A DNA stretch of 64,000 nt. It comes from Gammaproteobacteria bacterium (GTDB lineage Bacteria > Pseudomonadota > Gammaproteobacteria > Steroidobacterales > Steroidobacteraceae). Below the pieces are notes generated by a model. The model saw nothing but the letters and a program-made list of their open reading frames with translations. It ran no database searches and was not told the DNA's origin. Shown here in pieces: positions 1 through 64,000 of this stretch. A program made the translations under genes and the position numbers. Every line of letters begins with the position of its first letter. Positions within the stretch are counted from its first letter, which is position 1. The stretch is from assembly GCA_025358295.1 (NCBI GenBank), contig JANYJY010000009.1, forward strand, positions 1 to 64,000, in the 5' to 3' direction.

Positions 1-5
1 AAAAC

Positions 6-81
6 TGGAGCCCACGAACGGGATCGAACCGTTGACCTCGTCCTTACCAAGGACGTGCTCTACCAACTGAGCTACGTGGGC
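6..81 (-). tRNA. tRNA-Thr (anticodon GGT)
   Basis: Read on the minus strand the sequence folds as a full cloverleaf: acceptor arm GCCCACG/CGTGGGC, a D arm with AGCTCAGTTGGTAGAGC, anticodon stem CGTCC/GGACG around a loop with GGT, and a T arm with GGTTCGATCC. The 3' CCA is encoded (6-8). It is the last of three tandem tRNAs in the order Tyr-Gly-Thr. In gammaproteobacteria this trio normally precedes a tuf (EF-Tu) gene, which would lie just outside the left edge of the window. Confidence 0.97.
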
Positions 82-91
82 CGCATCCATT

Positions 92-165
92 TGGAGCGGG
101 TGATGGGAATCGAACCCACGTGATCAGCTTGGAAGGCTGACGTTCTACCATTGAACTACACCCGC
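92..165 (-). tRNA. tRNA-Gly (anticodon TCC)
   Basis: Minus-strand cloverleaf of 74 nt with acceptor arm GCGGGTG, anticodon stem TCAGC/GCTGA and anticodon TCC, T arm GGTTCGATTCC and encoded CCA (92-94). It sits 10 nt upstream of tRNA-Thr in transcription order and is probably processed from the same transcript. Confidence 0.97.
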
Positions 166-205
166 ACTCCGTTAGAAGCCAATGGCACCAACCCACTCAC
201 CAAGA

Positions 206-291
206 TGGTGGAGGGGGTAGGATTCGAACCTACGAAGGCATAAGCCAGCAGATTTACAGTCTGCCCCCGTTGGCCGCTTGGGTACCCCTCC
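206..291 (-). tRNA. tRNA-Tyr (anticodon GTA)
   Basis: Minus-strand class II tRNA of 86 nt with acceptor arm GGAGGGG/CCCCTCC, anticodon loop CTGTAAA (GTA), a long variable arm as expected for bacterial tRNA-Tyr, T arm GGTTCGAATCC and encoded CCA. It is the first gene of the Tyr-Gly-Thr transcript and starts about 10 nt after the predicted transcription start of the promoter at 308-336. Confidence 0.97.
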
Positions 292-307
292 TCAAAATGA
301 GCCGCGT

Positions 308-336
308 ATTTTGCGGCGCGAGTCCCCCGCTGTCAA
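308..336 (-). promoter_or_regulatory. sigma-70 promoter of the tRNA-Tyr/Gly/Thr transcript
   Basis: Minus strand: a perfect -35 box TTGACA (plus 331-336), a 17-bp spacer and a -10 box CAAAAT (plus 308-313), followed by a GC-rich stretch ACGCGGC. A GC-rich discriminator is typical of stringently controlled stable-RNA promoters. The predicted start falls near 301, ten bases before tRNA-Tyr. Confidence 0.75.
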
Positions 337-460
337 TGCGTTCCCTGGTGCAGCGCGCAGATTCTCTTGCACTACACGCAGATTCGCATGAGTTGCGCGC
401 AATTACTAACGGCTTCGATGCGACGCCACCCCGTGAGAATGTGGGTCCAGCGGACGGAAT

Positions 461-494
461 TTGACAACATCGTACGATATATATATCTTACGAT
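461..494 (+). promoter_or_regulatory. PadR-gene promoter with 26-bp palindromic operator
   Basis: A perfect -35 box TTGACA lies at 461-466. Directly behind it, 469-494 is a near-perfect palindrome: 12 of 13 base pairs match (only 475/488 fails), with outer half-sites ATCGTA and TACGAT around an alternating AT centre. It covers the space where the -10 box must lie, so a bound regulator would block RNA polymerase. The PadR-family gene begins 26 bp downstream, which suggests autorepression; the -10 box itself is not clear. Confidence 0.7.
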
Positions 495-520
495 AGGTCT
501 TACAATATATTTGGAATCAT

Positions 521-1141
521 ATGCATCGTCATTCACATCACTTTTCTGGCCGCCACCATGGCGGTCGGGGCTTCGGTCACTTCGGCAAGGGCTTCCTGGA
601 CGGCGGCGGTATGGGCGGCCGTGCCTTTGGCATGGGCCGCAAACTGGCGTCTGTCGATCTGCAGCTTGTTATCTTGGGGCTGCTCGCCGAAAAGCCACGC
701 CATGGCTATGAAATCATCAAGGCCTTGGACGAACGCTCCAAGGGGTTTTATATCCCCAGCCCCGGCATGGTGTACCCGGCACTGACCTACCTAGAGGAAA
801 TCGGCCACGCCACCGTCGAGGTTGACGGCGCCCGCAAGCTCTACAACATCACCGACGCCGGCAAGGAACACTTAGAAGCCAACCGCGCTATGGCCGACTC
901 ACTATTTGCGCAATTCGGCCGGGTCGGCGAGCGCATGGACCGCGTACGCCGCGCCATGCGCATTGATGAGACCGGCGAGACGACCGACGGCGAAATCGAC
1001 CGCCGTGGCTCCAAGGAATTACTGCACGCGCGGCGCGACCTCAAAACCGTGCTCGCGGACAAATGGGATTCACCGCGCGAAGAGCAGCTACGCATCGCCG
1101 ACATCCTGAAACGAGCCAGCAAGGAAATTCTGGGTCAATGA
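521..1141 (+). CDS. PadR-family transcriptional regulator, YqjI-like, His-rich N-terminus
   Basis: The protein has 206 residues. Residues 1-40 are rich in His and Gly (His at 2, 4, 6, 7, 12, 13 and 20), and a PadR winged-helix domain follows (about 45-125), with the family features LVILGLL, HGYEIIKAL and the wing segment PSPGMVYPALTYLEE. E. coli YqjI, a nickel/iron-responsive repressor, has the same design of a metal-binding N-terminal tail before a PadR domain, so metal sensing is likely here too; that is inference from architecture. The 26-bp palindrome at 469-494 is the probable operator. The stop codon overlaps the ATG of the next gene (ATGA, 1138-1141), so the two are translationally coupled. 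A His codon run at the start agrees with ATG at 521. Confidence 0.88.
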   Translation: MHRHSHHFSGRHHGGRGFGHFGKGFLDGGGMGGRAFGMGRKLASVDLQLVILGLLAEKPRHGYEIIKALDERSKGFYIPSPGMVYPALTYLEEIGHATVEVDGARKLYNITDAGKEHLEANRAMADSLFAQFGRVGERMDRVRRAMRIDETGETTDGEIDRRGSKELLHARRDLKTVLADKWDSPREEQLRIADILKRASKEILGQ

Positions 1142-2190
1142 TCCCGACCGGCGCTGCGCGCTGGCTGACCTGGGCAGCGGCGATTTCACTGCCTGTCTTT
1201 GCATGCGCCGAGGTGCCGGCGGATGCCCCCGGATTGATGCGCGACGTCGTATTTACCGAATACTCTGACCGGTCGCGCAATGCCGAACTGGTGCAACGGC
1301 TTCTGACGCCGTTGGTCGGCGCGGCGGCAACACGGCGGGCCGCGACTCTGCACCGGGTCGTGCGGCAGCAGCCCATCGATCTGGCACGCGAGAAATTCGT
1401 GCTCTACGTACCGCCCCGCGCGCCGCCGCAGGGCTACTCACTGCTGGTATTCGTGCCACCCTGGTCGAATGCGGCTTTGCCGCCGGCCTGGGCGGCCGTG
1501 TTAGATCGCCACGGCATGATCTTCGTCGGCGCCGCAAATTCCGGTAATGACGCGAACGTGCTGGACCGCCGGATCCCTTTGGCGCTGCTCGCCGCACAAA
1601 ATGTCCGGGGGCGCTTCCCGATCGACCCTTCGCAGGTCTACATCGGCGGCTTTTCCGGCGGATCGCGCGTCGCCTTGCGTGCGGCACTCGCCTATCCCGA
1701 TGTGTTTCACGGTGTACTGCTCAATGCAGGCAGCGATCCGATCGGCGACGACCAGGCCGCCCTGCCGACGCTCGAACTGTTCCAGCAGTTTCAGGATTCG
1801 ACGCGCATCGTCTACCTAACGGGCAAAGATGATCGATCGAACATCGAGCGCGACGAAGACAGCCGGCACTCGCTGCGGGGATGGTGCGTTTTTGGCTTGA
1901 GCGTCGAGACCATGCCCTGGGCGGGCCACCAAGCCGCCGCACCGCCGGAACTGGACCGCGCGTTGAATGACCTCGCCGAGCCCGTTCGAGCCGACCCCAG
2001 CAAGCTTGCGGACTGCCGGGAGGGCGTGGCGCGGCAAATGCACGCGCAACTAGAACGAGCAAGGGATCTGATCCGCCGCGGTCAATCCGCCGACGCTCGG
2101 GCGCTATTGAAAAAAATTGACGCGCATTATGGCGGGTTGGCGGCGCCGCAGAGCGTCGAACTCGATGCACGAGCCGACCTCACGCCCTGA
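1138..2190 (+). CDS. Secreted alpha/beta-hydrolase, PHB-depolymerase/feruloyl-esterase-like
   Basis: Of two possible starts, ATG 1138 is preferred because it overlaps the PadR stop and gives a signal peptide (hydrophobic WLTWAAAISLPVFACA, with a likely cleavage after A-C-A). The 350-residue protein carries the nucleophile elbow GFSGGSR near residue 175, the usual Gly-x-Ser-x-Gly arrangement of alpha/beta-hydrolases. The preceding strand and later segments resemble polyhydroxybutyrate depolymerase and feruloyl esterase relatives. A probable catalytic His is in WAGHQ near residue 265. The C-terminal 80 residues are Arg/Ala-rich and helical. Substrate is unknown. Coupling to a metal-type PadR regulator is odd, because YqjI partners are usually siderophore reductases. 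Confidence 0.75.
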   Translation: MIPTGAARWLTWAAAISLPVFACAEVPADAPGLMRDVVFTEYSDRSRNAELVQRLLTPLVGAAATRRAATLHRVVRQQPIDLAREKFVLYVPPRAPPQGYSLLVFVPPWSNAALPPAWAAVLDRHGMIFVGAANSGNDANVLDRRIPLALLAAQNVRGRFPIDPSQVYIGGFSGGSRVALRAALAYPDVFHGVLLNAGSDPIGDDQAALPTLELFQQFQDSTRIVYLTGKDDRSNIERDEDSRHSLRGWCVFGLSVETMPWAGHQAAAPPELDRALNDLAEPVRADPSKLADCREGVARQMHAQLERARDLIRRGQSADARALLKKIDAHYGGLAAPQSVELDARADLTP

Positions 2191-2204
2191 AGGCACCGCC
2201 GTCC

Positions 2205-4652
2205 CTAGTGCGGCGCCTTGAGGTGCGCCTCGAATAGCCGGTAGATTCTCTTGTACTCGTCCAGCCAGGAATCGGCATTGGTGAAACCGTGCCGATCGAG
2301 TGCGTACGGGGACATCGTAAAATCATCCTTATGCAGTTCGATCAAACGCTGGTACAGACGTATGGAGTCTTCGAACAAGACATTGTCGTCGATGACCCCG
2401 TGACAGATGAGCAGCGGATCTTGCAGGCCATCCGCAAATTCCATGGGCGAGGAACGCGTGTAGGCAATGGGATCGACCTGCGGGTCATTGAGGATGGCTG
2501 ACGTGTAATTGTGATCGTACTGCATCCAGTCCGTGACCGGCCGCAGGGCGGCGCCCGCGGCAAACTCCCCGGGCGCCCGAAACAATGCCATCAATGTCAT
2601 GAATCCGCCGTACGAGCCGCCATAGATCCCGACCCGCTTGGGGTCCACGGAAGCCTGTTCGGCCAACCATTTCTTGCCGTCCAACAGGTCGTCCAATTCC
2701 GGATGGCCCATTTGCCGGTAGATGGCGGCTCGCCATGCGCGTCCATAGCCTGCCGAAGCACGATAGTCCATGTCGAGGACCACATAGCCATGCTGCACCA
2801 GCAAGTTGTGGAACATTTGCTCGCGAAAATAATAGGGATAGCGCAGATGCACGTTCTGCACATAACCCGCGCCGTGAACGAAGATCACGGCCGGCCGCTG
2901 CGCCCCGGCTGCCGCGAGCGGCGCCCGGTATAACTTCGCGTAAATCGCGCCGTCAAAATGCGTCGATGGAATCTTGACGATTTCCGGCGCAAGCCACGTG
3001 TGGGATTTGTACTCGGCAGTACGCGTATCCGTCAGTTCTTCGGCCGCCCCGGATCCATCGGATTTGACCAGCGCAATTTGCGCGTTGATGTAGGGCGAAG
3101 AATGCGTCACCAACAATTGCTTGCCGGAGCGATCGAGCGCAAAGCTGTCGACACCGTCAAGCCGGGTGATTCGCTGCAGATCCCCGCCGCCGCTGGGAAT
3201 CCGGTACACATCATAGGAGTACGGTGCCCTTGAATTGCTCAAGCCAAAGAACCAGCGCCCATCCAAAGACAAGACCGGGTCGGAGACCTCGAAGGCGCCA
3301 TGGGTGAGCGCACGTGCGGCTACACCGGGCGCCTTTGTATAGAGATGAGAAAAGCCGGATTCCTCGGATAGAAACCATAGCGTGCGGTTGTCAGCGAGCC
3401 AGCCGAATTCATTGAAGGTCCAGCCTATCCACGCCGAATCCGTCAATCGGTGCTGCGGGACCAGCGCATATTTCGTGAAATCCACGCTGGCGATCCAACG
3501 ATCCTTGTTGTCGATCGACAAGAATTGTACGGCGAGAGCGGTGCCATCGCGGCTCCAGGCAATTCCGCCCGCGCCCGGATCCGGCTCATCCGAGACTATG
3601 GTAACGCCGCGCGTTGGGTCGCGCGGCGCCGGTTTGGCGCCGGGACTCGCGAGGCCGCCGGGCGGCGTCTCGGTACCATTCTCCGCGCGAATCGACTTGA
3701 GCGGATCTTCGCCGATGCCGGGCAGAACTTCCAGGCTCAGCGCATGCACCGTGTGATCGACCAGATTCAGCAGCACCAAGGACTGCGGCGCCGGCGGATT
3801 GCGGCCGACGCGGATACGCTCGGTCTCGAACTCCTCATAACCGGATTCCGTGACATAGCGCGTGAGTTTGCCCTCGAAGCCTTTGTCGGCCGACTTCGCA
3901 GCCGTCACGACAATCAGCCAGCGCGCATCGGGCGACAGCTCGGCATCGCGAATGGCGACATCTGCACCCAGATAGAAAGGCGCCGCGGCGCGTGTTGCAT
4001 CGGACTTGCGCAATTCCTCGGCATGCCTCTTGTTGGTTTCCGAGTCTTCATGCAGACGCTTGAGCGTGGCGAATGTACGTAGCTGCATGGCGCGCAAATC
4101 ATCCTGCTTGGGCGGCGCATCCGGATCCGCTTCGGCCTTGACGACCGCGACCGGTGTGGTGAGTCCCGAGCTGAATTCATGCACGAACCAATCATTGCCC
4201 ACGCGGAAGCTCAATAGCCGGCCGTCGGCTGAAAACTGCGGCGAGGCTTCCATTTGCGGCGTTCGCGTGATCTGGGTAAGCCGGCCGCTGGATAAGTCGC
4301 GGACGAAGATATCGCCGCTGCGGGCGAATGCCGCACGCTTACCGGCGGCATCGAACACCGACGTCGAATCGGCCTCCGCCATCGCCTTGGATTCGACCAC
4401 GCCGTCCTTGCGATGCGCCAGGTCGATCCGATGCAGATCGACGATGGGGGAGCCGCTGCGCTTCACCGAGTAATAAACTCCGCGGCCGTCGGCGGACCAG
4501 TAGGCATCCTTCACGGCAGGCCCGATCCAAGCCGGATCCGCCATGATTTTCTCGAGGGTGAGGTCCTGCGGTCGCTTCGCGGAATCGGCGGCGGCTGCGC
4601 CCGCCAATGCCAACGCAGCAACGCACCAGGCGAATGACAGCTCCATTCTCAT
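2205..4652 (-). CDS. S9-family prolyl oligopeptidase (DPP4-like), secreted
   Basis: ATG 4652 is chosen over the upstream TTG 4670 because GGAG lies eight bases before it. The 815-residue protein starts with a signal peptide (FAWCVAALALAGAAAA). Residues to about 530 form beta-propeller repeats with WD40/PD40-like segments such as LSPDARW and WSRDGTAL. The C-terminal alpha/beta-hydrolase domain has the catalytic elbow GGSYGG, an Asp in HGVIDDNV and a His in LDRHGF, completing a Ser-Asp-His triad. Members cleave peptides after Pro or Ala in the periplasm or outside. It follows the amidohydrolase gene by 42 bp on the same strand and may be the last gene of that operon, although its function there is unclear. 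Confidence 0.9.
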   Translation of the reverse strand: MRMELSFAWCVAALALAGAAAADSAKRPQDLTLEKIMADPAWIGPAVKDAYWSADGRGVYYSVKRSGSPIVDLHRIDLAHRKDGVVESKAMAEADSTSVFDAAGKRAAFARSGDIFVRDLSSGRLTQITRTPQMEASPQFSADGRLLSFRVGNDWFVHEFSSGLTTPVAVVKAEADPDAPPKQDDLRAMQLRTFATLKRLHEDSETNKRHAEELRKSDATRAAAPFYLGADVAIRDAELSPDARWLIVVTAAKSADKGFEGKLTRYVTESGYEEFETERIRVGRNPPAPQSLVLLNLVDHTVHALSLEVLPGIGEDPLKSIRAENGTETPPGGLASPGAKPAPRDPTRGVTIVSDEPDPGAGGIAWSRDGTALAVQFLSIDNKDRWIASVDFTKYALVPQHRLTDSAWIGWTFNEFGWLADNRTLWFLSEESGFSHLYTKAPGVAARALTHGAFEVSDPVLSLDGRWFFGLSNSRAPYSYDVYRIPSGGGDLQRITRLDGVDSFALDRSGKQLLVTHSSPYINAQIALVKSDGSGAAEELTDTRTAEYKSHTWLAPEIVKIPSTHFDGAIYAKLYRAPLAAAGAQRPAVIFVHGAGYVQNVHLRYPYYFREQMFHNLLVQHGYVVLDMDYRASAGYGRAWRAAIYRQMGHPELDDLLDGKKWLAEQASVDPKRVGIYGGSYGGFMTLMALFRAPGEFAAGAALRPVTDWMQYDHNYTSAILNDPQVDPIAYTRSSPMEFADGLQDPLLICHGVIDDNVLFEDSIRLYQRLIELHKDDFTMSPYALDRHGFTNADSWLDEYKRIYRLFEAHLKAPH

Positions 4653-4694
4653 TTTGGACACTCCAGCCAAAGAATTGTAATAGCGCTGGAAGCG

Positions 4695-5558
4695 CTATGC
4701 GAGTCCCAGCACGGCCACGGCATTGTCCTTCAGAATCAAATCGTGGACCTCGGGCTTGAAGCCCGCCTCTCGAAAATCTTTGATCCAGCGATCGGGTGCA
4801 ATCAAGGGGAAATCGGAACCGAACAACATCTTGCGCTTCAGCTGCGTATTCGCGTACTGCACCAGCTGCGGCGGAAAGTATTTCGGCGACCAGCCGGACA
4901 GATCGATATACACATTCGGCTTGTGCAGGCACACCGACAGGGCCTCGTCCTGCCAGGGCCAAGACGGATGCGCGATGATGATTTTCATGTCGGGAAAGTC
5001 GGCCGCGACGTCGTCGAGATGAATGGGATTCGAATACTTCAGGCGCACCCCGCCCCCACCCGGCATGCCGGTGCCGATTCCCGAGTGCCCGCTGTGAAAT
5101 ATCGCCGGAAGCTTGTGCTCCGCGATGACCTCGTACAATCTATAGGCCATCCGGTCGTTCGGAAAGAATCCCTGCACCGTGGGATGAAACTTAAAGCCGC
5201 TTATTCCGCCCTCCTTGAGCAGACCTCGCGCCTCACGCACCCCCATCTTGCCCTTATGAGGATCTATGCTGGCGAACGCCAACATGATGTCGCTGTTCTC
5301 TCTTGCCGCGTCGCGCACCTCTTCGTTCGGAATGCGCTTCGAACCCAGCTCATGCTCCGAGTCGACCGTGAACATCACGAGTCCGATCTTGCGTTCGCGG
5401 TAGTAGGCGATCGTCTCAGCGATCGTCGGTCGTTTGCCGGCCTTGAAGTACTTCGATGCAGCGTCTTCGTATTCCTTCCACACCTCGTCCGTGGGCTGGC
5501 GGCAGGACACTTCGGCGTGCGTGTGCACATCGATCGCTATCAGATCTTTAATGTTCAT
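4695..5558 (-). CDS. Amidohydrolase family 2 protein (ACMSD / resorcylate-decarboxylase type)
   Basis: The protein has 287 residues and a TIM-barrel metal site: DVHTH near the N-terminus (His-x-His), FHSGHSG, AHPSWPWQ and GSDFP near the C-terminus. This pattern belongs to the ACMSD-like branch of amidohydrolases (PF04909), which contains decarboxylases and hydrolases of aromatic acids or of ring-cleavage products. A strong ribosome site AGGGGAAA precedes the ATG. It lies 12 bp after the fatty-acid/aryl-CoA multienzyme gene and probably shares its transcript, so an aromatic or branched acyl-CoA breakdown route is a reasonable guess. Substrate cannot be told from sequence. Confidence 0.8.
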   Translation of the reverse strand: MNIKDLIAIDVHTHAEVSCRQPTDEVWKEYEDAASKYFKAGKRPTIAETIAYYRERKIGLVMFTVDSEHELGSKRIPNEEVRDAARENSDIMLAFASIDPHKGKMGVREARGLLKEGGISGFKFHPTVQGFFPNDRMAYRLYEVIAEHKLPAIFHSGHSGIGTGMPGGGGVRLKYSNPIHLDDVAADFPDMKIIIAHPSWPWQDEALSVCLHKPNVYIDLSGWSPKYFPPQLVQYANTQLKRKMLFGSDFPLIAPDRWIKDFREAGFKPEVHDLILKDNAVAVLGLA

Positions 5559-5570
5559 CGTCGTTTCCCC

Positions 5571-7688
5571 TTAACGCAAATTGCGCTCGGCCTGCCACTC
5601 GCCCAGCGTACGCCCCTCGCTCACTAGACGCGCCAGCAACGGCGCCGGTTGCCAATGCATGGACCCGAACCGGTCGCGGTACTTTAGAATGGCGTCATAC
5701 ACGGTTTTGAGACCGATGTTATCGGCATGAAATAGCGGCCCGCCGCGATATCGCGGAAACCCGTATCCCGCGCACCACACCACGTCCACATCGCTCGCGC
5801 GGGCCGCTACACCCTCTTCCAAAATCCGCATGCCTTCGTTGATCAACGGGTACACGCAGCGTTCGACGATTTCCCCGGCAGCGTGTGCGCTTTGCGGAAT
5901 GTTGAGCCTGAGCGCCGTCGCTTTGAGAATGTCGATCGCCTCCGGATCGTCGTGGCGCGTCCGATCGCCGGGCAGATATTTGTAATAGCCCCTGCCGTTC
6001 TTTTGACCGAGCCGGCCGGCGGCATGCAGCGCAATATCTGCCTGATAGTAGGAAGGGTCCGGCGGATATCGTTCGGCGTTGGCCCGATGCACGTTGACCC
6101 CGACATCGATTCCCGCCATGTCGAACACCGCCAGAATGCCCATGGCCATGCCCCATGCCTCGAGCGCACCATCAACCTCACGCGGCGTCGCTCCCTCGAG
6201 GACCATGCGCTGCGCCTCGCGCGCGTATCCCTCCATCATGCGATTGCCGATGAAGCCATAACAGACGCGCGCCAGCACCGGCGTTTTCTTCAGAGCTTTC
6301 GACAAATCCAACGCCGCGCCGATTACGGCCGGCGCGGTGCTGTCGGTGCGCACCACCTCGAGCAGCGGCATGACATTGGCGGGCGAAAAGAAATGCAGCC
6401 CGATGACATCGCTCGGCCGCCGCGTGACCGCCGCAATGGCGTTGATGTCGAGAGTCGAAGTATTCGTCGCCAGCACGGCATCGGGCTTGGCGACGGCATC
6501 GAGCTCCTTGAATATTGTTTGCTTCAGATCCAGGTTCTCGAACACGGCTTCGATCAGGACATCGGCCGTTGCAAGGTCTGAATAATTCAGGGTGCCGCGA
6601 ATTAGCGCCAGGCGCTTGGCCTTCTCTGCCGTCGTCAATCTGCCGCGCTTGACCATCGAATCGTAGGTCTTCGCCATGGCCGCAAGACCGCGATCCAGCG
6701 CCTCCCGAGTGCTATCCAGAACGGTCACCGGCAAGCCGGCATTGGCAAAGCAAATCGCGATGCCGCCGCCCATGGTACCGGCGCCGATGACGCCGCCGCT
6801 GGCAATCTTGCGCGTCGCGCCATCGAACGACAGTCCCGGAATCTTGCGGGTGTTCCGTTCAGCGAAAAACACATGGATCAGGGCTTTGGCCTCGACGGTC
6901 AGCTTGGTGCGGTTGGCCAGCTCCGTTTCGTACAGCAGACCTTCCTCCAGCGGCAGTCTGGCGGCGGCGCTCACCGCGTCGATCGCAGTCAGCGCGGCCG
7001 TGCGGTTGGGATACTGGCTTTTCGCCTGCGCCGTCAGCCTCGCAATGATCTCCGGCGCTGCCGTCGCTGGATCGACACTGCGTTCCGAGGTACGGCGCAC
7101 GCCGGCGCGATCGCGCAGCAGGGCGCGAGCGAAGGCGACCGTCGCTTCGCGTACGTCGCCGTCAATCTCAGCGTCAATGAACCCGAGCTGGATGCCGGTC
7201 GCGACGTCCACCGGACGCGCCGCCAAAATCAGATCCAAAGTCTTTTCAACCCCGATGAGCCGGGGCATGCGCTGCGTGCCGCCGGCTCCCGGAATGATGC
7301 CGAGAGTGACTTCCGGCAATCCGAAGCGCGTACCGGGCAAGGCAACGCGGTAATGGCAGGCGAGCGAAATTTCGAGCCCGCCTCCCATGACGACGCCGTG
7401 CATCCCAGCCACCACCGGAACGGGAAGCTGCTCGAGTTCTCTGAACAGGTCACGGAACTCGCCCTCCTTGGGAGGTCCGGAAAATTCGCTGATGTCGGCG
7501 CCGGAGAAGAAAGTCGAGCCCTTGCATATCATGACCACCGCTGCGACCTCTGAACGCGCGCGGATATCCGCAATTGCCGCGAATAGGCCTGCGCGCGCCG
7601 CGGCAGAAAGTGTATTGACCGGAGGATTGTCGACGGTAATGACCGCCACCTCGCCGTCCAGGGTGACTGTCACGGGGCTGTTGCTCAT
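5571..7688 (-). CDS. Fused enoyl-CoA hydratase / 3-hydroxyacyl-CoA dehydrogenase (FadJ/FadB alpha-type)
   Basis: The 705-residue protein has an N-terminal crotonase domain (about 1-190) with oxyanion-hole and catalytic segments HGVVMGGGLEIS and FGLPEVTLGIIPGAGGTQ, each containing the expected Glu. A Rossmann NAD domain begins near residue 295 with GVIGAGTMGGGIA, followed by the dehydrogenase catalytic His in GLHFFSPANVMPLLE and two C-terminal dehydrogenase helical domains. It carries out the hydration and oxidation steps of beta-oxidation. At 705 residues it is of the shorter FadJ/peroxisomal type. The start codon overlaps the MarR stop (ATGA, 7685-7688), so it is coupled to its regulator. 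No thiolase or acyl-CoA dehydrogenase lies nearby. Confidence 0.93.
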   Translation of the reverse strand: MSNSPVTVTLDGEVAVITVDNPPVNTLSAAARAGLFAAIADIRARSEVAAVVMICKGSTFFSGADISEFSGPPKEGEFRDLFRELEQLPVPVVAGMHGVVMGGGLEISLACHYRVALPGTRFGLPEVTLGIIPGAGGTQRMPRLIGVEKTLDLILAARPVDVATGIQLGFIDAEIDGDVREATVAFARALLRDRAGVRRTSERSVDPATAAPEIIARLTAQAKSQYPNRTAALTAIDAVSAAARLPLEEGLLYETELANRTKLTVEAKALIHVFFAERNTRKIPGLSFDGATRKIASGGVIGAGTMGGGIAICFANAGLPVTVLDSTREALDRGLAAMAKTYDSMVKRGRLTTAEKAKRLALIRGTLNYSDLATADVLIEAVFENLDLKQTIFKELDAVAKPDAVLATNTSTLDINAIAAVTRRPSDVIGLHFFSPANVMPLLEVVRTDSTAPAVIGAALDLSKALKKTPVLARVCYGFIGNRMMEGYAREAQRMVLEGATPREVDGALEAWGMAMGILAVFDMAGIDVGVNVHRANAERYPPDPSYYQADIALHAAGRLGQKNGRGYYKYLPGDRTRHDDPEAIDILKATALRLNIPQSAHAAGEIVERCVYPLINEGMRILEEGVAARASDVDVVWCAGYGFPRYRGGPLFHADNIGLKTVYDAILKYRDRFGSMHWQPAPLLARLVSEGRTLGEWQAERNLR

Positions 7689-8158
7689 ACCGAACTCCTG
7701 GTTTTACGCAATTCACATAATTTGGCCAGCTGCTTGAGCAGGGCCCGTCGGCTGGCGGCTCCCAGCAGACGAGTGATTCGTGCTTCATGCACCGATTGGT
7801 CGTCGAGCGCATTCTTCAGCGCGCGCTGTCCCGCCGTCGTCAACTGCAGCCGATTGGAGCGACGGTCCGACGCCGATGCGTCACGGCGTACCCAGCCAAG
7901 GGACTCAAGATCATCGATGGCGGCTACCAGGTTGGCGCGCTTGATTCCAAGCGTCTTGCATACCTGTGTTTGGCTGAGGCCGGGACTGCCTGCGATGACC
8001 ATCAATATCGCGAACTGGCCGGGTCGCGTAACCGCGCCGCGCTGGCTCGCGATGAAGTCATCGAACACGGCCAGCTGCGCCTGCCTCAGCATGTAGCCGA
8101 CACGTTGGTCGAGGCCCGCCAGATCGATGGCGGCAGTGTATGGCATTTGTCGCGTCAC
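7685..8158 (-). CDS. MarR-family transcriptional regulator (first copy)
   Basis: The 157-residue protein has a MarR winged helix: TRPGQFAILMVIAG, the recognition helix LGIKRANLVAAIDDLE and the wing DRRSNRLQLT. It is clearly paralogous to the regulator at 9573-10010 and shares GY-LR-AQ, RPGQFA, LGI--AN and QSVHEAR. A 31-bp inverted repeat lies 35 bp upstream of the ATG and is the likely operator. It is the first gene of the operon with the hydratase/dehydrogenase gene, so it probably represses that operon until an aryl- or acyl-CoA ligand appears. The ligand is inference. Confidence 0.9.
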   Translation of the reverse strand: MTRQMPYTAAIDLAGLDQRVGYMLRQAQLAVFDDFIASQRGAVTRPGQFAILMVIAGSPGLSQTQVCKTLGIKRANLVAAIDDLESLGWVRRDASASDRRSNRLQLTTAGQRALKNALDDQSVHEARITRLLGAASRRALLKQLAKLCELRKTRSSV

Positions 8159-8192
8159 GCTAGGGACTCTTCAGCGCCGGGATGTCTGCAAC

Positions 8193-8223
8193 GGCAAAAT
8201 GTTATACATCATAACATTTTGCC
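8193..8223. promoter_or_regulatory. 31-bp inverted repeat, probable MarR operator
   Basis: Two perfect 13-bp arms (GGCAAAATGTTAT at 8193-8205 and its exact complement at 8211-8223) flank the 5-bp spacer ACATC. The site lies between the end of the transporter gene and the start of the first MarR gene. Its AT-rich centre and position just before the regulator fit an operator that overlaps a promoter. A terminator role for the transporter transcript is less likely because no T-run follows the stem. Confidence 0.75.
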
Positions 8224-8262
8224 TGTCATGCAGCCGCTCGCGGCTCGCAGCACGCTGCCAGA

Positions 8263-9573
8263 TCAGATGGCCGCCGCAGCCTCGGCCTTGTACGGCAGCA
8301 GCCATAGGGCCGCCGCAGCGATCAATGAACCCGCGCCCATTGCCACGGCGACGAACTCGAGGCCATACCCGGAGCGAAACAGGAAGCCGGCAATGATCGG
8401 CGCGAGAAACGACCCCGCCCGGCCGAATCCCACCGTAAATCCCGTGCCGGTTGCTCGGACATGGGTCGGAAACACCTGCGCCATGATCCCGTACAGGCCG
8501 ACGACGCCGGCGTTGGTGAAGAATCCTGCCGCAGCACAGGCCATCGACAATTGCGCAAGATTGGCCTGGCCGCGGCCGAACAGCGCCACCATGACGGTCG
8601 ACAACACCAACACCAGCATGGTGAGATTTTTCAGACCAAAGCGCAGCGATAGCAAACCCAACACGGCGCCGCCCGTGGCCCCGCCGACATTCGCCCATAC
8701 CAAGACTCCGGCCGCGGACGATTGCGTAAAGCCCATATCGACCACGATCTTCGGGACCCATTTAAGGATGAAATAGAAGGTGGTGATGTGCAGAAAATAC
8801 GCCAGCGTCACCAGGACGGTTCCCCGTACCAACTCCGGACTGAAAATGTCGCCCACCGAGCGCGCGCGTGCTTCGGCGGCGACCGCCGGCAATTCGCCGA
8901 TCCCTGCGTGACCCATGCGGGCGAGACTACGATTCACGCCCGCGAGCGCGCCTGCAGGTTGGCGCTGGCATAGCCAGGAAACGGACTCCGGGACCAGCCA
9001 CCACACCAATGGAATGAAGGCCGCAGTGGCTGCCGCACCGAATTCGAATACGGCGCGCCAGTCGCCCTGCTTGAGCAGCAGTGCCGCAATCGAGCCGCCG
9101 ATCACCGCGCCGACGGGATAACCGATGGCCATCAAAGATACATTGACGCTGCGCCGGCGCGCGTTCGAGAACTCTGCGGCAACCGCATTGATGGTCGCCA
9201 ACATGCCGCCGATTCCTAGGCCCGTGAATACCCGCCAAAACGACAAGTCGAGCACACCGGTGGCGCGCGACGCCATGATCATCCCGGTTGTCATGAGAGC
9301 AAGGCAGCCGAGCAATGTGCGGCGTCTGCCGATGGTATCAGCGACGCCGCCGAGCAATACCGAGCCGAACCCCATACCAAGCAATTCCATCGACAGAACA
9401 ATGCCCAGCGCAGCGCGATCGATACCCCAATCACGCGCAATTCCCGGGGAGGCAAAACTGATGGCGAGCACGTCGAATCCATCGAGCGCGTTGAGGCCGA
9501 CCGTGATTGCAACCGCCGCGATCTGGATGGCGCTCATCGGGTTGCGGGCGATTGTTTCGCGCGGATCCACCAT
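8263..9573 (-). CDS. MFS transporter, aromatic acid:H+ symporter (AAHS) type
   Basis: The protein has 436 residues and about 12 membrane segments. It shows the DGFD motif in the first helix (NALDGFDVLAISFA), diagnostic for the AAHS branch (PcaK, BenK, MhpT), and the MFS loop motif GGVADTIGRRRTLL between helices 2 and 3. Such carriers import benzoate, hydroxybenzoate or phenylpropionate derivatives. The ATG at 9573 overlaps the TGA of the upstream MarR gene (TGATG), so regulator and transporter are coupled. An in-frame GTG one codon earlier is less likely. Confidence 0.9.
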   Translation of the reverse strand: MVDPRETIARNPMSAIQIAAVAITVGLNALDGFDVLAISFASPGIARDWGIDRAALGIVLSMELLGMGFGSVLLGGVADTIGRRRTLLGCLALMTTGMIMASRATGVLDLSFWRVFTGLGIGGMLATINAVAAEFSNARRRSVNVSLMAIGYPVGAVIGGSIAALLLKQGDWRAVFEFGAAATAAFIPLVWWLVPESVSWLCQRQPAGALAGVNRSLARMGHAGIGELPAVAAEARARSVGDIFSPELVRGTVLVTLAYFLHITTFYFILKWVPKIVVDMGFTQSSAAGVLVWANVGGATGGAVLGLLSLRFGLKNLTMLVLVLSTVMVALFGRGQANLAQLSMACAAAGFFTNAGVVGLYGIMAQVFPTHVRATGTGFTVGFGRAGSFLAPIIAGFLFRSGYGLEFVAVAMGAGSLIAAAALWLLPYKAEAAAAI

Positions 9574-10010
9574 CACTTAAGCTGCCCGGCGCCGGGCAAT
9601 GCCATCAAGCGTTCGAGCAGGCACAGCAACTGCTGGCGGCCCTCGTTGCCGAGCTGCGCCGTGACCCGGGCCTCGTGCACCGACTGTAATTCAGAGGCAT
9701 GCTGCAACAACGACCGGCCGCGAGGAGTGAGGCTCAGGGAATAGGTGCGTCCGTCCGTATCGGACTTGCGGCGTCGGACCAAGCCGCGATTCTCCAGATC
9801 GGCGATGGTTGCAACGAAGTTTGCCTTTTGAATGCCGAGCGCGGCCGACACGCTCGACTGGCTTGCACCCGGATTTTGGTCGATGGTCAACAGCACCGCG
9901 AATTGACCAGGCCGCAGGTTAAGTTTGGCCAGGGCGTGGTTGCAGTCTGCAAAAATGGTCTGCTGCGCGCGGCGCAACGCATAGCCTACATAGCCAGTGA
10001 GGGGCGTCAT
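9573..10010 (-). CDS. MarR-family transcriptional regulator (second copy)
   Basis: ATG 10010 is chosen because GGAG lies nine bases upstream and because it gives a 145-residue protein of normal MarR length. Longer in-frame starts would add about 50 unrelated residues. The helix-turn-helix contains LRPGQFAVLLTI and LGIQKANFVATIADLE, with the wing GRTYSLSLT. It is a paralogue of the regulator at 7685-8158. It overlaps the transporter start and probably controls uptake of the same kind of aromatic substrate. Confidence 0.88.
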   Translation of the reverse strand: MTPLTGYVGYALRRAQQTIFADCNHALAKLNLRPGQFAVLLTIDQNPGASQSSVSAALGIQKANFVATIADLENRGLVRRRKSDTDGRTYSLSLTPRGRSLLQHASELQSVHEARVTAQLGNEGRQQLLCLLERLMALPGAGQLK

Positions 10011-10403
10011 TTTCACGACTCCGTTCGTGGGCCGCGAGCGTCTGTTTTCTCCCATGGCCGGGGACGCATCACGAACTTCACCTGTCAGTGACATCGGCAG
10101 TGCCGACTCTTGGCCCCTGATGTTGCCGCGCCGGGTCGCGAAATACTCGACGCAGAGTGACATCGGACTGGCCGCTTCGGGCGGCCCGGACCCTTTTCGA
10201 AAGGCGGATTTCCCGTATATCCTATTGATTATATGAATGATTTGTAAGCACCCGCGGAACCAGCTCGCTGTTTGGCAAATAGCACGTATAAGCCAAAAGA
10301 ATTAGTTTGGAGAATTGATTGTTACGTATAACTAACTCCGCAACAAGTATGGGCTTGGAAGTACAACAAAGCTGATTCCCGCAAAAAACGGGGGAGTGGA
10401 TAT
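10011..10403. other. Divergent intergenic region between MarR and AraC genes
   Basis: These 393 bp hold no convincing gene. The left half is GC-rich and open in the MarR frame but without a ribosome site. The right half from about 10205 is AT-rich (TATATCC, GATTATATGAATG) and should contain both divergent promoters. A small hairpin CCCG-N7-CGGG lies at about 10377-10395, just before the AraC ribosome site GGGGGAG. A short palindrome CCTTTTCGAAAGG occurs near 10191-10203. No strong promoter could be fixed by eye. Confidence 0.5.
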
Positions 10404-11369
10404 ATGGCAAATATAGAGTCGTTCTCGACGATCGGTCTTGATCCGCGCCGTAAGCTGGCGTTCTGGAATGATCGGGCAAGCGAGAGCTTCTCGCCGCTGG
10501 TATCCGAGCCGGAAGATATCCGCGTTTTCAACGGCTCCATCGTTCGTGGGTCAATCGGCGACATGACCTTGGCGGAAGTGTTTTCGGACGCCCAGATCGT
10601 GCGCCATTCGCGCTCGCATGTGGCCCGCACCAAGGATTCCACGTTCTTTTTGCATCTGCAGCTCGAGGGCGAAAGCATCAGCCGCCAGGACGGGCGCGAG
10701 TCCGTTTTGCGCGTCGGGGACTTCACGCTTTGCGACAGCACGCGCCGTTACGAAATGATCTTCACCGGCGCGAACCGCATGTTGGTGTTAGGGATACCGA
10801 ACGCCACACTGCGCCGCCAAGTCAGCTGCCCCGAATGCCTCGCCGCCATTCCGATGTCAGGAGTGCGGGGCGCCAGCGGCCTCTTGTCGCAGTTGCTGCG
10901 CAACTATTGGAGCGAGTATCACAAGGGACTGGACGAGCAGACCGGGAGCCGCGTCGCGGTGGCCATTCTCGATCTCATCGGCGCGGCTTACGCCGATATG
11001 CCGCAGGCGTTGGCGGACCGCTCCTCGCTTGGCACCGCGCACCGCATCCGCATCATCAATTTTATCGAGGCGCACCTCAATGATCCGGATCTGACACCGA
11101 CCCGAATTGCGGAGGCCTGCAAGATGACTGCACGCTATTTGCATCATCTGTTCTCGGACCAGGACGAGACCGTCGCGCGCTACATTTTGCGCCGCCGGCT
11201 CGAAGCCTGTTCACGTGCCCTGCAGTCCGGAGCACAGCGGGGGCGCACGGTGACGGCGATTGCCTTCGACTATGGATTCAACAGCCCGACTCACTTCGGG
11301 CGCGTGTTCCGTGCAAAATACAATGTCACCCCGCGCGAATATCGACGCGCGAAGGCCGGCATCGCCTAG
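10404..11369 (+). CDS. AraC-family regulator with AraC-binding-like sensor domain
   Basis: The 321-residue protein starts at ATG 10404 after a strong GGGGGAG. The N-terminal part (about 1-190) resembles the ligand-binding domain of the FeaR/nitrilase-activator group (HLQLEGESISRQDGRE, VGDFTLCDSTRRYEM). The C-terminal AraC domain (about 215-318) has two helix-turn-helices, IAEACKMTARYLHHLFS and ITAIAF-type VTAIAFDYGFNSPTHFGRVFRAKY, ending in the hallmark PREYRR. It faces away from the MarR/transporter operon and may activate that operon or the aromatic genes on its other side. The inducer is unknown. Confidence 0.9.
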   Translation: MANIESFSTIGLDPRRKLAFWNDRASESFSPLVSEPEDIRVFNGSIVRGSIGDMTLAEVFSDAQIVRHSRSHVARTKDSTFFLHLQLEGESISRQDGRESVLRVGDFTLCDSTRRYEMIFTGANRMLVLGIPNATLRRQVSCPECLAAIPMSGVRGASGLLSQLLRNYWSEYHKGLDEQTGSRVAVAILDLIGAAYADMPQALADRSSLGTAHRIRIINFIEAHLNDPDLTPTRIAEACKMTARYLHHLFSDQDETVARYILRRRLEACSRALQSGAQRGRTVTAIAFDYGFNSPTHFGRVFRAKYNVTPREYRRAKAGIA

Positions 11370-11403
11370 CGCTCGCCGCCAGGGCGCGCACGCGAGCCGG
11401 CGC

Positions 11404-11664
11404 CTATTCCAACAGCGCGTGCCCCTTGGGCAATTGATGTGCGTACCAGCTCGCGAGCCTATGCCGAATCGTCTTCTCGCTCACCTGATCTTCAGGCATC
11501 GGGGCAATGATCTTGTCGTGCACCAGCAGGCGATAGACGTAAAGAGCCTTGTCGCTTGCAGAATCCGTGGCTTCGAATTCCACGGCGCCGCGCCCTTCAG
11601 CGTACTGCACGCCGGCCAGCAAGGCTGCCTTGAACAATTCCGCCTCGTGCTTGAGCTTCTTCAT
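11404..11664 (-). CDS. Small conserved protein of unknown function (possibly DUF5062)
   Basis: From ATG 11664 the protein has 86 residues beginning MKKLKHEAELFKAALL. The sequence, with YVYRLLVHDKIIAPMPEDQ in the middle and a C-terminal HRLASWYAHQLPKGH, resembles a short gammaproteobacterial family of unknown function that I recall as DUF5062. It has no signal peptide or membrane segment and looks mostly helical. An ATG three codons earlier (11673) is possible; neither start has a clear ribosome site. It sits alone between a regulator and a secreted amidohydrolase. Confidence 0.7.
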   Translation of the reverse strand: MKKLKHEAELFKAALLAGVQYAEGRGAVEFEATDSASDKALYVYRLLVHDKIIAPMPEDQVSEKTIRHRLASWYAHQLPKGHALLE

Positions 11665-11795
11665 CCGGCACATAGTACCGCGACCTGAATCGCCTTGTAC
11701 CATCCGCAATCGCCGCGCCCTGCCGCCGACTCTGGCGCCTCCCTGAGTTTTCCTCCAGACTCGAACCGGTCAACAATTCAAGCGACGGGTGGGCG

Positions 11796-13070
11796 ATGAA
11801 ACTCTGCGCAATCCTGGGATGTCTCGCCGCTCTGTGCGGTCAATTTGCGGCGCACGCAGACAGCACCGTCACGGCAATTCGCGCGGGACATCTCATCGAC
11901 ACCGAGTCGGGCCGAATGCTCGGCGCACAGACCATAGTCGTCAGGGACGGATTCATCTCTGTCGTCGGCACGGCCGTCGACATACCCGCGGGCGCACATG
12001 TCGTGGACTTGAGCGCCTACACGGTGCTGCCGGGTCTGATCGATGCGCATACCCACCTGACCATTGACGGCAGAAATCAGGACCCGCTCGCAGAACTCGA
12101 TCATACCGCCGCCGAACGGGCATTCGGATCGCTGCCGAACGCCCGCGCCGTGCTGCTCGCAGGCTTCACGACCGTGCGTGATCTGGGCTCGTATCGGGCC
12201 CTGATCGATGTTGCGCTCCGGGATGCAATCAATCGCGGCGATGCCGTCGGACCGCGCATGTACGTTGCGGGAGCCTATGTCACCATCACCGGCGGAGCCG
12301 GCGCCGTCACCGGCTTTGCGCCGGATGTCACTCTTCCCTGGGACCTGCGCTACGGTACCGCCAATTCTCCCGGTGAAGTGCGCGAGCGCATCAGGGCACT
12401 CGCAGGCCAGCGCGTCGATGTGATCAAAATGTTCGCCACCGGCGCCATCCTGACCCACAACAGCAGTCCAGCGGGCCGCGAGGCAACAGCGGAGGAACTC
12501 GCCGCCGCCGTCGATGAGGCGCGTAACTTCGGTCTCAAGGTGGCGGTGCATGCTCATGGTGCCGAGGGCATCAAGGCAGCCATTCGGGCGGGCGCGGCGT
12601 CCATCGAGCATGGCACGCTCATGGACGATGAAGGGCGCTCGCTCATGAAACAGCACGGCACCTACCTCGTGCCGACGTTGGAAGTCCGCGAGTGCGTCGG
12701 CAGCAACTATCCGCCGGAATTTGTGGGCAAGGCGAATCAGGTCTTGACGGCGCAGCTGCAAAATTTCCGCAAAGCGGTCAATGCGGGAGTAAAAATCGCC
12801 TTCGGCACCGATATTGGCGTCTGCCCATTCGGCCGCAACGGCCGTGAGTTCGATTTCATGGTCCAGAACGGCATGACGCCGATGCAGGCGATTCAATCGG
12901 CCACGGTTGCCGATGCCGATCTGCTCGGAATCTCGGACAAGGTAGGTTCCATCAAGGCCGGAAAACTTGCCGACATCATTGCCGTCCGCGGCGACCCGCT
13001 GGCCAACGTGCGGCTGCTCGAGAATGTCGGCTTCGTGATGAAACAGGGCGTGATCTATAAACAAGACTGA
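11796..13070 (+). CDS. Secreted amidohydrolase, imidazolonepropionase-like / Xaa-Pro-type dipeptidase family
   Basis: The 424-residue protein begins with a signal peptide (MKLCAILGCLAALCGQFAAHA). Metal ligands of the amidohydrolase superfamily are visible: DAHTHLT near residue 85, VAVHAHG near 250, SIEHGT near 272 and FGTDIGVC near 335, with a C-terminal beta-sandwich (AGKLADIIAVRGDPL). This is the subgroup often annotated as prolidase or imidazolonepropionase-like, several members of which hydrolyse dipeptides. It is probably periplasmic. The gene stands alone on the plus strand. Confidence 0.87.
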   Translation: MKLCAILGCLAALCGQFAAHADSTVTAIRAGHLIDTESGRMLGAQTIVVRDGFISVVGTAVDIPAGAHVVDLSAYTVLPGLIDAHTHLTIDGRNQDPLAELDHTAAERAFGSLPNARAVLLAGFTTVRDLGSYRALIDVALRDAINRGDAVGPRMYVAGAYVTITGGAGAVTGFAPDVTLPWDLRYGTANSPGEVRERIRALAGQRVDVIKMFATGAILTHNSSPAGREATAEELAAAVDEARNFGLKVAVHAHGAEGIKAAIRAGAASIEHGTLMDDEGRSLMKQHGTYLVPTLEVRECVGSNYPPEFVGKANQVLTAQLQNFRKAVNAGVKIAFGTDIGVCPFGRNGREFDFMVQNGMTPMQAIQSATVADADLLGISDKVGSIKAGKLADIIAVRGDPLANVRLLENVGFVMKQGVIYKQD

Positions 13071-13086
13071 GCGAGCCTGCAATAGA

Positions 13087-15252
13087 TCAGGGTGTCGCGG
13101 TCTCGAGCTTTTTGTCCTCGTTGGCGCGATGGATCACGTAGGCACGAATCCTTTCCAGCTCCTGCGGCGAAACTTCGTCTTTGAACGCGACCATGCCCTT
13201 GTCGACGCGGGCTCCCTGGCGCGCAATCAGGTCGAACGCCGCGGACTCCTTGATCAATACGGAGTATCGCAGGTCGGGCAGCACGCCCGAGCCCGTCGCA
13301 CTATCGCCATGACAGCTGGAGCATTATCGGTGATACAACGCTTTACCCGCCGTCACGGTGGACGCGCTTGCCGTATCCGGCGGCGGATCCAACACGGCAG
13401 GAGTCGCGCTAGGCAACGCCGGCAGTGCCGCGCTTCCGCCCAGCTTGTAAACCAGCACACGCGGTAGATTCGACGCGACATGCGAATCGCGCGCCAGTTC
13501 GCCGGCGGCCAGGCCGAAGGCTCCGCCCCAACCCACCTCGATCGCCACATACTGTGCGCCGTCCACCAGGTAGGAAATGGGCGCGGCGAGCACCCCTGCC
13601 TGAGTCTCCGCGGACCAGAGCCGCTCGCCAGTATCGGCGCGGTAAGCCACGAAGTTGCCCATGCCGTTGCCCTGGAACACCAGGCCGCCTGCGGTCGACA
13701 GCACACCACCGTTCCAAGGACGCCCGAGTTCTACCCGCCAAACCTCTTTACGCGCAATTGGGTCCCAGGCTGCCAGATGTCCTTTGAGACCGCTCTTGAT
13801 GAAGGCTTTGATCTGCGCATCCTGGGGCAGGCTCCCTGCGTTGAAATCCACTCCCGTGTTCCACGCCAGCCGATGCAGCGTGCTGCTTTTTTCAGGGATG
13901 AAGGGAAAGGACAATTCGGTGACCGGTATGTAGACCAGATTGGTCGCCGGACTGAATGACATCGGTTGCCAGCTATGCCCTCCGCCCGGACCCGGCATCG
14001 CGACAAAGGGTTTGCCGCTCTCGCTATAGCGCGCCGCACTGTCGATTTGGGGCCGACCGGTTTTTAAGTCCACGCTCTTGGCCCAGTTGGTGACGGTATA
14101 GGGGTCCGCCGACAGCAGTTCGCCGCTCGAGCGATCCAACACATAAAAAAAGCCGTTCTTCGGCGCCTGCATGATAACGCTGCGCATGGTGCCGCCAATT
14201 TTCAGGTCGGCCAATATCAACGGTGAACAGGCGTCGAAATCCCATTCATCTCCCGGCGTCGTCTGATAGTGCCAGACGTACTCCCCCGAATCCGCTTTCA
14301 ATGCCACGATCGATGACAGGTACAGTGCGTCGCCGCGCACCTTGGCGCGATTCCACGGCGTGCCATTGCCGACGCCGATATAGATCAAATCCAGAGCCGG
14401 GTCATAGACGATGGAATCCCATACCGGGCCTCCGCCGCCCAATGTCCACCAATCGCCGCTCCAAGTCTTCACCGCTTTTTCCAGCGCCGCACTTTCGAAC
14501 GGCTGGGATGGATTGCCGGGCACAGTGTAGAAGCGCCAAATCTGTTTGCCGCTGTCGGCAGCGTATGCCGTGATGTAGCCGCGCATGCCCATTTCGGCGC
14601 CGCCATTGCCGATCAGCACCATCCCCTTCACGACACGCGGCGCTCCGGTGATGGTGTAGCGAGCGCCCGGCGTCACGGTCATGACTTCCCAAGCCGGCCT
14701 GCCGCTGGCGGCATCCAATGCGATCAAACGGCCGTCGAGCGTGCCCAGGAAAATTCGGCCCTGCCACGCCGCGACGCCGCGATTGACGGCGTCGCAACAG
14801 GCGTTGACGGCAACTTGCCCGGGCACCTTGGGGTCGTACGTCCAAAGCGGCGCACCGGTTTTCGCATCGAGGGCAAACACCTTGCTCCAGGCACTGGTGA
14901 CGTACATGACGCCGTCGATAACCAATGGCGTCGATTCTTGGCCGCGGTGCGGCGCATCCAGGTCATAGGACCAGGCAAGACCGAGCTGCCTCACATTGCT
15001 TGCTGCAATATATTGCAAGGGGCTGTAGTGCTGTTCGCCATAATTCCGGCCCGATGCCATCCAGTTGCCGGGCTCCTTGTCCGCTGCCATCAATCGTGCG
15101 GCATCCACGGCGGCCGCGGACATCACGACCGGCGCAGCGACCAACGCCCCGGCTGGCGCGCCGAGCGGCGCAATTTGCCCGCTGCAGCCGGCAACCATGA
15201 GCACGGCCGCCGCGGCAGTGCGGCGCGCACTGCTGTCGACATTTGCGTTCAC
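13087..15252 (-). pseudogene. PQQ-dependent dehydrogenase (quinohaemoprotein type), interrupted by an in-frame TAA before its cytochrome c domain
   Basis: The first 642 codons (13324-15252) encode a signal sequence with a lipobox-like MVAGC, then an eight-bladed PQQ propeller with tryptophan repeats (WTYDPK, WHYQTT, WRVELG), the adjacent-Cys motif NACCDAVNRG and the catalytic region GDEWDFDA. TAA at 13324-13326 then stops translation. In the same frame the sequence continues directly with CSSCHGD, a haem c motif, and 78 residues of cytochrome domain with a likely Met ligand (KGMVAF), ending at 13087. Intact relatives read through this position, often with Tyr before the CxxCH, so TAT or TAC to TAA is the simplest change. 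The truncated protein might still bind PQQ but would lack its electron outlet. Sequencing error is possible. The intact family oxidises alcohols in the periplasm. Confidence 0.88.
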
Positions 15253-15346
15253 GGGCGATTCTCCACTGGCATGACCATCGAACTAAAGTCCTATGAAGCG
15301 CTACGCCTCGGCCCATGGGCTCAACCGATGATGAGCTGCGATACGA

Positions 15347-15961
15347 TCAGGAGGGAAGCTCGTCTGACCTCCCCGCCAGCACGGCACGAACTGTGGCGGC
15401 CAGTCCCGACCAGTCCCCTTTCCTGCGAAATCCGCTGCTGAGTTCTATCTGCACGCCGGCGCCGGAACGGCCCCGGTTGCAGATGTTGCGAGTATCTATG
15501 CCCGGGTAACGATGGCCCTCGGTCAGGAACGAGATTTCGGCCGCCCGCAGCGACCTCGCAACAATAAGCTTCAGTCGCTCGTCCAGACCTCCGAGCAGCA
15601 CGTCCGGGCCGCTCGCCGCGTAGCCATGAACGGCGATAATGGTGTCGCAGCCTGCGATGAGCTCGAGCGCACGCGGCTCGTCAAAACGGTGGCTGGCGAG
15701 ATGCAGACAGTCGAAATTATCGCCGCTGGGCCGCAAACCCTCGAACAGATACAGTCGATGATCATCGCCGGCGATCAGGCGCGCGATCTCGGAAGTGCGC
15801 CCTTCAATCCGGCCGCCGTGAGGCGCGATCACGGCCACGCGGGAACGTGGACGAGGGATGACTTCCACGGCGTAGTCCACGCCCTCCACATACTGGCCGG
15901 CAAGATCTTCGAAGCCGCGATAACCGTCGGACCGGACCGGTTTGCGCTCCGGCTGGGTCAT
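15347..15961 (-). CDS. Poly-gamma-glutamate hydrolase family protein (DUF867/PghP/YjqB-like)
   Basis: ATG 15961 overlaps the TGA of the upstream gene (TGATG) and gives 204 residues. The sequence has the zinc-peptidase-like segments APHGGRIEGRTSEIA, HLASHRFDEP, VHGYA and the C-terminal VQIELSSGFR, matching the PghP/YjqB/YndL family, whose founding phage member hydrolyses poly-gamma-glutamate. No signal peptide is seen, so it acts in the cytoplasm unless released otherwise. Translational coupling to a MetE-like methyltransferase is unusual, and poly-gamma-glutamate may not be the true substrate here. A gamma-glutamyl tail, as on folates, would fit the neighbour; that is speculation. Confidence 0.82.
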   Translation of the reverse strand: MTQPERKPVRSDGYRGFEDLAGQYVEGVDYAVEVIPRPRSRVAVIAPHGGRIEGRTSEIARLIAGDDHRLYLFEGLRPSGDNFDCLHLASHRFDEPRALELIAGCDTIIAVHGYAASGPDVLLGGLDERLKLIVARSLRAAEISFLTEGHRYPGIDTRNICNRGRSGAGVQIELSSGFRRKGDWSGLAATVRAVLAGRSDELPS

Positions 15962-17130
15962 CACGTATCGCCCCACACCTCGCGCGCCACGCGTACGACC
16001 AATTCCAGCTTTCGCCATTGCTCGGATTCGGAAACCGCATTGCCGTGATGCGTGCTTGAGAATCCACACTGCGGCGACAAGCAAAGACGGTCCGCAGACA
16101 CGTAGACCCCGGCGGCGTCGATGCGGCGCTTGATCTCATCGGCACTCTCGATTGCGCCTTGTTTGGTCGTAACGAGCCCAAGGACCGCCTTCTTCCCGGC
16201 AGGCAGATAGCGCAACGGCTCGAAGGATCCGGCGCGGGCAGAGTCGAACTCCATGAAAAAGCCGTCCACATCGATGGAAAACATGGCTTCTGCGACCGCT
16301 TCATAGCCGCCTTCCGCAACCCAGGAGCTGCGGAAGTTTCCGCGACAAGTGTGCATGGTGACCGTCATAGTTGCCGGACGGCCGCGCAATGCGGCGTTGA
16401 CTGCAGCCACGAATGTGCGCGGCAAAACGTCGGGGTCATCGCCGTTGAGACGGCAGGTCTCGCGAAATTTTGGATCGCACAAATAGGCAAACGACACATC
16501 GTCGAGTTGCAGATAGGTGCAGCCGCGATCCGCAAAGAACTGAATCGCGTTCCGATACGCGATGGCAACATCGGTCCAGAATTCCGCAAGATCCGGGTAT
16601 ACCGCCTTGGAAACCGCGTTGCGGCCGCCGCGCATGTACAGCATGGAGGGCGACGGAATGGTCACCTTGGCGGTCACGCCGCCGGCGCGCGGTGCACTGC
16701 CGCCATCCCGGTCCACGACGGCGGCCTGTAGATAGGCGAATGCATCGGTCATGATGGGTTTGGTGCACGCAATCCTCCCGGTCACGGTGGCCATCGGCGG
16801 TTGCTCGTCGGTGCCGCCGAAGCGATTCTGCTCCCGCATCGAGACTATGGTGACGCCGTCCAGCTGAGCCAGAAAATCGATATGCCAATAGTCCCGGCGC
16901 AGTTCGCCATCCGTGATCGAACGCAGGCCGAGCGACCGCTGCTTCCCGACGATCTGCAGAATGCACTCATCTTCAACGGCACGCAGCGCCACTGCCGACA
17001 GCGCCCCCTGCTTGAATTGCGAGCGGGCAGCGACCAGAACCGCCGGCCGCAGCAAGCTGCCGACTTGATCGGCTCGATACGGTGGTTTCATCGCGTGCGC
17101 GGTAGGTTCGGCGTAATGCGAGCCAAGCAT
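15961..17130 (-). CDS. Cobalamin-independent methionine synthase-like protein (MetE C-terminal domain, YxjG/YxjH type)
   Basis: The protein has 389 residues. It begins close to the conserved RADQVGSLLRP and carries the four zinc/homocysteine ligands of the MetE catalytic barrel: His and Cys in TMHTCRGN, Glu in FFMEFDS and Cys in LSPQCGF. It lacks the N-terminal half of full MetE, as in YxjG/YxjH-type enzymes that methylate homocysteine or related thiols with folate or another donor. ATG 17130 is supported by AGAGGA seven bases upstream; a start at 17091 is the alternative. The gene is transcribed divergently from a LysR regulator 114 bp away, which probably controls it. Confidence 0.88.
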   Translation of the reverse strand: MLGSHYAEPTAHAMKPPYRADQVGSLLRPAVLVAARSQFKQGALSAVALRAVEDECILQIVGKQRSLGLRSITDGELRRDYWHIDFLAQLDGVTIVSMREQNRFGGTDEQPPMATVTGRIACTKPIMTDAFAYLQAAVVDRDGGSAPRAGGVTAKVTIPSPSMLYMRGGRNAVSKAVYPDLAEFWTDVAIAYRNAIQFFADRGCTYLQLDDVSFAYLCDPKFRETCRLNGDDPDVLPRTFVAAVNAALRGRPATMTVTMHTCRGNFRSSWVAEGGYEAVAEAMFSIDVDGFFMEFDSARAGSFEPLRYLPAGKKAVLGLVTTKQGAIESADEIKRRIDAAGVYVSADRLCLSPQCGFSSTHHGNAVSESEQWRKLELVVRVAREVWGDT

Positions 17131-17244
17131 GGTGCGGTCCTCTCAGAGCAATGCCTTGGAGCATACCCTCCAGCAGGCAGGCAAGGCGATATGTTGCCGG
17201 CCGCGATCTGCTAAAATAACGGGTCGTTTCTGCCAGTAGCGTGC

Positions 17245-18168
17245 ATGCAATTCCACCGCTTCGATCTTAATCTGCTGATTGCGCTCGACACCTTGCTGCG
17301 TGAGAAGAACATCACGCGGGCGGCTGAGAAGGTGTTCGTATCGCAGCCGGCGATGAGCGCAGCGCTGCACCGCCTGAGAGATTATTTCGGCGATCCCCTG
17401 CTGGTTCGCGTCGGCCGCGATATGGAATTGTCCCCTCGCGGCCAGTCGCTGATCGAACCGGTGCGCGAGGCGTTGCTGCTGATCCAGGCGACGCTCGGCA
17501 CTCAGCCGACATTCACTGCGGCAACGACGCAGCGCGAGTTCAGGCTGATACTGTCGGAGGCGGCGGTGCCTGGATTGCTGCCCGCCATTCTCGAGCGCGT
17601 TTCCACCGAAGCGCCGGGAATACGCATCCACATCGAATTAGTGTCGCACACGGCGTTGAATCGGCTGGAATACGGCGAAATCGATTTGTGCCTGTGCCTG
17701 GACAGCTTGCGGTTGTTCGACGTGAAGGCTTATCCAGATACCCTGCGCAGCGTGCGCCTGCGGGCGGTGCGCTGGGTCTGTGCCGTCGACCGAGATCATC
17801 CCACCGTCGGCGACAGCATCTCGGCAGAGCAGTATTTCTCCTTGCCGCATGTGTTCGGCCGACCCAGCGGATATACCGCCACCGCCGAAGAATTGGTGCG
17901 CAGGTTGCTGGACATCGATCTTCCGGTGCACATCACCGTGCCGAGCCTGCTGCATTTGCCGCTGGTACTGCGCGGCACCCGCCTTGTGGCCACGATGCCG
18001 GACAGGGTTATGCAAATGTTCGCCTCGACTTTGGCGATCAAGTCGTTTCCATTGCCCTTCGAGACGCCGCCGCTGCACGAGATTCTGTTGTGGCACAAGC
18101 GCAATGACTCGGATCCCGCCCATGCCTGGCTACGCGATCTGGTAGTGAGGCTTACGCAGGAAATCTAG
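17245..18168 (+). CDS. LysR-family transcriptional regulator (NodD-like)
   Basis: The 307-residue protein opens with FDLNLLIALDTLLREKNITRAAEKVFVSQPAMSAALHRLRDYFGDPLLVR, shortened here to its key features: the LysR helix-turn-helix with AAEK-FVSQPAMS and the FGDPLLVR connector. The effector domain spans about 95-300. Sequence flavour is that of the NodD/LeuO-like branch. It is divergent from the MetE-like operon, with 114 bp between, which holds a TAAAAT that could be a -10 box for this gene. Likely role: control of the MetE-like/PghP-like pair. Confidence 0.9.
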   Translation: MQFHRFDLNLLIALDTLLREKNITRAAEKVFVSQPAMSAALHRLRDYFGDPLLVRVGRDMELSPRGQSLIEPVREALLLIQATLGTQPTFTAATTQREFRLILSEAAVPGLLPAILERVSTEAPGIRIHIELVSHTALNRLEYGEIDLCLCLDSLRLFDVKAYPDTLRSVRLRAVRWVCAVDRDHPTVGDSISAEQYFSLPHVFGRPSGYTATAEELVRRLLDIDLPVHITVPSLLHLPLVLRGTRLVATMPDRVMQMFASTLAIKSFPLPFETPPLHEILLWHKRNDSDPAHAWLRDLVVRLTQEI

Positions 18169-18255
18169 TCCCGGGCGAGCCTTCCCATCCCAATCCTATT
18201 CGTGTAGAAATGGGTCGATCGTAAAGTCCTTCTAGAACGACACAATAAGAAGACC

Positions 18256-20193
18256 ATGGACCGGTATCGACGTTCAACGGTTGGCCCCTTGTCCTTTCTG
18301 TGGATCGCCCTGCTCGCCGCGCCCGCTTGGTCGGCTGTGGGAGTCGAGGCCTATGGCCGTCTGCCATCGATAGAGCAGGTGGCTATCTCGCCCGATGGCA
18401 CCAAGATCGCGTTCGTGCAGACGACCGAAGACTTGCGCGCGCTGGCCATCTTCGACGTCAATGAGGACAAGCTGCTGGGCGCCATGCGGTTGGGTGATAC
18501 CCGGCTACGGTCTGTCCAATGGGCGGACGATGAGCATCTGCTGCTGACGACGGCGTCGAACTCCATGCCCATGGATCTCATGGGAGAAAAACATGAGTGG
18601 CACCTGATGTCGGTCTACAACGTGAAGACGAAGAGGCTCAACAGCCTGCTGAATCGAGTTTCGGGCGACACGAACACCATGAACACGGTGTACGGCGAGC
18701 CGGTGGTGGTCCACAAGGGCAACGACACCTTGCTCTATTTGCACGGACTGTATGTCTCCGACAAAACAGAGGCGGCGCTGTTTCGCGTCAACCTGACCAC
18801 CGGCACCGAGATGCTGATCAAGGAAGGCACCGACAAAACCGACGGCTGGCTGGTCGACGACAATGGACAAATCGTCGCCGAACAGGATTACACCGAACGA
18901 GACCGACTCTGGGCGATCCGCCTGTTCCGCGACGGCCGCCCACAGCAAGCCATCTCCGGCGTCGCTCCCATCGATGCACCCAGCATTCTCGGCCTGAGCG
19001 ACAGCGGCGATGCGATTATCGTCGCGCTGACTGAAGCGGAAGGGGCCTCGTGGAAGCCCTTGATGCTGAAGGACGGCAGCTGGGGTCCGGAAATCGCTGC
19101 AAACGAGGCGCTCACCGGAGTGCTCACGAAAAGCGGCAGCGCGAGAATAATCGGCACCGCATTTGTCGGCGACGAGGTCCGTTATCACTTTACGAGCCCC
19201 GCATTGCAGGACAGCTGGAAATGGATCGTGGCGACGCTGGGGTATCAGCGGGTCGTGTTCGTCTCAGCCTCGGCGGATTACTCCAGAATTATCGTTCAGG
19301 TGCTGGGCCCGAAATCCGGCTACTGCTACTACCTCGCCGATGTGAAAGAACATCTGACGCGAGAAATCGGCAAGGTCTACCGAGGCGTCGCGCAAGTTGC
19401 ACAAGTGCGGCCGATAAAATATGCCGGGGCCGACGGGCTTGAGATTCCAGGCTACCTCACGCTGCCGCCGGATCGGCCCGCCAAGAATCTACCGCTCATA
19501 GTTTTCCCGCATGGCGGTCCTGAGGCGCGCGACATTCTGGACTTCGACTGGTGGGCGCAGGCAATGGCGGCGCAGGGATACGCGGTATTGCAGCCCAACT
19601 ACCGTGGCTCTGACCTGAACAGAAAATGGGTTGAGGCCGGCTTCAACGAGTGGGGCCGAAAAATGCAAACCGACCTGTCGGACGGGGTGAACTATCTCGC
19701 CGCACAGGAAATCGTCGATGCGAAGCGGGTGTGCATCGTTGGTGCAAGCTATGGAGGCTATGCGGCGCTGGCGGGCGTGGCCCTGCAGAAGGGAATCTAT
19801 CGCTGCGCGGTCGCTGTTTCCGGCGTATCCGATCCGTCCAGTTTCATGCTTTGGGTCATGCGCAAGGAAGCGTACGGTCAAAAAATCGGCCAGCGCTATT
19901 GGGAACGGTTCTTGGGTGTTGCCGATCCGAGCGACAAGAAGCTCGATGACGTCTCGCCGCTACGCCATGCAGATCAAATTACGGTGCCGCTCATGCTCAT
20001 CCACGGCCGCGACGATGTCACCGTGCCCTACGATCAAAGCACCAATCTGGTCAAGGCCCTCAAACGCCTGAGAAAGCCGGCGGAATTCGTCACTCTGGAT
20101 AAAGAAGACCACTATCTGTCAAGCAGCGCGACGCGGCTGCGCATGCTGCAGTCCTCGGTCGAATTTCTCCGCAAGAACAATCCGCCGGATTGA
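18256..20193 (+). CDS. S9-family serine peptidase (acylaminoacyl-peptidase-like), secreted
   Basis: The 645-residue protein has an N-terminal signal segment (FLWIALLAAPAWSA), a seven-bladed propeller-like half (about 30-380, with SPDGTKIAF) and a C-terminal hydrolase domain with GASYGGYAAL (Ser), HGRDDVTVPY (Asp) and KEDHYLS (His). These are the catalytic residues of the S9C group. It probably degrades peptides in the periplasm. It stands between a LysR gene and a convergent DUF885 gene whose stop codon is only three bases away from its own. Confidence 0.92.
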   Translation: MDRYRRSTVGPLSFLWIALLAAPAWSAVGVEAYGRLPSIEQVAISPDGTKIAFVQTTEDLRALAIFDVNEDKLLGAMRLGDTRLRSVQWADDEHLLLTTASNSMPMDLMGEKHEWHLMSVYNVKTKRLNSLLNRVSGDTNTMNTVYGEPVVVHKGNDTLLYLHGLYVSDKTEAALFRVNLTTGTEMLIKEGTDKTDGWLVDDNGQIVAEQDYTERDRLWAIRLFRDGRPQQAISGVAPIDAPSILGLSDSGDAIIVALTEAEGASWKPLMLKDGSWGPEIAANEALTGVLTKSGSARIIGTAFVGDEVRYHFTSPALQDSWKWIVATLGYQRVVFVSASADYSRIIVQVLGPKSGYCYYLADVKEHLTREIGKVYRGVAQVAQVRPIKYAGADGLEIPGYLTLPPDRPAKNLPLIVFPHGGPEARDILDFDWWAQAMAAQGYAVLQPNYRGSDLNRKWVEAGFNEWGRKMQTDLSDGVNYLAAQEIVDAKRVCIVGASYGGYAALAGVALQKGIYRCAVAVSGVSDPSSFMLWVMRKEAYGQKIGQRYWERFLGVADPSDKKLDDVSPLRHADQITVPLMLIHGRDDVTVPYDQSTNLVKALKRLRKPAEFVTLDKEDHYLSSSATRLRMLQSSVEFLRKNNPPD

Positions 20194-20196
20194 TCT

Positions 20197-22008
20197 TCAG
20201 TGCGGCGCAGGTCGCCGCAAAGATTGCGCCGCGTGCGGATTTTCCCCACCGCCTGCGGTCCAAGCGTCCAGCTGCTGCTCGAGCACGGGCAGCGGCACGG
20301 CGCCCAGCCCCAAGATGATGTCGTTGAACCAGCGCTGATCGAATTTGGCGCCGAGTTTGGCCTCCGCTTCGGCGCGCTTGCGCCTGATCGTCATTTCTCC
20401 GAGCTTGTAGGCCAAGGCCTGGCCCGGCCAGCTGATGTAGCGATCAACCTCGGTGGCGATCTCATGATCGGATAGCGCGGTACGGCTCGACAAGTAGTCG
20501 ATTGCCTGTTGACGCGTCCAGCCCATGTGATGAAGGCCGGTGTCTACCACCAATCGCGCCGCGCGCCACATCTCGTAGGATTCGCGGCCGAATTCGTCGT
20601 AGGATGTCTCGTATATTCCCATGCCGATGCCCAGCCACTCGCTGTACAGCCCCCAGCCCTCGCCGTAACCCGAGAAATAGGTGTTCTTGCGCAGTTCGGG
20701 CTGATTGGGGCCTTCGAGCGCGAGCGCCGCCTGCAAGCTGTGGCCGGGAGTGCACTCGTGCAGCACCAATGCGGGCAGAGTGTAGAGAGGCCGTGCCGGA
20801 AGATTGGAGGTGTTCATCACGCAGCTTTCGAGGCCGCCGTAACCGCCGGCGCCGAAGATGGCCACAGCCGCCGGTGTCGGCCGGATGGTGAAACGATAGC
20901 GCGGCAACAGGCCGAGGGTGTACTTGAGTTGGCCGTTGATCTTGTTGGCGATGTAAGTCGCGCGCGCGATGAGCTCGTACGGCGATTTGGCATAGAACTG
21001 TGGATCGGTCTTCAGAAAGACCAGAAAGGCACCGAAGTCGCCGGTCCAGCCAGCCTTCTTCACGGTCTCTTGCATCTCACCGTCGATACGCGCGACCTCC
21101 TTGAGGCCAATGGCGTGGATGTCCTCCGGCGTCAGATCCAGCGTGGTGAATTCACGGATTTTCGCTCGATAGTAGGTCTTGCCGTCGGGCAGATCTTCGG
21201 CGGCCAAGGTTGTACGTGCGTGCGCAATGTATTCGTCTCTCACGAAGGGCAGCAGCTTTGCGTAGGCCGGAGCCACAACCTGGGCGATGACGCTGCGCGC
21301 ATCGGCCTGCAGCGCAGCGCGGTCAGCGGCGGAGATTGCCGGGGGCATCTGCTGAAAGGGAATGTAAAACGGATTCTGCTCGGCATCTGCGACCGCAAAC
21401 GGCGCGATCGACCGCTCGCGCCCGTCGAGAGACACTCGCGGCGGAGTGAATCCGCGCTCCAAGCCCGCGCGCATATTCACCACCTGCTCATCGAAGTAGC
21501 GCGGGATATCGCGCATCCGGGCAATATAGGCGCGGTATTCGGCTACGCCATCCAGGCCGCCGCGCGGAGCAAGCGCTGCCCAGAACGAGCCGCCGCTGCT
21601 GAAGGGCGCTTCGTAGTCACGATATTTCTGCTGATCAACGAATGCCTCGAGGACCGCCCGGAAGACAGCCGTGTTGATCCTCTCCTTGGAAATTTGCTCC
21701 GCCGGGATGGCGTTGAGTGCCGCGAGCTTGCCGTTCCAATACGACTGCCGCCTGAGCTGGCTCGCCGCATCCACATGCGGCAGATAGCCCGTACGCGAAG
21801 TCGCATCGTCGTCCGGATCGCCCAACTCCTTTACCCGCCACGTCCATTCGGCCTCGTACAGGGCCTTCACCCGGGAATCGGCGGTCGCGTTGCCGGATGC
21901 GCCCGCTACCGTGACTGCATGGGCGCGGGCATGGAATGCGCCGGCCGCCAACCAGGGCACTACTAGAAACAGGCTCGCAATTCGGTGATTTCTCATGCGC
22001 GAGATCAT
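20197..22008 (-). CDS. DUF885 family protein, predicted secreted metallopeptidase
   Basis: The 603-residue protein has an N-terminal signal peptide (RIASLFLVVPWLAAGAFHARAHA). The long helical body contains VLHECTPGHSLQAAL near residue 415, the DUF885 signature HE-x-x-PGH which resembles a zinc-binding helix, and further family features such as FSGYGEGWGLYSEWLG. Family members are thought to be zinc carboxypeptidase-like enzymes. Two close start codons (22008, 21996) are possible. The gene follows the decayed 2-oxoacid dehydrogenase operon by 38 bp. Confidence 0.88.
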   Translation of the reverse strand: MISRMRNHRIASLFLVVPWLAAGAFHARAHAVTVAGASGNATADSRVKALYEAEWTWRVKELGDPDDDATSRTGYLPHVDAASQLRRQSYWNGKLAALNAIPAEQISKERINTAVFRAVLEAFVDQQKYRDYEAPFSSGGSFWAALAPRGGLDGVAEYRAYIARMRDIPRYFDEQVVNMRAGLERGFTPPRVSLDGRERSIAPFAVADAEQNPFYIPFQQMPPAISAADRAALQADARSVIAQVVAPAYAKLLPFVRDEYIAHARTTLAAEDLPDGKTYYRAKIREFTTLDLTPEDIHAIGLKEVARIDGEMQETVKKAGWTGDFGAFLVFLKTDPQFYAKSPYELIARATYIANKINGQLKYTLGLLPRYRFTIRPTPAAVAIFGAGGYGGLESCVMNTSNLPARPLYTLPALVLHECTPGHSLQAALALEGPNQPELRKNTYFSGYGEGWGLYSEWLGIGMGIYETSYDEFGRESYEMWRAARLVVDTGLHHMGWTRQQAIDYLSSRTALSDHEIATEVDRYISWPGQALAYKLGEMTIRRKRAEAEAKLGAKFDQRWFNDIILGLGAVPLPVLEQQLDAWTAGGGENPHAAQSLRRPAPH

Positions 22009-22046
22009 GCGTCATGGCGGCACACTGACGCAATCCGCGCCTCGGG

Positions 22047-22286
22047 CTAGACAGTCTCGATGCGACCGACGACCTGGTCGCGCCCGATCACGGTTTCGGG
22101 GACGGCCAGAATTCGCAGCCGTCCGGAAACAGGCGCAACCAGCTCGAGCTGCGCCTTCTCGACCATGATTTCGGCGATGGCCTGGCCCTGCACCACCGTG
22201 GCGCCATCCTTGTAGATCCAAGTCACGACCACGCCCTCGAGACTATCGCCCCACATCTCCTGGGGCACGAGAATATCCACGCTCAC
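22047..22286 (-). CDS. Free-standing lipoyl/biotinyl domain protein
   Basis: The 79-residue protein is a single lipoyl domain: VPQEMWGDSLEG at the start, the swinging-arm Lys in MVEKAQLEL, and the usual second half VAPVSGRL. In 2-oxoacid dehydrogenase complexes this domain is the N-terminus of E2, but here the peripheral-subunit-binding and acyltransferase domains are missing, and no E2 core or E3 is encoded nearby. The start GTG at 22286 overlaps the E1-beta stop (GTGA), so it belongs to that operon. With both E1 genes damaged it may now be without a partner. Confidence 0.85.
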   Translation of the reverse strand: MSVDILVPQEMWGDSLEGVVVTWIYKDGATVVQGQAIAEIMVEKAQLELVAPVSGRLRILAVPETVIGRDQVVGRIETV

Positions 22287-23338
22287 CTTTTTCCCCGCGT
22301 CATGGTCGTGCGCGCGGCGGCGACTATGCGCTCCACATTCGGCAAGCAGAACTCCTCCATCGGCCGTGAGAACGGCACCGGCACATCAGGGTAGGCAACT
22401 CGAACCGCTGGCGCCTTGAGCACGGATGGATCGCGCTCCGCGATCACGGCCAGCACCTCGGAAGTCACGCCGAAACTGAGATAGTCCTCATCGGCCACCA
22501 CCAGCCGCCCGGTCTTGGCCACCGATTTGAAAACGCCGTCGCGATCGAGCGGCACCACGCTGCGCAGATCCAGCACTTCGGCGGAGATCCCCTCGGCCGC
22601 CAATTGGTCCGCCGCCGTCAGGGCGTTGTGCACCGTGAGACCCAGACCGACGATGGTGACATCCGTTCCTTCCCGCCAAATTCGCGACTGGCCGAATGGG
22701 ATGGTGTAGTCGTGCTCCGGCACGGTCGCCAACGCCTTTGGCAGCGGAAAGCCCAACCAACCCAGGCCCCACAAGCGCTTGTGCACCATCCACACTGTCA
22801 CGTTGTCGTCGCGCAGGCAGGTGTGCATCAACCCCTTCGCATCGTAGGCGTCCGCCGGCGTCACGACTCTGATGCCGGGCACATGGGCCAGGGTCGCGAA
22901 CAGAGTCTGCGAGTGCTGAGCGGCATCGTTGTACCCGCCGCCATAGCCGATCATGAAGGTCAACGGCACTTTGAATTGACCGCCCGACATGTAATGAGTC
23001 TTGGCGGCAAAGTTGTAGATCTGGTTGAAGCAAACGCCGATGAAATCCACGAACGCGATTTCAACGATGGGTCGCATGCCGGCCATCGCAGCGCCGGTGG
23101 CGATTCCGATGAAACCAGTCTCCGAGATCGGCGTATCGATAACGCGCGCCGCGCCGAATTCGTCGGCCATGCCCACAGTCGTGCCGAAAACGCCGCCCAG
23201 CTTGGCGACGTCCTCACCGATGACGAACATATTCGGGTGCTAGCGCATTTCGCTGAATACGGCCTCCCGCCCGGCGCGGGCCATGGTGAGAGTGCGTTCG
23301 GAGCCTGCGGCTTCACTGTCGGGCGGAGGTTGGGCCAT
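22283..23338 (-). pseudogene. 2-oxoacid dehydrogenase E1 beta subunit, interrupted by an in-frame TAG
   Basis: From ATG 23338 the frame reads through REAVFSEMR, meets TAG at 23242-23240, and continues in the same frame with HPNMFVIGEDVAKLGGVFG to 22283. The segment around the stop corresponds to the family pattern EM-x-RDPNVFVIGED, so a single CAG (Gln) to TAG change explains it. Without the stop the gene would encode 351 residues, normal for E1-beta, with the transketolase pyrimidine domain and the TPP-side features conserved (DTPISETGF, MVHKRLWG, VADEDYLSFG). An internal ATG at 23230 could restart translation but would drop the first 36 residues. The upstream E1-alpha gene is also broken. 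Confidence 0.85.
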
Positions 23339-23351
23339 TGTCTATCCTCTG

Positions 23352-24331
23352 TCAGGCATACAAGCGCTGCAGCGCATCGCTTGCGTCGGGATACGCACTT
23401 TCACGGCCGAAGCGCATGGCCTCGTCCACTTGCGTTTGCACTTTCGCCTCGAGTGCCGCCACGTCGGCCGGCGTTGCGGCATTCTCAGCAAGCAGCCGTT
23501 GGCGGTACGTCGGAATTGGATCCTTCATGGCCTTGCGCTCGGCCTCCGGGCGGTACGCGCCGCTGTCGCCGATGAAATGACCATGCAAGCGTTCGGTCTC
23601 CAGCTCCAGAATGGTTCCGCCCTCGCCGCGTCGAGCACGTTCCACCGCGCGTCCGGCGGCTGCAAAAATCAAATCGGGATCATTGCCGCCGACGTATTCG
23701 CCTGCCAAAGCATAGGACGAAGCTCGGTCGGAATTGCGGTCGATGGCGGTGGAGTCCTTCTTGGACACCGACACGCCATACTTGTTGTCCTCGATCACGC
23801 AGATGAACGGTAGTTTCCACAGACCCACCATGTTCAATACTTCGTGGAACGCACCTTGATTGGCTGCGCCGTCGCCGACAAAGGCCACGGCGATGCCAGG
23901 CTTGCCCTGCATCTTGCGCGCCAGCGCCATGCCGGCCCCCGGGCCCATGCCTTCGGCAATGATGCCACTGGAGAAAAAATTCACATTGGCGTCGTACAGA
24001 TGCATGTGACCGCCGCGGCCGCCCGACAAACCCGTCTTCTTGCCGAACAGCTCGGCAACCATCTTGTTCAGATCGACTCCGTGCGCCACCGCCACGTGAT
24101 GCGGGCGATGGCCCGCGCCCACTGCATCGTCCTTGCCAAGATGCGCACAAACGCCCACGGCGCAGGGTTCCTGGCCAAAGGACTGATGCATTTCGCCCGG
24201 CAACGGACCCTTGCCCATATGAAAGACCGGGTCTTGCCTTCCATGTAGGCTGCCAGCACGGCGTCGTCGAGACGCCGGCTACGGTACATGGCTTCGTACA
24301 TCCACAGCCGTTGATCGCGCGTTGGCTTCAT
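23352..24331 (-). pseudogene. 2-oxoacid dehydrogenase E1 alpha subunit with a one-base frameshift
   Basis: The start MKPTRDQRLWMYEAMYRSRR (ATG 24331, after GGGG) is in one frame to about 24230; from about 24225 onward the protein continues in another frame as MGKGPLPGEMHQSFGQE. Adding one C in the run ACCC near 24229 would join them as EGKTPVFHMGKGPLPGE, the normal family sequence, and would make the gene 981 bp (326 residues), the usual length. The rest is intact, with the TPP motif GDGAANQGAFHEVLN and phosphorylation-loop-like SGRGGHMHL region. The intact enzyme decarboxylates a pyruvate-, acetoin- or branched-chain-type 2-oxoacid. Confidence 0.87.
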
Positions 24332-24545
24332 GGCATCCCCACTTGTTTGGCACCGAATTTGAACCGAGGCGTTCCATACCACGCACGGAACTCATTGTGA
24401 CTCCAGCCGTAGGGTGTGCCGCGCACCGCGCGCCTACTCAACCAAGAGCGCAATCCGCATCTTCCTCCAGCGCATGCGTACCCAGCGACCGTCTAGTAGA
24501 GTCGTTCGCTGTAGCCGAATCGCGCGAATCGCCGGAGCCAATTTC
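24332..24545. other. Divergent intergenic region, E1-alpha / VOC genes
   Basis: These 214 bp separate the minus-strand 2-oxoacid dehydrogenase operon from the plus-strand benzoylformate decarboxylase operon and should hold both promoters. By eye there is no clear -35/-10 pair and no long inverted repeat. The frame of the VOC gene stays open here but without a ribosome site. Confidence 0.4.
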
Positions 24546-25004
24546 ATGCCGCTGACCCAGCTCGAGCACTACTTGGTGCTGACCGAGGATCTTGAAAAGA
24601 CACGTAACTTTTATCGTCACGCGCTCGGGCTGCGTTTGGGCCCCCGGCCTCCGCTTGGATTTCCGGGCTACTGGCTGTACGCCGGCGATGTGCCGTGCAT
24701 CCATATCGCCGAATGGCACAGTTATCGGGCTCATTCGGCTGCCGCCGGCATATCCGTATCGACACCGGCACCCGGCACGGGGGCCGTCGATCACCTCGCC
24801 TTCAATGCCGTGGACTGTGAGGAAGTGAAAGCCGCCCTCTCCGCCCACGGCGTGGCATTCGCCGAGAACTACGTTCCCAGCGCGCATCTGACGCAGTTGT
24901 TCCTCAACGATCCGAACGGCGTCAAGATCGAAATCAACGTGCGACTTGACGGGCACCCCGTGGTCGCCGCGCGTAAAATGCCCAATCCATCGGATCCCTC
25001 GTGA
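24546..25004 (+). CDS. VOC-family (glyoxalase/bleomycin-resistance/dioxygenase fold) protein
   Basis: ATG 24546 gives 152 residues that begin at the first beta strand of the fold (LEHYLVLTEDLEKTRNFYRHALGLRLG). Paired beta-alpha-beta modules follow, with potential metal ligands His in QLEHYLV and VDHLAFN and a Glu in VKIEIN after FLNDPNG. These enzymes include glyoxalases, epimerases and extradiol dioxygenases. As first gene of the operon with an MDR oxidoreductase and benzoylformate decarboxylase it probably acts on an aromatic or hydroxyacid intermediate. The exact reaction is not known. Confidence 0.85.
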   Translation: MPLTQLEHYLVLTEDLEKTRNFYRHALGLRLGPRPPLGFPGYWLYAGDVPCIHIAEWHSYRAHSAAAGISVSTPAPGTGAVDHLAFNAVDCEEVKAALSAHGVAFAENYVPSAHLTQLFLNDPNGVKIEINVRLDGHPVVAARKMPNPSDPS

Positions 25005-25022
25005 ATTCATCGGAGAATTTAG

Positions 25023-26039
25023 ATGCGTGCCTATGAAATCGTTGCCGGCAGTAACTCGCTCGACGGTCTGCGTCGCTGCGAACGCCCGGATCCCAAGCCG
25101 CAGCCTACGCAGATACTGGTGCGCATTCAGGCCGCTTCGCTTAATTACCGCGATCTGCTGATCGCTCGCGGTCATTACATGGGCGGCGCGGTTGCGGCCA
25201 ATACCGTGCCCCTGTCCGATGGCGTCGGCGAAATCGTCGCCATGGGCGCGTCTGTTACTCGCTTCCGCATCGGCGAGCGCGTCGCGGGCACATTTTTTCG
25301 CGGCTGGAACGACGGCAAGCCGCCGAGCGGCCCACTGACTGCGCTCGGTGCGCCACCTGCCGACGGCGTGCTCGCTGAGTTCGCGGTGTTCGACCATCAG
25401 GATGCGGTGGCCGTGCCCGCACATCTATCCGCGGCCGGCGCGGCAACGCTGCCGTGTGCGGCGGTTACCGCCTGGCGCTCGCTGATCGACATCGGCCGGA
25501 TCGCTCCCGGGGAAACCGTACTGGTGCTCGGCACCGGCGGCGTCTCAGTATTCGCCTTGCAGTTTGCGCGACTCGCCGGCGCGAGAGTGTTGGTGACTTC
25601 ATCGAGCGACGCCAAGCTGGCCCGCGCACAGGCGCTCGGCGCGGACGGTTGCATCAATTACCGCACCACGCCTGAATGGGACATCGAAGTGCTCAAGCTG
25701 ACCGGCGGCCGGGGAGTCGATCACGTATTGGACGTCGGGGGCGCCGGCACTTTGGGCCGTTCTATCGGTTGCGTCGCCGTGGGAGGGCGCGTGGCGATGA
25801 TCGGTGTATTGACGGGCGTTGGCGCCGCGGGCAGTCCCTATGGGCTGCTGGGCAAGCAGGCGAGCCTGCACGGCGTCTACGTGGGATCACGCGGTCACTT
25901 CGACAGCATGAACGCCGCCATTGCCGCGCATCGCCTGGAACCCGTCATCGATCGCGAATTTTCATTCGACGATGCCCCGGCCGCCTACCGTCACTTGGAG
26001 AGCGGCGCTCACTTCGGCAAAGTAGTGATCTGCCTTTGA
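25023..26039 (+). CDS. MDR-superfamily NAD(P)-dependent alcohol dehydrogenase / quinone oxidoreductase
   Basis: The 338-residue protein has a GroES-like N-terminal domain with SLNYRDLLIARG and a Rossmann domain with the nucleotide motif VLGTGGVSVFALQFA and LVTSSSDAKLARAQALGAD. The N-terminal SLNYRD in place of the zinc Cys suggests the zinc-free quinone-oxidoreductase/enoyl-reductase branch, although Pro-Cys in TLPCAAVTAW is retained. It is 18 bp after the VOC gene and 8 bp before the benzoylformate decarboxylase gene, so it may reduce or oxidise an aldehyde, alcohol or enone of that pathway. Confidence 0.9.
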   Translation: MRAYEIVAGSNSLDGLRRCERPDPKPQPTQILVRIQAASLNYRDLLIARGHYMGGAVAANTVPLSDGVGEIVAMGASVTRFRIGERVAGTFFRGWNDGKPPSGPLTALGAPPADGVLAEFAVFDHQDAVAVPAHLSAAGAATLPCAAVTAWRSLIDIGRIAPGETVLVLGTGGVSVFALQFARLAGARVLVTSSSDAKLARAQALGADGCINYRTTPEWDIEVLKLTGGRGVDHVLDVGGAGTLGRSIGCVAVGGRVAMIGVLTGVGAAGSPYGLLGKQASLHGVYVGSRGHFDSMNAAIAAHRLEPVIDREFSFDDAPAAYRHLESGAHFGKVVICL

Positions 26040-26047
26040 GCGAGGCC

Positions 26048-27601
26048 ATGACGGTGCGCGAAGCGGTATTTTCTTTGCTGCGCGAGTTCGGCCTGACCAC
26101 GGTGTTCGGCAATCCGGGCTCAACCGAACTGCCTATGTTTCGCGACTTTCCGAGCGACTTTCGCTATGCACTCGGCCTGCAGGAGTCCGTGGTAGTCGCC
26201 ATGGCCGACGGCTTCGCGCAGGCCCGCGGCGATGCCGCACTGGTGAATTTACATTCCGCAATCGGCGTCGGGCACGCCGTCGGCAGCATCTTCACGGCGT
26301 ATAAGAACCAGACCCCGCTCCTCATCACGGCCGGTCAACAGGCGCGCTCGATTTTGCCCTTCGAGCCTTTTTTGTATTCAGAGCAAGCCGCGCAACTGCC
26401 CAAACCCTATGTGAAATGGAGTTGCGAACCGGCGCGGGCCGCCGATGTCCCAGCCGCCATCGCACGCGCCTACTATGTCGCGATGCAGCCGCCGCGCGGC
26501 CCCACCTTCGTCTCGATTCCCGTGGACGATTGGGAGCGCCCGTGTGCGCCCGTGGCGGCACGGCAAGTCAGCCGGCGCATGGCGGGAGATCCCGCGCTGC
26601 TGGAACGGGCCGCAGCGGCACTGCGCGATTCGCACCGGCCAGTGATCGTCGTAGGCGCGGGCGTGGCGCGCGACCAAGCCTGGGATGAGACCATTGCGCT
26701 CGCGGAGAGGCACCAAGCAGCGGTTTGGGTCAGCCCCATGTCGGCGCGCAATAGTTTCCCCGAGCGCCATCCGCTGTTCGCGGGCTTTCTGCCCGCCGAC
26801 CGGGCAGCCATCGTCGCGCGTCTGCAAGGCACGGACCTGATCCTGGCGCTGGGCGCACCCGTATTCACCTATCACGTCGAAGGTCACGGACCTCACATCC
26901 CTCCCGGGTCCGCGTTGGTGCAGCTGGGGGACGATCCCGCCGCCGCGGCATGGTCTCCCGCCGGTACTTCCATTCTGACGAACTTAAAGCTCGGTGTTGC
27001 CGCGCTGCTGGCACACTCGCCGGCCGTGACCCGCACGCCGCCGGTCATTCCTGCACGTGCTGCGCGTATCGACCCCGGTCCCTTGTCGGATCGGTACTTG
27101 CTGCAGCAGATCGCCGCGTTGCGTCCCGCGGACAGCATCATCGTCGAGGAGGCACCCAGCAGCCGCGGCCCTATGCACGATCATCTACCCCTGCTCGAGC
27201 GCGATACTTTTTACACCTGCGCAAGCGGCGGCCTCGGCCATGGCCTGCCGGCGGCGGTCGGTGTTGCGCTGGCGCGGCCGGGACGCAAAGTGATCGGGCT
27301 GCTCGGCGATGGTTCCGCGATGTATTCCATCCAAGGCCTGTGGAGCGCCGCCGAGCTGCGACAGCCCATCGCCTTCATCATCGTCAACAACGGCAGTTAT
27401 CGAGCGCTCGAAGAATTCGGGCGCCACTTCGACATCAAGGCGCTTCCCGGAGTGCAACTGCCGCATCTCGATTTCTGCGCTCTCGCGGCGGGGCACGGGA
27501 TCAAGGGAATTCGCGTCGAGCGGTGCGAGGATCTCGACGCCGCGCTGCGCCAAGTTTTCTCGGCAGATGTTCCTATGCTGCTGGAGGTCGTGGTCAAATG
27601 A
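26048..27601 (+). CDS. mdlC: Benzoylformate decarboxylase (ThDP-dependent)
   Basis: The 517-residue protein matches the characterised Pseudomonas enzyme along its whole length. Catalytic residues can be placed: Ser in GNPGSTELPMF, the cofactor-activating Glu in LGLQESVVVA, His in VNLHSAIGVG and the second His in FTYHVEGHG. The ThDP/Mg motif GDGSAMYSIQGLWSAAELRQPIAFIIVNN is seen as GDGS followed about 27 residues later by NN. It splits benzoylformate into benzaldehyde and CO2 in the mandelate pathway, and may use related 2-oxo-aryl acids. No mandelate racemase or mandelate dehydrogenase lies in the window. The start has a weak GAGG very near the ATG; the stop overlaps the next gene (ATGA). Confidence 0.9.
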   Translation: MTVREAVFSLLREFGLTTVFGNPGSTELPMFRDFPSDFRYALGLQESVVVAMADGFAQARGDAALVNLHSAIGVGHAVGSIFTAYKNQTPLLITAGQQARSILPFEPFLYSEQAAQLPKPYVKWSCEPARAADVPAAIARAYYVAMQPPRGPTFVSIPVDDWERPCAPVAARQVSRRMAGDPALLERAAAALRDSHRPVIVVGAGVARDQAWDETIALAERHQAAVWVSPMSARNSFPERHPLFAGFLPADRAAIVARLQGTDLILALGAPVFTYHVEGHGPHIPPGSALVQLGDDPAAAAWSPAGTSILTNLKLGVAALLAHSPAVTRTPPVIPARAARIDPGPLSDRYLLQQIAALRPADSIIVEEAPSSRGPMHDHLPLLERDTFYTCASGGLGHGLPAAVGVALARPGRKVIGLLGDGSAMYSIQGLWSAAELRQPIAFIIVNNGSYRALEEFGRHFDIKALPGVQLPHLDFCALAAGHGIKGIRVERCEDLDAALRQVFSADVPMLLEVVVK

Positions 27602-28311
27602 CAACTTACATCCTGGTGCACGGCGCGTGGCATGGCGGCTGGTGCTGGCACCGCATCGTGGCCCAATTGCAGCGGGCATCGCACCACGTCGTTGCGCCCG
27701 ATCTCAAATCGCTCGGGCGCGATCGCACACCTCCCGAAGGCATCAAATTGGAAACGTGGACGGAGCAAATCGCCGCGCTGGTGCAAGCCCAAGCGGAGCC
27801 CGTCGTGCTGGTGGGGCATAGCCGCGGCGGCATCGTATTGTCCACGGTCGCCGAGCAATTGCCCGACAAGGTTCGTACCCTGGTGTACCTGACCGCCTTT
27901 CTGGTGGAAAACGGCCGTTCGTTGCGCGAAACGGCCGCAGAAGATCCGCAATCCCTGGTCGGCCCCGCCATGAAGGTGGCGCCGGATCATTTGACCGCCT
28001 CGGTCCGCGAGGAGTTGGTGCGCGAAGCCTTCTACGGACAGTGCACCGATGCCGATGTCGCCTTGGCGAGATCTTTGCTGGTGCCCGAACCACTGGCGCC
28101 GCTGGCGGCGCCGTTGCGACTCAGCCAGGGGGGCTTCGGCAGCGTGCCGCGCGTCTATATTGAATGCACCCAGGACCGGGCGATCACTCTCGCCGCGCAG
28201 CGTCGGATGCAGGCCGCTCTGCCCTGTCGCGATCGCATCACTTTGGATTCGGATCACTCGCCTTTTTTCAGCCACGCCGAGCAGCTCGCGGATGTGCTGT
28301 TGAAGATCTGA
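27598..28311 (+). CDS. Alpha/beta-hydrolase, hydroxynitrile-lyase/EstC-like esterase
   Basis: The 237-residue protein begins with LVHGAWHGGWCWH, the signature of the group containing plant methylesterases, hydroxynitrile lyases and the bacterial esterase EstC. It has the nucleophile elbow VGHSRGG (Ser), an Asp in CTQDRAI and the His in DSDHSPFF, a complete triad. Its ATG overlaps the decarboxylase stop, so the two are translated together. It may release an aromatic 2-oxo or 2-hydroxy acid from an ester, or use an aldehyde product of the decarboxylase as in hydroxynitrile chemistry; this is inference. The gene is the last of the operon and converges on the cytochrome gene. Confidence 0.85.
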   Translation: MTTYILVHGAWHGGWCWHRIVAQLQRASHHVVAPDLKSLGRDRTPPEGIKLETWTEQIAALVQAQAEPVVLVGHSRGGIVLSTVAEQLPDKVRTLVYLTAFLVENGRSLRETAAEDPQSLVGPAMKVAPDHLTASVREELVREAFYGQCTDADVALARSLLVPEPLAPLAAPLRLSQGGFGSVPRVYIECTQDRAITLAAQRRMQAALPCRDRITLDSDHSPFFSHAEQLADVLLKI

Positions 28312-28338
28312 GCGAATCGCACGCTGCCCGTGTCGGCC

Positions 28339-28716
28339 TCAGGTCGGCGGAGTGTTGCGCGACAGGTATTTTGCCAGCGCATCCAATTCCTGGTCGCTGA
28401 TCTCGGTCTTGCGAAACGGCGCCATCACCGAGATGCCGTGCCGGACCACGAATTTCACGGCGACGGCTTGCAGATCCTGCCACTCAAGCAGGACTCCCGG
28501 CTTGACTCCCCGGTACTTCACCGTCAACGCATTTGTCCCCGGGTGGGTCACGCCGGCGGCGTGGCAGGGAGCGCACCACCGTGTGTAGACAGCCTTGCCC
28601 GCCTCGTACGGGTCGGGGTGATCCTGAGCCCGGACCGGCGTCCACACCTCGCCGGCCAGGACAACGAGCACCGCAGCCGCCGATGCCTGACCTGCCGCCC
28701 GCAAATGACGGCTCAC
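28339..28716 (-). CDS. Small periplasmic c-type cytochrome, PCMH cytochrome-subunit-like
   Basis: The GTG start at 28716 overlaps the TGA of the flavoprotein gene (GTGA) and has GGGAG about nine bases upstream. The 125-residue product has a signal peptide (ASAAAVLVVLAGEVWTPVRA), one haem motif WCAPCH near residue 50 and a probable Met ligand in ISVMAPF. The p-cresol methylhydroxylase family is a flavocytochrome in which a small cytochrome (PchC) takes electrons from the FAD subunit (PchF). Gene order and overlap support this role here. Electrons would pass on to a soluble cytochrome or azurin. Confidence 0.85.
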   Translation of the reverse strand: MSRHLRAAGQASAAAVLVVLAGEVWTPVRAQDHPDPYEAGKAVYTRWCAPCHAAGVTHPGTNALTVKYRGVKPGVLLEWQDLQAVAVKFVVRHGISVMAPFRKTEISDQELDALAKYLSRNTPPT

Positions 28717-30365
28717 GACTGCTTCTCCCGTAGGTGCTTCGGCCAAATCGCATAGCGGCCCGGCGACAAAATGCCGTTCGGATCGATCGCGTCCTTCAGC
28801 GTCTCGTGAAAGCGTTGCAGCGCGTGATTATTGAATGAATAGACATCCATCACGGTCTTCTGGAAGACGGGAGCCGTTCGATATTCTCCCCAGCCGTGCT
28901 GCCCGCCGACCTCGATAAGTTTCTTGAATCCCTCGCGGTAGCGCTTGTTAGTTGCCGGATCCTCGGTAACGGGCGTTGCCAGAATGAAGATGAACGACCG
29001 CTCCCAAAAGCAGGCCGGCATTGTAAATGTGCGGAACAGCGGCATGTTCAGATCGCGCGCCGCCGCGCTGAATACTCGATTCGCCTCGATGATCGCCGCA
29101 CCAGTGCGCGGAATGATCGGCGAAAACCACATATGCCCCTTGGAAGGCGTTGGGCTCCACGGCGTTCGGGCGCCGATCGAAAACGCCCGCAGCGAAGGAA
29201 TGCCCAGTTCCGGCTCGTGGTAATCCTCGGCCTTGGTAGGATCGATGGGTAGGGCGACGCGATTGACGACTCGAAATTTCGCTCCCTCGATGGCCGCGAA
29301 GCGCCGTTGTGTTGCCTGCCACTGAGCCTCGACGACTTCCATCGGGCCGTGGAAGCTGAGCCATAATTCCCAATAGGCGATGCCGGTTCTGCGGCCGTAT
29401 GCCTCGCGGTTCGCCGAGTAACCCAGAGTCGCGCTGGCAAGCAGCTTGAGATGCTCATCGGTCAATGCCGGCGGTCCGGTCTCATTCCACAGTTGCAGCT
29501 GACCGATCGGTGGATAGCCATTGAGAGGTGAGGCGATGTCCGGAAATCCGGAGGTGATGCGGCTGTTTTCCAGATAGTTGAGTGTCTCGACCAGCGGCCC
29601 CAAGTCCTTATAGCGCGGCAGCGACACCGTGCATCGCAGATAGGCCTCGGGCTGCGGCATCAGCCAAAAGCCCATCTTGGTGACTATTCCATAATTCGAT
29701 TGCGAGAAAATACCGTCGATCCAGGGACCGCATCCGGACTTGTACTGCTGCCAGGTCTCAGCCTTGGGTATGGCGCCCATTCCGGTGCGCAGCAGTTCGC
29801 CGCTGGGCAGCACTATTTCCATTCCACAGTGCGAATCGAAGTGATTGCGGTAATTTGCCGTGGTGTAACCGCCTCCACGATCGATGGCGTTGCCGATGAC
29901 GCTGCCCCAGCCGGGATCCGGGCAACCAATCCACACCTTCAGCCGATGTTCCTGGATGTAGCGGTACAAATCGAAATAGCTCACTCCCGGCTCGACCAAC
30001 GCGAAGGCGTTGGCCTCATTCACCTCGATGATGCGATTCATGCGCTTGAGATCGACGACCACGCAACCTGAGTATGCGGGCGCAGAACCGCCATAGCCCA
30101 GGTTCCGGCCGGTTGATATTGCGTACAGCGGCACGCGGAAGCGATTCGCGATGCGCACGACTTCTTGCACTTCTTCAGTGCTGGACGGCGCAACCGCCGC
30201 CGACGCGATGCGCTCCTCGGGTTCGTTGAGAAACGGCGAATAGGCGTCGCGATACAGATCGAGATCCGCATCGCTGGTAAACACCCATTCTTGGCCGACG
30301 GTCCTCTTGAACTCGGCGATCGCACTGGCGAAATCGACCTGGCTGACTTCCGGCGGCGTTCTCAT
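28713..30365 (-). CDS. p-Cresol methylhydroxylase / vanillyl-alcohol-oxidase family flavoprotein
   Basis: ATG 30365 gives 550 residues. The PCMH-type FAD domain is evident (about 55-260): VRIANRFRVPLYAISTGRNLGYGGS, then GSVIGNAIDRGGGYTTANYRNHFDS. The C-terminal substrate domain (about 270-520) has family segments such as NETGPPALT and WGEYRTAPVFQKTVMDVYSFNN near the end. Enzymes of this family oxidise para-alkylphenols (p-cresol, 4-ethylphenol, eugenol, vanillyl alcohol) through a quinone methide. Together with the overlapping cytochrome gene it should form a periplasmic flavocytochrome. No signal peptide is seen on this subunit, as in known PchF, whose export mechanism is unclear. The frame is open upstream to 30803, but that part lies over another gene and is rejected. 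Confidence 0.9.
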   Translation of the reverse strand: MRTPPEVSQVDFASAIAEFKRTVGQEWVFTSDADLDLYRDAYSPFLNEPEERIASAAVAPSSTEEVQEVVRIANRFRVPLYAISTGRNLGYGGSAPAYSGCVVVDLKRMNRIIEVNEANAFALVEPGVSYFDLYRYIQEHRLKVWIGCPDPGWGSVIGNAIDRGGGYTTANYRNHFDSHCGMEIVLPSGELLRTGMGAIPKAETWQQYKSGCGPWIDGIFSQSNYGIVTKMGFWLMPQPEAYLRCTVSLPRYKDLGPLVETLNYLENSRITSGFPDIASPLNGYPPIGQLQLWNETGPPALTDEHLKLLASATLGYSANREAYGRRTGIAYWELWLSFHGPMEVVEAQWQATQRRFAAIEGAKFRVVNRVALPIDPTKAEDYHEPELGIPSLRAFSIGARTPWSPTPSKGHMWFSPIIPRTGAAIIEANRVFSAAARDLNMPLFRTFTMPACFWERSFIFILATPVTEDPATNKRYREGFKKLIEVGGQHGWGEYRTAPVFQKTVMDVYSFNNHALQRFHETLKDAIDPNGILSPGRYAIWPKHLREKQS

Positions 30366-30409
30366 CGTTCGACTCCCCGCATTTCTGTGTTCCGCCACCG
30401 CGTGCCGGA

Positions 30410-30889
30410 TCAGGCCGCGATCACCCAGGACACGAGTTGTGGATCCAGCGTCGGCGCCCTGCCAGCCGCCTGGATGCCGACAATCCGAGCCACTCGCTGC
30501 GCATCCGCAGCGGCACCCTGCTGCCGGTGTTCGGCGCAAACAATGGCGCGCATCCAGTGGTCCTTGGCGAGTTGCTGCAAGCAAAAGAACGAGTGCATGG
30601 TAGTCATGCCCGCGATCCCAGCACGACTCAATGCCCACTGACGCTGGAGGTCGTTGAGCCACAGCGACGTCACGTCGCCTCGAATCCCAGTTGTCACCCG
30701 GCCCACGCTGGCCGCCGCCAAGCCGAATGCCTGACTTGCGGCGAAGCGTACATCGAAGATCACCTTGTATAGTGCGTCGGGCGGAGCTGACCCTGAGCGC
30801 CACGCAGGGACAGGAGTTGGTTGCGCATGAGCCGCCATTATGCCGGCCACGGCGACAGCACCAGAAACGCAGAATTCGCGACGGTCCAT
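30410..30889 (-). CDS. Tat-exported protein of unknown function, linked to the PCMH-like operon
   Basis: The 159-residue protein starts MDRREFCVSGAVAVAGIMAAHAQ, a twin-arginine signal peptide (RREF) with an A-H-A cleavage site. The mature part is helical and rich in Ala/Gln, with Trp and His residues (SLWLNDLQRQWAL, GMTTMHSFFCLQQLAKDHW). No family was recognised. It is the first gene of a transcript with the flavoprotein (44 bp downstream) and cytochrome. Known p-cresol methylhydroxylase operons also contain an unexplained extra gene (pchX), so this could be a maturation or export partner. A co-exported folding partner would explain how the signal-less flavoprotein reaches the periplasm; this is a hypothesis. 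Confidence 0.75.
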   Translation of the reverse strand: MDRREFCVSGAVAVAGIMAAHAQPTPVPAWRSGSAPPDALYKVIFDVRFAASQAFGLAAASVGRVTTGIRGDVTSLWLNDLQRQWALSRAGIAGMTTMHSFFCLQQLAKDHWMRAIVCAEHRQQGAAADAQRVARIVGIQAAGRAPTLDPQLVSWVIAA

Positions 30890-31017
30890 GAGCTTCTCGG
30901 TTCGGCTTTCCGGCAGCAGGCTACGTGCAACCGAGCTTAGAAGCTCAATCGAGAGAGAATGGCGGGTTCGACAAGCAGCGAAGGCGCCAGATCGGCAGCA
31001 AGCGGATAATCGGCGGC

Positions 31018-31416
31018 TTAAGCGGTTTTCTTTCGCCCGTGCAGCCGGGTTACCAGATCTGCCTCCCCACGGCTCAAGCCGAATTGCTGCGTGAGCCGGT
31101 CGGTATCGGCTCCGCGGCGGGCGAAATCAATGGCCTGGTCGTACGATTGCACCGGCCCTCGCATCTCGACCTGATCGACCCGGTCGGCGACCCCGGAATA
31201 TTGCTGCTCGACGCGCGCAACCCGTCTCCCCGTCTTCGCGCTGATCGAGGTGAGCAATTCCAATTCCCGGCGCAGCGCCGCCAGGCTGGATTCGAGACTT
31301 AAAGCTTGGGCCCGCCAACCGTGAACGGCGCGAAGCGCCAGCAAGGCCGACATCAAGCCCAGGAATCCGATCCCCGCACCCGCAAGGCTGAGAATCATTT
31401 CAGTATTCAAGATCAT
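31018..31416 (-). CDS. DUF2802 family protein of flagellar/chemotaxis loci
   Basis: The 132-residue protein has one N-terminal membrane segment (MILSLAGAGIGFLGLMSALLAL), a coiled-coil-like stretch (about 35-85) and a C-terminal YDQAIDFARRGADTDRLTQQFGLSRGEADLVTRLHG, which resembles a helix-turn-helix and is the DUF2802 signature. In Pseudomonas a DUF2802 gene ends the flagellar/chemotaxis locus after cheW, and the same end position is kept here. Function is unknown. A start at 31398 is also possible. Confidence 0.8.
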   Translation of the reverse strand: MILNTEMILSLAGAGIGFLGLMSALLALRAVHGWRAQALSLESSLAALRRELELLTSISAKTGRRVARVEQQYSGVADRVDQVEMRGPVQSYDQAIDFARRGADTDRLTQQFGLSRGEADLVTRLHGRKKTA

Positions 31417-31611
31417 TTAGGCGTACTCGTCGATGAGAGATTTTGGAGGGCGTGGGCTGGCAGGATCTGCTTCCGCGGGCTGGGAGGGCTTGTGTGACGG
31501 CTGCTTGTCGCCGCGAGGCGGTGTACCTGATCCGTCCCGTGAGGGCCGCTTATCTGCGATGGGGAGCGCAGGATATAGGCCCGAGTTACTCAAGCGGTCC
31601 ACTTCACTCAT
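31417..31611 (-). CDS. Small Pro-rich protein of the motility locus
   Basis: The 64-residue protein is polar and Pro/Ser/Lys-rich in the middle, with a conserved-looking C-terminus SLIDEYA. It begins 13 bp after the stator gene motB and ends one base before the DUF2802 start, so it is probably translated from the flagellar transcript. It has no membrane segment or known domain; it looks disordered. A peptide with a short C-terminal motif could be an adaptor, but there is no evidence for that. Confidence 0.6.
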   Translation of the reverse strand: MSEVDRLSNSGLYPALPIADKRPSRDGSGTPPRGDKQPSHKPSQPAEADPASPRPPKSLIDEYA

Positions 31612-31624
31612 TGGGTGACCTCGC

Positions 31625-32605
31625 TCATTCTGCCTTGGGTTGCTGTTGCGTCAACACGGTGTCTCCGATTGTCGCCGGAGGCACACGGTACATCAGCCGA
31701 TTCGCCGCATTGCTTGAACCCGCCACAGCGACGTCGGGCGACGCTGCTGTCGGCGTCTCCTGTGTGGCTCGCGCAGTCACCGGCGCACCCGGCAGCACTT
31801 CTTCGAGCACGAGAACGACCACGCGGCGATTCGCGTTGCGGCCGTCGCTGGTGGCGTTCGGTTGGCGTGGATGAAACTCACCAAAACCGACGATTTCGAG
31901 GCGTAGTGGGTCAATCCCCACACGCGTGAATTGATGCACCACGCTGGCCGCGCGGGCCGCCGACAGTTCCCAATTCGAGCGAAACGCGGTGGTCTTGATC
32001 GGCCGATTGTCAGTATGGCCCTCGACGCGAATGGGGTTGGGGAAGGGCTTGAGAACCTCCGCCAGCTTGTCGAGCACAGGTTCGGCGTTAGGTGCGAAGT
32101 CTCCCGCGCCGCTCGGAAATAGAATATCGGCATTAATCTCGATTTCCAGCCACATGTTCTCGCGGCGTACGGTCACCAGCTTGGCATCGATCAACGACTG
32201 CATCGCGTCCTGCACCTTGCGCTGCATTCGAATCAACGCGCCCGGTAGATCGGGCGATGGCGGGACGGATTCCTTCTTGGTCGGATCTCGAGGGACCAGG
32301 CTACCGTCGGGTGTGGACTTGTCGACTTTGACCTTGAGGAACACCGTCGGGCTGACACCCGTCAGCGGTTTATCGCCGCCCTTGCCGGGTTCTTTCTCAC
32401 CGATATTTACAGGCTGCATGCTCTTCGGCGCGCCGTTGAAAGCGGCAATCATGGAATCGGACAAGACCCGGAACTTGCCCTCATTGACCGACGACATCGC
32501 ATACATCACGGTGAACAACGCGAACAGCAGAGTGACGAGGTCGCCGTAGGGAATGGCCCAGGCCTCCGCGTTCACATGCTCTTCGTGCTTTTTCTTGCGA
32601 GCCAT
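31625..32605 (-). CDS. motB: Flagellar stator protein MotB/MotD (OmpA-like peptidoglycan-binding)
   Basis: The 326-residue protein has a short basic N-terminus, one membrane helix containing the proton-binding Asp (IPYGDLVTLLFALFTVMYAMS split around Gly-Asp-Leu), a long linker and a C-terminal OmpA domain with the peptidoglycan contact motif VEGHTDNRPI and NWELSAARA. It anchors the stator to the cell wall. The layout with a long linker and low-complexity tail (about 275-326) resembles Pseudomonas MotD. It follows its MotA partner by 9 bp. Confidence 0.93.
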   Translation of the reverse strand: MARKKKHEEHVNAEAWAIPYGDLVTLLFALFTVMYAMSSVNEGKFRVLSDSMIAAFNGAPKSMQPVNIGEKEPGKGGDKPLTGVSPTVFLKVKVDKSTPDGSLVPRDPTKKESVPPSPDLPGALIRMQRKVQDAMQSLIDAKLVTVRRENMWLEIEINADILFPSGAGDFAPNAEPVLDKLAEVLKPFPNPIRVEGHTDNRPIKTTAFRSNWELSAARAASVVHQFTRVGIDPLRLEIVGFGEFHPRQPNATSDGRNANRRVVVLVLEEVLPGAPVTARATQETPTAASPDVAVAGSSNAANRLMYRVPPATIGDTVLTQQQPKAE

Positions 32606-32614
32606 GGCGTCCTA

Positions 32615-33358
32615 TCAGTGGTGGAAGTACCCTTGCAGCTTCGACTCAATATTGCGCGGATTCTCCCCCTGAGCGATGGCGATGATGCCTTCGATCACCA
32701 TGGTTCGTACCTGCGATTGACCGTGAATCACCGACTTCAGCTTGTTTCCCATAGGCAGGAACAAGAGGTTTGCAAATGCGATGCCGTAGATGGTGGCAAT
32801 GAAAGCGGCGGCAATGCCGTGACCGAGTTTCGACGGATCGTTCAGGTTTTGCATGACGGCCATCAAACCCATGACGGCGCCGATGATGCCGAGCGTCGGT
32901 GAGTAGACGCCCATGGCTTCGAACACCTTGGCGGCCTGGGTATCGAAGTGCTCCATGGTATCCAGTTCGATTTCCATGCTGGAGCGGATTGCGTCCGGCT
33001 CGCCGCCATCCACCAAGGACTGCAGACCTTTCTTGAGGAAATTGTCCTTTTCCGATTCGACCGCGGATTCCAGCCCCAGCAAACCTTGCTTGCGCGCGAT
33101 ATTGCTCCACTCGACTATTTTTTCGATGGTCGCCGCCGGATTGCTCGCGGGCGGCTTGAACACCCAGGAAACGATCTTCCAGGCACGCAGAAAAGTCGCC
33201 AGCGGCGTCTGCACCAGACTGGCGGCGAACGTTCCCACGACGACAATGACAAAGGCGGCGCTGCCGACCAAGGCACCGGCACTGCTGCCTTTCAAGATTG
33301 CTCCGCCGATGATCGCGATCAGCGCAAGCACAATGCCGATGATGCTTAAGATGTCCAT
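32615..33358 (-). CDS. motA: Flagellar stator protein MotA/MotC
   Basis: The 247-residue protein has four membrane segments, two at the N-terminus (about 1-50) and two at 145-200, with the conserved VYSPTLGIIGAVMGLMAVM and a cytoplasmic loop carrying charged residues for rotor contact. It pairs with the next gene product to form the proton channel of the motor. It follows fliA by 3 bp, directly where cheY, cheZ, cheA and cheB lie in Pseudomonas. Confidence 0.93.
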   Translation of the reverse strand: MDILSIIGIVLALIAIIGGAILKGSSAGALVGSAAFVIVVVGTFAASLVQTPLATFLRAWKIVSWVFKPPASNPAATIEKIVEWSNIARKQGLLGLESAVESEKDNFLKKGLQSLVDGGEPDAIRSSMEIELDTMEHFDTQAAKVFEAMGVYSPTLGIIGAVMGLMAVMQNLNDPSKLGHGIAAAFIATIYGIAFANLLFLPMGNKLKSVIHGQSQVRTMVIEGIIAIAQGENPRNIESKLQGYFHH

Positions 33359-33361
33359 GGG

Positions 33362-34144
33362 CTAGTTAGGCTGCAACCATTCCGCAAGTCTGGCGCGCAG
33401 ACGCACCAGCGCCTGGCCGTGAATTTGACATACGCGTGATTCGGACACCTCGAGCACTTCGCCGATTTCGCGCAAATTCATATCCTCATCGTAGTACAGG
33501 GACAGCACCATTTTTTCCCGCTGCGGCAACGTATTGATCGCAGCGGCGAGCGCGTCGCGAAATCCGGCGTCCTCGATGTGATCGAACGGACCCGGCCGCT
33601 CGTCGCGGGCATGATCCGCCGGACTCGATTCGTCCTCGCTCGAGCCCATTTGATCGAAGCTGAACAGACGGCAGCTGGCGGCGTCCTGAACCAGTTTGTG
33701 ATATTCCTCGATGGACACGCCCAGCCCTTCGGCGATATCGGTGGGACTGGCATCCTGTCCCTTCGCATTCTCGATCTTGCGCACGACATCGGCCATCTCG
33801 CGCATGTTTCGATGCACCGAGCGAGGGGTCCAATCGGATTTGCGGACCTCGTCGAGCATGGCGCCACGAATTCGGATGCCGGCATAGGTTTCGAAATTGG
33901 CGCCCTTGGTGGCCGAGTAGTGCTTGGCCGCGTCCAACAAGCCGATCATCCCGGACTGGATGAGGTCGTCGACTTCCACGTTCGGCGGCATCCGGCTGAC
34001 CAAGTGATAGGCAATGCGTTTGACCAGATCTGCATGTCTCAAGACCAATTCTTGCTGCGGCACCTGGTCGACCGGAACGCCATCGTCCACAATCGGCTTG
34101 GGGCCGCGCTTCTGTGTATTCGAATACTGTGTGCTTGCTCTCAT
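33362..34144 (-). CDS. fliA: Flagellar sigma factor FliA (sigma-28)
   Basis: The 260-residue protein has sigma region 2 (LVKRIAYHLVSRMPPNVEVDDLIQSGMIGLLDA), region 3 and a region 4 helix-turn-helix (LREIGEVLEVSESRVCQIHGQALVRLRARL), the FliA/WhiG pattern. It directs late flagellar genes. Its ATG overlaps the flhG stop (34141-34144), so it is translated with flhG, as usual in polar-flagellated gammaproteobacteria. Confidence 0.95.
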   Translation of the reverse strand: MRASTQYSNTQKRGPKPIVDDGVPVDQVPQQELVLRHADLVKRIAYHLVSRMPPNVEVDDLIQSGMIGLLDAAKHYSATKGANFETYAGIRIRGAMLDEVRKSDWTPRSVHRNMREMADVVRKIENAKGQDASPTDIAEGLGVSIEEYHKLVQDAASCRLFSFDQMGSSEDESSPADHARDERPGPFDHIEDAGFRDALAAAINTLPQREKMVLSLYYDEDMNLREIGEVLEVSESRVCQIHGQALVRLRARLAEWLQPN

Positions 34145-35028
34145 TGCAATACCGTCGAAGGACCTATCCGAGTCCCTACCATGCGTTCGACAAAGAACTC
34201 AAGGTGACCTCGTGCCCCTTGAGGCACAGACCACTTATCGGCCTTCGATGCGAGATTCTTGAGGGCAATGGACGAAATACACGCCGGGTATGCGTCGACC
34301 ACGGCGGTCTGCCGTTGCACTGCCCGCCTGAGGTAGTCGTCAAAAGGTACCGAACCTGCAAACTCCAGTGTCACATTGAGAAATCGATCACAGACTCGCT
34401 CAATTTTCCGGAATAGATCGGGCCCTTCCCCGGAGCGGCGCGTCTGATTGGCGAGTATCTGGAAGCGTTGCACGCCATGCTCGCGGCTCAATACCTTGAT
34501 CAGCGCGTATGCATCGGTGATGGACGCGGGTTCATCGCAGACCACCACCAGAACGTGGTGGGCCGCCTGGGTGAAGGCCGTGACACTGTCGTGCAACCCG
34601 GCCGCGGTATCCACCACCAGAACTTCGACTCTGTGATACAGATCGCTGAATGCACGGATGATGCCGGCGTGCTCGGCCTCCGACAGGTTGGCCATATGCT
34701 TCATGCCGGACGCTGCAGGCACTATTTGCAGACCGTGCGGTCCGGTAACGATGGCATCCTCCAGCGCACATTCGCCTTTGAGCACATGGCCCATGTGGAA
34801 TCGGGTGTGCAGCCCCAGGATGACGTCGACATTGGCGAGGCCGAGATCTGCGTCGAGCAGCATGACGTCCCGCCCCTGGGCGGCAATCGATACCGCGAGG
34901 TTGGCGGACACGGTCGTTTTGCCGACGCCGCCTTTGCCGCCGGTCACGGCGATAACCTTGACCGGACGCGAGCAGTTGAGCTCTGCCAGCGCCTCGGCCC
35001 TTTCTCGTGGTAGGCGGCTATCACGCAT
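34141..35028 (-). CDS. flhG: Flagellar number regulator FlhG/FleN (MinD-like ATPase)
   Basis: ATG 35028 gives 295 residues and an 8-bp overlap with the flhF stop; a longer start at 35070 lies inside flhF. A deviant Walker A GGKGGVGKTT is near residue 30, with DADLGLANVD and VVDTAAGLHDSV as further MinD-family motifs. The first residues (RDSRLPRERAEALAEL) differ from the usual DQA-AGLR activator helix that stimulates FlhF. FlhG limits flagellar number and antagonises FleQ/FlhF, which implies polar flagellation. Confidence 0.92.
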   Translation of the reverse strand: MRDSRLPRERAEALAELNCSRPVKVIAVTGGKGGVGKTTVSANLAVSIAAQGRDVMLLDADLGLANVDVILGLHTRFHMGHVLKGECALEDAIVTGPHGLQIVPAASGMKHMANLSEAEHAGIIRAFSDLYHRVEVLVVDTAAGLHDSVTAFTQAAHHVLVVVCDEPASITDAYALIKVLSREHGVQRFQILANQTRRSGEGPDLFRKIERVCDRFLNVTLEFAGSVPFDDYLRRAVQRQTAVVDAYPACISSIALKNLASKADKWSVPQGARGHLEFFVERMVGTRIGPSTVLQ

Positions 35029-36310
35029 GCGCAGGTGCTCGGCCGAAGTTGCGCGCCAGGTAAGCCTCATCGCGGACCCGGACCCTCGGTTCGTTCATCT
35101 GGAGCGCGGTGCGCACCAACCACACTCGCCGCTGGTGCGCCGCGTGGAGATCCTCCGGCACTCTTTGACCGTTGCATATATAGGCTATTTTCAAGCGATG
35201 CCTCAATGTGGTTGAAATGACCGCGCCCAAGCTCGCCGCCTCGTCCACCTTCGTCAGGACACAGGCAACCGGCTTGAGACGCGCAAATGCCTTCACGATC
35301 TCCTCAAGCGCGTGACCTTCGCCCTGCGCGGGCAGCGCCAGCAGCACCTGTGCACGCGCCGCGCCCAGCTGCAGCGCCGCGAGTTGTTCGTTCAGGCGGA
35401 CGTCCCGCGGACCCATGCCGGCGGTGTCGATTAAGATCAACTTCTTCGATTTGAGCCGTTCCAGCACTCGGGCCAACTCCTTGCCGTTGTTCGCGACGTG
35501 CATCGGCGCTCCGAGGATGCGCGCGTAGGTCATGAGCTGGTCGCGCGCGCCGATGCGATAGCCATCGGTGCTGACCAACGCCAAATCCTGGCTGCCGTGC
35601 TGCATGCACCAGTGCGCGGCGATTTTGGCGATGGTCGTGGTTTTGCCCGCACCGGTTGGACCGACCACGGCAATGACGCCTCCATTCACGCCGGCAAGAT
35701 CATCGACGACGGGCAGATATTTGGCGAGCAGCGCCAGAGAAATGTGAGAGGGGTTTTCCAGAGTCGTGCGCCGCGGTGCGAGCGCGGCCAGGGCGGCGGC
35801 CACGTCGGGCGCAATATCCATTGCCGACAGTTCTTCCAATACTCTCGCCTTCAAGGGTTCGCGCAAGCGCTTATCGTTCCACGACATGCCCGCTAGACCC
35901 GTCTCCAGCGCTTGCCTCAAGTCGCGTAATTCCCGTTGCATGGCAACGTAGCCCAGGTCCGGGCGCGTCGGGGCCGCCGCGACGGATACCGGTGACGTTC
36001 GCGCGGCTTCAGGCCGTACTGCTGTGGCACTGCGCGTCGCGTCGCGTCGCGGCACGGGCTCGGGCTCGGGCTTGCGCGCAGTCTCGAGAACCGCGACCGC
36101 GGACTGCGGCTCCTTAGCAGCGTCCGCTGCCGGCGCGCGCTGCCGTGTGGCCGCGACGAACAGGGCTTCGTCATAGTCCACGGCGGCGACCACCTCAATG
36201 CCCTCCTCGCTTCGGCGACTGGATAGAATGACGGCATCGGCCCCTTGCTCGGCACGCACCTGTGCCAGAGCGGCGCGCATACTGACCGCCGTGTATCGCT
36301 TGATCTTCAT
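35021..36310 (-). CDS. flhF: Flagellar placement GTPase FlhF
   Basis: ATG 36310 is chosen over 36325 because GGAGG sits five bases before it and the product then begins with the family start MKIKRYTA. The 429-residue protein has an N-terminal B domain with a variable Pro/Arg-rich linker, an N domain and an SRP-type G domain with P-loop GPTGAGKTTTIAKIA near residue 215, VSTDGYRIGARDQL and LIDTAGMGPRD. FlhF marks the pole for flagellum assembly. The gene starts 25 bp after flhA. Confidence 0.95.
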   Translation of the reverse strand: MKIKRYTAVSMRAALAQVRAEQGADAVILSSRRSEEGIEVVAAVDYDEALFVAATRQRAPAADAAKEPQSAVAVLETARKPEPEPVPRRDATRSATAVRPEAARTSPVSVAAAPTRPDLGYVAMQRELRDLRQALETGLAGMSWNDKRLREPLKARVLEELSAMDIAPDVAAALAALAPRRTTLENPSHISLALLAKYLPVVDDLAGVNGGVIAVVGPTGAGKTTTIAKIAAHWCMQHGSQDLALVSTDGYRIGARDQLMTYARILGAPMHVANNGKELARVLERLKSKKLILIDTAGMGPRDVRLNEQLAALQLGAARAQVLLALPAQGEGHALEEIVKAFARLKPVACVLTKVDEAASLGAVISTTLRHRLKIAYICNGQRVPEDLHAAHQRRVWLVRTALQMNEPRVRVRDEAYLARNFGRAPAHA

Positions 36311-36335
36311 GTCAACCTCCACCAATCATGCAGTT

Positions 36336-38417
36336 TCATCGCCCCACCGCCGCAATCACCCGGATGCGTCGATTTTCCGGAATCTCGTTGTAGGCCAGAA
36401 CCGCGAGTGACGGAGTCGAGTGCCGCATCAGGCGCGCGATCCATGGCCGTATTTTCGGTGCTACCAACAGCACGGCGGGTTCGCCCGCCGCTTCTTGTCG
36501 CCGCGTACTATCGGCCAGCGAGGTTTGAATTCTGTCGGCAAGGCCGGGTTCGAAACCGGGCGAGGCGTCCGCGCCCGTGGTCATCGAATCCTGCAGCACT
36601 TGCTCGAGCGCCGGATCCAGGGTGATAACGGGCAGTTCCTGGCGCAGGCCACCGATGTTCTGCACGATGCTGCGACCCAGTGCGACCCGCACTGCAGCCA
36701 CCAGCGTGATCGGATCTTGAGTCCTCGGCGCGAGCTCGGCGAGCGTCTCGCAGATGGTGCGCAAGTTCCTGATAGGCACCCGCTCCAACAAGAGGTATTG
36801 CAGCACTTTGACCACGACGCTCATGGGCAGGAGCTTCGGCACCAAGTCCTCGATCAACTTCGGCGCGCTCTTGCCCAGGCGGTTCAGCAATTGTTGCGCC
36901 TCCTCGTGTCCCAGCAGTTCATGCGCATGAGATTGCAATAGATGGCTCAAGTGAGTGGCAATGACGCTGCTGGCGTCCACCACCGTGTAGCCCAGAGACT
37001 GCGCCTGATCGCGCCGCGACTTCTCCACCCAGAGCGCGTCTAAACCGAAAGCCGGATCCTTGGTGGCAGTGCCAGGCAAACTCCCCGATACCTGGCCCGG
37101 ATTGATGGCAAGTTCCCGGTCGGGGAACACTTCGGATTCGCCGACCGGCGCACCTAAAATGGTGATGCGATAAGAGTTCGGCCCGAGTTCCAGATTGTCG
37201 CGAATGTGTACGGCCTGCACCAGAAAACCCAGCTCCTCGGACAGCTTCTTGCGCACGCCCTTGATTCTTCCCATCAATTCTCCGCCCTGGTTGCGATCCA
37301 CGAGCGGAATCAGCCGATAGCCCACTTCGAGCCCGATCAGATCGACGGGCTCCACATCGTCCCAGGACAATTCGCGCTGCTCGACCGGCACCGCGGGCGC
37401 CGCCGCCTTCTCGACCGGCGCGGCCTTTTCGGCTGCCTTACTCTTGGTCAGTCGATACGCGCCCACCGCGCAGAGCGCAGCCATTCCGAGGAAGACCAGA
37501 TTCGGCATGCCGGGAATGATGCCGAGCAGGGTCAAAATCCCACTGGTCACTCCCAAGGCCTTCGGCTGGCCCAGTACCTGGGACATGATTTGCTGGCTCA
37601 TGTCATGCGGGCGAGACACGCGAGTGACCAGGATGGCCACCGCCACGGACAGCAGCAAGGCGGGAATCTGCGCGACCAATCCATCGCCGATGGTCAGCAG
37701 TGCATAGGTGCGGCCGGCATCGGCCAGCGACATGCCGTGCTGGGCCGCGCCGATGATGGTGCCGCCGAATAGATTGATGAACACGATCAGGATGCCGGCC
37801 ACGGCATCGCCGCGAACGAATTTGCTGGCACCATCCATGGCTCCGTAGAAGTCCGCTTCCTCGCGAACTTCCTGGCGGCGGACGATGGCCTCGGCCTGGG
37901 TGATGATGCCGGCATTCAAGTCGGCGTCGATCGCCATCTGCCTGCCGGGCATCGCGTCCAGGGTAAATCGGGCGCTGACTTCCGAGATTCGGCCCGCGCC
38001 CTTGGTGATTACCACGAAATTGATGATCACCAGCACTGTAAACACGACCATGCCAACGGCGTAGTTGCCGCCCACCACGAACTGGCCGAATGCCGCGATG
38101 ACGTGGCCGGCGGCATGCGAGCCGGTATGACCGTTGATCAGCACGATGCGGGTCGAGGCCACATTGAGACCCAGGCGCAGCAACGTGGCGCCTAGCAACA
38201 CCGTTGGGAAGGCGGCGAACTCGAGCGCCCGCCTGACGTAGATCACGGCGAGCAGGATCATGATCGACAGGGTAATGTTGAACGTGAAGAAGACGTCCAA
38301 CAGGAACGCCGGCAACGGCAGCACCATCATAGCGAGAACCACCATGACCAGGAGCGGCACGCCCAAACCGTTGCGCGCGAATTCTCCGAAAGTGGCTACC
38401 GTGGCGCGCGCGTTCAT
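36336..38417 (-). CDS. flhA: Flagellar export gate protein FlhA
   Basis: The 693-residue protein has eight membrane segments (about 20-330), the FHIPEP-family cytoplasmic loop with ARFTLDAMPGRQMAIDADLNAGII shortened here to PGRQMAIDADL, and the large C-terminal cytosolic domain that docks export substrates. It is the main energy-coupling component of the flagellar type III export gate. Its ATG overlaps the flhB stop (ATGA, 38414-38417). Confidence 0.96.
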   Translation of the reverse strand: MNARATVATFGEFARNGLGVPLLVMVVLAMMVLPLPAFLLDVFFTFNITLSIMILLAVIYVRRALEFAAFPTVLLGATLLRLGLNVASTRIVLINGHTGSHAAGHVIAAFGQFVVGGNYAVGMVVFTVLVIINFVVITKGAGRISEVSARFTLDAMPGRQMAIDADLNAGIITQAEAIVRRQEVREEADFYGAMDGASKFVRGDAVAGILIVFINLFGGTIIGAAQHGMSLADAGRTYALLTIGDGLVAQIPALLLSVAVAILVTRVSRPHDMSQQIMSQVLGQPKALGVTSGILTLLGIIPGMPNLVFLGMAALCAVGAYRLTKSKAAEKAAPVEKAAAPAVPVEQRELSWDDVEPVDLIGLEVGYRLIPLVDRNQGGELMGRIKGVRKKLSEELGFLVQAVHIRDNLELGPNSYRITILGAPVGESEVFPDRELAINPGQVSGSLPGTATKDPAFGLDALWVEKSRRDQAQSLGYTVVDASSVIATHLSHLLQSHAHELLGHEEAQQLLNRLGKSAPKLIEDLVPKLLPMSVVVKVLQYLLLERVPIRNLRTICETLAELAPRTQDPITLVAAVRVALGRSIVQNIGGLRQELPVITLDPALEQVLQDSMTTGADASPGFEPGLADRIQTSLADSTRRQEAAGEPAVLLVAPKIRPWIARLMRHSTPSLAVLAYNEIPENRRIRVIAAVGR

Positions 38418-39550
38418 ACGTCGTCGTACTCGCTGCTAAGCGTTGGGCTCGGGCGTGCCATCCGCGCTGCGATGGTTGGGCTCAAGGTGCGCACCCTGAA
38501 TATGTAGGACAGCACTTGGGCGACCGCCACGTACAGACCGGCGGGTATCTCCTTGTTCAAATCGGTGGAGCGATACAAGGCCCGCGCCAGTTTTGGCGAC
38601 TCGAATACCGGGACCCGGTGTTCCTCGGCGATGCGGCGGATATTTTGCGCGACCAGATCGACGCCCTTGGCCAGCACGCGTGGCGCGCGCATGTTCTGCG
38701 GGTCGTACTTCAATGCAACTGCGAAGTGGGTGGGATTGACAATTACCACGTCGGCCGTCGGCACCTTGTGCATCATGCGGCGCCGGGCCAGGGTTTGCTG
38801 CATTTGGCGGATGCGCTGCTTCGTCTCCGGACGTCCGTCCGATTCCTTGGCTTCGTCGCGCAACTCCTGGCGCGTCATGCGCAGTCCGCGCTTGAACTGA
38901 AACAACTGCAGAGGGACGTCGATCATTGCCACCAACGCGAGCGAACCGCACAGCCAGACGAATGACCAGCCGATCAATCCCACACCACGGCCTATCGACG
39001 CCAGCGGCTCCATGTGGGCAAGCGACATTACGTCGCGCGAAATCCACGCGACAATGGCTGCACAAACGCCGCCGACGACAGCGCACTTCAGCAATGCCTT
39101 GCCAAGTTCGGAGGCTCCGCGCAGGCCGAATAGCCGCCCAATCCCGGCCAGCGGGCTCAAGCGGGAGAAATCCGGCGCCATGGCCTGCAGGCTGAAATTC
39201 CAACCGCCAAGCGCCACCGACGACAGAAAGATCAAGGCGATCACGGCGCCGAATACCGGCAGCAGAACCATGACCGCACTGATGCAGGCATCGCCCAGCG
39301 AACTCATCATCATGCTGTCCGGATTGCTCAGTTTGAGCGGATCTATCGCCAGTCCCTGCCGCATGGTCTGCGACAAACGGCCCGCCAGTGACCCGCCGAC
39401 GGCGACCAGGGCGACGCTCCCACCGATCATGGTGGCGAAGGTGGTCAATTCGCGTGAGCGTGGTACCTGCCCGCGCTCGCGCGCGTCTTGCAGACGTTTT
39501 GGCGAAGGCTCTTCGGTACGTTCGCCACCCTGTTCGGCTTCGGCGGCCAT
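38414..39550 (-). CDS. flhB: Flagellar export switch protein FlhB
   Basis: The 378-residue protein has four membrane segments, a basic N-terminus (ERTEEPSPKRLQDARERGQ) and the autocleavage motif NPTH in VIVNPTHFAVAL near residue 268. Cleavage between Asn and Pro switches export from rod/hook to filament proteins once FliK has measured the hook. The start overlaps fliR (TGATG). Confidence 0.96.
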   Translation of the reverse strand: MAAEAEQGGERTEEPSPKRLQDARERGQVPRSRELTTFATMIGGSVALVAVGGSLAGRLSQTMRQGLAIDPLKLSNPDSMMMSSLGDACISAVMVLLPVFGAVIALIFLSSVALGGWNFSLQAMAPDFSRLSPLAGIGRLFGLRGASELGKALLKCAVVGGVCAAIVAWISRDVMSLAHMEPLASIGRGVGLIGWSFVWLCGSLALVAMIDVPLQLFQFKRGLRMTRQELRDEAKESDGRPETKQRIRQMQQTLARRRMMHKVPTADVVIVNPTHFAVALKYDPQNMRAPRVLAKGVDLVAQNIRRIAEEHRVPVFESPKLARALYRSTDLNKEIPAGLYVAVAQVLSYIFRVRTLSPTIAARMARPSPTLSSEYDDV

Positions 39551-40350
39551 CAGCGGACCACCGCGGCCGATGCGCCGATCAGATCGCCGGCTTTCGCCAA
39601 TGCGCCGTCAATGAGGTTGGAAATGCCCGACATGGTGCCGTCGAGGCCGGTAATGAGCACGGCAAATCCGCACAGCAAAGTGATGGTGAAGCCTATGCCG
39701 AACAAATTGAGCTGCGGCGCTGCGCGAGTGACGACGCCGAGCGCGAGATTGACGATGACTAGCGCGATGACGGCCGGCAGCGCTATCAAGAGGCCCGACT
39801 GGAAAACATTCGCTCCCCAGAGTGCCACCGACAGGAGGAAGTTCTTGTCGATATGAGACGCGCCAACCGGCAGCGACTGAAAGCTCTGCGCGAGAACGCC
39901 CAGCAGAACCAAATGCCCGTTGATGGCGAGGTACGTGAGCAGCCCGAATATCATGAACATCTGGCCCACCACCGTGGTATTCGCGCCGCGCTGCGGATCC
40001 ACCAAGGTCGCGAACCCCAAGCCCATGGTCATCGACACAGTTTGGCCCGCGAATATCAGCGCTTCGAAGGTCAATTGCACGACCAAGCCGATCGCTACGC
40101 CGATTAGCATTTCTTGCGTGGCCGCCACCAATCCGGCTCCGGAAAATATCGACAGGGATTCCGGAATCTGCACCGACGGCGCCATCAAAAACGCGAGCGA
40201 CAGCGACAAGATGATCTTGATACGGCCCGGAATGACGGTCTCGCTGGCAATGGGCGCCGCCAATACGAAGCCCCCTACCCGCAACACGGGCCACCACATC
40301 CGGCTCACCCAGTAGGACACATCGGCGGCGTTGAGCATCAGAGGCTGCAT
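39550..40350 (-). CDS. fliR: Flagellar export protein FliR
   Basis: ATG 40350 gives 266 residues, the normal FliR length, and starts 8 bp after the fliQ stop; an upstream in-frame start would overlap fliQ. About six membrane segments are visible, and PQRGANTTVVGQMFMIFGLLTYLAING is represented by the conserved PQRGANTTVVGQ. Together with FliP and FliQ it forms the export gate core. Confidence 0.94.
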   Translation of the reverse strand: MQPLMLNAADVSYWVSRMWWPVLRVGGFVLAAPIASETVIPGRIKIILSLSLAFLMAPSVQIPESLSIFSGAGLVAATQEMLIGVAIGLVVQLTFEALIFAGQTVSMTMGLGFATLVDPQRGANTTVVGQMFMIFGLLTYLAINGHLVLLGVLAQSFQSLPVGASHIDKNFLLSVALWGANVFQSGLLIALPAVIALVIVNLALGVVTRAAPQLNLFGIGFTITLLCGFAVLITGLDGTMSGISNLIDGALAKAGDLIGASAAVVR

Positions 40351-40357
40351 GGACGCT

Positions 40358-40627
40358 CTAGCCGACCACGCTGGGAATACTGGTGTATAGGTCATGCGTG
40401 AAATCGATCAGCACGCGCAGAATCCACGGACCGGAGGCAAACAAGGTGAGCACCAACAGCAGCAGCTTGGGAATGAAACTCAAAGTCGATTCGTTGATTT
40501 GAGTCGCCGCCTGAAACATCCCGATGAGCAGTCCGGCGACCAAGGCGATCAACAGCAGCGGAGCTGAGATCATGACCGTCACCAGCAGCATGCGGTGCGC
40601 CAGGTCCATGACGGTCTCGGGCGTCAT
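40358..40627 (-). CDS. fliQ: Flagellar export protein FliQ
   Basis: The 89-residue protein starts MTPETVMDLAHRMLLV and has two membrane helices with the typical LIGMFQAATQINESTLSFIPK between them. Its ATG overlaps the fliP stop (40624-40627). Confidence 0.95.
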   Translation of the reverse strand: MTPETVMDLAHRMLLVTVMISAPLLLIALVAGLLIGMFQAATQINESTLSFIPKLLLLVLTLFASGPWILRVLIDFTHDLYTSIPSVVG

Positions 40628-41376
40628 TGGTGAAAACTCGCGGCCAGCGTCCCCATCAATAGAGTCCAGCCGTCCACCACTACGAACAGCATAATCTTGA
40701 ACGGCAGCGACACCAGGACCGGTGACAACATCATCATGCCCATCGACATCAGCACGCTGGCGACGACCAGATCGATGACCAGGAATGGAATGAACACCAT
40801 GAATCCGATCTGAAACGCGGTCTTCAGCTCGCTGGTCATGAAGGTTGGGATCAGTACGCTGAGCGGCACATCTTCCGCGCTGGCAAATTGTGCTTTCCCC
40901 GACAGCTTGGAGAACAGTTGCAGATCGCCCTCGCGGGTCTGCGCCAGCATGAATTTCTTCAGGGGCTGCATGGTGCGATCGATGGCCACTTCGCCGGCCA
41001 GTTGACCGTCCAGATAAGGCTTGATGCCGTTCCCATAGGCTTGCTCGATGGTCGTGCTCATGACGAAGAAAGTCATGAACAGCGCCAATCCCGTCAGTAT
41101 CTGGTTCGACGGAGTGGTGGCCATGCCGAGCGCCTGGCGAAGGATCGACAGCACGATAATGATGCGGGTGAACGCCGTCATGGCCAGCAGAATGGCCGGC
41201 AGCAGTGTCAGCACCGTCATCAAAATCAGCACTTGAAACGTCAGCGAATAGGTCTGCGCGCCGTCGGCTGCGGTTTTGATCGCAATGGCGGGCAGGGCGC
41301 TCTGCGCGGTTGCCGCAAAGGGCAACATAGCCAACAACGCCAATATCGGCAGCACTCTGCACAACCGACGAATCAT
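40624..41376 (-). CDS. fliP: Flagellar export protein FliP
   Basis: The 250-residue protein carries a cleavable signal peptide (ILALLAMLPFAATAQ), as FliP does, and four membrane segments with conserved VLSILRQALGMATTPSNQ, SELKTAFQIGFMVFIPFLVIDLVVASVLMSMGMMM represented by FQIGFMVFIPFLVID. FliP initiates assembly of the export gate. Its start overlaps the fliO stop. Confidence 0.96.
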   Translation of the reverse strand: MIRRLCRVLPILALLAMLPFAATAQSALPAIAIKTAADGAQTYSLTFQVLILMTVLTLLPAILLAMTAFTRIIIVLSILRQALGMATTPSNQILTGLALFMTFFVMSTTIEQAYGNGIKPYLDGQLAGEVAIDRTMQPLKKFMLAQTREGDLQLFSKLSGKAQFASAEDVPLSVLIPTFMTSELKTAFQIGFMVFIPFLVIDLVVASVLMSMGMMMLSPVLVSLPFKIMLFVVVDGWTLLMGTLAASFHQ

Positions 41377-41738
41377 GCAGCACCGCTCGGCCGCTTCATC
41401 AGGTCCTTGAGCCGCTCTGCAAAGCCCGGCGCTTGGGAAACTTCCCGCAGCGTGATCGGCGTCGGCAGCGGCGCCAAAGCCACCATACCGGACGCGCCGA
41501 TGCCCACCAGGACCTGCGAGTCGCCGACCCGGATCAGCACGATCCGCTCGCGCGGACCGACGCTGAGTTGGTCGAGAACCGCGATTACACCCGAACCGTT
41601 GCGCGGACCCGCCAATTTCAATCGCTTCAATGCCCAGCTGATGGCCAGGATCAATCCGACGATGGCGATCAAGCTCAACGAGAGCTGCGCCAGACTGCCG
41701 ACAGAGAGAGGCGAGGCCGGTTGCGCCATCCCCGTCAT
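41373..41738 (-). CDS. fliO: Flagellar assembly protein FliO
   Basis: The 121-residue protein has one membrane segment (LSLSLIAIVGLILAISWAL) and a small C-terminal domain with VGPRERIVLIRVGDSQVLVG, which is the FliO hallmark. It stabilises FliP during gate assembly. Both ends overlap neighbours by ATGA. Confidence 0.92.
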   Translation of the reverse strand: MTGMAQPASPLSVGSLAQLSLSLIAIVGLILAISWALKRLKLAGPRNGSGVIAVLDQLSVGPRERIVLIRVGDSQVLVGIGASGMVALAPLPTPITLREVSQAPGFAERLKDLMKRPSGAA

Positions 41739-42082
41739 CGCGCGTGCTCCATCCTTTCGGTGGGGCTGACGATATCCGTCAAGCGGATACCGAATTTCTC
41801 ATTCACCACCACCACCTCGCCGCGGGCGATGCATATGCCGTTCACCAACACGTCGAGCGCCTCGCCGGCGAGGCGATCGAGTTCCACCACGGCGCCCGGA
41901 GCGAGCTGCAGCAGTTCGCGCACCGACATGCGTGCCCGGCCGACTTCGAGCGCCAGCGTCACCGCGACGTCCAGGATCAGATTCAGATTCATTTCCTGAC
42001 CGCCGGTGCCGGCGGCATTGGGACCCAGGTCGCCGAACTGCGCGCGCGCGACGGCGGCGCTTTTCGGATCGGGCGTGCTCAT
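41735..42082 (-). CDS. fliN: Flagellar motor switch protein FliN
   Basis: The 115-residue protein has a variable N-terminus and a SpoA domain (about 35-110) with VTLALEVGRARMSVRELLQLAPGAVVELDR reduced here to its key VRELLQLAPGAVVELD, followed by ARGEVVVVNEKFGIRLTDI. It forms the lower C-ring with FliM. The start overlaps the fliM stop. Confidence 0.95.
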   Translation of the reverse strand: MSTPDPKSAAVARAQFGDLGPNAAGTGGQEMNLNLILDVAVTLALEVGRARMSVRELLQLAPGAVVELDRLAGEALDVLVNGICIARGEVVVVNEKFGIRLTDIVSPTERMEHAR

Positions 42083-43017
42083 GAGGAGGCTCCTGAAAGA
42101 ATTTTGAGTGCGTTGTGTCCTTGCGAGACGCCGAAGCGGCCCCGGTACAGCGGAACGTCGCCGGCGAACAGGGTGACCTGCTGCGGCGGTTCTATGGGAA
42201 TGATGTCGCCCGGCGAGAGCTGCACCAGCTCACGCAGGCTGATTTGCGCCTGTGCAAGCACCGCGCGGGTATCGACCTGCGCATCGTTCAGTGCCATCGT
42301 AATCACGGGAGCCCAAGCGGCCTGCGGGCGCACTGCCGTTTGACCACCATCCGCCGACAGCGCTTCGCGCACGGGCGCTAGCAAGGTTTCAGGCAGCAAC
42401 CAATCGATGCGGCCGCTGTGCGCACCGAATTCCACGGTGAATTTGGCCACCAACAGCGCTTCGTTGGGAGCACCCAACTGCACCAATCGCGGATTGATCT
42501 CCTGCTTCACCAGTTCCAACTCCACCGGCGTCACTGGCGCCCATGCGACTGTCATATCGGCCGCCAGACTGCGCACCATCAGAGCCAGAAAGCGTTGCGC
42601 GGCCGGCGCGATGGCCGCCTGCGGATCCGTGGCAGCGCGGCCCGATCCGCCGAAAAAGCCATCCAGCAGAGTCAGCAGCAGGGCGGGCTCGACGCTGATG
42701 AAGGCGACTCCCGGCAGCGGCTTCAACCGCACAATCGCGAGGCTCGCTGGCGCCGGCAGGCTCGCCTGCAAGTCCGCGCTCTTCGCCGATTCCAACGAAG
42801 TGAATTGCAAGGACGCGTCGCGGCCCAATAACGAGGATAGGGACGCTCCGGCGCGCTCCGCGAAACTCCTGCAAATGACCTCGAGCAGCGGCAATTGCAT
42901 GCGATTGATGCGTTGCGCCGTGAAATCGTAGGGACGTGCCGTTTCGCCGCTGTTCTTTTCGAGAAGCGCTGATACCTCTTCTTCCGAAATGGCGGCGCGG
43001 GGCGCAGTCGCGGTCAT
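42079..43017 (-). CDS. fliM: Flagellar motor switch protein FliM
   Basis: The 312-residue protein begins with a segment SEEEVSALLEKN. In FliM this is the CheY-binding region, normally L-SQ-EIDALL. A CheC-like middle domain (about 45-235) and a C-terminal SpoA domain with LRELVQLSPGDIIPIE follow. The middle-domain GGxG region is not well preserved, so torque or CheY response may be altered; this is a weak remark. The start overlaps fliL (TAATG). Confidence 0.92.
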   Translation of the reverse strand: MTATAPRAAISEEEVSALLEKNSGETARPYDFTAQRINRMQLPLLEVICRSFAERAGASLSSLLGRDASLQFTSLESAKSADLQASLPAPASLAIVRLKPLPGVAFISVEPALLLTLLDGFFGGSGRAATDPQAAIAPAAQRFLALMVRSLAADMTVAWAPVTPVELELVKQEINPRLVQLGAPNEALLVAKFTVEFGAHSGRIDWLLPETLLAPVREALSADGGQTAVRPQAAWAPVITMALNDAQVDTRAVLAQAQISLRELVQLSPGDIIPIEPPQQVTLFAGDVPLYRGRFGVSQGHNALKILSGASS

Positions 43018-43571
43018 TACTGCACCACGAAACTGGTGAACAGCAGGTCTTCCACATCCGGACCGCCTACCTTCTTCTGCACGGCGCGTATCTCGGCGAG
43101 TGCTTCCGCGCGCAGTTTTTCCTTGCCTTCGCGCGACATCATGGACTGATAGTTGCGATTGCTCATGAGCAGCAGCAAATTGTTGCGAATCATCGGGATG
43201 TTCTTTTGCACGCTGTCGATGGCCTTTTGATCGTGGGCCATGACTTCCATGGAAATTTGCAAAAATCGCACCACCGAACCGTCTTCGAAATTGACCACCA
43301 AAGGTGGGTCGATGGCGTAGTAGAGCACTGCGCCGCCGCCACCTCCCTCTTCGCCGTGCCCGGCGGCCGCCACCGGGACGATGGCCTTGATCTTGCCGTC
43401 CTTGTCCAATTGCATGTCGGGAAGGGGGTGCAGTTTCGCGTTGATTGAGCCGCCGACGATGACGGCGCCCAGGGTCAGCGCAAAGATGCCGATACCATTG
43501 ATGAGAGTGCCCATGAAGCCACCGGATTTCTTCGGCGGTGGGGGAGGAGTGTCTTCGGCTGCGTCGGCCAT
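43017..43571 (-). CDS. fliL: Flagellar basal body protein FliL
   Basis: ATG 43571 is preferred since AGGAA lies about six bases before it; the product has 184 residues. A Pro-rich cytoplasmic start, one membrane helix (about 20-42) and a periplasmic stomatin-like domain with RFLQISMEVMAHD and the C-terminal VEDLLFTSFVVQ are typical. FliL supports stator function. It is the first gene of a 12.5-kb operon and has an RpoN-type promoter 41 bp upstream. Confidence 0.93.
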   Translation of the reverse strand: MADAAEDTPPPPPKKSGGFMGTLINGIGIFALTLGAVIVGGSINAKLHPLPDMQLDKDGKIKAIVPVAAAGHGEEGGGGGAVLYYAIDPPLVVNFEDGSVVRFLQISMEVMAHDQKAIDSVQKNIPMIRNNLLLLMSNRNYQSMMSREGKEKLRAEALAEIRAVQKKVGGPDVEDLLFTSFVVQ

Positions 43572-43611
43572 GGTAATTCCTAGCGCGGTCACATGCCGCA
43601 ATCAGGAATTC

Positions 43612-43628
43612 AGCAAGTTCTATGCCAG
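43612..43628 (-). promoter_or_regulatory. Sigma-54 (RpoN) promoter of the fliL operon
   Basis: On the minus strand the sequence CTGGCA-N6-TTGCT has the -24 GG and -12 GC separated by exactly ten bases, as required by RpoN. The transcription start is predicted near 43601, about 30 bases before the fliL ATG. In polar-flagellated gammaproteobacteria fliL operons are RpoN- and FleQ/FlrC-dependent, which fits. Confidence 0.82.
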
Positions 43629-43733
43629 AATCGGCCTTATGGATTTTTTCCCATTATTTCAGCCACTTAAAGGATACCCCCGGCGGCGGCCCTGGGGTCG
43701 CGTCGGCCACTCGTCGATAAATTGACGCTTCCG

Positions 43734-45104
43734 TCAGAACTTCAACGATACCCGCAGGCCCGGTGCCGCATCGTCGAGCACCAGTCGCGCCCCGTGCAAC
43801 TTGGTGACGGCTGCCACCAGCGATAAGCCAAGGCCCGAACCCGGAAATTTGCGCGCTTCGTCCAGCCGCACGCGGCGACCCAGGACGATTTCGCGCTTAT
43901 CCGCGGGGATGCCCGGCCCGCTGTCCTCGACAATCACTTCGGGTTCCTTGGGGGACCCGCGCAACTGCACGCGGATGCGGCCGCCGTCGGGGGTGAATTT
44001 GATGGCGTTATCAAGCAGGTTGGCCAGAGCCTGGGCCAATAGCTGCCGGCTGCCGAGGACCTGCGCCCCCGCAGCGACGGAACTTTCCAATGCGATGCCG
44101 CGTTCTTCGCTCACCGGCGCATATAGTTCGACCACGCTCGCGACCAACTCCGACAGGTCGACGGGCTCGCGGGCCACCGTGCCGGTCTCCGCCAGTGCGA
44201 TGCGCAGCAGCGCATCGAGCGTGCTTCGCATATGGTCGACTTCGGTGGTTACTCGCTCGAGAACGCGCCGTCCCACCGACCCCACGCCCATCTGAGTCAT
44301 CGCCTCCTCGGCGGTGGCCTGCAGGCGGTTGAGCGGAGTGCGCAAATCGTGCGCGGCGCTGTCCAGCACCGTGCGCATGCCCAGTGTGAGTTGTTCGATC
44401 TTGTCGAGCATGGTGTTGATTTCGCGGGCCAAGGTATTGATTTCATCATCCGCATCACGAACCGGGAGGCGTTGCGACAAGTCGCCGCGCATGATCTGGG
44501 TCGCCACCGCCGAAATCGCGCCCGCCTGCGCGAGGATGCGCCGGCCCATCCAAAAGCCGCCGCCCAGGCCCAGCAAGAGGGTCATGATCACCGCGACGAT
44601 CAAACCGCGCATCATCAGGCTTTTGACGTCCTGTCGTTCCTGCACGTCGTGACCCACCAGCATTTTATAGCCGCCGGGCAGCGGGAAGCGCTGCGCGCGC
44701 ATCTCGTGCTCCCGGGTTTCGTCGCCGAACGGCACCGCCACCTTGAACAGAAACCATTTGCCGACGCTGGCATCGAGCTTCGGCCACGCGGGCACGTTGC
44801 CAGCGACGGGACGCAACTGCGGATCCACCATCAAATAGACCGCGCCGCGCACGTCCTGATCCTGGGAACGCTGCTCGATCAACTCGATGAAGTCGCTGCG
44901 CGACAGGACCACCATCTGCTCGCGCAATCCCTGCACCTCGGCTTCGATGAGATTGTCCGTGCTGCCGTCGATCACCCGCGAAACCGCAAAGTCGACCGCA
45001 CCCAGGAGCGCGGCCGCGCCGCAGGCAAAAACGATCGAGTAGACGATGGCGATACGAAACGGTGAAGTGTCGAGGACGCCGAGAAACCGTTGATCGGGTG
45101 CCAC
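43734..45104 (-). CDS. Sensor histidine kinase (HAMP, HisKA, HATPase)
   Basis: The 456-residue protein has two membrane segments (about 20-40 and 165-185) around a periplasmic domain of about 125 residues, a HAMP linker, a dimerisation box with the phospho-His in SAAHDLRTPLNRLQ near residue 250 and an ATPase domain with N box NLLDNAIKFTPDG, G1 VEDSGPGIP and G2 GSGLGLSLV. It follows its response regulator by 9 bp. Beyond the stop a small hairpin (TGACG-CTTC-CGTCA, plus 43723-43736) might weakly terminate transcription before fliL. Signal is unknown. Confidence 0.93.
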   Translation of the reverse strand: MAPDQRFLGVLDTSPFRIAIVYSIVFACGAAALLGAVDFAVSRVIDGSTDNLIEAEVQGLREQMVVLSRSDFIELIEQRSQDQDVRGAVYLMVDPQLRPVAGNVPAWPKLDASVGKWFLFKVAVPFGDETREHEMRAQRFPLPGGYKMLVGHDVQERQDVKSLMMRGLIVAVIMTLLLGLGGGFWMGRRILAQAGAISAVATQIMRGDLSQRLPVRDADDEINTLAREINTMLDKIEQLTLGMRTVLDSAAHDLRTPLNRLQATAEEAMTQMGVGSVGRRVLERVTTEVDHMRSTLDALLRIALAETGTVAREPVDLSELVASVVELYAPVSEERGIALESSVAAGAQVLGSRQLLAQALANLLDNAIKFTPDGGRIRVQLRGSPKEPEVIVEDSGPGIPADKREIVLGRRVRLDEARKFPGSGLGLSLVAAVTKLHGARLVLDDAAPGLRVSLKF

Positions 45105-45113
45105 TTTGGGCCG

Positions 45114-45797
45114 CTATTCGTCTTCGCGGAGACTGTACCCGGCGCCGCGCACGGTGTGCAGCAGAGGCTTGTCGAAGTCTTTGTCGATCGCCTGGCGCAA
45201 GCGGCTGATGTGCACGTCGATCACATTGGTCTGAGGATCGAAGTGATAGTCCCACACACCCTCGAGCAGCATGGTGCGAGTCACGACCTGCCCGCTGTGG
45301 CGCATCATGAACTCCAGCAATTGAAATTCGCGTGCGGTGAGTTCGATTTTCTTGCCGTTGCGCATGACCCGCCGCGTCATTCGGTCGAGTTCCAAGCCCG
45401 CCAACTTCAATTTCGTGTTCCCTTCCGCGGCATTGTTCTCGCCGCGTCTGGCAAGGGCATCTATGCGCGCCATCAATTCCGACATGTGGTACGGCTTGGT
45501 CAGATAATCGTCGCCGCCCGCGCGCAGGCCGGTGATGCGATCATCCACGTCGCCGAGCGCGCTCAATATGAGCACCGGAATCTTGCGCCCCGTGGCGCGT
45601 AGCGACTGCACCAGGGCGAGACCGTCCAACTGAGGCAGCATTCTATCGACGATTGCCAATTCGACGTCCGCCGACGAGGCCAGGCGCAGCCCGTCGATGC
45701 CGTTTACCGCGATATCGACCGTGTGCCCCGCTTCGTGCAGCGCCTTGGCCAAGTAGTCGCGTGCGACTTCGTCATCTTCAACAATCAAGATATGCAT
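45114..45797 (-). CDS. OmpR/PhoB-family response regulator
   Basis: The 227-residue protein has a receiver domain with acidic pocket EDDE, phospho-acceptor Asp in AIVDRMLPQLDG and Lys in LTKPYHM, then a winged-helix DNA-binding domain with VTRTMLLEGVWDYHFDPQTNVIDVHISRLRQAID represented by LLEGVWDYHFDP. It is first in the operon with the sensor kinase and is divergent from the MipA/OmpV-like gene 131 bp away, so it may control that gene. Confidence 0.94.
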   Translation of the reverse strand: MHILIVEDDEVARDYLAKALHEAGHTVDIAVNGIDGLRLASSADVELAIVDRMLPQLDGLALVQSLRATGRKIPVLILSALGDVDDRITGLRAGGDDYLTKPYHMSELMARIDALARRGENNAAEGNTKLKLAGLELDRMTRRVMRNGKKIELTAREFQLLEFMMRHSGQVVTRTMLLEGVWDYHFDPQTNVIDVHISRLRQAIDKDFDKPLLHTVRGAGYSLREDE

Positions 45798-45928
45798 GTT
45801 TTGCTATCTTACAGACGTTGGACCCGTCTTTGTCGGCGCGCTAGACTTGAACAATTCGCAGGGTTCGTTTCAACCAGGACGGCGAAAGGCCAATTCATTA
45901 TGCCCGAGCCGATCTTGCAAACCAACCA

Positions 45929-46759
45929 ATGACCGTCGTTAACGCGTTGCGCACCCTGGCGCTGTTGGCAGTGTGCGGGGCCCTGCCTGTTCAGGCGAAA
46001 GAAGAGCCCTTGCTGGAATACGGCCTGGGGATCGGCGCCGTGGCGTTTGCGGATTACCGGGGCTCGGACAGTTCGCACGTGTATCCGTTGCCAATTCCCT
46101 ACATCGTTTATCACGGCACTTTTTTAAAGGCTGACCGCGACGGCGTGCGCGGCACTCTGTTCGATCAAGATCGCGTGGAACTGAATTTGAGCTTTAATGC
46201 GACCACACCGGTGCGTAACGATAGAGAACGCAGCGGCATGCCGGACCTTAAATCCACGCTGGAGCTGGGGCCATCGCTGGACTTGCATTTGCTGCGCAGC
46301 GCGGACGCACGCTTCAAATTCGATTTGCGGTTACCGCTGCGTGCCGCGCTCACCGTCGAGGCCGCGCCTCGAGTGATCGGCTGGACGTTCACGCCGCGGT
46401 TCAATTTGGATGTCGCGGATCCGTTCGGGTTCGACGGCTGGAGACTGGGATTGCTGACCGGGCCGCTGTTCGCCGAACGACGCTACCACGAATATTTCTA
46501 CTCGGTTGCCCCACAGTACGCGACAGTCCACCGGCCGGCCTACCGGGCGGTCGCCGGCTATGCGGGCACACAGGCAATCGCTTCCTTATCCAAGCGTTTT
46601 CCACATTTCTGGGTGGGAGCGTTCATGCGCTACGACACGCTTGCCGGCGCCGCCTTTCTCGACAGTCCATTGGTCCAGCGCCACAGCTACTGGTCGACGG
46701 GCTTCGGTATTTCATGGATGATCCACCGCTCTTCGACCATGGTCGAAGTCCCCGATTGA
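45929..46759 (+). CDS. MipA/OmpV family outer-membrane protein
   Basis: The 276-residue protein has a signal peptide (MTVVNALRTLALLAVCGALPVQA) and a beta-barrel pattern of alternating residues with family features YGLGIGAVAFADYRGSD near the start of the mature part and a C-terminal strand WSTGFGISWMI. MipA/OmpV proteins scaffold peptidoglycan enzymes or form small barrels, and are often controlled by the neighbouring two-component system. It is 12 bp before the acyltransferase gene, so the lipid cluster might begin with this promoter. Confidence 0.85.
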   Translation: MTVVNALRTLALLAVCGALPVQAKEEPLLEYGLGIGAVAFADYRGSDSSHVYPLPIPYIVYHGTFLKADRDGVRGTLFDQDRVELNLSFNATTPVRNDRERSGMPDLKSTLELGPSLDLHLLRSADARFKFDLRLPLRAALTVEAAPRVIGWTFTPRFNLDVADPFGFDGWRLGLLTGPLFAERRYHEYFYSVAPQYATVHRPAYRAVAGYAGTQAIASLSKRFPHFWVGAFMRYDTLAGAAFLDSPLVQRHSYWSTGFGISWMIHRSSTMVEVPD

Positions 46760-46771
46760 ACACCCGCGCCC

Positions 46772-47542
46772 ATGCTGCGACCCCTCAAGATCATCTACGA
46801 ATATTTCGCCCTCTATAGCTCGCTGACTCTCCTCGGGCTCATCTGCCTGACGTGGACCGTATTCGCATTGCCGCTCTATTTTATCCTGCCGCGACGCCCC
46901 GGCACCGCCATCGGTCGGCGCGGAATCATGTGGGGTTTTAAGATTTACGCGTGGTCCCTGTCGGTCACCGGCTCGTATCGCCTGGATCTACGCGACATCG
47001 ATTCCCTGCGGGGCGGGCCGCCCGTGATCCTGGCGCCGAATCATCCCTGCCTGATCGACGCGCTGCTGATCCTGACGCGTCATCCGAATATCGTCTGCGT
47101 GATGAAGTCGTCTCTCATGCGCAATGTGTTTTTGGGCTCCGGATCCCGGCTTGCGCGCTACGTGCGCAATGATTCTTCGCGCCAGATGGTCAAGGAATCC
47201 GTGGCGCACCTGCGCGAGGGCGGTATTCTATTGTTGTTTCCCGAAGGCACACGCACCACTCGGGCGCCGATCAATTCATTGGTCGGCAGCGTGGGTCTGA
47301 TTTCGAAGCACGCCCATGTCCCGGTGCAAACCCTGGTAATCGAAACCGATTCACCCTATCTGAGCAAGGGCTGGCCGCTGTTCAAGCGGCCGGACTTACC
47401 CGTCACGTACCGGGTCCGGCTAGGCAGGCGCTTCGACCCTCCCACCGATGTCCCGGCATTTACTGCCGAACTCGATAGGTACTACCGGCAGGAACTCAAG
47501 GGTGCACTGCAATCGCGTTGGCTCGGGCGAGCACAAGGCTGA
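46772..47542 (+). CDS. PlsC-like 1-acylglycerol-3-phosphate-type acyltransferase
   Basis: The 256-residue protein has an N-terminal hydrophobic segment (about 15-45) and the acyltransferase motifs NHPCLIDALLIL (the HX4D block) near residue 90 and LLFPEGTRTT near residue 155. In aryl polyene clusters a lysophosphatidate-acyltransferase-like enzyme attaches the polyene chain to a lipid or sugar. It is the first clear gene of the plus-strand lipid cluster. Confidence 0.9.
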   Translation: MLRPLKIIYEYFALYSSLTLLGLICLTWTVFALPLYFILPRRPGTAIGRRGIMWGFKIYAWSLSVTGSYRLDLRDIDSLRGGPPVILAPNHPCLIDALLILTRHPNIVCVMKSSLMRNVFLGSGSRLARYVRNDSSRQMVKESVAHLREGGILLLFPEGTRTTRAPINSLVGSVGLISKHAHVPVQTLVIETDSPYLSKGWPLFKRPDLPVTYRVRLGRRFDPPTDVPAFTAELDRYYRQELKGALQSRWLGRAQG

Positions 47543-47544
47543 GG

Positions 47545-48357
47545 ATGCCCGGCATGGTCATCGAATCCGATGTTCCGCAACGCTCCAACACGCACCTGGT
47601 GCTCATCCCCAGCTATAACCCCGGGCCGAAGGTGTTTGCGACGGTGCGCGACGCGCTTGCTCAGTGGGATCCTGTCTGGGTGGTGGTTGACGGCAGCACG
47701 GACCAATCGGCTCAGAGCCTGTCGGCCATGGCTGCCACGGAACCTGGATTGCGAGTGTTCGTGCTGCCCCAGAATCGCGGCAAGGGATCTGCGGTGCTGG
47801 TCGGGCTGGTCGCTGCACGAGCCGCTGGGTTCACGCATGCCTTGACCATGGATTCCGACGGCCAACACCCGGCTGAGCTGATCGGATCCTTCATGCGCGC
47901 GTCGCTGGCGGAGCCCGGCGCCATGGTGTTGGGCCGGCCGATTTTCGATGCCAGCGCACCCCCGTTACGGGTCAAGGGCCGACGAATTTCCAATTGGTGG
48001 GCCAATCTGGAAACGCTGTGGGCCGGCATCGGCGACTCCCTGTATGGTTTTCGGGTGTATCCCATCGATGAGCTGATCAAGGTCATGGACGGGCAACGGT
48101 GGATGCGGCGCTTCGACTTTGACGTGGAGGCGGTAGTGCGCCTGTGCTGGCGTGGCATCCGGCCTGTCAATCTCCCGGCGCCGGTGCGCTATTTCCGTCC
48201 CGAGGAAGGCGGCGTGTCGCATTTCAACTACGCGCGCGACAATGCCTTGCTCACTTGGATGCACTTTCGCCTTTTTTTGGGGTTTCTGTTGAGGTTGCCG
48301 CTGTTATGCGCGCGGCGCCTACGCGGCCTCGGACGGCCGTCCAGCCTAAAACCCTAG
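47545..48357 (+). CDS. Family 2 glycosyltransferase (dolichyl-phosphate-mannose-synthase-like)
   Basis: From ATG 47545 the protein has 270 residues; ATG 47554 is an alternative start that is better spaced from GAGG. The GT2 core has LIPSYNPGPKV near the N-terminus, the nucleotide motif DGSTDQS and the metal motif MDSDGQHP. The C-terminus holds a hydrophobic, basic segment (LFLGFLLRLPLLCARRL) likely at the membrane. In the E. coli-type aryl polyene clusters a GT2 domain is fused to an LpxL-type acyltransferase (ApeJ); here these are separate genes (see 51037). Confidence 0.9.
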   Translation: MPGMVIESDVPQRSNTHLVLIPSYNPGPKVFATVRDALAQWDPVWVVVDGSTDQSAQSLSAMAATEPGLRVFVLPQNRGKGSAVLVGLVAARAAGFTHALTMDSDGQHPAELIGSFMRASLAEPGAMVLGRPIFDASAPPLRVKGRRISNWWANLETLWAGIGDSLYGFRVYPIDELIKVMDGQRWMRRFDFDVEAVVRLCWRGIRPVNLPAPVRYFRPEEGGVSHFNYARDNALLTWMHFRLFLGFLLRLPLLCARRLRGLGRPSSLKP

Positions 48358-48361
48358 AAAC

Positions 48362-48397
48362 GGTGCGGGTTGCCGCCTAGGCCCGCACCTATATAAT
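48362..48397 (+). promoter_or_regulatory. Promoter and hairpin before the ACP gene
   Basis: A perfect -10 box TATAAT lies at 48392-48397, with TTGCCG at 48370-48375 as a 16-bp-spaced -35 candidate. Overlapping it is an inverted repeat with perfect 8-bp arms GGTGCGGG (48362-48369) and CCCGCACC (48382-48389) around a 12-base loop. The hairpin could end transcription of the glycosyltransferase gene only weakly, since no T-run follows, or could be a binding site. A new transcript starting near 48404 would feed the ACP gene. Confidence 0.55.
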
Positions 48398-48433
48398 GCC
48401 CGCAACTTAAATCCCCAATCGAAAGCCAAGCCT

Positions 48434-48736
48434 ATGTCCGACAAAGCGTCGCTCATGCAACAGCCGGCGCCCCTGACCGATGTCGGTCTGCAGCGGGAAA
48501 TTGCCGCCCTGTTCGTCCAAGCACTGAATCTCGAGGTTCTGCCGCAGGATATCGATCCCGAGGCGCCTCTGTACGGGGAGGGATTGGGCCTCGATTCCAT
48601 TGACATCCTGGAAGTGGCACTGATCGTATCCAAGCAATATGGGATTCAATTGCGGGCCGACGCTGCGGAAAACCAACAGACCTTCCGTTCACTGAGGCAC
48701 TTAGCAGAGTACATTGCGGCCCACAGGACCAAGTAG
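48434..48736 (+). CDS. Acyl carrier protein
   Basis: The 100-residue protein has the phosphopantetheine attachment motif GLDSID near residue 55 (GEGLGLDSIDILEVAL), a normal ACP four-helix fold. Aryl polyene clusters normally carry two ACP genes; only this one is seen. It should carry the growing chain for the ketosynthase, reductase and dehydratases encoded downstream. Confidence 0.95.
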   Translation: MSDKASLMQQPAPLTDVGLQREIAALFVQALNLEVLPQDIDPEAPLYGEGLGLDSIDILEVALIVSKQYGIQLRADAAENQQTFRSLRHLAEYIAAHRTK

Positions 48737-48738
48737 AC

Positions 48739-49371
48739 ATGTGCTGGCGGCGTAGACTGCAGCTGGCTGCCGTCATCAGCTTCATCGTCGCCTACTCAGG
48801 TCTGTCTCACTACGCCAACTCGGTCTCCAAGACTCACGACCTAGGCGTCGGTCTGGCGCTGGGACCCTTGGCGTTGATCGGGCTGCTAGTGCTATGGCGC
48901 TGGACCAGCCCCTGGGCCACATTGCTTGTGGTGGGGGCCGTGGTCCTGTTACTGGGCCACTATTGGCCAGCGCTGGAAAGACATTTCACGGTGGTCTATC
49001 TGCTTCAAGAGAGCGGCTTCTACAGCCTCATGGCGCTTAGTTTCGGCTGTTCGCTGTTCGGCGGAAGGGTCGCGCTGTGCACGCAACTTGCGGACAAGCT
49101 GCATGGCCCCCTAACCGCGCGTGAGGCGTGGTATACGCGCCAGGTCACTGCGGCGTGGGCCTTGTTATTTGTCTTCATCATGGCGGCGACTGTCGGATTG
49201 TTCATGTTCGCGCCGTTGCGCATCTGGTCTTTGTTTGCCAATTTCTGCGTACTGCCGCTCATCGCCCTCATGTTCCTGGCCGAATATGCGGTCCGGCGGC
49301 ACGCGCTGCCGCAAGCGCCTCATCGGGGCATACTCGCGGCCGTGCGGGTCTATTTCGCGAGTTCTCACTAA
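48739..49371 (+). CDS. COG4648-like membrane protein of aryl-polyene clusters
   Basis: The 210-residue protein has about five membrane segments and the conserved central part LQESGFYSLMALSFGCSLFGGRVALCTQLADKLHG, of which SLFGGR--LCT-LA is the recognisable core. Similar proteins (often noted as ketosynthase-associated, ApeG) occur between ACP and AMP-ligase in aryl polyene operons, the same position as here. Function is unknown; a role in membrane anchoring of the synthesis complex is possible. Confidence 0.85.
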   Translation: MCWRRRLQLAAVISFIVAYSGLSHYANSVSKTHDLGVGLALGPLALIGLLVLWRWTSPWATLLVVGAVVLLLGHYWPALERHFTVVYLLQESGFYSLMALSFGCSLFGGRVALCTQLADKLHGPLTAREAWYTRQVTAAWALLFVFIMAATVGLFMFAPLRIWSLFANFCVLPLIALMFLAEYAVRRHALPQAPHRGILAAVRVYFASSH

Positions 49372-49381
49372 GCTGCTGCAG

Positions 49382-51040
49382 ATGGATACGATCGCGTTAC
49401 TCTCTCATGGCTCCCCCAAAGCTGTGATCGCCTATAGAGCCGGCGCTCCCGTCACGGCCGAGCGTTTTCTATCCGACGCCAGGCGATTGGCGCGCAGCTT
49501 GCCCGCCGGCAATCACGTGCTGAACGTATGCGCGGACCGATATCGCTTCACGGTCGGCCTCGCCGCCTGCCTCATGAGCGCGCGTGTGAGCTTGCTGCCC
49601 TCATCGCACACCCCGGAAGTGATCTCTCAATTGGCGAATTTTGCGCCCGACGCCTTTTGTCTGACCGACGATCCGCGCTGCGATATCGAACTCCCCAAAG
49701 TCCACTACCCCGAGGGGCCGCCGCAACGTGTCGCGGAAATGCCTGACGGCGAATCGACCTGGGACATTCCACAGATTGCGGTGAGCCAAATCGCGGCTAT
49801 CGTCTTCACGTCCGGCTCGACCGGTACGCCGCTGCCTTACCAAAAGACCTGGGGCCGGCTCGCGGGCTGCGTGCGTGACGGCGCCGCCCGTCTCGGACTC
49901 TTAGACCGGCGCTCGCACGTACTGATCGGCACCGTGCCTGCGCAGCATATGTACGGCTTTGAGTCCACGGTGTTGCTCGCCCTGCTGAGCGGCAATGCCT
50001 TCTGTGCCGAGCGGCCTTTTTATCCCGCCGACATCGCGGCCGTTGTGACGGGAGTGCCCCGGCCGCGAGCGCTGGTGACCACTCCGGTTCACTTGCGTGC
50101 ATTGCTTGCGTCCGAACTCGACTTACCGCCGCTGGATCTCATCGTGTCGGCGACCGCTCCGCTGGGACAGGACTTGGCACGTGCCGTCGAAACCGCCTTC
50201 CACGCGCCCTTACTGGAAATCTACGGCTCCACGGAGACCGGACAGATCGCCACTCGCCGCACAGCCGAAGCCCTCGTCTGGCGGCTATGGCCCGACGTAC
50301 GGCTCACGGTGATGAACGAGCAGGTATGCGCGCATGGAGGTCACATCGAACAATTGACGGCAATGCAGGATTTGATAGAGATTACAGGTGACAAAGAGTT
50401 TCTGTTGCACGGCCGCACCGCCGACATGGTCAACATCGCCGGTAAACGCAGTTCATTCGGCTATTTGAACGCGCAGCTGAACGCGATTCCCGGCGTCACG
50501 GATGGCGTCTTTTTCTTGCGCGATTCAACGATGGGATCAACCGGCGTGGCGCGCCTGGCGGCAGCCGTGGTCGCTCCCTCTCTGAGCGTCGCCGCGCTCA
50601 CAGACCAGCTGCGTCGACGGATCGACCCGGTATTTCTGCCGCGCCCCTTGATCATCGTCGACCGCCTGCCGCGCAACGCCACGGGCAAGCTGCCGCATCA
50701 AGAGCTGCAGCAACTGGCCGCCATGAACATGCAGACCCCAATTGCGATCCCGACGGATCACCCCGCCTTCGCCGGACACTTCCCTCTGTTTCCTGTCCTG
50801 CCGGGCGCCGTGCTGATCGACGAGGCATTGCAGGCCATCGAGCGCACACGCGGCATCGATCTCACCCAGTGGCAATTGGCCGCTGTCAAATTCCTCGATG
50901 CCGTGCGTCCCGGCGAAGAACTGCGCATGGAACACGCCGCCCCGCAAACCGGAACGATTCGTTTCACCATTCATGCCGCAAACCGAATAGTCGCGAGCGG
51001 CAGCCTGTCGAGCCTGCCTCGATCGGGTGCCGCCGCATGA
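49382..51040 (+). CDS. Fusion of acyl-AMP ligase and 3-hydroxyacyl-ACP dehydratase (ApeH-ApeI-like)
   Basis: The 552-residue protein has an AMP-binding enzyme domain (about 1-440) with the P-loop FTSGSTGTPLPYQKTW near residue 145, EIYGSTETGQIATRR near 285 and the C-terminal Lys region NATGKLPHQEL. From about residue 455 a hot-dog dehydratase domain follows with DHPAFAGHFPLFPVLPGAVLIDEALQ, where His and Asp/Glu are the FabA/FabZ-like ligands (seen as FAGHFPLFPVLPGA). In standard aryl polyene clusters these are two genes, ApeH and ApeI, in that order. The ligase loads the aromatic starter or a fatty acid on ACP; the dehydratase removes water during chain growth. The reading is continuous, with no sign of a sequencing join. 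Confidence 0.9.
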   Translation: MDTIALLSHGSPKAVIAYRAGAPVTAERFLSDARRLARSLPAGNHVLNVCADRYRFTVGLAACLMSARVSLLPSSHTPEVISQLANFAPDAFCLTDDPRCDIELPKVHYPEGPPQRVAEMPDGESTWDIPQIAVSQIAAIVFTSGSTGTPLPYQKTWGRLAGCVRDGAARLGLLDRRSHVLIGTVPAQHMYGFESTVLLALLSGNAFCAERPFYPADIAAVVTGVPRPRALVTTPVHLRALLASELDLPPLDLIVSATAPLGQDLARAVETAFHAPLLEIYGSTETGQIATRRTAEALVWRLWPDVRLTVMNEQVCAHGGHIEQLTAMQDLIEITGDKEFLLHGRTADMVNIAGKRSSFGYLNAQLNAIPGVTDGVFFLRDSTMGSTGVARLAAAVVAPSLSVAALTDQLRRRIDPVFLPRPLIIVDRLPRNATGKLPHQELQQLAAMNMQTPIAIPTDHPAFAGHFPLFPVLPGAVLIDEALQAIERTRGIDLTQWQLAAVKFLDAVRPGEELRMEHAAPQTGTIRFTIHAANRIVASGSLSSLPRSGAAA

Positions 51041-51984
51041 CGCCCAAGACCGTCAATGCCCTCCAGTCGCGGGCCAAGGCGGATTGGGCCCTGCACCGTG
51101 AGCGCGGCAGCAACGCCCTGCTGCGCATCATGGCGTTGATCTCGCTGCGTTTCGGCAGAACCTTGAGCCGTATTCCGCTGTATGGGATTGCGATCTATTT
51201 TTTTCTGTTCGCACCGGGCGCGCGCCGGCATTCTCTGCGCTATCTGCGTCTTGCGCTCGGCCGCAGGCCGCGCGCGCGCGAGCGCTTTCGCCAGATACTG
51301 TGTTTTGCCACCACCATTCACGATCGCGTCTATCTGATCAACGAACAATTCGATAAATTCAACATCACTCTCGACGGTGAAGCCCTGGTGATGGCGCAGT
51401 CGGACAGCGGCATCGGCGCCATGCTCATGGGCGCCCACATGGGCAGCTTCGAGGTGATACACAGTCTCGGCAAGCGCCGGCGCGGACTCAAGGTCGCCAT
51501 GGCCATGTACGAAGAGAATGCGCGGAAAATCAATGCGACTCTCGCGGCCATCAATCCGCAGGCGGTGCCCGATATCGTGCCCTTGGGAAAGCTCGACGCC
51601 ATGCTCCATATTGCCGAACGTCTCCGCACCGGCGCGTTCGTCGGTGTGCTGGCTGACCGAACGCTGGGAGCCGAGCCCGTACAGGCCGTGACGTTGCTGG
51701 GCCAGACCGCCTACCTGCCCACGGGGCCTATGCGCGCAGCGGCCATCCTGCGCTGCCCGGTCTATTTTATGGCGGGCTTGTATCGCGGTAAAAACAACTA
51801 TCATGTGGTGTTCGAGCGAGTCGCCGATTTCTCTGCGACCCTGGCCGAAGGCCGCCATGCCGCAGTCGGCGCGGCCGTCGAGCGCTACGCCGCCGTGCTC
51901 GACCAGTACTGCCGCAGCGATCCTTACAATTGGTTTAATTTCCACGACTTCTGGCGCACCCCGCGCGGGGTCTCCAGCGAATGA
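51037..51984 (+). CDS. LpxL/HtrB-family lauroyl-type acyltransferase
   Basis: The 315-residue protein has an N-terminal membrane anchor, the LpxL fold with an HX4D/E-like block AHMGSFEVIHSLGKR near residue 130, and a later VLADRTLGAE region. The ATG overlaps the ligase stop (ATGA). In aryl polyene clusters the related ApeJ part transfers the acyl chain to a sugar or lipid acceptor at the membrane. It overlaps the LolA-like gene at its end. Confidence 0.9.
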   Translation: MTPKTVNALQSRAKADWALHRERGSNALLRIMALISLRFGRTLSRIPLYGIAIYFFLFAPGARRHSLRYLRLALGRRPRARERFRQILCFATTIHDRVYLINEQFDKFNITLDGEALVMAQSDSGIGAMLMGAHMGSFEVIHSLGKRRRGLKVAMAMYEENARKINATLAAINPQAVPDIVPLGKLDAMLHIAERLRTGAFVGVLADRTLGAEPVQAVTLLGQTAYLPTGPMRAAAILRCPVYFMAGLYRGKNNYHVVFERVADFSATLAEGRHAAVGAAVERYAAVLDQYCRSDPYNWFNFHDFWRTPRGVSSE

Positions 51985-52589
51985 CGCGCCGCGCCGTGAG
52001 CATACTGATGCTGTCCTGCCTTTGGGCAGCGTGCAGCACCGCCCCGGCTGTACAGTGCCACGCCGCGACCCGCGCGGAGCTAAGTGATCTCGACGCCTTG
52101 ATGAGCCTGCTCGCGACGCGTCGCCACGGACGGGTGGAGTTCGTCGAGCAGCAGTTTCTCGCCATCCTCAAGCGCCCGATCGAATCCTCCGGCGAATTAC
52201 GCTATGACGCGCCGGATCGACTGGAGAAGCACACTCTGATGCCCCGCGTAGAAACGATGGTGCTGTCGGGAGGCGTATTAACCGTGGAGCGTGGCGGCAA
52301 TGTGCGCATAGTGGATTTGCATCGCTATCCACAAATACTGCCCTTCATCGAGAGCATTCGCGCGACTCTGGCGGGAGATCGAGGCGCGCTCGAACGAGTT
52401 TTCGATGTCCAGTTTGCGGGCACGCTGGAACGCTGGAGCCTGGCTCTGCTTCCCCTGGACCCGCAATTGTCGCGTACGGTCAAGCAAGTGCGGATCGACG
52501 GATCGAAAGATCAGTTGTTGAGGGTTGAAATCCGTCAGGCCGACGGCGACCGTTCACTGATGACCTTGCGCACGCCCGCGGCGCCATGA
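51981..52589 (+). CDS. LolA-like outer-membrane lipoprotein carrier
   Basis: The 202-residue protein has a signal peptide with a lipobox-like region (LSCLWAACSTA) and a LolA-type half-barrel (about 35-200; FVEQQFLAILKRPIESSGELRYDAPDRLEK has the pattern KP-x-x-SSGELRY-APDRLE-). The family carries lipids from the inner to the outer membrane. In aryl polyene clusters a LolA-like gene precedes the MMPL exporter as here, and the pair should move the finished polyene lipid outward. Confidence 0.9.
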   Translation: MTRRAVSILMLSCLWAACSTAPAVQCHAATRAELSDLDALMSLLATRRHGRVEFVEQQFLAILKRPIESSGELRYDAPDRLEKHTLMPRVETMVLSGGVLTVERGGNVRIVDLHRYPQILPFIESIRATLAGDRGALERVFDVQFAGTLERWSLALLPLDPQLSRTVKQVRIDGSKDQLLRVEIRQADGDRSLMTLRTPAAP

Positions 52590-54991
52590 ACCGGTCGCGC
52601 ATGCGGATTGCGGCGCTGTGGCTGTGCTGTCTTGCCGTCGCGTCCATCATCGTGGCGCGCGCCCACTACGTAACCGACTTATCAGCGTTTCTCCCCGCCA
52701 CCCCCACACCGACACAGCAGCTGTTGGTTGACCAATTGCGCGACGGCCCCGCCTCGCGCCTGATACTCGTGGCAATTGAACGCGGCGACGCGCAAGCTCG
52801 GGCGCAAGCATCGGCGGCGACAGCAAACCGGCTGCGTCGCGACCCGCAATTCTCGAGCATCAACAACGGCGAACCGGTAACCGCGGAGCTCGACCGCGCG
52901 TTTTTGTATCAACATCGCTATTTGCTAAGCGATGCGGTGAACCCGGCGCACTTCTCGCCCACGGGTCTGCGCGCGGCCATCGAGGGTACGCTCGACGATC
53001 TAGCCTCGCCCGCGGGACTTTTGCTCAAGTCAATGTTGCCGAGCGACCCCACCGGCGAGATGCTGCACATCATCGACCAATTGCAGCGCATGCCATCGCC
53101 TGCGATGAAGGACGGCATCTGGGTATCCCGAAACGGCGAGCGCGCCCTGCTGGTGGCGCAAACCGCAGCCGGCGGCTCCGATACCGACGCGCAGGAGCGG
53201 GCGATCGAGGCGATCAGGACGGCATTCGCGGCGGCGGTACAGAGCTCCGCCGCAAGCGGCGCGAAGGCTTTGCAGCTGCGCCTGAGCGGGCCGGGTGTGT
53301 TCGCCGTGGACGCGCGCGCCAAGATCGAGCGGGCCGCCGTACGCTTGTCGATCGCAGGCAGCCTATTGGTCGTGACTCTGTTATTTACGGTGTATCGCTC
53401 TTTGCCGGCACTCGCCCTGGGAATTGCCCCCGTGGCGAGCGGCGCAGCGGTGGGCATCGCTGCGGTGGCGCTGGGATTCGGCGTCGTGCACGGCGTTACC
53501 CTGGGTTTCGGAATCACCTTGATCGGCGAATCGGTGGACTATTCGATTTATTTTTTCGTATCGGCACACGGCGGGGGGCGCAGCGGCGTGGCGGCGGCCG
53601 ACTGGCGGCGCACATGGTGGCCGACGCTGCGCTTGGGGATGCTGACCTCGGTGTTCGGCTTCGCCTCGCTTCTGCCATCGGGATTTCCGGGCCTCGCACA
53701 GCTGGGGCTGTATTCGATCAGCGGGCTGGTCGCCGCCGCGCTGGTGACGCGTTATGTGCTGCCTGCCCTGCTCCCGAGTGGATTCACCATTCACGACGTC
53801 ACGCCCCTGGGGATGTATGTCGCGAAGTGGTTGCAGCCGGTCAGGCGCCTCCCGGGCTTGACTATAACGATCCTGGGATTGGCACTGGCGGGCGCGAGCG
53901 TGGCCCTGTTGCATCATCACGGGGCGACACTATGGAACCGTGAACTCGCCGCATTGAGTCCGGTGGCCGTGGCGGATCAAGACTATGACGCCTCGCTGCG
54001 GCTGGATCTTGGCGCCGCCGATGTGCGCGAGCTCGTGATCATCTCCGGCCCGACGCTCGAGTCGGTGTTGATCGATGCCGAACGCTCGTCCAAATCGCTC
54101 GGGACTTTGGTGGACGATAAAGTGATCGGCGGATTCGACAGCCCGGCGAATTATCTGCCGAGTATGGCGACTCAAGCGCAGCGCCGGAACAGCTTGCCCG
54201 AGGCTTCGCGGCTACGCGACAACTTAAGCCAGGCCACCGCCGAGTTGAGCCTCGGCGCCGACAAGCTGGAGCCGTTTTTGAACGATGTCGAAGCGGCACG
54301 AAACGGACCCATAATCACCGAGAAGGATTTGCAGGGGACTTCACTGCGCACGGGCTTCGATTCCCTCATTTTGCGACACGGCGATGGCTGGAACGCGCTG
54401 CTTCCCCTGCATGCCGCAAGTTCGACTCAGGGGGTCGACTCGGCACGGGTTCGGGCGGCGCTGCAGGAGACTCAGCCCGTGCAGGCACAGGTACTCGATC
54501 TTAAGCGGGAGGCCGACACCATGTATGAGGGCTACCTGGACGAGGCGATTCATTTATCTTTGGCGGGGATACTGGCGATTGTCGTATTGCTGTTGGTCAC
54601 GCTGCGCTCACCGCTGCGCGTCGTCAAGATACTGGCTCCGCTGCTTCTGGCAGTGCTTACGGTCGCCGCCGGACTTGCCTCGATCGGCGTGCAGCTCAAT
54701 ATTCTTCACTTAGTGGGGATGTTGCTCATCGTTGCTGTCGGCTCCAACTACGCACTGTTTTTCGACCGGCAATCGAACCTGCATGACGCCGGCGGCGAAG
54801 CTCTCACCCTGGCATCGCTGATCATCGCCAACGCCGGTACTGTTATCGCTTTTGGCCTGCTGTCTTTCTCGAAGGTTCCGGTGTTGGTGGCGTTGGGCTC
54901 TACCGTGGCGCCGGGTGCGTTTTTGGCGCTGCTGTTTGCTGCGCTGCTGTCCCGCGCGGACCCGTCACCGTCGCAAAACTTGCGTGCGTAG
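52586..54991 (+). CDS. MMPL/RND-family lipid exporter
   Basis: The 801-residue protein has the RND layout: one N-terminal helix (IAALWLCCLAVASIIVA), a periplasmic loop of about 220 residues, five helices (about 255-400; ESVDYSIYFF), a helix near 430, a second loop, and five helices at about 645-790 (VAVGSNYALFFDR). Asp-Tyr and Asn-Tyr in the fourth helices are the MMPL proton-relay positions. It likely exports the cluster's lipid, together with the LolA-like carrier. Confidence 0.92.
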   Translation: MNRSRMRIAALWLCCLAVASIIVARAHYVTDLSAFLPATPTPTQQLLVDQLRDGPASRLILVAIERGDAQARAQASAATANRLRRDPQFSSINNGEPVTAELDRAFLYQHRYLLSDAVNPAHFSPTGLRAAIEGTLDDLASPAGLLLKSMLPSDPTGEMLHIIDQLQRMPSPAMKDGIWVSRNGERALLVAQTAAGGSDTDAQERAIEAIRTAFAAAVQSSAASGAKALQLRLSGPGVFAVDARAKIERAAVRLSIAGSLLVVTLLFTVYRSLPALALGIAPVASGAAVGIAAVALGFGVVHGVTLGFGITLIGESVDYSIYFFVSAHGGGRSGVAAADWRRTWWPTLRLGMLTSVFGFASLLPSGFPGLAQLGLYSISGLVAAALVTRYVLPALLPSGFTIHDVTPLGMYVAKWLQPVRRLPGLTITILGLALAGASVALLHHHGATLWNRELAALSPVAVADQDYDASLRLDLGAADVRELVIISGPTLESVLIDAERSSKSLGTLVDDKVIGGFDSPANYLPSMATQAQRRNSLPEASRLRDNLSQATAELSLGADKLEPFLNDVEAARNGPIITEKDLQGTSLRTGFDSLILRHGDGWNALLPLHAASSTQGVDSARVRAALQETQPVQAQVLDLKREADTMYEGYLDEAIHLSLAGILAIVVLLLVTLRSPLRVVKILAPLLLAVLTVAAGLASIGVQLNILHLVGMLLIVAVGSNYALFFDRQSNLHDAGGEALTLASLIIANAGTVIAFGLLSFSKVPVLVALGSTVAPGAFLALLFAALLSRADPSPSQNLRA

Positions 54992-55625
54992 TATCTCGGT
55001 GCCTGCCGGACTGGACGTTGCAGCGCGCACCTGCATGGTGTGGTTGCCGGGCGCTTATCAGGGGGCCCAGGATTTCCTGGAGGCAGGGTTTGCTCACGCG
55101 GTACAGACCCGGAAAATTGCGCTCGATCTGGTATTCGTGGACTTGGAACTGGAGTACTTAGACGATCGTCGCGCGCTGCGGCATTTGCGATCAGACATCA
55201 TATTGCCGGCGGCAAAAGCGGGCGTTTCGATTCAGCTGGGCGGCATCTCGCTCGGCGGCCTGTTCGCCCTGGATTATGCCGCGTCGCATGCCGGGGACAT
55301 CGATGGTCTCTGCCTGCTCGCGCCCTATCTGGGTAGTCGGATCCTAACCGCGGAAATCGCGCGCGCACCGGGACTGGCCGCGTGGCAACCAGGCGCACTT
55401 GCGGAAACCGATGAGGAGCGCCGAATATGGCGGTATATCAAGAGCCGCCAGACCGCCGCGCGGCCTTTGTACCTGGGATTCGGTCAAGAAGATCGCTTTT
55501 CGGAGGCGCATCGACTACTGGCCGCGACATTGTCCGCAGCCGACGTCGATGAGATACCGGGCGGCCACGACTGGCCCACCTGGTCGAGGCTATGGGAGAA
55601 CTATCTGGATTCACACGTCATATGA
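54984..55625 (+). CDS. Alpha/beta-hydrolase of the lipid cluster
   Basis: There is no good ATG; GTG 54984 (overlapping the exporter stop by 8 bp) or GTG 54999 are the best starts, giving about 213 or 208 residues. The protein has VWLPGAYQGAQDFLEAG after a first strand, the nucleophile elbow GGISLGGLFALDYA near residue 88, FGQEDRFSEAH and the catalytic His in PGGHDWPTW. It may act as the thioesterase or deacylase of the pathway, taking the place of the 4HBT thioesterase (ApeK) found in standard clusters; this is inference. It overlaps the next gene by ATGA. Confidence 0.82.
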   Translation: MRSISVPAGLDVAARTCMVWLPGAYQGAQDFLEAGFAHAVQTRKIALDLVFVDLELEYLDDRRALRHLRSDIILPAAKAGVSIQLGGISLGGLFALDYAASHAGDIDGLCLLAPYLGSRILTAEIARAPGLAAWQPGALAETDEERRIWRYIKSRQTAARPLYLGFGQEDRFSEAHRLLAATLSAADVDEIPGGHDWPTWSRLWENYLDSHVI

Positions 55626-56437
55626 GCGCACACGAGAACGTTGCAAGTCGTTGGTCGCCGTCGCCGCTTCTGTATGCGTCCGCCGCGGTTCACCTCGGCG
55701 CAGCGGCAGCGCTGCTGGCACGCCCGCGTGCTTGGCCGTGGGCGCTGGGAGCCCTGGCGGCGAACCACGTCGTGCTGGCCGCGGCCGGGCTTTGGCCACG
55801 CAGCCGCCTGCTGGGACCGAATTGGATTCGGCTGCCCGAGCATGGAGGCGCGTCGGCAGGCGTCGCAATTACCATCGACGACGGGCCGGACCCCGATGTG
55901 ACTCCGCTGGTCCTATCGCAACTCGACCGGCACCAAGCGCACGCAACTTTTTTTTGCGTAGGCGACCGGGTCGAGCGCCATGCGGACCTGGCTCGGGAAA
56001 TCGTGGGCCGTGGTCACTGCATCGAGAATCACAGCCAGCGACATCGCCACAATTTCTCTTTGCTGGGCCCCGGCAGCATGGCCGCGGAAATAACGCGCGC
56101 CCAAGCCAGCATCCAGCGCGTGACCGGCAGCAGCCCGCAATTTTTTCGTGCGCCCGCAGGCCTGCGCAATCCGTTTCTCGATCCCATCTTGGTGCGCCTG
56201 CAGCTGCGGCTCGCGAGCTGGACGCGCCGCGGCTTCGACACCGTCAACGCGGATGCGGATGCCGTCTACCGGCGGCTGGCAAATCCCCTGCAGGCCGGCG
56301 ACATCCTGTTGCTGCACGATGGCAACGCGGCACGCACCCAGGGTGGCAAGCCGGTGATCCACGAGGTTCTGCCGCGCCTGCTCGACGACCTGGCCGGGCT
56401 GGGGTTGCGTCCCGTTACCCTGCGCGCCGCGTTGTAA
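55622..56437 (+). CDS. Polysaccharide deacetylase (NodB/CE4 domain), membrane-anchored
   Basis: The 271-residue protein has two N-terminal hydrophobic helices (about 15-60) followed by a NodB domain (about 78-265): ITIDDGPDPD (metal and base Asp), HSQRHRH with the metal His pair, FFRAPAG and LLHDGNAA. All CE4 motifs needed for activity appear present. Such enzymes remove N-acetyl groups from GlcNAc-type sugars. With the GT2 and acyltransferases in the cluster it may prepare an amino sugar head group that is then acylated, a hypothesis. Polysaccharide deacetylases are not part of standard aryl polyene clusters. Confidence 0.92.
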   Translation: MSAHENVASRWSPSPLLYASAAVHLGAAAALLARPRAWPWALGALAANHVVLAAAGLWPRSRLLGPNWIRLPEHGGASAGVAITIDDGPDPDVTPLVLSQLDRHQAHATFFCVGDRVERHADLAREIVGRGHCIENHSQRHRHNFSLLGPGSMAAEITRAQASIQRVTGSSPQFFRAPAGLRNPFLDPILVRLQLRLASWTRRGFDTVNADADAVYRRLANPLQAGDILLLHDGNAARTQGGKPVIHEVLPRLLDDLAGLGLRPVTLRAAL

Positions 56438-56446
56438 ACTGCGCCG

Positions 56447-57640
56447 ATGAGACCACTGCTGATGCAGAAATTCACGGCAACCAGTTGCATAGGCAAGGGA
56501 GCTGCGCAGACCTTTCAGAGCCTGACGGAAGGCCGCAGCGGCCTCACGCACTGCGATTTCGAGACCGTGGACATCAACACCCACATCGGCGAAGTGCCCG
56601 GCGTCGATGCCGCGGCGCTGCCCGACGATCTGCGTAGATTCGACTGCCGCAATAACCGCTTGGCCGAACTCGCCCTGCAGCAGGACGATTTCTACGAGGC
56701 CGTGCAGCGGACCGCAGCTCGATGGGGCAGACGGCGGGTGGGCGTGTTCATGGGAACGAGCACTGCGGGCATTCTGCAAACCGAGCTTGCCTATCGCGAG
56801 CGCGATCCCGTCAGCGGCGCGCTGCCGGTGAGCTTCGAGTACCGCTCGACCCACAATTCATTTTCCGTGGCCGACTACCTTCGCCAACGATGCCGATTGG
56901 AAGGTCCCGCTGTGGCGGTGTCCTGCGCATGCGCATCCAGCGCCAAGGTATTCGCCTCGGCGCGCCGCATGATCGAGGCCGGGCTCATCGATGCCGCACT
57001 GGTGGGCGGCGTCGATTCATTGTGCCTCACGACCTTGTACGGTTTTCACTCCTTACAGCTCTCCTCGCCGACGCCGTGCCGGCCATTCGATGTGGCGCGC
57101 GACGGCATTTCCGTGGGCGAAGCAGCCGCGTTCGCATTGATAGAGCGGCTGCCGGACGGCATCGACAGCAATTCGGTGTTCTTGCTCGGCATTGGTGAAT
57201 CGAGCGACGCATATCACATGTCGGCGCCGCACCCCGAGGGACTGGGCGCCCGCCGCGCCATGCAAGCCGCACTGGTATCAGCCGGACTCGAGCCTGGAGC
57301 CATTGACTACATCAATCTGCACGGCACCGGGACGCCGAGCAACGACCGCTCGGAGAGTCGGGCGGTGGTCAGCGTATTCGGCCCGACCATTCCTTGCAGT
57401 TCGACCAAGGGAGCCACCGGTCACACGCTGGGAGCGGCCGGTGCGCTTGAGGCCGTCATCAGCGCCCTGTGCGTGCAACACGACTTCATGCCCGGCGGAG
57501 TGCATACGAACGAGATCGATCCAACACTCATGGCTCACTACATAAGGGAGAATCGCCGCGCCCCGGTTGCGCACGTACTGTCCAACTCATTTGGTTTCGG
57601 CGGTACCAACTGCAGCCTGATCTTCGGACGGGCTGGATGA
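56447..57640 (+). CDS. Beta-ketoacyl-ACP synthase (FabF-like, ApeO-like)
   Basis: The 397-residue protein has the full Cys-His-His triad: Cys in AVSCACASSAK near residue 165, His in NLHGTGTPSND near 290 and His in GATGHTLGAAG near 325, and ends with SFGFGGTNCSLIF. It condenses malonyl-ACP with the chain. It starts 9 bp after the deacetylase gene. The neighbour at 57637 is its likely chain-length-factor partner. Confidence 0.93.
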   Translation: MRPLLMQKFTATSCIGKGAAQTFQSLTEGRSGLTHCDFETVDINTHIGEVPGVDAAALPDDLRRFDCRNNRLAELALQQDDFYEAVQRTAARWGRRRVGVFMGTSTAGILQTELAYRERDPVSGALPVSFEYRSTHNSFSVADYLRQRCRLEGPAVAVSCACASSAKVFASARRMIEAGLIDAALVGGVDSLCLTTLYGFHSLQLSSPTPCRPFDVARDGISVGEAAAFALIERLPDGIDSNSVFLLGIGESSDAYHMSAPHPEGLGARRAMQAALVSAGLEPGAIDYINLHGTGTPSNDRSESRAVVSVFGPTIPCSSTKGATGHTLGAAGALEAVISALCVQHDFMPGGVHTNEIDPTLMAHYIRENRRAPVAHVLSNSFGFGGTNCSLIFGRAG

Positions 57641-58434
57641 GCTTATCTGCCTATATCAACGGCATCGGAGTGTTGGGACCCGGACTCGCCGATTGGCCGC
57701 GGACCGCGGCCGTGCTCTGCGGCCGACACCTGTACCGACCCGCACCCACGGTGCTCCCAATGCCGACGATACTCGCGCCCGCCGAACGGCGCCGCGTCGG
57801 CCGCGTGGTCAAATTAGCGTTGTGCGTCGGGCTCGAAGCAACTGCGCAGGCGGGCGAGAATCCCGTTGGACTCGCCAGCGTGTTTTCCTCCTCGGGCGGA
57901 GACGGGCAAAATTGTCATGAGCTTTGCCATGCCCTATCGCTCGCGGGACGGGAGATCTCACCGACGCGATTCGCCAATTCCGTGCACAACGCCGCCGCGG
58001 GCTATTGGAGCATCGGCACGGGGGCCGTGGCCGAGTCGAACGTGCTATGCGCATTCGACGCCAGTTTTACGGCGGGTTTATTGGAAGCCTTGACTCAGGT
58101 CGTCGTCGATCAGGTGCCGGTGCTGCTGGTTGCCTATGACAGCGAATATCCGCAACCCCTGCACGCTAAGCGCCCGATCCCCGATGCCTTCGGCGTCGCT
58201 CTGGTTCTGACGCCGAGCCGGCGTGAGTCGTCGCTGGTGAGAATCGACGCCGAACTGAGCAGCTCGGTCGCCGACCGGCTAGAGCATCCAGCGCTCGAAG
58301 AATTGCGCTCAACCTGCCCCGCGGCCCGCTCGCTGCCGCTGCTGCGGCTATTGGCGGCGCCGGCCGGAGGCAGAGCAGCTCTCGATTATCTCGACGCATC
58401 GCGCGTGCAGGTACAAGTCGAGCCATGCGCCTAG
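57637..58434 (+). CDS. Ketosynthase chain-length-factor-like protein (ApeC-like)
   Basis: The 265-residue protein has the N-terminal ketosynthase half only (Ketoacyl-synt_2 type): VFSSSGGDGQNCHELCHAL, PTRFANSVHNAAAGYWSIGTG and VLCAFDASFTAGLLEAL. Where an active ketosynthase has its catalytic Cys, this seems to have Asp (CAFDAS). The C-terminal His residues are absent. Such proteins pair with a full ketosynthase and set chain length (ApeC with ApeO in E. coli). It overlaps the upstream gene by ATGA and the next gene by 10 bp. Confidence 0.88.
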   Translation: MSLSAYINGIGVLGPGLADWPRTAAVLCGRHLYRPAPTVLPMPTILAPAERRRVGRVVKLALCVGLEATAQAGENPVGLASVFSSSGGDGQNCHELCHALSLAGREISPTRFANSVHNAAAGYWSIGTGAVAESNVLCAFDASFTAGLLEALTQVVVDQVPVLLVAYDSEYPQPLHAKRPIPDAFGVALVLTPSRRESSLVRIDAELSSSVADRLEHPALEELRSTCPAARSLPLLRLLAAPAGGRAALDYLDASRVQVQVEPCA

Positions 58435-58886
58435 ACCGCGCGTGGATCGAGCTCCACATTCCGCATAGCGGCCGGATGTGCCTGCTCGATGAAGTCATCG
58501 ACTGGGATGCACAACATATCCGCTGCCGAAGCGGGACTCAGCGTGCGGCCGATCACCCGCTGCTTTCCAGGGGCCGGCTGGGGATAGCCTGCGGAATCGA
58601 ATACGCGGCTCAGGCCATGGCCGTGCACGGTGCGCTCCTCGGCGGCGCTGCCGGCAATGGTACCGGCCCGCGAACCGAAGCAGGTTTTCTTGCGAGCCTG
58701 CGGAATGTTCAATTGCATGTTCAGCGGCTCGACGACATACAATCCGATCTGATTTGCGAGGCAGCCCTGGTTGCCGGAGATCGCGACGGCGCCCTGTACG
58801 AATTTACGGTGTCGTCGCTGTCGCGGCCGCTCGTGAGCGGGCGCGCCACCGTGGTATTCGATGCCGGCAAGCGGTTGAAAAAATGA
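58425..58886 (+). CDS. 3-Hydroxyacyl-ACP dehydratase (ApeP-like hot-dog)
   Basis: The 153-residue protein starts with IPHSGRMCLLDEVIDWD, the pattern of ApeP/xanthomonadin-type dehydratases, and has CGIEYAAQAMAVHGALLGG in the central helix. It removes water from the 3-hydroxyacyl chain together with the dehydratase domain at 49382-51040. It overlaps the genes on both sides. Confidence 0.9.
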   Translation: MRLDRAWIELHIPHSGRMCLLDEVIDWDAQHIRCRSGTQRAADHPLLSRGRLGIACGIEYAAQAMAVHGALLGGAAGNGTGPRTEAGFLASLRNVQLHVQRLDDIQSDLICEAALVAGDRDGALYEFTVSSLSRPLVSGRATVVFDAGKRLKK

Positions 58887-59614
58887 ATGTAATACAAATT
58901 CGAGCGTTGGTGACCGGCGGCAGCGGCGGGATAGGCGCGGCCATTTGCCGACGCCTTGGCGCCGCGGGCCGTTTCGTTTACGTGCATGCGCATCGGAACA
59001 TGTCTGCGGCCGAAACGATTGCGGGCGACATCAATGCAGCGGGCGGCCAAGCGGCCGCCGTTCAATTCGATCTGACCGATGCGGCCGCGACTCGCGCTGC
59101 AGTGGAGAGACTGCTCGAAGCCGGACCGGTGCAAGTCCTCGTGAACAACGCGGGCGTCCACGACGACGCTGTATTTCCGGGAATGAGCCCCGCGCAATGG
59201 CACCGCGTCATCGACTTGTCGGTCAATGGATTTTACAACGTGACTCAACCGCTGATGCTACCCATGATTCGTACTCGTTGGGGGCGCATCGTCAGCATAT
59301 CGTCGGTATCGGCGCTGATCGGCAATCGCGGCCAAGTGAACTACGCGGCCGCCAAGGGCGCCCTGAATGCCGCCACGAAGGCGCTGAGTTTGGAAGTGGC
59401 CAGCCGGGGCATTACCGTCAATGCAGTGGCACCGGGAATTGTTTCCACCAGCATGGCCGACGGCGCCTTCAATGCCGCCGCCATCGCCGCTATCGTGCCG
59501 ATGAAGCGCGCAGGCAGCGCCGAGGAAGTAGCAAGCTTGGTGGCCTACCTCGCCTCCGAGGAGGCTGGGTACATCACCGGCCAAGTCATTTCCATCGACG
59601 GCGGGATGGCCTAG
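58883..59614 (+). CDS. 3-Oxoacyl-ACP reductase (FabG-like, ApeQ-like)
   Basis: The 243-residue protein is a short-chain dehydrogenase with cofactor motif TGGSGGIGAAI, NNAGV near residue 90, catalytic Ser in ISSVSALIG, Tyr-x-x-x-Lys in NYAAAKGAL and the C-terminal GQVISIDGGM. It reduces the keto group in chain elongation. It is the last gene of the cluster; its TAG overlaps, tail to tail, the stop of fliK on the other strand (59611-59614). Confidence 0.95.
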   Translation: MNVIQIRALVTGGSGGIGAAICRRLGAAGRFVYVHAHRNMSAAETIAGDINAAGGQAAAVQFDLTDAAATRAAVERLLEAGPVQVLVNNAGVHDDAVFPGMSPAQWHRVIDLSVNGFYNVTQPLMLPMIRTRWGRIVSISSVSALIGNRGQVNYAAAKGALNAATKALSLEVASRGITVNAVAPGIVSTSMADGAFNAAAIAAIVPMKRAGSAEEVASLVAYLASEEAGYITGQVISIDGGMA

Positions 59615-61272
59615 GCGTAGGCGTCGAGCGCGCCTAGCGATGTGCGCGACAGGGACCGCGCGCTTGACTGGACTGCAGAGACGGATGAGTCGAGCGCCGT
59701 CGGCCTCCAATCGTAGGGCTGTGCATGGGTAGAGCGCTCTTGAAAGGAACGCTGAGAAATGTCGACGCTGACCTGTCCAAATCCCTGTGCACCCAACATC
59801 TCGCGCAACTTCGGCGAGCTGGACTCCAGCGCATCGCGGGTTACGGCGCTGTGACTGGTGAGCCAGACCTGCGCATGACCGCCCTGCACAGCAATGCGTA
59901 CTTCGATGGGCCCAAGCTGAGCCGGGTTCACTTGCAGCTTCGCCCCATTGAGATTGTTGTCGACCATCCAGGACACGCGGTCCGCGAGCCCCTGCCCAAA
60001 CTCCGCCGTTTCCACTCCCGCAGCGACCTTCAGCGTGGGCGTCGCGGTTGCGCCCGCAGGGTTGACAGTGGCCGGCGCGGCGCCCGCGATCGCATTGCCC
60101 GAGGCGCCTGAAATAGAGGAATCGACCGCGTCCTTAGAGGCGTGTTTGTCCACGGTGCCCACGCCTGCAAGCGCAGATTCTGCAGGCGCCTTCTCGCTGC
60201 CCGCCGTAGCAGAGGCGGACCGGACGCCCAATACCCCGAGCCCCTGTACGGGCGCACCACTGGGACGTGCCACCTTCGACACGTTTGCCGCGGCCAGTTT
60301 GGTCAAGTCGCTGGAGATCGATGGCGATGCGGCGGCATTTGCAGCAGCCGCATCGCTCGGGGGGATGGCATTGGCTGCGGCAGCCGATGCTGCGGCAGCC
60401 GTGGCGACCTCGGTGCTCGTCCACGCTCCGTTAGCCGTCCAAGCTTCGGTGTTTGCCCCTGCCGTCGCGCTGCCGTCGGCGGAGGCAGACCCAGATGTGG
60501 TCGCATTGCCTGTGGCGTCTGCCACCGAATTCAACTTGCCGGCTGCACCGGATGCCGGGCGCGCGCGATCCGTGCCAGCTGCGGCACCGTCTGACAGGGC
60601 CGCGACTCTCGCTCCCGCGATTTGCGTGGCCGACATATGCTGCGCGGTGACTGCGGATTGCGTGACGAGGGCGCCAGCGGCCGCGGCGTCTTCGGTGACT
60701 GCGGTTATTGGCGCGGCCTGCGCGGCTGCCTGCGCCGCGGCGGTGGCAGCTATGCCACTGTCGTCGTTCGGCGCGCGTGTTTGGGGATGGGCGAGCGCAA
60801 TGTCCTGCGGTAGCTCCATGCCGGTTGCTGCCGCTGCCTGCGGGTCAATCCCGGAGCCGGCAGATGTCGAGTCAGCCGCCCCCGCGCTCGCCACGACAAT
60901 CGGCGCTCCGCCGTTGACAGCCCCGCGACTTGCCGCATTGTTTACGGCTGGGCTAATTGCTGCGGTGCCTCCAAGCGCGGAATTCGCCGGGTTCCCGGCA
61001 GCCGTCGCCGCAGCCGCGGCGGCGGGCGCTACGGACGCTGCCGGCAGCGGCGAGATATTGCCGGTCCCCGGCAATTGGCCGCCGACGGGATCGCCATCTT
61101 GAGCCTTATTGGTGGTCGGTTTGCGGGCAGACTTGGGGCCCGCACTGGTCAGCGCAGCCGCAAAGCCCTGATCATTGGACGTGGACGAGGAGGAAGTCGT
61201 CGATGTGGCACCGATCGTGCTTGCCGAATCGCTGATAGCCGAGGACTGCGAGGCCGCTGGTATTGCATTCAT
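59611..61272 (-). CDS. fliK: Flagellar hook-length control protein FliK
   Basis: The 553-residue protein is extremely Ala/Ser/Thr-rich up to about residue 420, the expected disordered ruler, and ends in the Flg_hook domain with VNPAQLGPIEVRIAVQGGHAQVWLTSHSA, of which LGPIEVRI is diagnostic, followed by LREMLGAQGFGQVSVDIS. FliK senses hook length and triggers the FlhB switch. It is separated by 16 kb from fliL, which it usually adjoins. A consensus RpoN promoter lies 13 bp before the ATG at 61272. No better internal start is seen, so the leader would be almost absent. Confidence 0.9.
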   Translation of the reverse strand: MNAIPAASQSSAISDSASTIGATSTTSSSSTSNDQGFAAALTSAGPKSARKPTTNKAQDGDPVGGQLPGTGNISPLPAASVAPAAAAAATAAGNPANSALGGTAAISPAVNNAASRGAVNGGAPIVVASAGAADSTSAGSGIDPQAAAATGMELPQDIALAHPQTRAPNDDSGIAATAAAQAAAQAAPITAVTEDAAAAGALVTQSAVTAQHMSATQIAGARVAALSDGAAAGTDRARPASGAAGKLNSVADATGNATTSGSASADGSATAGANTEAWTANGAWTSTEVATAAAASAAAANAIPPSDAAAANAAASPSISSDLTKLAAANVSKVARPSGAPVQGLGVLGVRSASATAGSEKAPAESALAGVGTVDKHASKDAVDSSISGASGNAIAGAAPATVNPAGATATPTLKVAAGVETAEFGQGLADRVSWMVDNNLNGAKLQVNPAQLGPIEVRIAVQGGHAQVWLTSHSAVTRDALESSSPKLREMLGAQGFGQVSVDISQRSFQERSTHAQPYDWRPTALDSSVSAVQSSARSLSRTSLGALDAYA

Positions 61273-61284
61273 ACCCGCTGAATT

Positions 61285-61300
61285 AGCAAGCGACGTGCCA
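61285..61300 (-). promoter_or_regulatory. Sigma-54 (RpoN) promoter of fliK, full consensus
   Basis: Minus strand: TGGCACG-N4-TTGCT, an exact match to the RpoN consensus with GG and GC ten bases apart. The start of transcription is predicted near 61274, only two bases ahead of the ATG 61272. This fits flagellar gene control and shows that fliK can be transcribed on its own. Confidence 0.88.
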
Positions 61301-61329
61301 ACCGGGCCAATGGCCCCCGACCGGCGGTC

Positions 61330-63312
61330 TCACTTCAGGAACTTATCAAACCACTCGAGCGTGCGCCGCATGGCATCGGCATTATGCGCGGGGTCACGCA
61401 GACCATGGCCTTCACCTGGGTAGATCATGATGGATGTCGGAACACCCAACGCTCTCAGAGCGTGCCAGAACTCCTGGGTCTGCGGCGCGGGACATTCGAT
61501 GTCGCGCTCTCCCACGTACTCAAAGGTCGGCGTCTTTACATTGCGGATGAAATTGATCGCCGATGACTGCGCATACACTCCCGGATCTTCATAGGCCGAG
61601 GCACCGAAATACGGCAGCATCCATGCATCGATGCCGTTCTGGCCGTAGTACGACAGCCAGTTGCTGATTCCGGCGGCGGCAACCGCCGCCTTGAAGCGAT
61701 CCGTCTGGGTGACGGCCCACATGGTCATGAAGCCGCCGTAACTGCCGCCGGTGAGCCCGAGCCGGTTCGTGTCGATGGGTGCGGCAACCGCTGCGGCGTC
61801 GATGCCGCTCAAGATATCGCGCAAATCGCCGTGCCCGAAATCGCGAACATTGGCCGCTGTAAACCGCTCGCCCTGACCGTAACTGCCGCGGGGATTCGGT
61901 CGAAACAGCGCGTAGCCGCGCTCGAGCAATGCGCTCGACAGCCCCGGACCTGCGAAGAAGGCTTCTGAAGCCGCAGCCGGACCGCCGTGAACCATGGTCA
62001 CCATGGGCAGCTTGCCGTTCGAATGCTCTGGCAGCAGCAACCAACCCTGCACGTCGAAGCCGTCGCTCTTCCACCAAATACTCTGCACGCGTGCCGGCAT
62101 GCGCAGTCCCGCATTGACCGACGTCACGGTGCGCCAATTCCCGATGGCGCCGGCTACGATTTCCGGCGCTTCGGTGAATGATTGACGCTCGGCTGCAATC
62201 ACCGCGAAAGGACAGGCCATCGAGGGGAAATCGCCGTTTTGCAACGACTCCGAACCGCTCCACAAAACCCGCGCCGTCGTGGGTTTAATTCCCGGCCCGA
62301 GATCCACCAACTGATGCTTGTCGCCGGCGAGCAATTCAGCGCGCAATCGATTGTCACAGCTCCAAGCCAGGCCCGTCGCCGACGCCCGCATCGCTGGCGT
62401 GATGTTGGTGGCCGCGCCGCCTTCGAGCGACAGGGTGTAGACGTCCCCGCCGGTGGAACCGAAGTCGCTCATTATTCCCGCAATGAATGCAACAGTTGCG
62501 CCGTTGCGCGACACCTTCGGCATCGCAATCTGCTGACGAATATCTGTCGGCGTATACAGCACTTTGGCAGCAGCGTCCGCCGCCGAGAAGGTGTACAACT
62601 TGGCGCCCCACCAGTTGTCGTCGCCGTTACCCGGCGCAGCCGTGCCCACAAACCCCTTGCCACCCGGCCGCCAATCGTACTCGTAGACGAATAAGTCAGG
62701 CGGCGACGCCCACTGCAATGCGCCCTGGACAAGAATGGCGATGCGTTGCTCCGCAGTGGCTTGGTCCAAATCGCCCGCAATCGGCGTGCCCGCTTCTGTC
62801 GCGCCGACTTCCTTGCCGGCGTTTTCGGTGGCCAACATCGCCAGTCTTCCGTCCGGTCCAAACTTCAGATCCTCAATGGTCCCGCTGAAGTCGAGCAGCT
62901 TGGTCAAGCCGCTGCCGTCCGAGGCAACAGAGTACAAAGAGCGCGCGTGAGTACCCGGCGTGCGCAAGGTGAACGTCAAATGTTTGCCGTCCTGAGCCCA
63001 GGACGGAAAATCCGGCCAACACTGTGGAACCTGACCGCAGGGCAGCGCGATTCTGACCGCTGCGCCGTCTTTGATCCGCCTGATGACCAAATCTCGAATC
63101 GGCGGATAGTATCCATTGGGCGGAGAGTCGCCTTCCACCGATGCGACCCGTGCCGCGTCCGGCGACACCTCGGTGCGCAGAAATCTATGAACGAGTTGCT
63201 CCGGCGCCGCAGACTCGCCTGCGCTCGTGCTCGTGCCGGCACCCCAGAGCAGCGCACAGCCGGCAAGCGCCATGCCGCACAACTCAGCAGCCCTAATTTG
63301 CGATGCAATCAT
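61330..63312 (-). CDS. S9-family prolyl oligopeptidase-like serine peptidase, secreted
   Basis: The 660-residue protein starts with a hydrophobic export sequence (CGMALAGCALLWGAG, with an LAGC box that might be a lipoprotein site, though the helix runs on past it). A propeller-like half (about 40-380) and a C-terminal hydrolase domain follow, with TGGSYGGFMTMWA (Ser), a region with VGERDIECP (Asp) and GEGHGLRDP (His). It probably degrades peptides in the periplasm. GGAG precedes the ATG. It follows the LysE gene by 24 bp. Confidence 0.92.
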   Translation of the reverse strand: MIASQIRAAELCGMALAGCALLWGAGTSTSAGESAAPEQLVHRFLRTEVSPDAARVASVEGDSPPNGYYPPIRDLVIRRIKDGAAVRIALPCGQVPQCWPDFPSWAQDGKHLTFTLRTPGTHARSLYSVASDGSGLTKLLDFSGTIEDLKFGPDGRLAMLATENAGKEVGATEAGTPIAGDLDQATAEQRIAILVQGALQWASPPDLFVYEYDWRPGGKGFVGTAAPGNGDDNWWGAKLYTFSAADAAAKVLYTPTDIRQQIAMPKVSRNGATVAFIAGIMSDFGSTGGDVYTLSLEGGAATNITPAMRASATGLAWSCDNRLRAELLAGDKHQLVDLGPGIKPTTARVLWSGSESLQNGDFPSMACPFAVIAAERQSFTEAPEIVAGAIGNWRTVTSVNAGLRMPARVQSIWWKSDGFDVQGWLLLPEHSNGKLPMVTMVHGGPAAASEAFFAGPGLSSALLERGYALFRPNPRGSYGQGERFTAANVRDFGHGDLRDILSGIDAAAVAAPIDTNRLGLTGGSYGGFMTMWAVTQTDRFKAAVAAAGISNWLSYYGQNGIDAWMLPYFGASAYEDPGVYAQSSAINFIRNVKTPTFEYVGERDIECPAPQTQEFWHALRALGVPTSIMIYPGEGHGLRDPAHNADAMRRTLEWFDKFLK

Positions 63313-63336
63313 GACGATAATCTCCGCGCCTTGCGT

Positions 63337-63987
63337 TCAGGACGTTCGATTGAATTTCAATACCAGAGTCGCGCATCCCAGCAGGCCGGCGCCCTCGATC
63401 CAGGCAAGCCAACGGTTCATGCTGCTCGACACACCGAATTTGGCCGACGCATGTAGCGCGCGATGGGCCAGCCAGCCGTAACACAATAGAATGCAGAATT
63501 CCGGCAACATCGATGTTGCCGCCAGAATCAACATCTGCGGTACAACCGGTTGCAGCGGATCGATGAATTGCGGCAAGAGCGCCAGAAAAAATAGCAGAGC
63601 CTTGGGATTGGCCAGTTGCAGCGTGAGGGCGCCGAAGTAAACCCGCCGCCGGTCACCCAGCTCCGGGGCCGATGCTTCGCCCAATGCCACCGCATGACTC
63701 GATGCAGCCGAACGCAGCGCCTTGATCCCGAGATAAATCAGATATCCGGCGCCCACCCATTTGGCGATCGCAAAGAAGCGCGCGCTGGCGGCGATGATGG
63801 CCCCAAGACTGGTGGCCGAGAGCGTGAAATAAATCGCGTTCGCGCTGATGATGCCGACAGCAGCCGGCAGCGAACGACGCAGCGCACCGCGTACGCCTTG
63901 CGACACCACATAAAATACCGCCGGGCCCGGCGACAGAGACAGCGCCGTCTCCATGACCAGGAACAACAGCCACGTTTTAAAAGTCAT
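63337..63987 (-). CDS. LysE/RhtB-family amino-acid exporter
   Basis: The 216-residue protein has six membrane segments and the family start SLSPGPAVFYVVSQGVRGALR with the conserved SPGPA, and further NPKALLFFLALLPQF. It exports amino acids or small metabolites. AAGGAA lies just before ATG 63987, and the gene is complete in the window. It is upstream of the S9 peptidase gene and likely in one operon with it; export of amino acids released from peptides would be a logical link. Confidence 0.93.
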   Translation of the reverse strand: MTFKTWLLFLVMETALSLSPGPAVFYVVSQGVRGALRRSLPAAVGIISANAIYFTLSATSLGAIIAASARFFAIAKWVGAGYLIYLGIKALRSAASSHAVALGEASAPELGDRRRVYFGALTLQLANPKALLFFLALLPQFIDPLQPVVPQMLILAATSMLPEFCILLCYGWLAHRALHASAKFGVSSSMNRWLAWIEGAGLLGCATLVLKFNRTS

Positions 63988-64000
63988 GATTTCCTTCCGA

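Follow-up and report, generated by a model that had tools for sequence, protein, structure and literature searches.

Arcuflavin proper is a polyene-dialkylresorcinol hybrid (darA/darB). In Azoarcus sp. BH72 the arcuflavin genes lie in two clusters, azo3910-3921 and azo0253-0264, and insertion mutants in arcK and arcT are colourless (PMC3949708). The published gene table lists arcN as a "polysaccharide deacetylase", places an undescribed gene, arcO, between this deacetylase and the exporter, and names neither an ammonia-lyase nor a thioesterase (PMC3949708). The xanthomonadin xan/pig cluster and the yellow-pigment cluster of Lysobacter are described as combining a ketosynthase (KS) and a truncated chain-length factor (CLF) with a single acyl carrier protein (ACP), a ketoreductase, two dehydratases, an acyltransferase, an outer-membrane carrier and exporters, the 3-hydroxybenzoate starter being supplied by a XanB2-like enzyme encoded inside the cluster (PMC3691225).

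The window analysed here (the whole stretch of DNA, 64,000 nucleotides) carried 14 tightly packed genes on the + strand between positions 46772 and 59614, both of which are exact gene ends (Table 1). All 14 genes named in a first-pass annotation of this DNA were recovered on that strand with domain or homology support, and its description of them as mostly joined by stop/start overlaps held for 7 of the 13 junctions with the starts chosen. Its inventory had left out the MipA gene (45929-46759), which accompanies the 14-gene set, and a divergent two-component pair (43734-45797), which likewise accompanies it in the clade of the window. This pair was found beside MipA in seven of the ten relatives whose fetched DNA extends beyond MipA (it was not there in G007, G030 and G016), and the response regulator was 89-92% identical in those seven. 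As gene order and content recur among the loci of relatives, the cluster is not a chance arrangement. FliK was seen at 10 of the 19 relatives' loci. A search for a 16S gene found none.

Table 1. Genes of the polyene cluster and its upstream neighbours, with likened arcuflavin or other genes and supporting matches.
Feature	Position	Strand	Support
Sensor histidine kinase (cf. arcW)	43734..45104	-	PF02518/PF00672/PF00512; divergent from cluster
OmpR-type response regulator (cf. arcX)	45114..45797	-	PF00072/PF00486
MipA/OmpV outer-membrane protein (cf. arcC)	45929..46759	+	PF06629 144.9 bits
PlsC-type acyltransferase (cf. arcD)	46772..47542	+	PF01553 44.7 bits; NHX4D and FPEGTR motifs in sequence
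GT2 glycosyltransferase (cf. arcE)	47545..48357	+	PF00535 57.4 bits
Single acyl carrier protein (cf. arcV/XanC)	48434..48736	+	NF006617 127.5 bits (cut-off 70); PF00550 36.3
COG4648-like membrane protein (cf. arcU by position, ApeG)	48739..49371	+	tblastn homologues, position
AMP-ligase with C-terminal FabA-like domain (cf. arcT+arcS)	49382..51040	+	PF00501 80 bits
LpxL-type acyltransferase (cf. arcR)	51037..51984	+	PF03279 36.1 bits
LolA-like periplasmic carrier (cf. arcQ)	51981..52589	+	PF19574 77.4 bits
MMPL/RND exporter (cf. arcP/ApeM)	52586..54991	+	PF03176 70.5 bits
Alpha/beta-hydrolase (position of arcO)	55035..55625	+	PF12146 23.5 bits, below cut-off 27
CE4 (NodB-type) deacetylase (cf. 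arcN)	55622..56437	+	PF01522 89.7 bits; hydrophobic N-terminal part
Ketosynthase (cf. arcK)	56447..57640	+	NF006618 546 bits (cut-off 407); PF00109/PF02801 85.6/104
Truncated chain-length factor (cf. arcJ; Lysobacter ORF16)	57637..58434	+	PF13723 100.7-101.4 bits
Hotdog-type dehydratase (cf. arcI)	58425..58886	+	position and tblastn homologues
FabG-type ketoreductase (cf. arcH)	58883..59614	+	NF004200 342.7 bits (cut-off 273); PF00106 172.3

Compared by gene table rather than by sequence, 16 of the 24 Azoarcus genes arcA to arcX were matched here by a gene given the same kind of name, and two more, arcO and arcU, by a gene in the corresponding position. Common to both systems are the KS, CLF, dehydratase, FabG-type reductase, glycosyltransferase, acyltransferase, MipA and ACP, as well as the AMP-ligase, second acyltransferase, LolA, exporter, deacetylase, the gene at the arcO position and the two-component pair. 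The published xanthomonadin-type clusters of Azoarcus thus hold most of the genes seen here (PMC3949708). However, the genes of the window occupy one locus instead of two, its ligase and second dehydratase are fused, unlike arcT and arcS, and it has no counterparts in the locus of arcA (halogenase), arcB (XanB2), arcF, arcG (antiporter), arcL or arcM (methyltransferase). By description, the xanthomonadin and Lysobacter clusters likewise share with the window the components listed above for them, from the KS to the exporters, whereas their XanB2-like gene is inside the cluster (PMC3691225) and the putative one of this genome lies on another contig.

The NF006618-family KS is directly followed by the truncated CLF, with a 4-base overlap, and the CLF matched PDB chain 6qsp_B (E=2.8e-9). 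One dedicated ACP and the AMP-ligase are present in the locus, together with the GT2, both acyltransferases, LolA, the exporter and MipA. The FabA-like tail of the ligase scored 19.8 bits against PF07977, below the cut-off of 23, and the closest NCBIfam model to the LolA-like carrier was flexirubin LolA2, at 42.2 bits and below its cut-off of 125. The COG4648-like protein reached 18.6 bits against PF04279 (cut-off 28.7) and was named from its position and from tblastn homologues in Caballeronia and Azospirillum. The dehydratase downstream of the CLF had no Pfam match; it was 49-53% identical to the genes at the corresponding place in the Caballeronia and Azospirillum clusters, the Azospirillum copy being annotated as a dehydratase. 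The GT2 was 67-75% identical in Caballeronia, Azospirillum and Roseomonas.

Five named but uncharacterised clusters of the arcuflavin/xanthomonadin type, located on plasmid records (Azospirillum ramasamyi, Roseomonas haemaphysalidis and three Caballeronia), showed the same core as the window, including the CE4 gene. MipA was also found in Azospirillum, Roseomonas and two of the three Caballeronia stretches. The Azospirillum and Roseomonas clusters are annotated with one ACP and without ammonia-lyase and, unlike the locus described here, carry methyltransferases and an oxidoreductase or halogenase.

The locus had been regarded as a variant with an added deacetylase. This did not hold: arcN appears in the published arcuflavin list (PMC3949708), and a CE4 gene was present at 18 of 19 relatives' loci and in all five named clusters, so the deacetylase was discarded as a novel addition. 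The CE4 protein of the window contains the motifs TIDDGP, NHSxxH, FRAPAG and LLLHD, most of which are retained across 21 copies from relatives (two copies cut by contig ends were excluded); NHSxxH was missed in three of them, the first motif in one, the third in one and the last in two, through either divergence or narrow patterns. Conservation was taken from this motif listing, since the rows are local matches and make an invariant-column count a poor measure. The PDB matches were peptidoglycan and chitin deacetylases. No CE4 match was obtained in any of five proteobacterial aryl polyene (APE) clusters, and this distribution makes the enzyme a good candidate for anchor chemistry. A search of the literature for aryl polyene gene cluster families combined with a polysaccharide deacetylase returned none. 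A deacetylase scan of contigs gave 11 loci; at the one that was read (L008), the deacetylase stood apart from any polyene gene, and the KS locus of that genome was APE-like, with no CE4 match. In Caballeronia sp. M1242, the match listings placed a CE4 gene some 11 kb from a KS of 44% identity.

The alpha/beta-hydrolase had also been pointed out as a difference from known clusters, and its occurrence is genuinely variable: it was found at 11 of the 17 relatives' loci where its place is visible, and no match was obtained in the five named clusters. Its Ser72, Asp153 and His178 are kept in all 11 alignment rows (the window and ten relatives; the eleventh relative, G017, is outside the alignment). 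It was likened to arcO by position alone. Four plasmid matches to the hydrolase were all from Variovorax, and the one read (L139) lay among mostly hypothetical genes. Its limited distribution would suit a lipid pathway of another category altogether, with the CE4 enzyme and the hydrolase defining a new product class; however, CE4 is a regular member of clusters of the described type and the core enzymes fit the arcuflavin list, so that such a pathway is very unlikely.

A standard APE cluster with two ACPs, of the E. coli/Xenorhabdus kind, that had lost genes was considered as well. APE clusters share KS, CLF, ACP, GT2, LpxL-type, MMPL and FabG enzymes with the window at 23-50% identity. However, each of the three annotated ones (Acinetobacter, Klebsiella and Pseudoalteromonas) carries a pair of ACPs and a pair of KSs together with a thioesterase and DUF3261, and two of them an ammonia-lyase, whereas a Pfam scan of the 19 proteins encoded at 43734-63312 revealed no second ACP, second KS, 4HBT thioesterase, DUF3261, ammonia-lyase or XanB2, as the first-pass annotation had noted for most of these. 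CE4 and MipA, both present in the window, had no match in the five APE clusters, the remaining two of which (Stenotrophomonas and Cupriavidus) were judged by tblastn and the KS tree. In that tree, the KS of the window grouped with its congeners and Caballeronia (23 rows, support 95/97), and the five APE KSs formed their own group (support 99/100). A degraded APE cluster is therefore scarcely credible. The 23-row set did not include Azospirillum, Roseomonas, G016 or G031, and the APE KSs were nested next to Roseomonas; the xanthomonadin/arcuflavin type is thus not one clean clade, a point against assigning the cluster to it. A KS match in Variovorax (L074) had no cluster around it.

The starter enzyme, reported as missing, is indeed missing from the locus, but a predicted XanB2-like gene of the chorismatase family lies on another contig of the genome (G000:C41; PF21168 98.2 bits, cut-off 27); the absence of such an enzyme from the organism was accordingly rejected. 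The closest PDB chain to this protein was 5ag3 (E=1.7e-41), with which it agrees in two stretches where FkbO differs; its TIGR04444 score of 203 bits is below the cut-off of 325. Of 37 genomes, 22 have the cluster KS, and 18 of these gave a chorismatase match, against four of the 15 that lack the KS (Fisher p=0.0017, uncorrected for kinship); three of the four KS-bearing genomes without a match are less than 90% complete. The gene is in or beside the cluster in G007, G030, G016 and G031, adjoining MipA in the first two. In the genome of the window it is not linked to the cluster, which counts against 3-hydroxybenzoate priming, and no chorismatase match was found in the read stretches of the five named clusters.

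The same machinery might instead use another primer: 4-hydroxybenzoate from ubiquinone synthesis, an ammonia-lyase product such as a cinnamate or coumarate, or an acyl group that is not aromatic. The named clusters without a chorismatase match make another starter possible, together with Ralstonia, for which a pig-like cluster lacking xanB2 is reported (PMC9542644), and 4-HBA is the predicted starter of the E. coli APE, whose gene table shows no lyase (PMC8253772). A local aromatic ammonia-lyase of the flexirubin/APE kind is absent from the cluster, and four Lyase_aromatic genes are present on other contigs, as called from a family scan (a motif search recovered only one of them). However, all four were best matched by HutH models, one over the cut-off and three below every NCBIfam cut-off, and none reached the FlxA/TAL or PAL cut-off in the matched stretches that were scanned; an ammonia-lyase is thus an unlikely source of the starter. 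Given also that among relatives the chorismatase tends to occur where the cluster does and resembles 5ag3 where FkbO differs, a different primer seems rather unlikely.

The gene list, the domain matches, the distribution of CE4, the co-occurrence of the chorismatase and the grouping of the KS with Caballeronia support a xanthomonadin/arcuflavin-type aryl-polyene lipid cluster, primed with 3-hydroxybenzoate and producing a lipid anchored through sugar and acyl groups in the outer membrane, to which we give a probability of about 0.82. This upholds the initial view of a type II PKS/lipid cluster that resembles those for aryl polyenes and xanthomonadin and encodes no starter enzyme of its own. 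From the gene content, architecture and conservation observed, and from the chorismatase-family gene present in the genome, we infer the biochemical steps, product and regulation as follows. The XanB2-like chorismatase would produce 3-hydroxybenzoate, which the AMP-ligase would load onto the single ACP. The KS/CLF, FabG and two dehydratase domains would then extend it with malonyl units into a conjugated polyene, and the GT2, PlsC-type and LpxL-type enzymes would link this polyene to a sugar/acyl anchor, while CE4 may remove the acetyl group from an N-acetylamino sugar of the anchor or its precursor. Finally, transport to the outer membrane would be the task of MMPL, LolA and MipA; there the yellow lipid may act as an antioxidant or shield the cell from light. 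The adjacent two-component pair may regulate the cluster.

As a more tentative extension of this pathway, an amino-sugar anchor made cationic by deacetylation might be the joint product of CE4 and GT2 and carry the polyene, and the hydrolase of this clade might add release from the ACP or trimming of an anchor ester. A release step of this kind would replace the APE thioesterase. For pigments of this type, we know of no description of a lipid with such an anchor.

In conclusion, the window holds a seemingly complete set of genes for a predicted yellow polyene pigment bound to the membrane, and clusters of this type are known from other bacteria. The claim of a variant largely fell away, with arcN in a described family and a chorismatase-family gene elsewhere in the genome; the seemingly added or missing genes are mostly explained by the known arcuflavin/xanthomonadin type, and the cluster is largely ordinary. 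Among close relatives the chorismatase gene lies inside or outside the cluster, and such clusters can therefore look starterless. The deacetylase marks a known pigment type and not a new one, which corrects the earlier reading of novelty.

The 14 genes that the first-pass annotation had described as a variant aryl-polyene-like cluster are all present on the forward strand, and both boundaries coincide with gene ends. Seven of the 13 junctions between them overlap, and the remaining six show gaps of 2 to 76 bases. The gene names are backed by domain searches, with a weaker basis for four of them: the Pfam scores of the alpha/beta-hydrolase and of the FabA-like tail of the ligase fell below the cut-off, the PF04279 match of the COG4648-like membrane protein was sub-threshold, and the hotdog dehydratase gave no match in the Pfam search, these last two being assigned through position and tblastn. 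The ketosynthase (KS) scored above the cut-off of the NCBIfam model NF006618, and the ACP above that of NF006617. The upstream MipA gene and a response-regulator/kinase pair were also counted as part of the cluster. The pair adjoins MipA in seven of the ten relatives whose fetched DNA extends past this gene (G001, G003, G009, G010, G018, G020, and G021); it was not found next to MipA in G007 and G030, where a chorismatase gene occupies its place, or in G016, where the locus is rearranged. Of the 19 loci fetched from relatives, 10 also have a FliK homologue downstream of the cluster.

Features of the cluster, its surroundings, and the compared stretches
Feature	Location	Strand	Remark
Response-regulator/kinase pair	43734-45797	divergent from cluster	
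MipA	45929-46759	+	12 bases upstream of PlsC
Cluster (14 genes)	46772-59614	+	
Hydrolase	55035-55625	+	between exporter and deacetylase
FliK-like gene	59611-61272	-	convergent; 4-base overlap with ketoreductase gene end
PF21168 match of chorismatase	G000:C41:3484-3885		another contig of the window's genome
Chorismatase ORF	L045:3019-4182	-	stretch of G000:C41
Chorismatase and same-strand neighbours	L045:210-5168		stretch of G000:C41
Polyene-type cluster	L140:1616-13231		Aureispira anguillae plasmid pAUEa
Stand-alone KS	L074:19983-21188		Variovorax paradoxus VAI-C

The polysaccharide deacetylase (CE4), which had been taken for a novel addition, is an established component of such clusters. A KS above the NF006618 cut-off was found in 22 of 60 genomes, the window's own included, and the loci of 19 of the 21 others were fetched (all but G005 and G008, whose loci lie on short contigs); CE4 was present in 18 of these 19, the exception being G031, where it was found neither in the KS locus nor in a second stretch. 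Five of five plasmid records of the same cluster type (three Caballeronia, Azospirillum, and Roseomonas) also gave a CE4 match, and tblastn (E 1e-3) detected no CE4 or MipA in five loci of the E. coli/Xenorhabdus (APE) type, from Stenotrophomonas, Acinetobacter, Klebsiella, Pseudoalteromonas, and Cupriavidus. CE4 is not exclusive to the window's cluster type, because a Bacteroidota polyene-type cluster, that of Aureispira, carries a deacetylase next to LolA, along with an aromatic ammonia-lyase, a thioesterase, two carrier proteins, and a chain-length factor (CLF).

The account of the arcuflavin pigment of Azoarcus sp. BH72 in PMC3949708 describes two loci, both required. Locus 1 lists a peptidoglycan-binding protein, ketosynthase, truncated ketosynthase-like protein, dehydratase, two reductases, antiporter, glycosyltransferase, acyltransferase, MipA, XanB2, and halogenase; locus 2 lists a methyltransferase, polysaccharide deacetylase, exporter, LolA, acyltransferase, dehydratase, AMP-ligase, ACP, histidine kinase, and response regulator, plus the undescribed arcO and arcU. 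Against that list, 16 of the 24 arc genes have a counterpart in the window by named kind, not by sequence alignment, arcO and arcU being matched by position only, and the order exporter, unknown/hydrolase, deacetylase is identical. The window's cluster is thus a member of an already described type.

In a KS tree of 35 rows, to which Xanthomonas and Azoarcus did not contribute, the window KS and its congeners formed a 10-row group (support 100/98) within a 23-row set that includes Caballeronia (95/97). The tree does not show the cluster type to be one clade, because the five APE KSs, a group of their own (99/100), nest beside Roseomonas (95/93), and the 23-row set likewise excludes the KSs of Azospirillum, G016, and G031; this is the region where, as the tree tool warned, long branches meet. 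The rearranged cluster of the congener G016 (G016:C158; L069, L102) has a chorismatase inside and a KS only 49% identical, which groups with the stand-alone KS of Variovorax paradoxus (51% identity to the window KS, no annotated polyene genes in the surrounding 41 kb); this cluster was possibly acquired from another lineage.

A candidate starter enzyme lies elsewhere in the window's genome, where one FkbO/Hyg5/XanB2-type chorismatase exceeded the cut-off (PF21168, 98.2 bits, cut-off 27), with a C-terminal YjgF-like domain (PF01042, 28.3 bits, cut-off 27.3) and a TIGR04444 score of 203, below the cut-off of 325. Its PDB matches were 5ag3 (presumably Hyg5), 5a3k, and FkbO (4bps); it shares SGTAS and DVCR with 5ag3, whereas FkbO has SATAG and DIAR. 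The two Gly and one Cys given as typical of Hyg5-type enzymes (PMC7170507) probably fall in these stretches. According to PMC3949708, the reaction of a chorismatase cannot be read from its sequence alone. Eight congeners, each of which also has the cluster KS, carry close homologues of this chorismatase (59-72% identity across the aligned part); together with it they form a 9-row group (96/99), and several share some of its neighbours. A homologue directly adjoins MipA in G007 and G030 and lies inside the KS region in G016 and G031. Chorismatases were present in 18 of 22 KS genomes versus 4 of 15 without KS (37 genomes, kinship disregarded), three of the four KS genomes lacking one being less than 90% complete; the five plasmid records gave no match. 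The same-strand neighbours, conserved in part among congeners, encode an aldo/keto reductase, a PF04199 cyclase, a CMD-family protein, a cupin, and a class IV aminotransferase. The enzyme may serve another pathway as well.

The hydrolase was found in 11 of 19 relatives' loci, or 11 of 17 where its place is visible (in two of the eight loci without it, the contig ends before that point), and had no match in the five plasmid records. Its patchy occurrence marks it as accessory. Despite the Pfam score below the cut-off, Ser72, Asp153, and His178 are conserved in 11 of 11 rows (window and ten relatives). A 4HBT thioesterase is absent from the locus, and the hydrolase could free the chain from the ACP or edit the anchor.

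In the systems described in PMC3949708 and PMC3691225, a XanB2-like enzyme provides 3-hydroxybenzoate, which is activated by the ligase and extended to the polyene through KS/CLF, ketoreductase, and dehydratase cycles; the window's pathway most likely proceeds likewise. Most CE4 motifs are kept across relatives, its N-terminal part is hydrophobic, and it co-occurs with the GT2 glycosyltransferase; therefore, it is expected to deacetylate an N-acetylamino sugar of the lipid anchor or of its precursor. As proposed for the E. coli APE in PMC8253772, which cites the Xenorhabdus APE lipid structure as a preprint, acyltransferase and glycosyltransferase enzymes would attach the polyene acid to this anchor, and transport of the polyene lipid to the outer membrane would fall to the RND exporter and Lol-like proteins.
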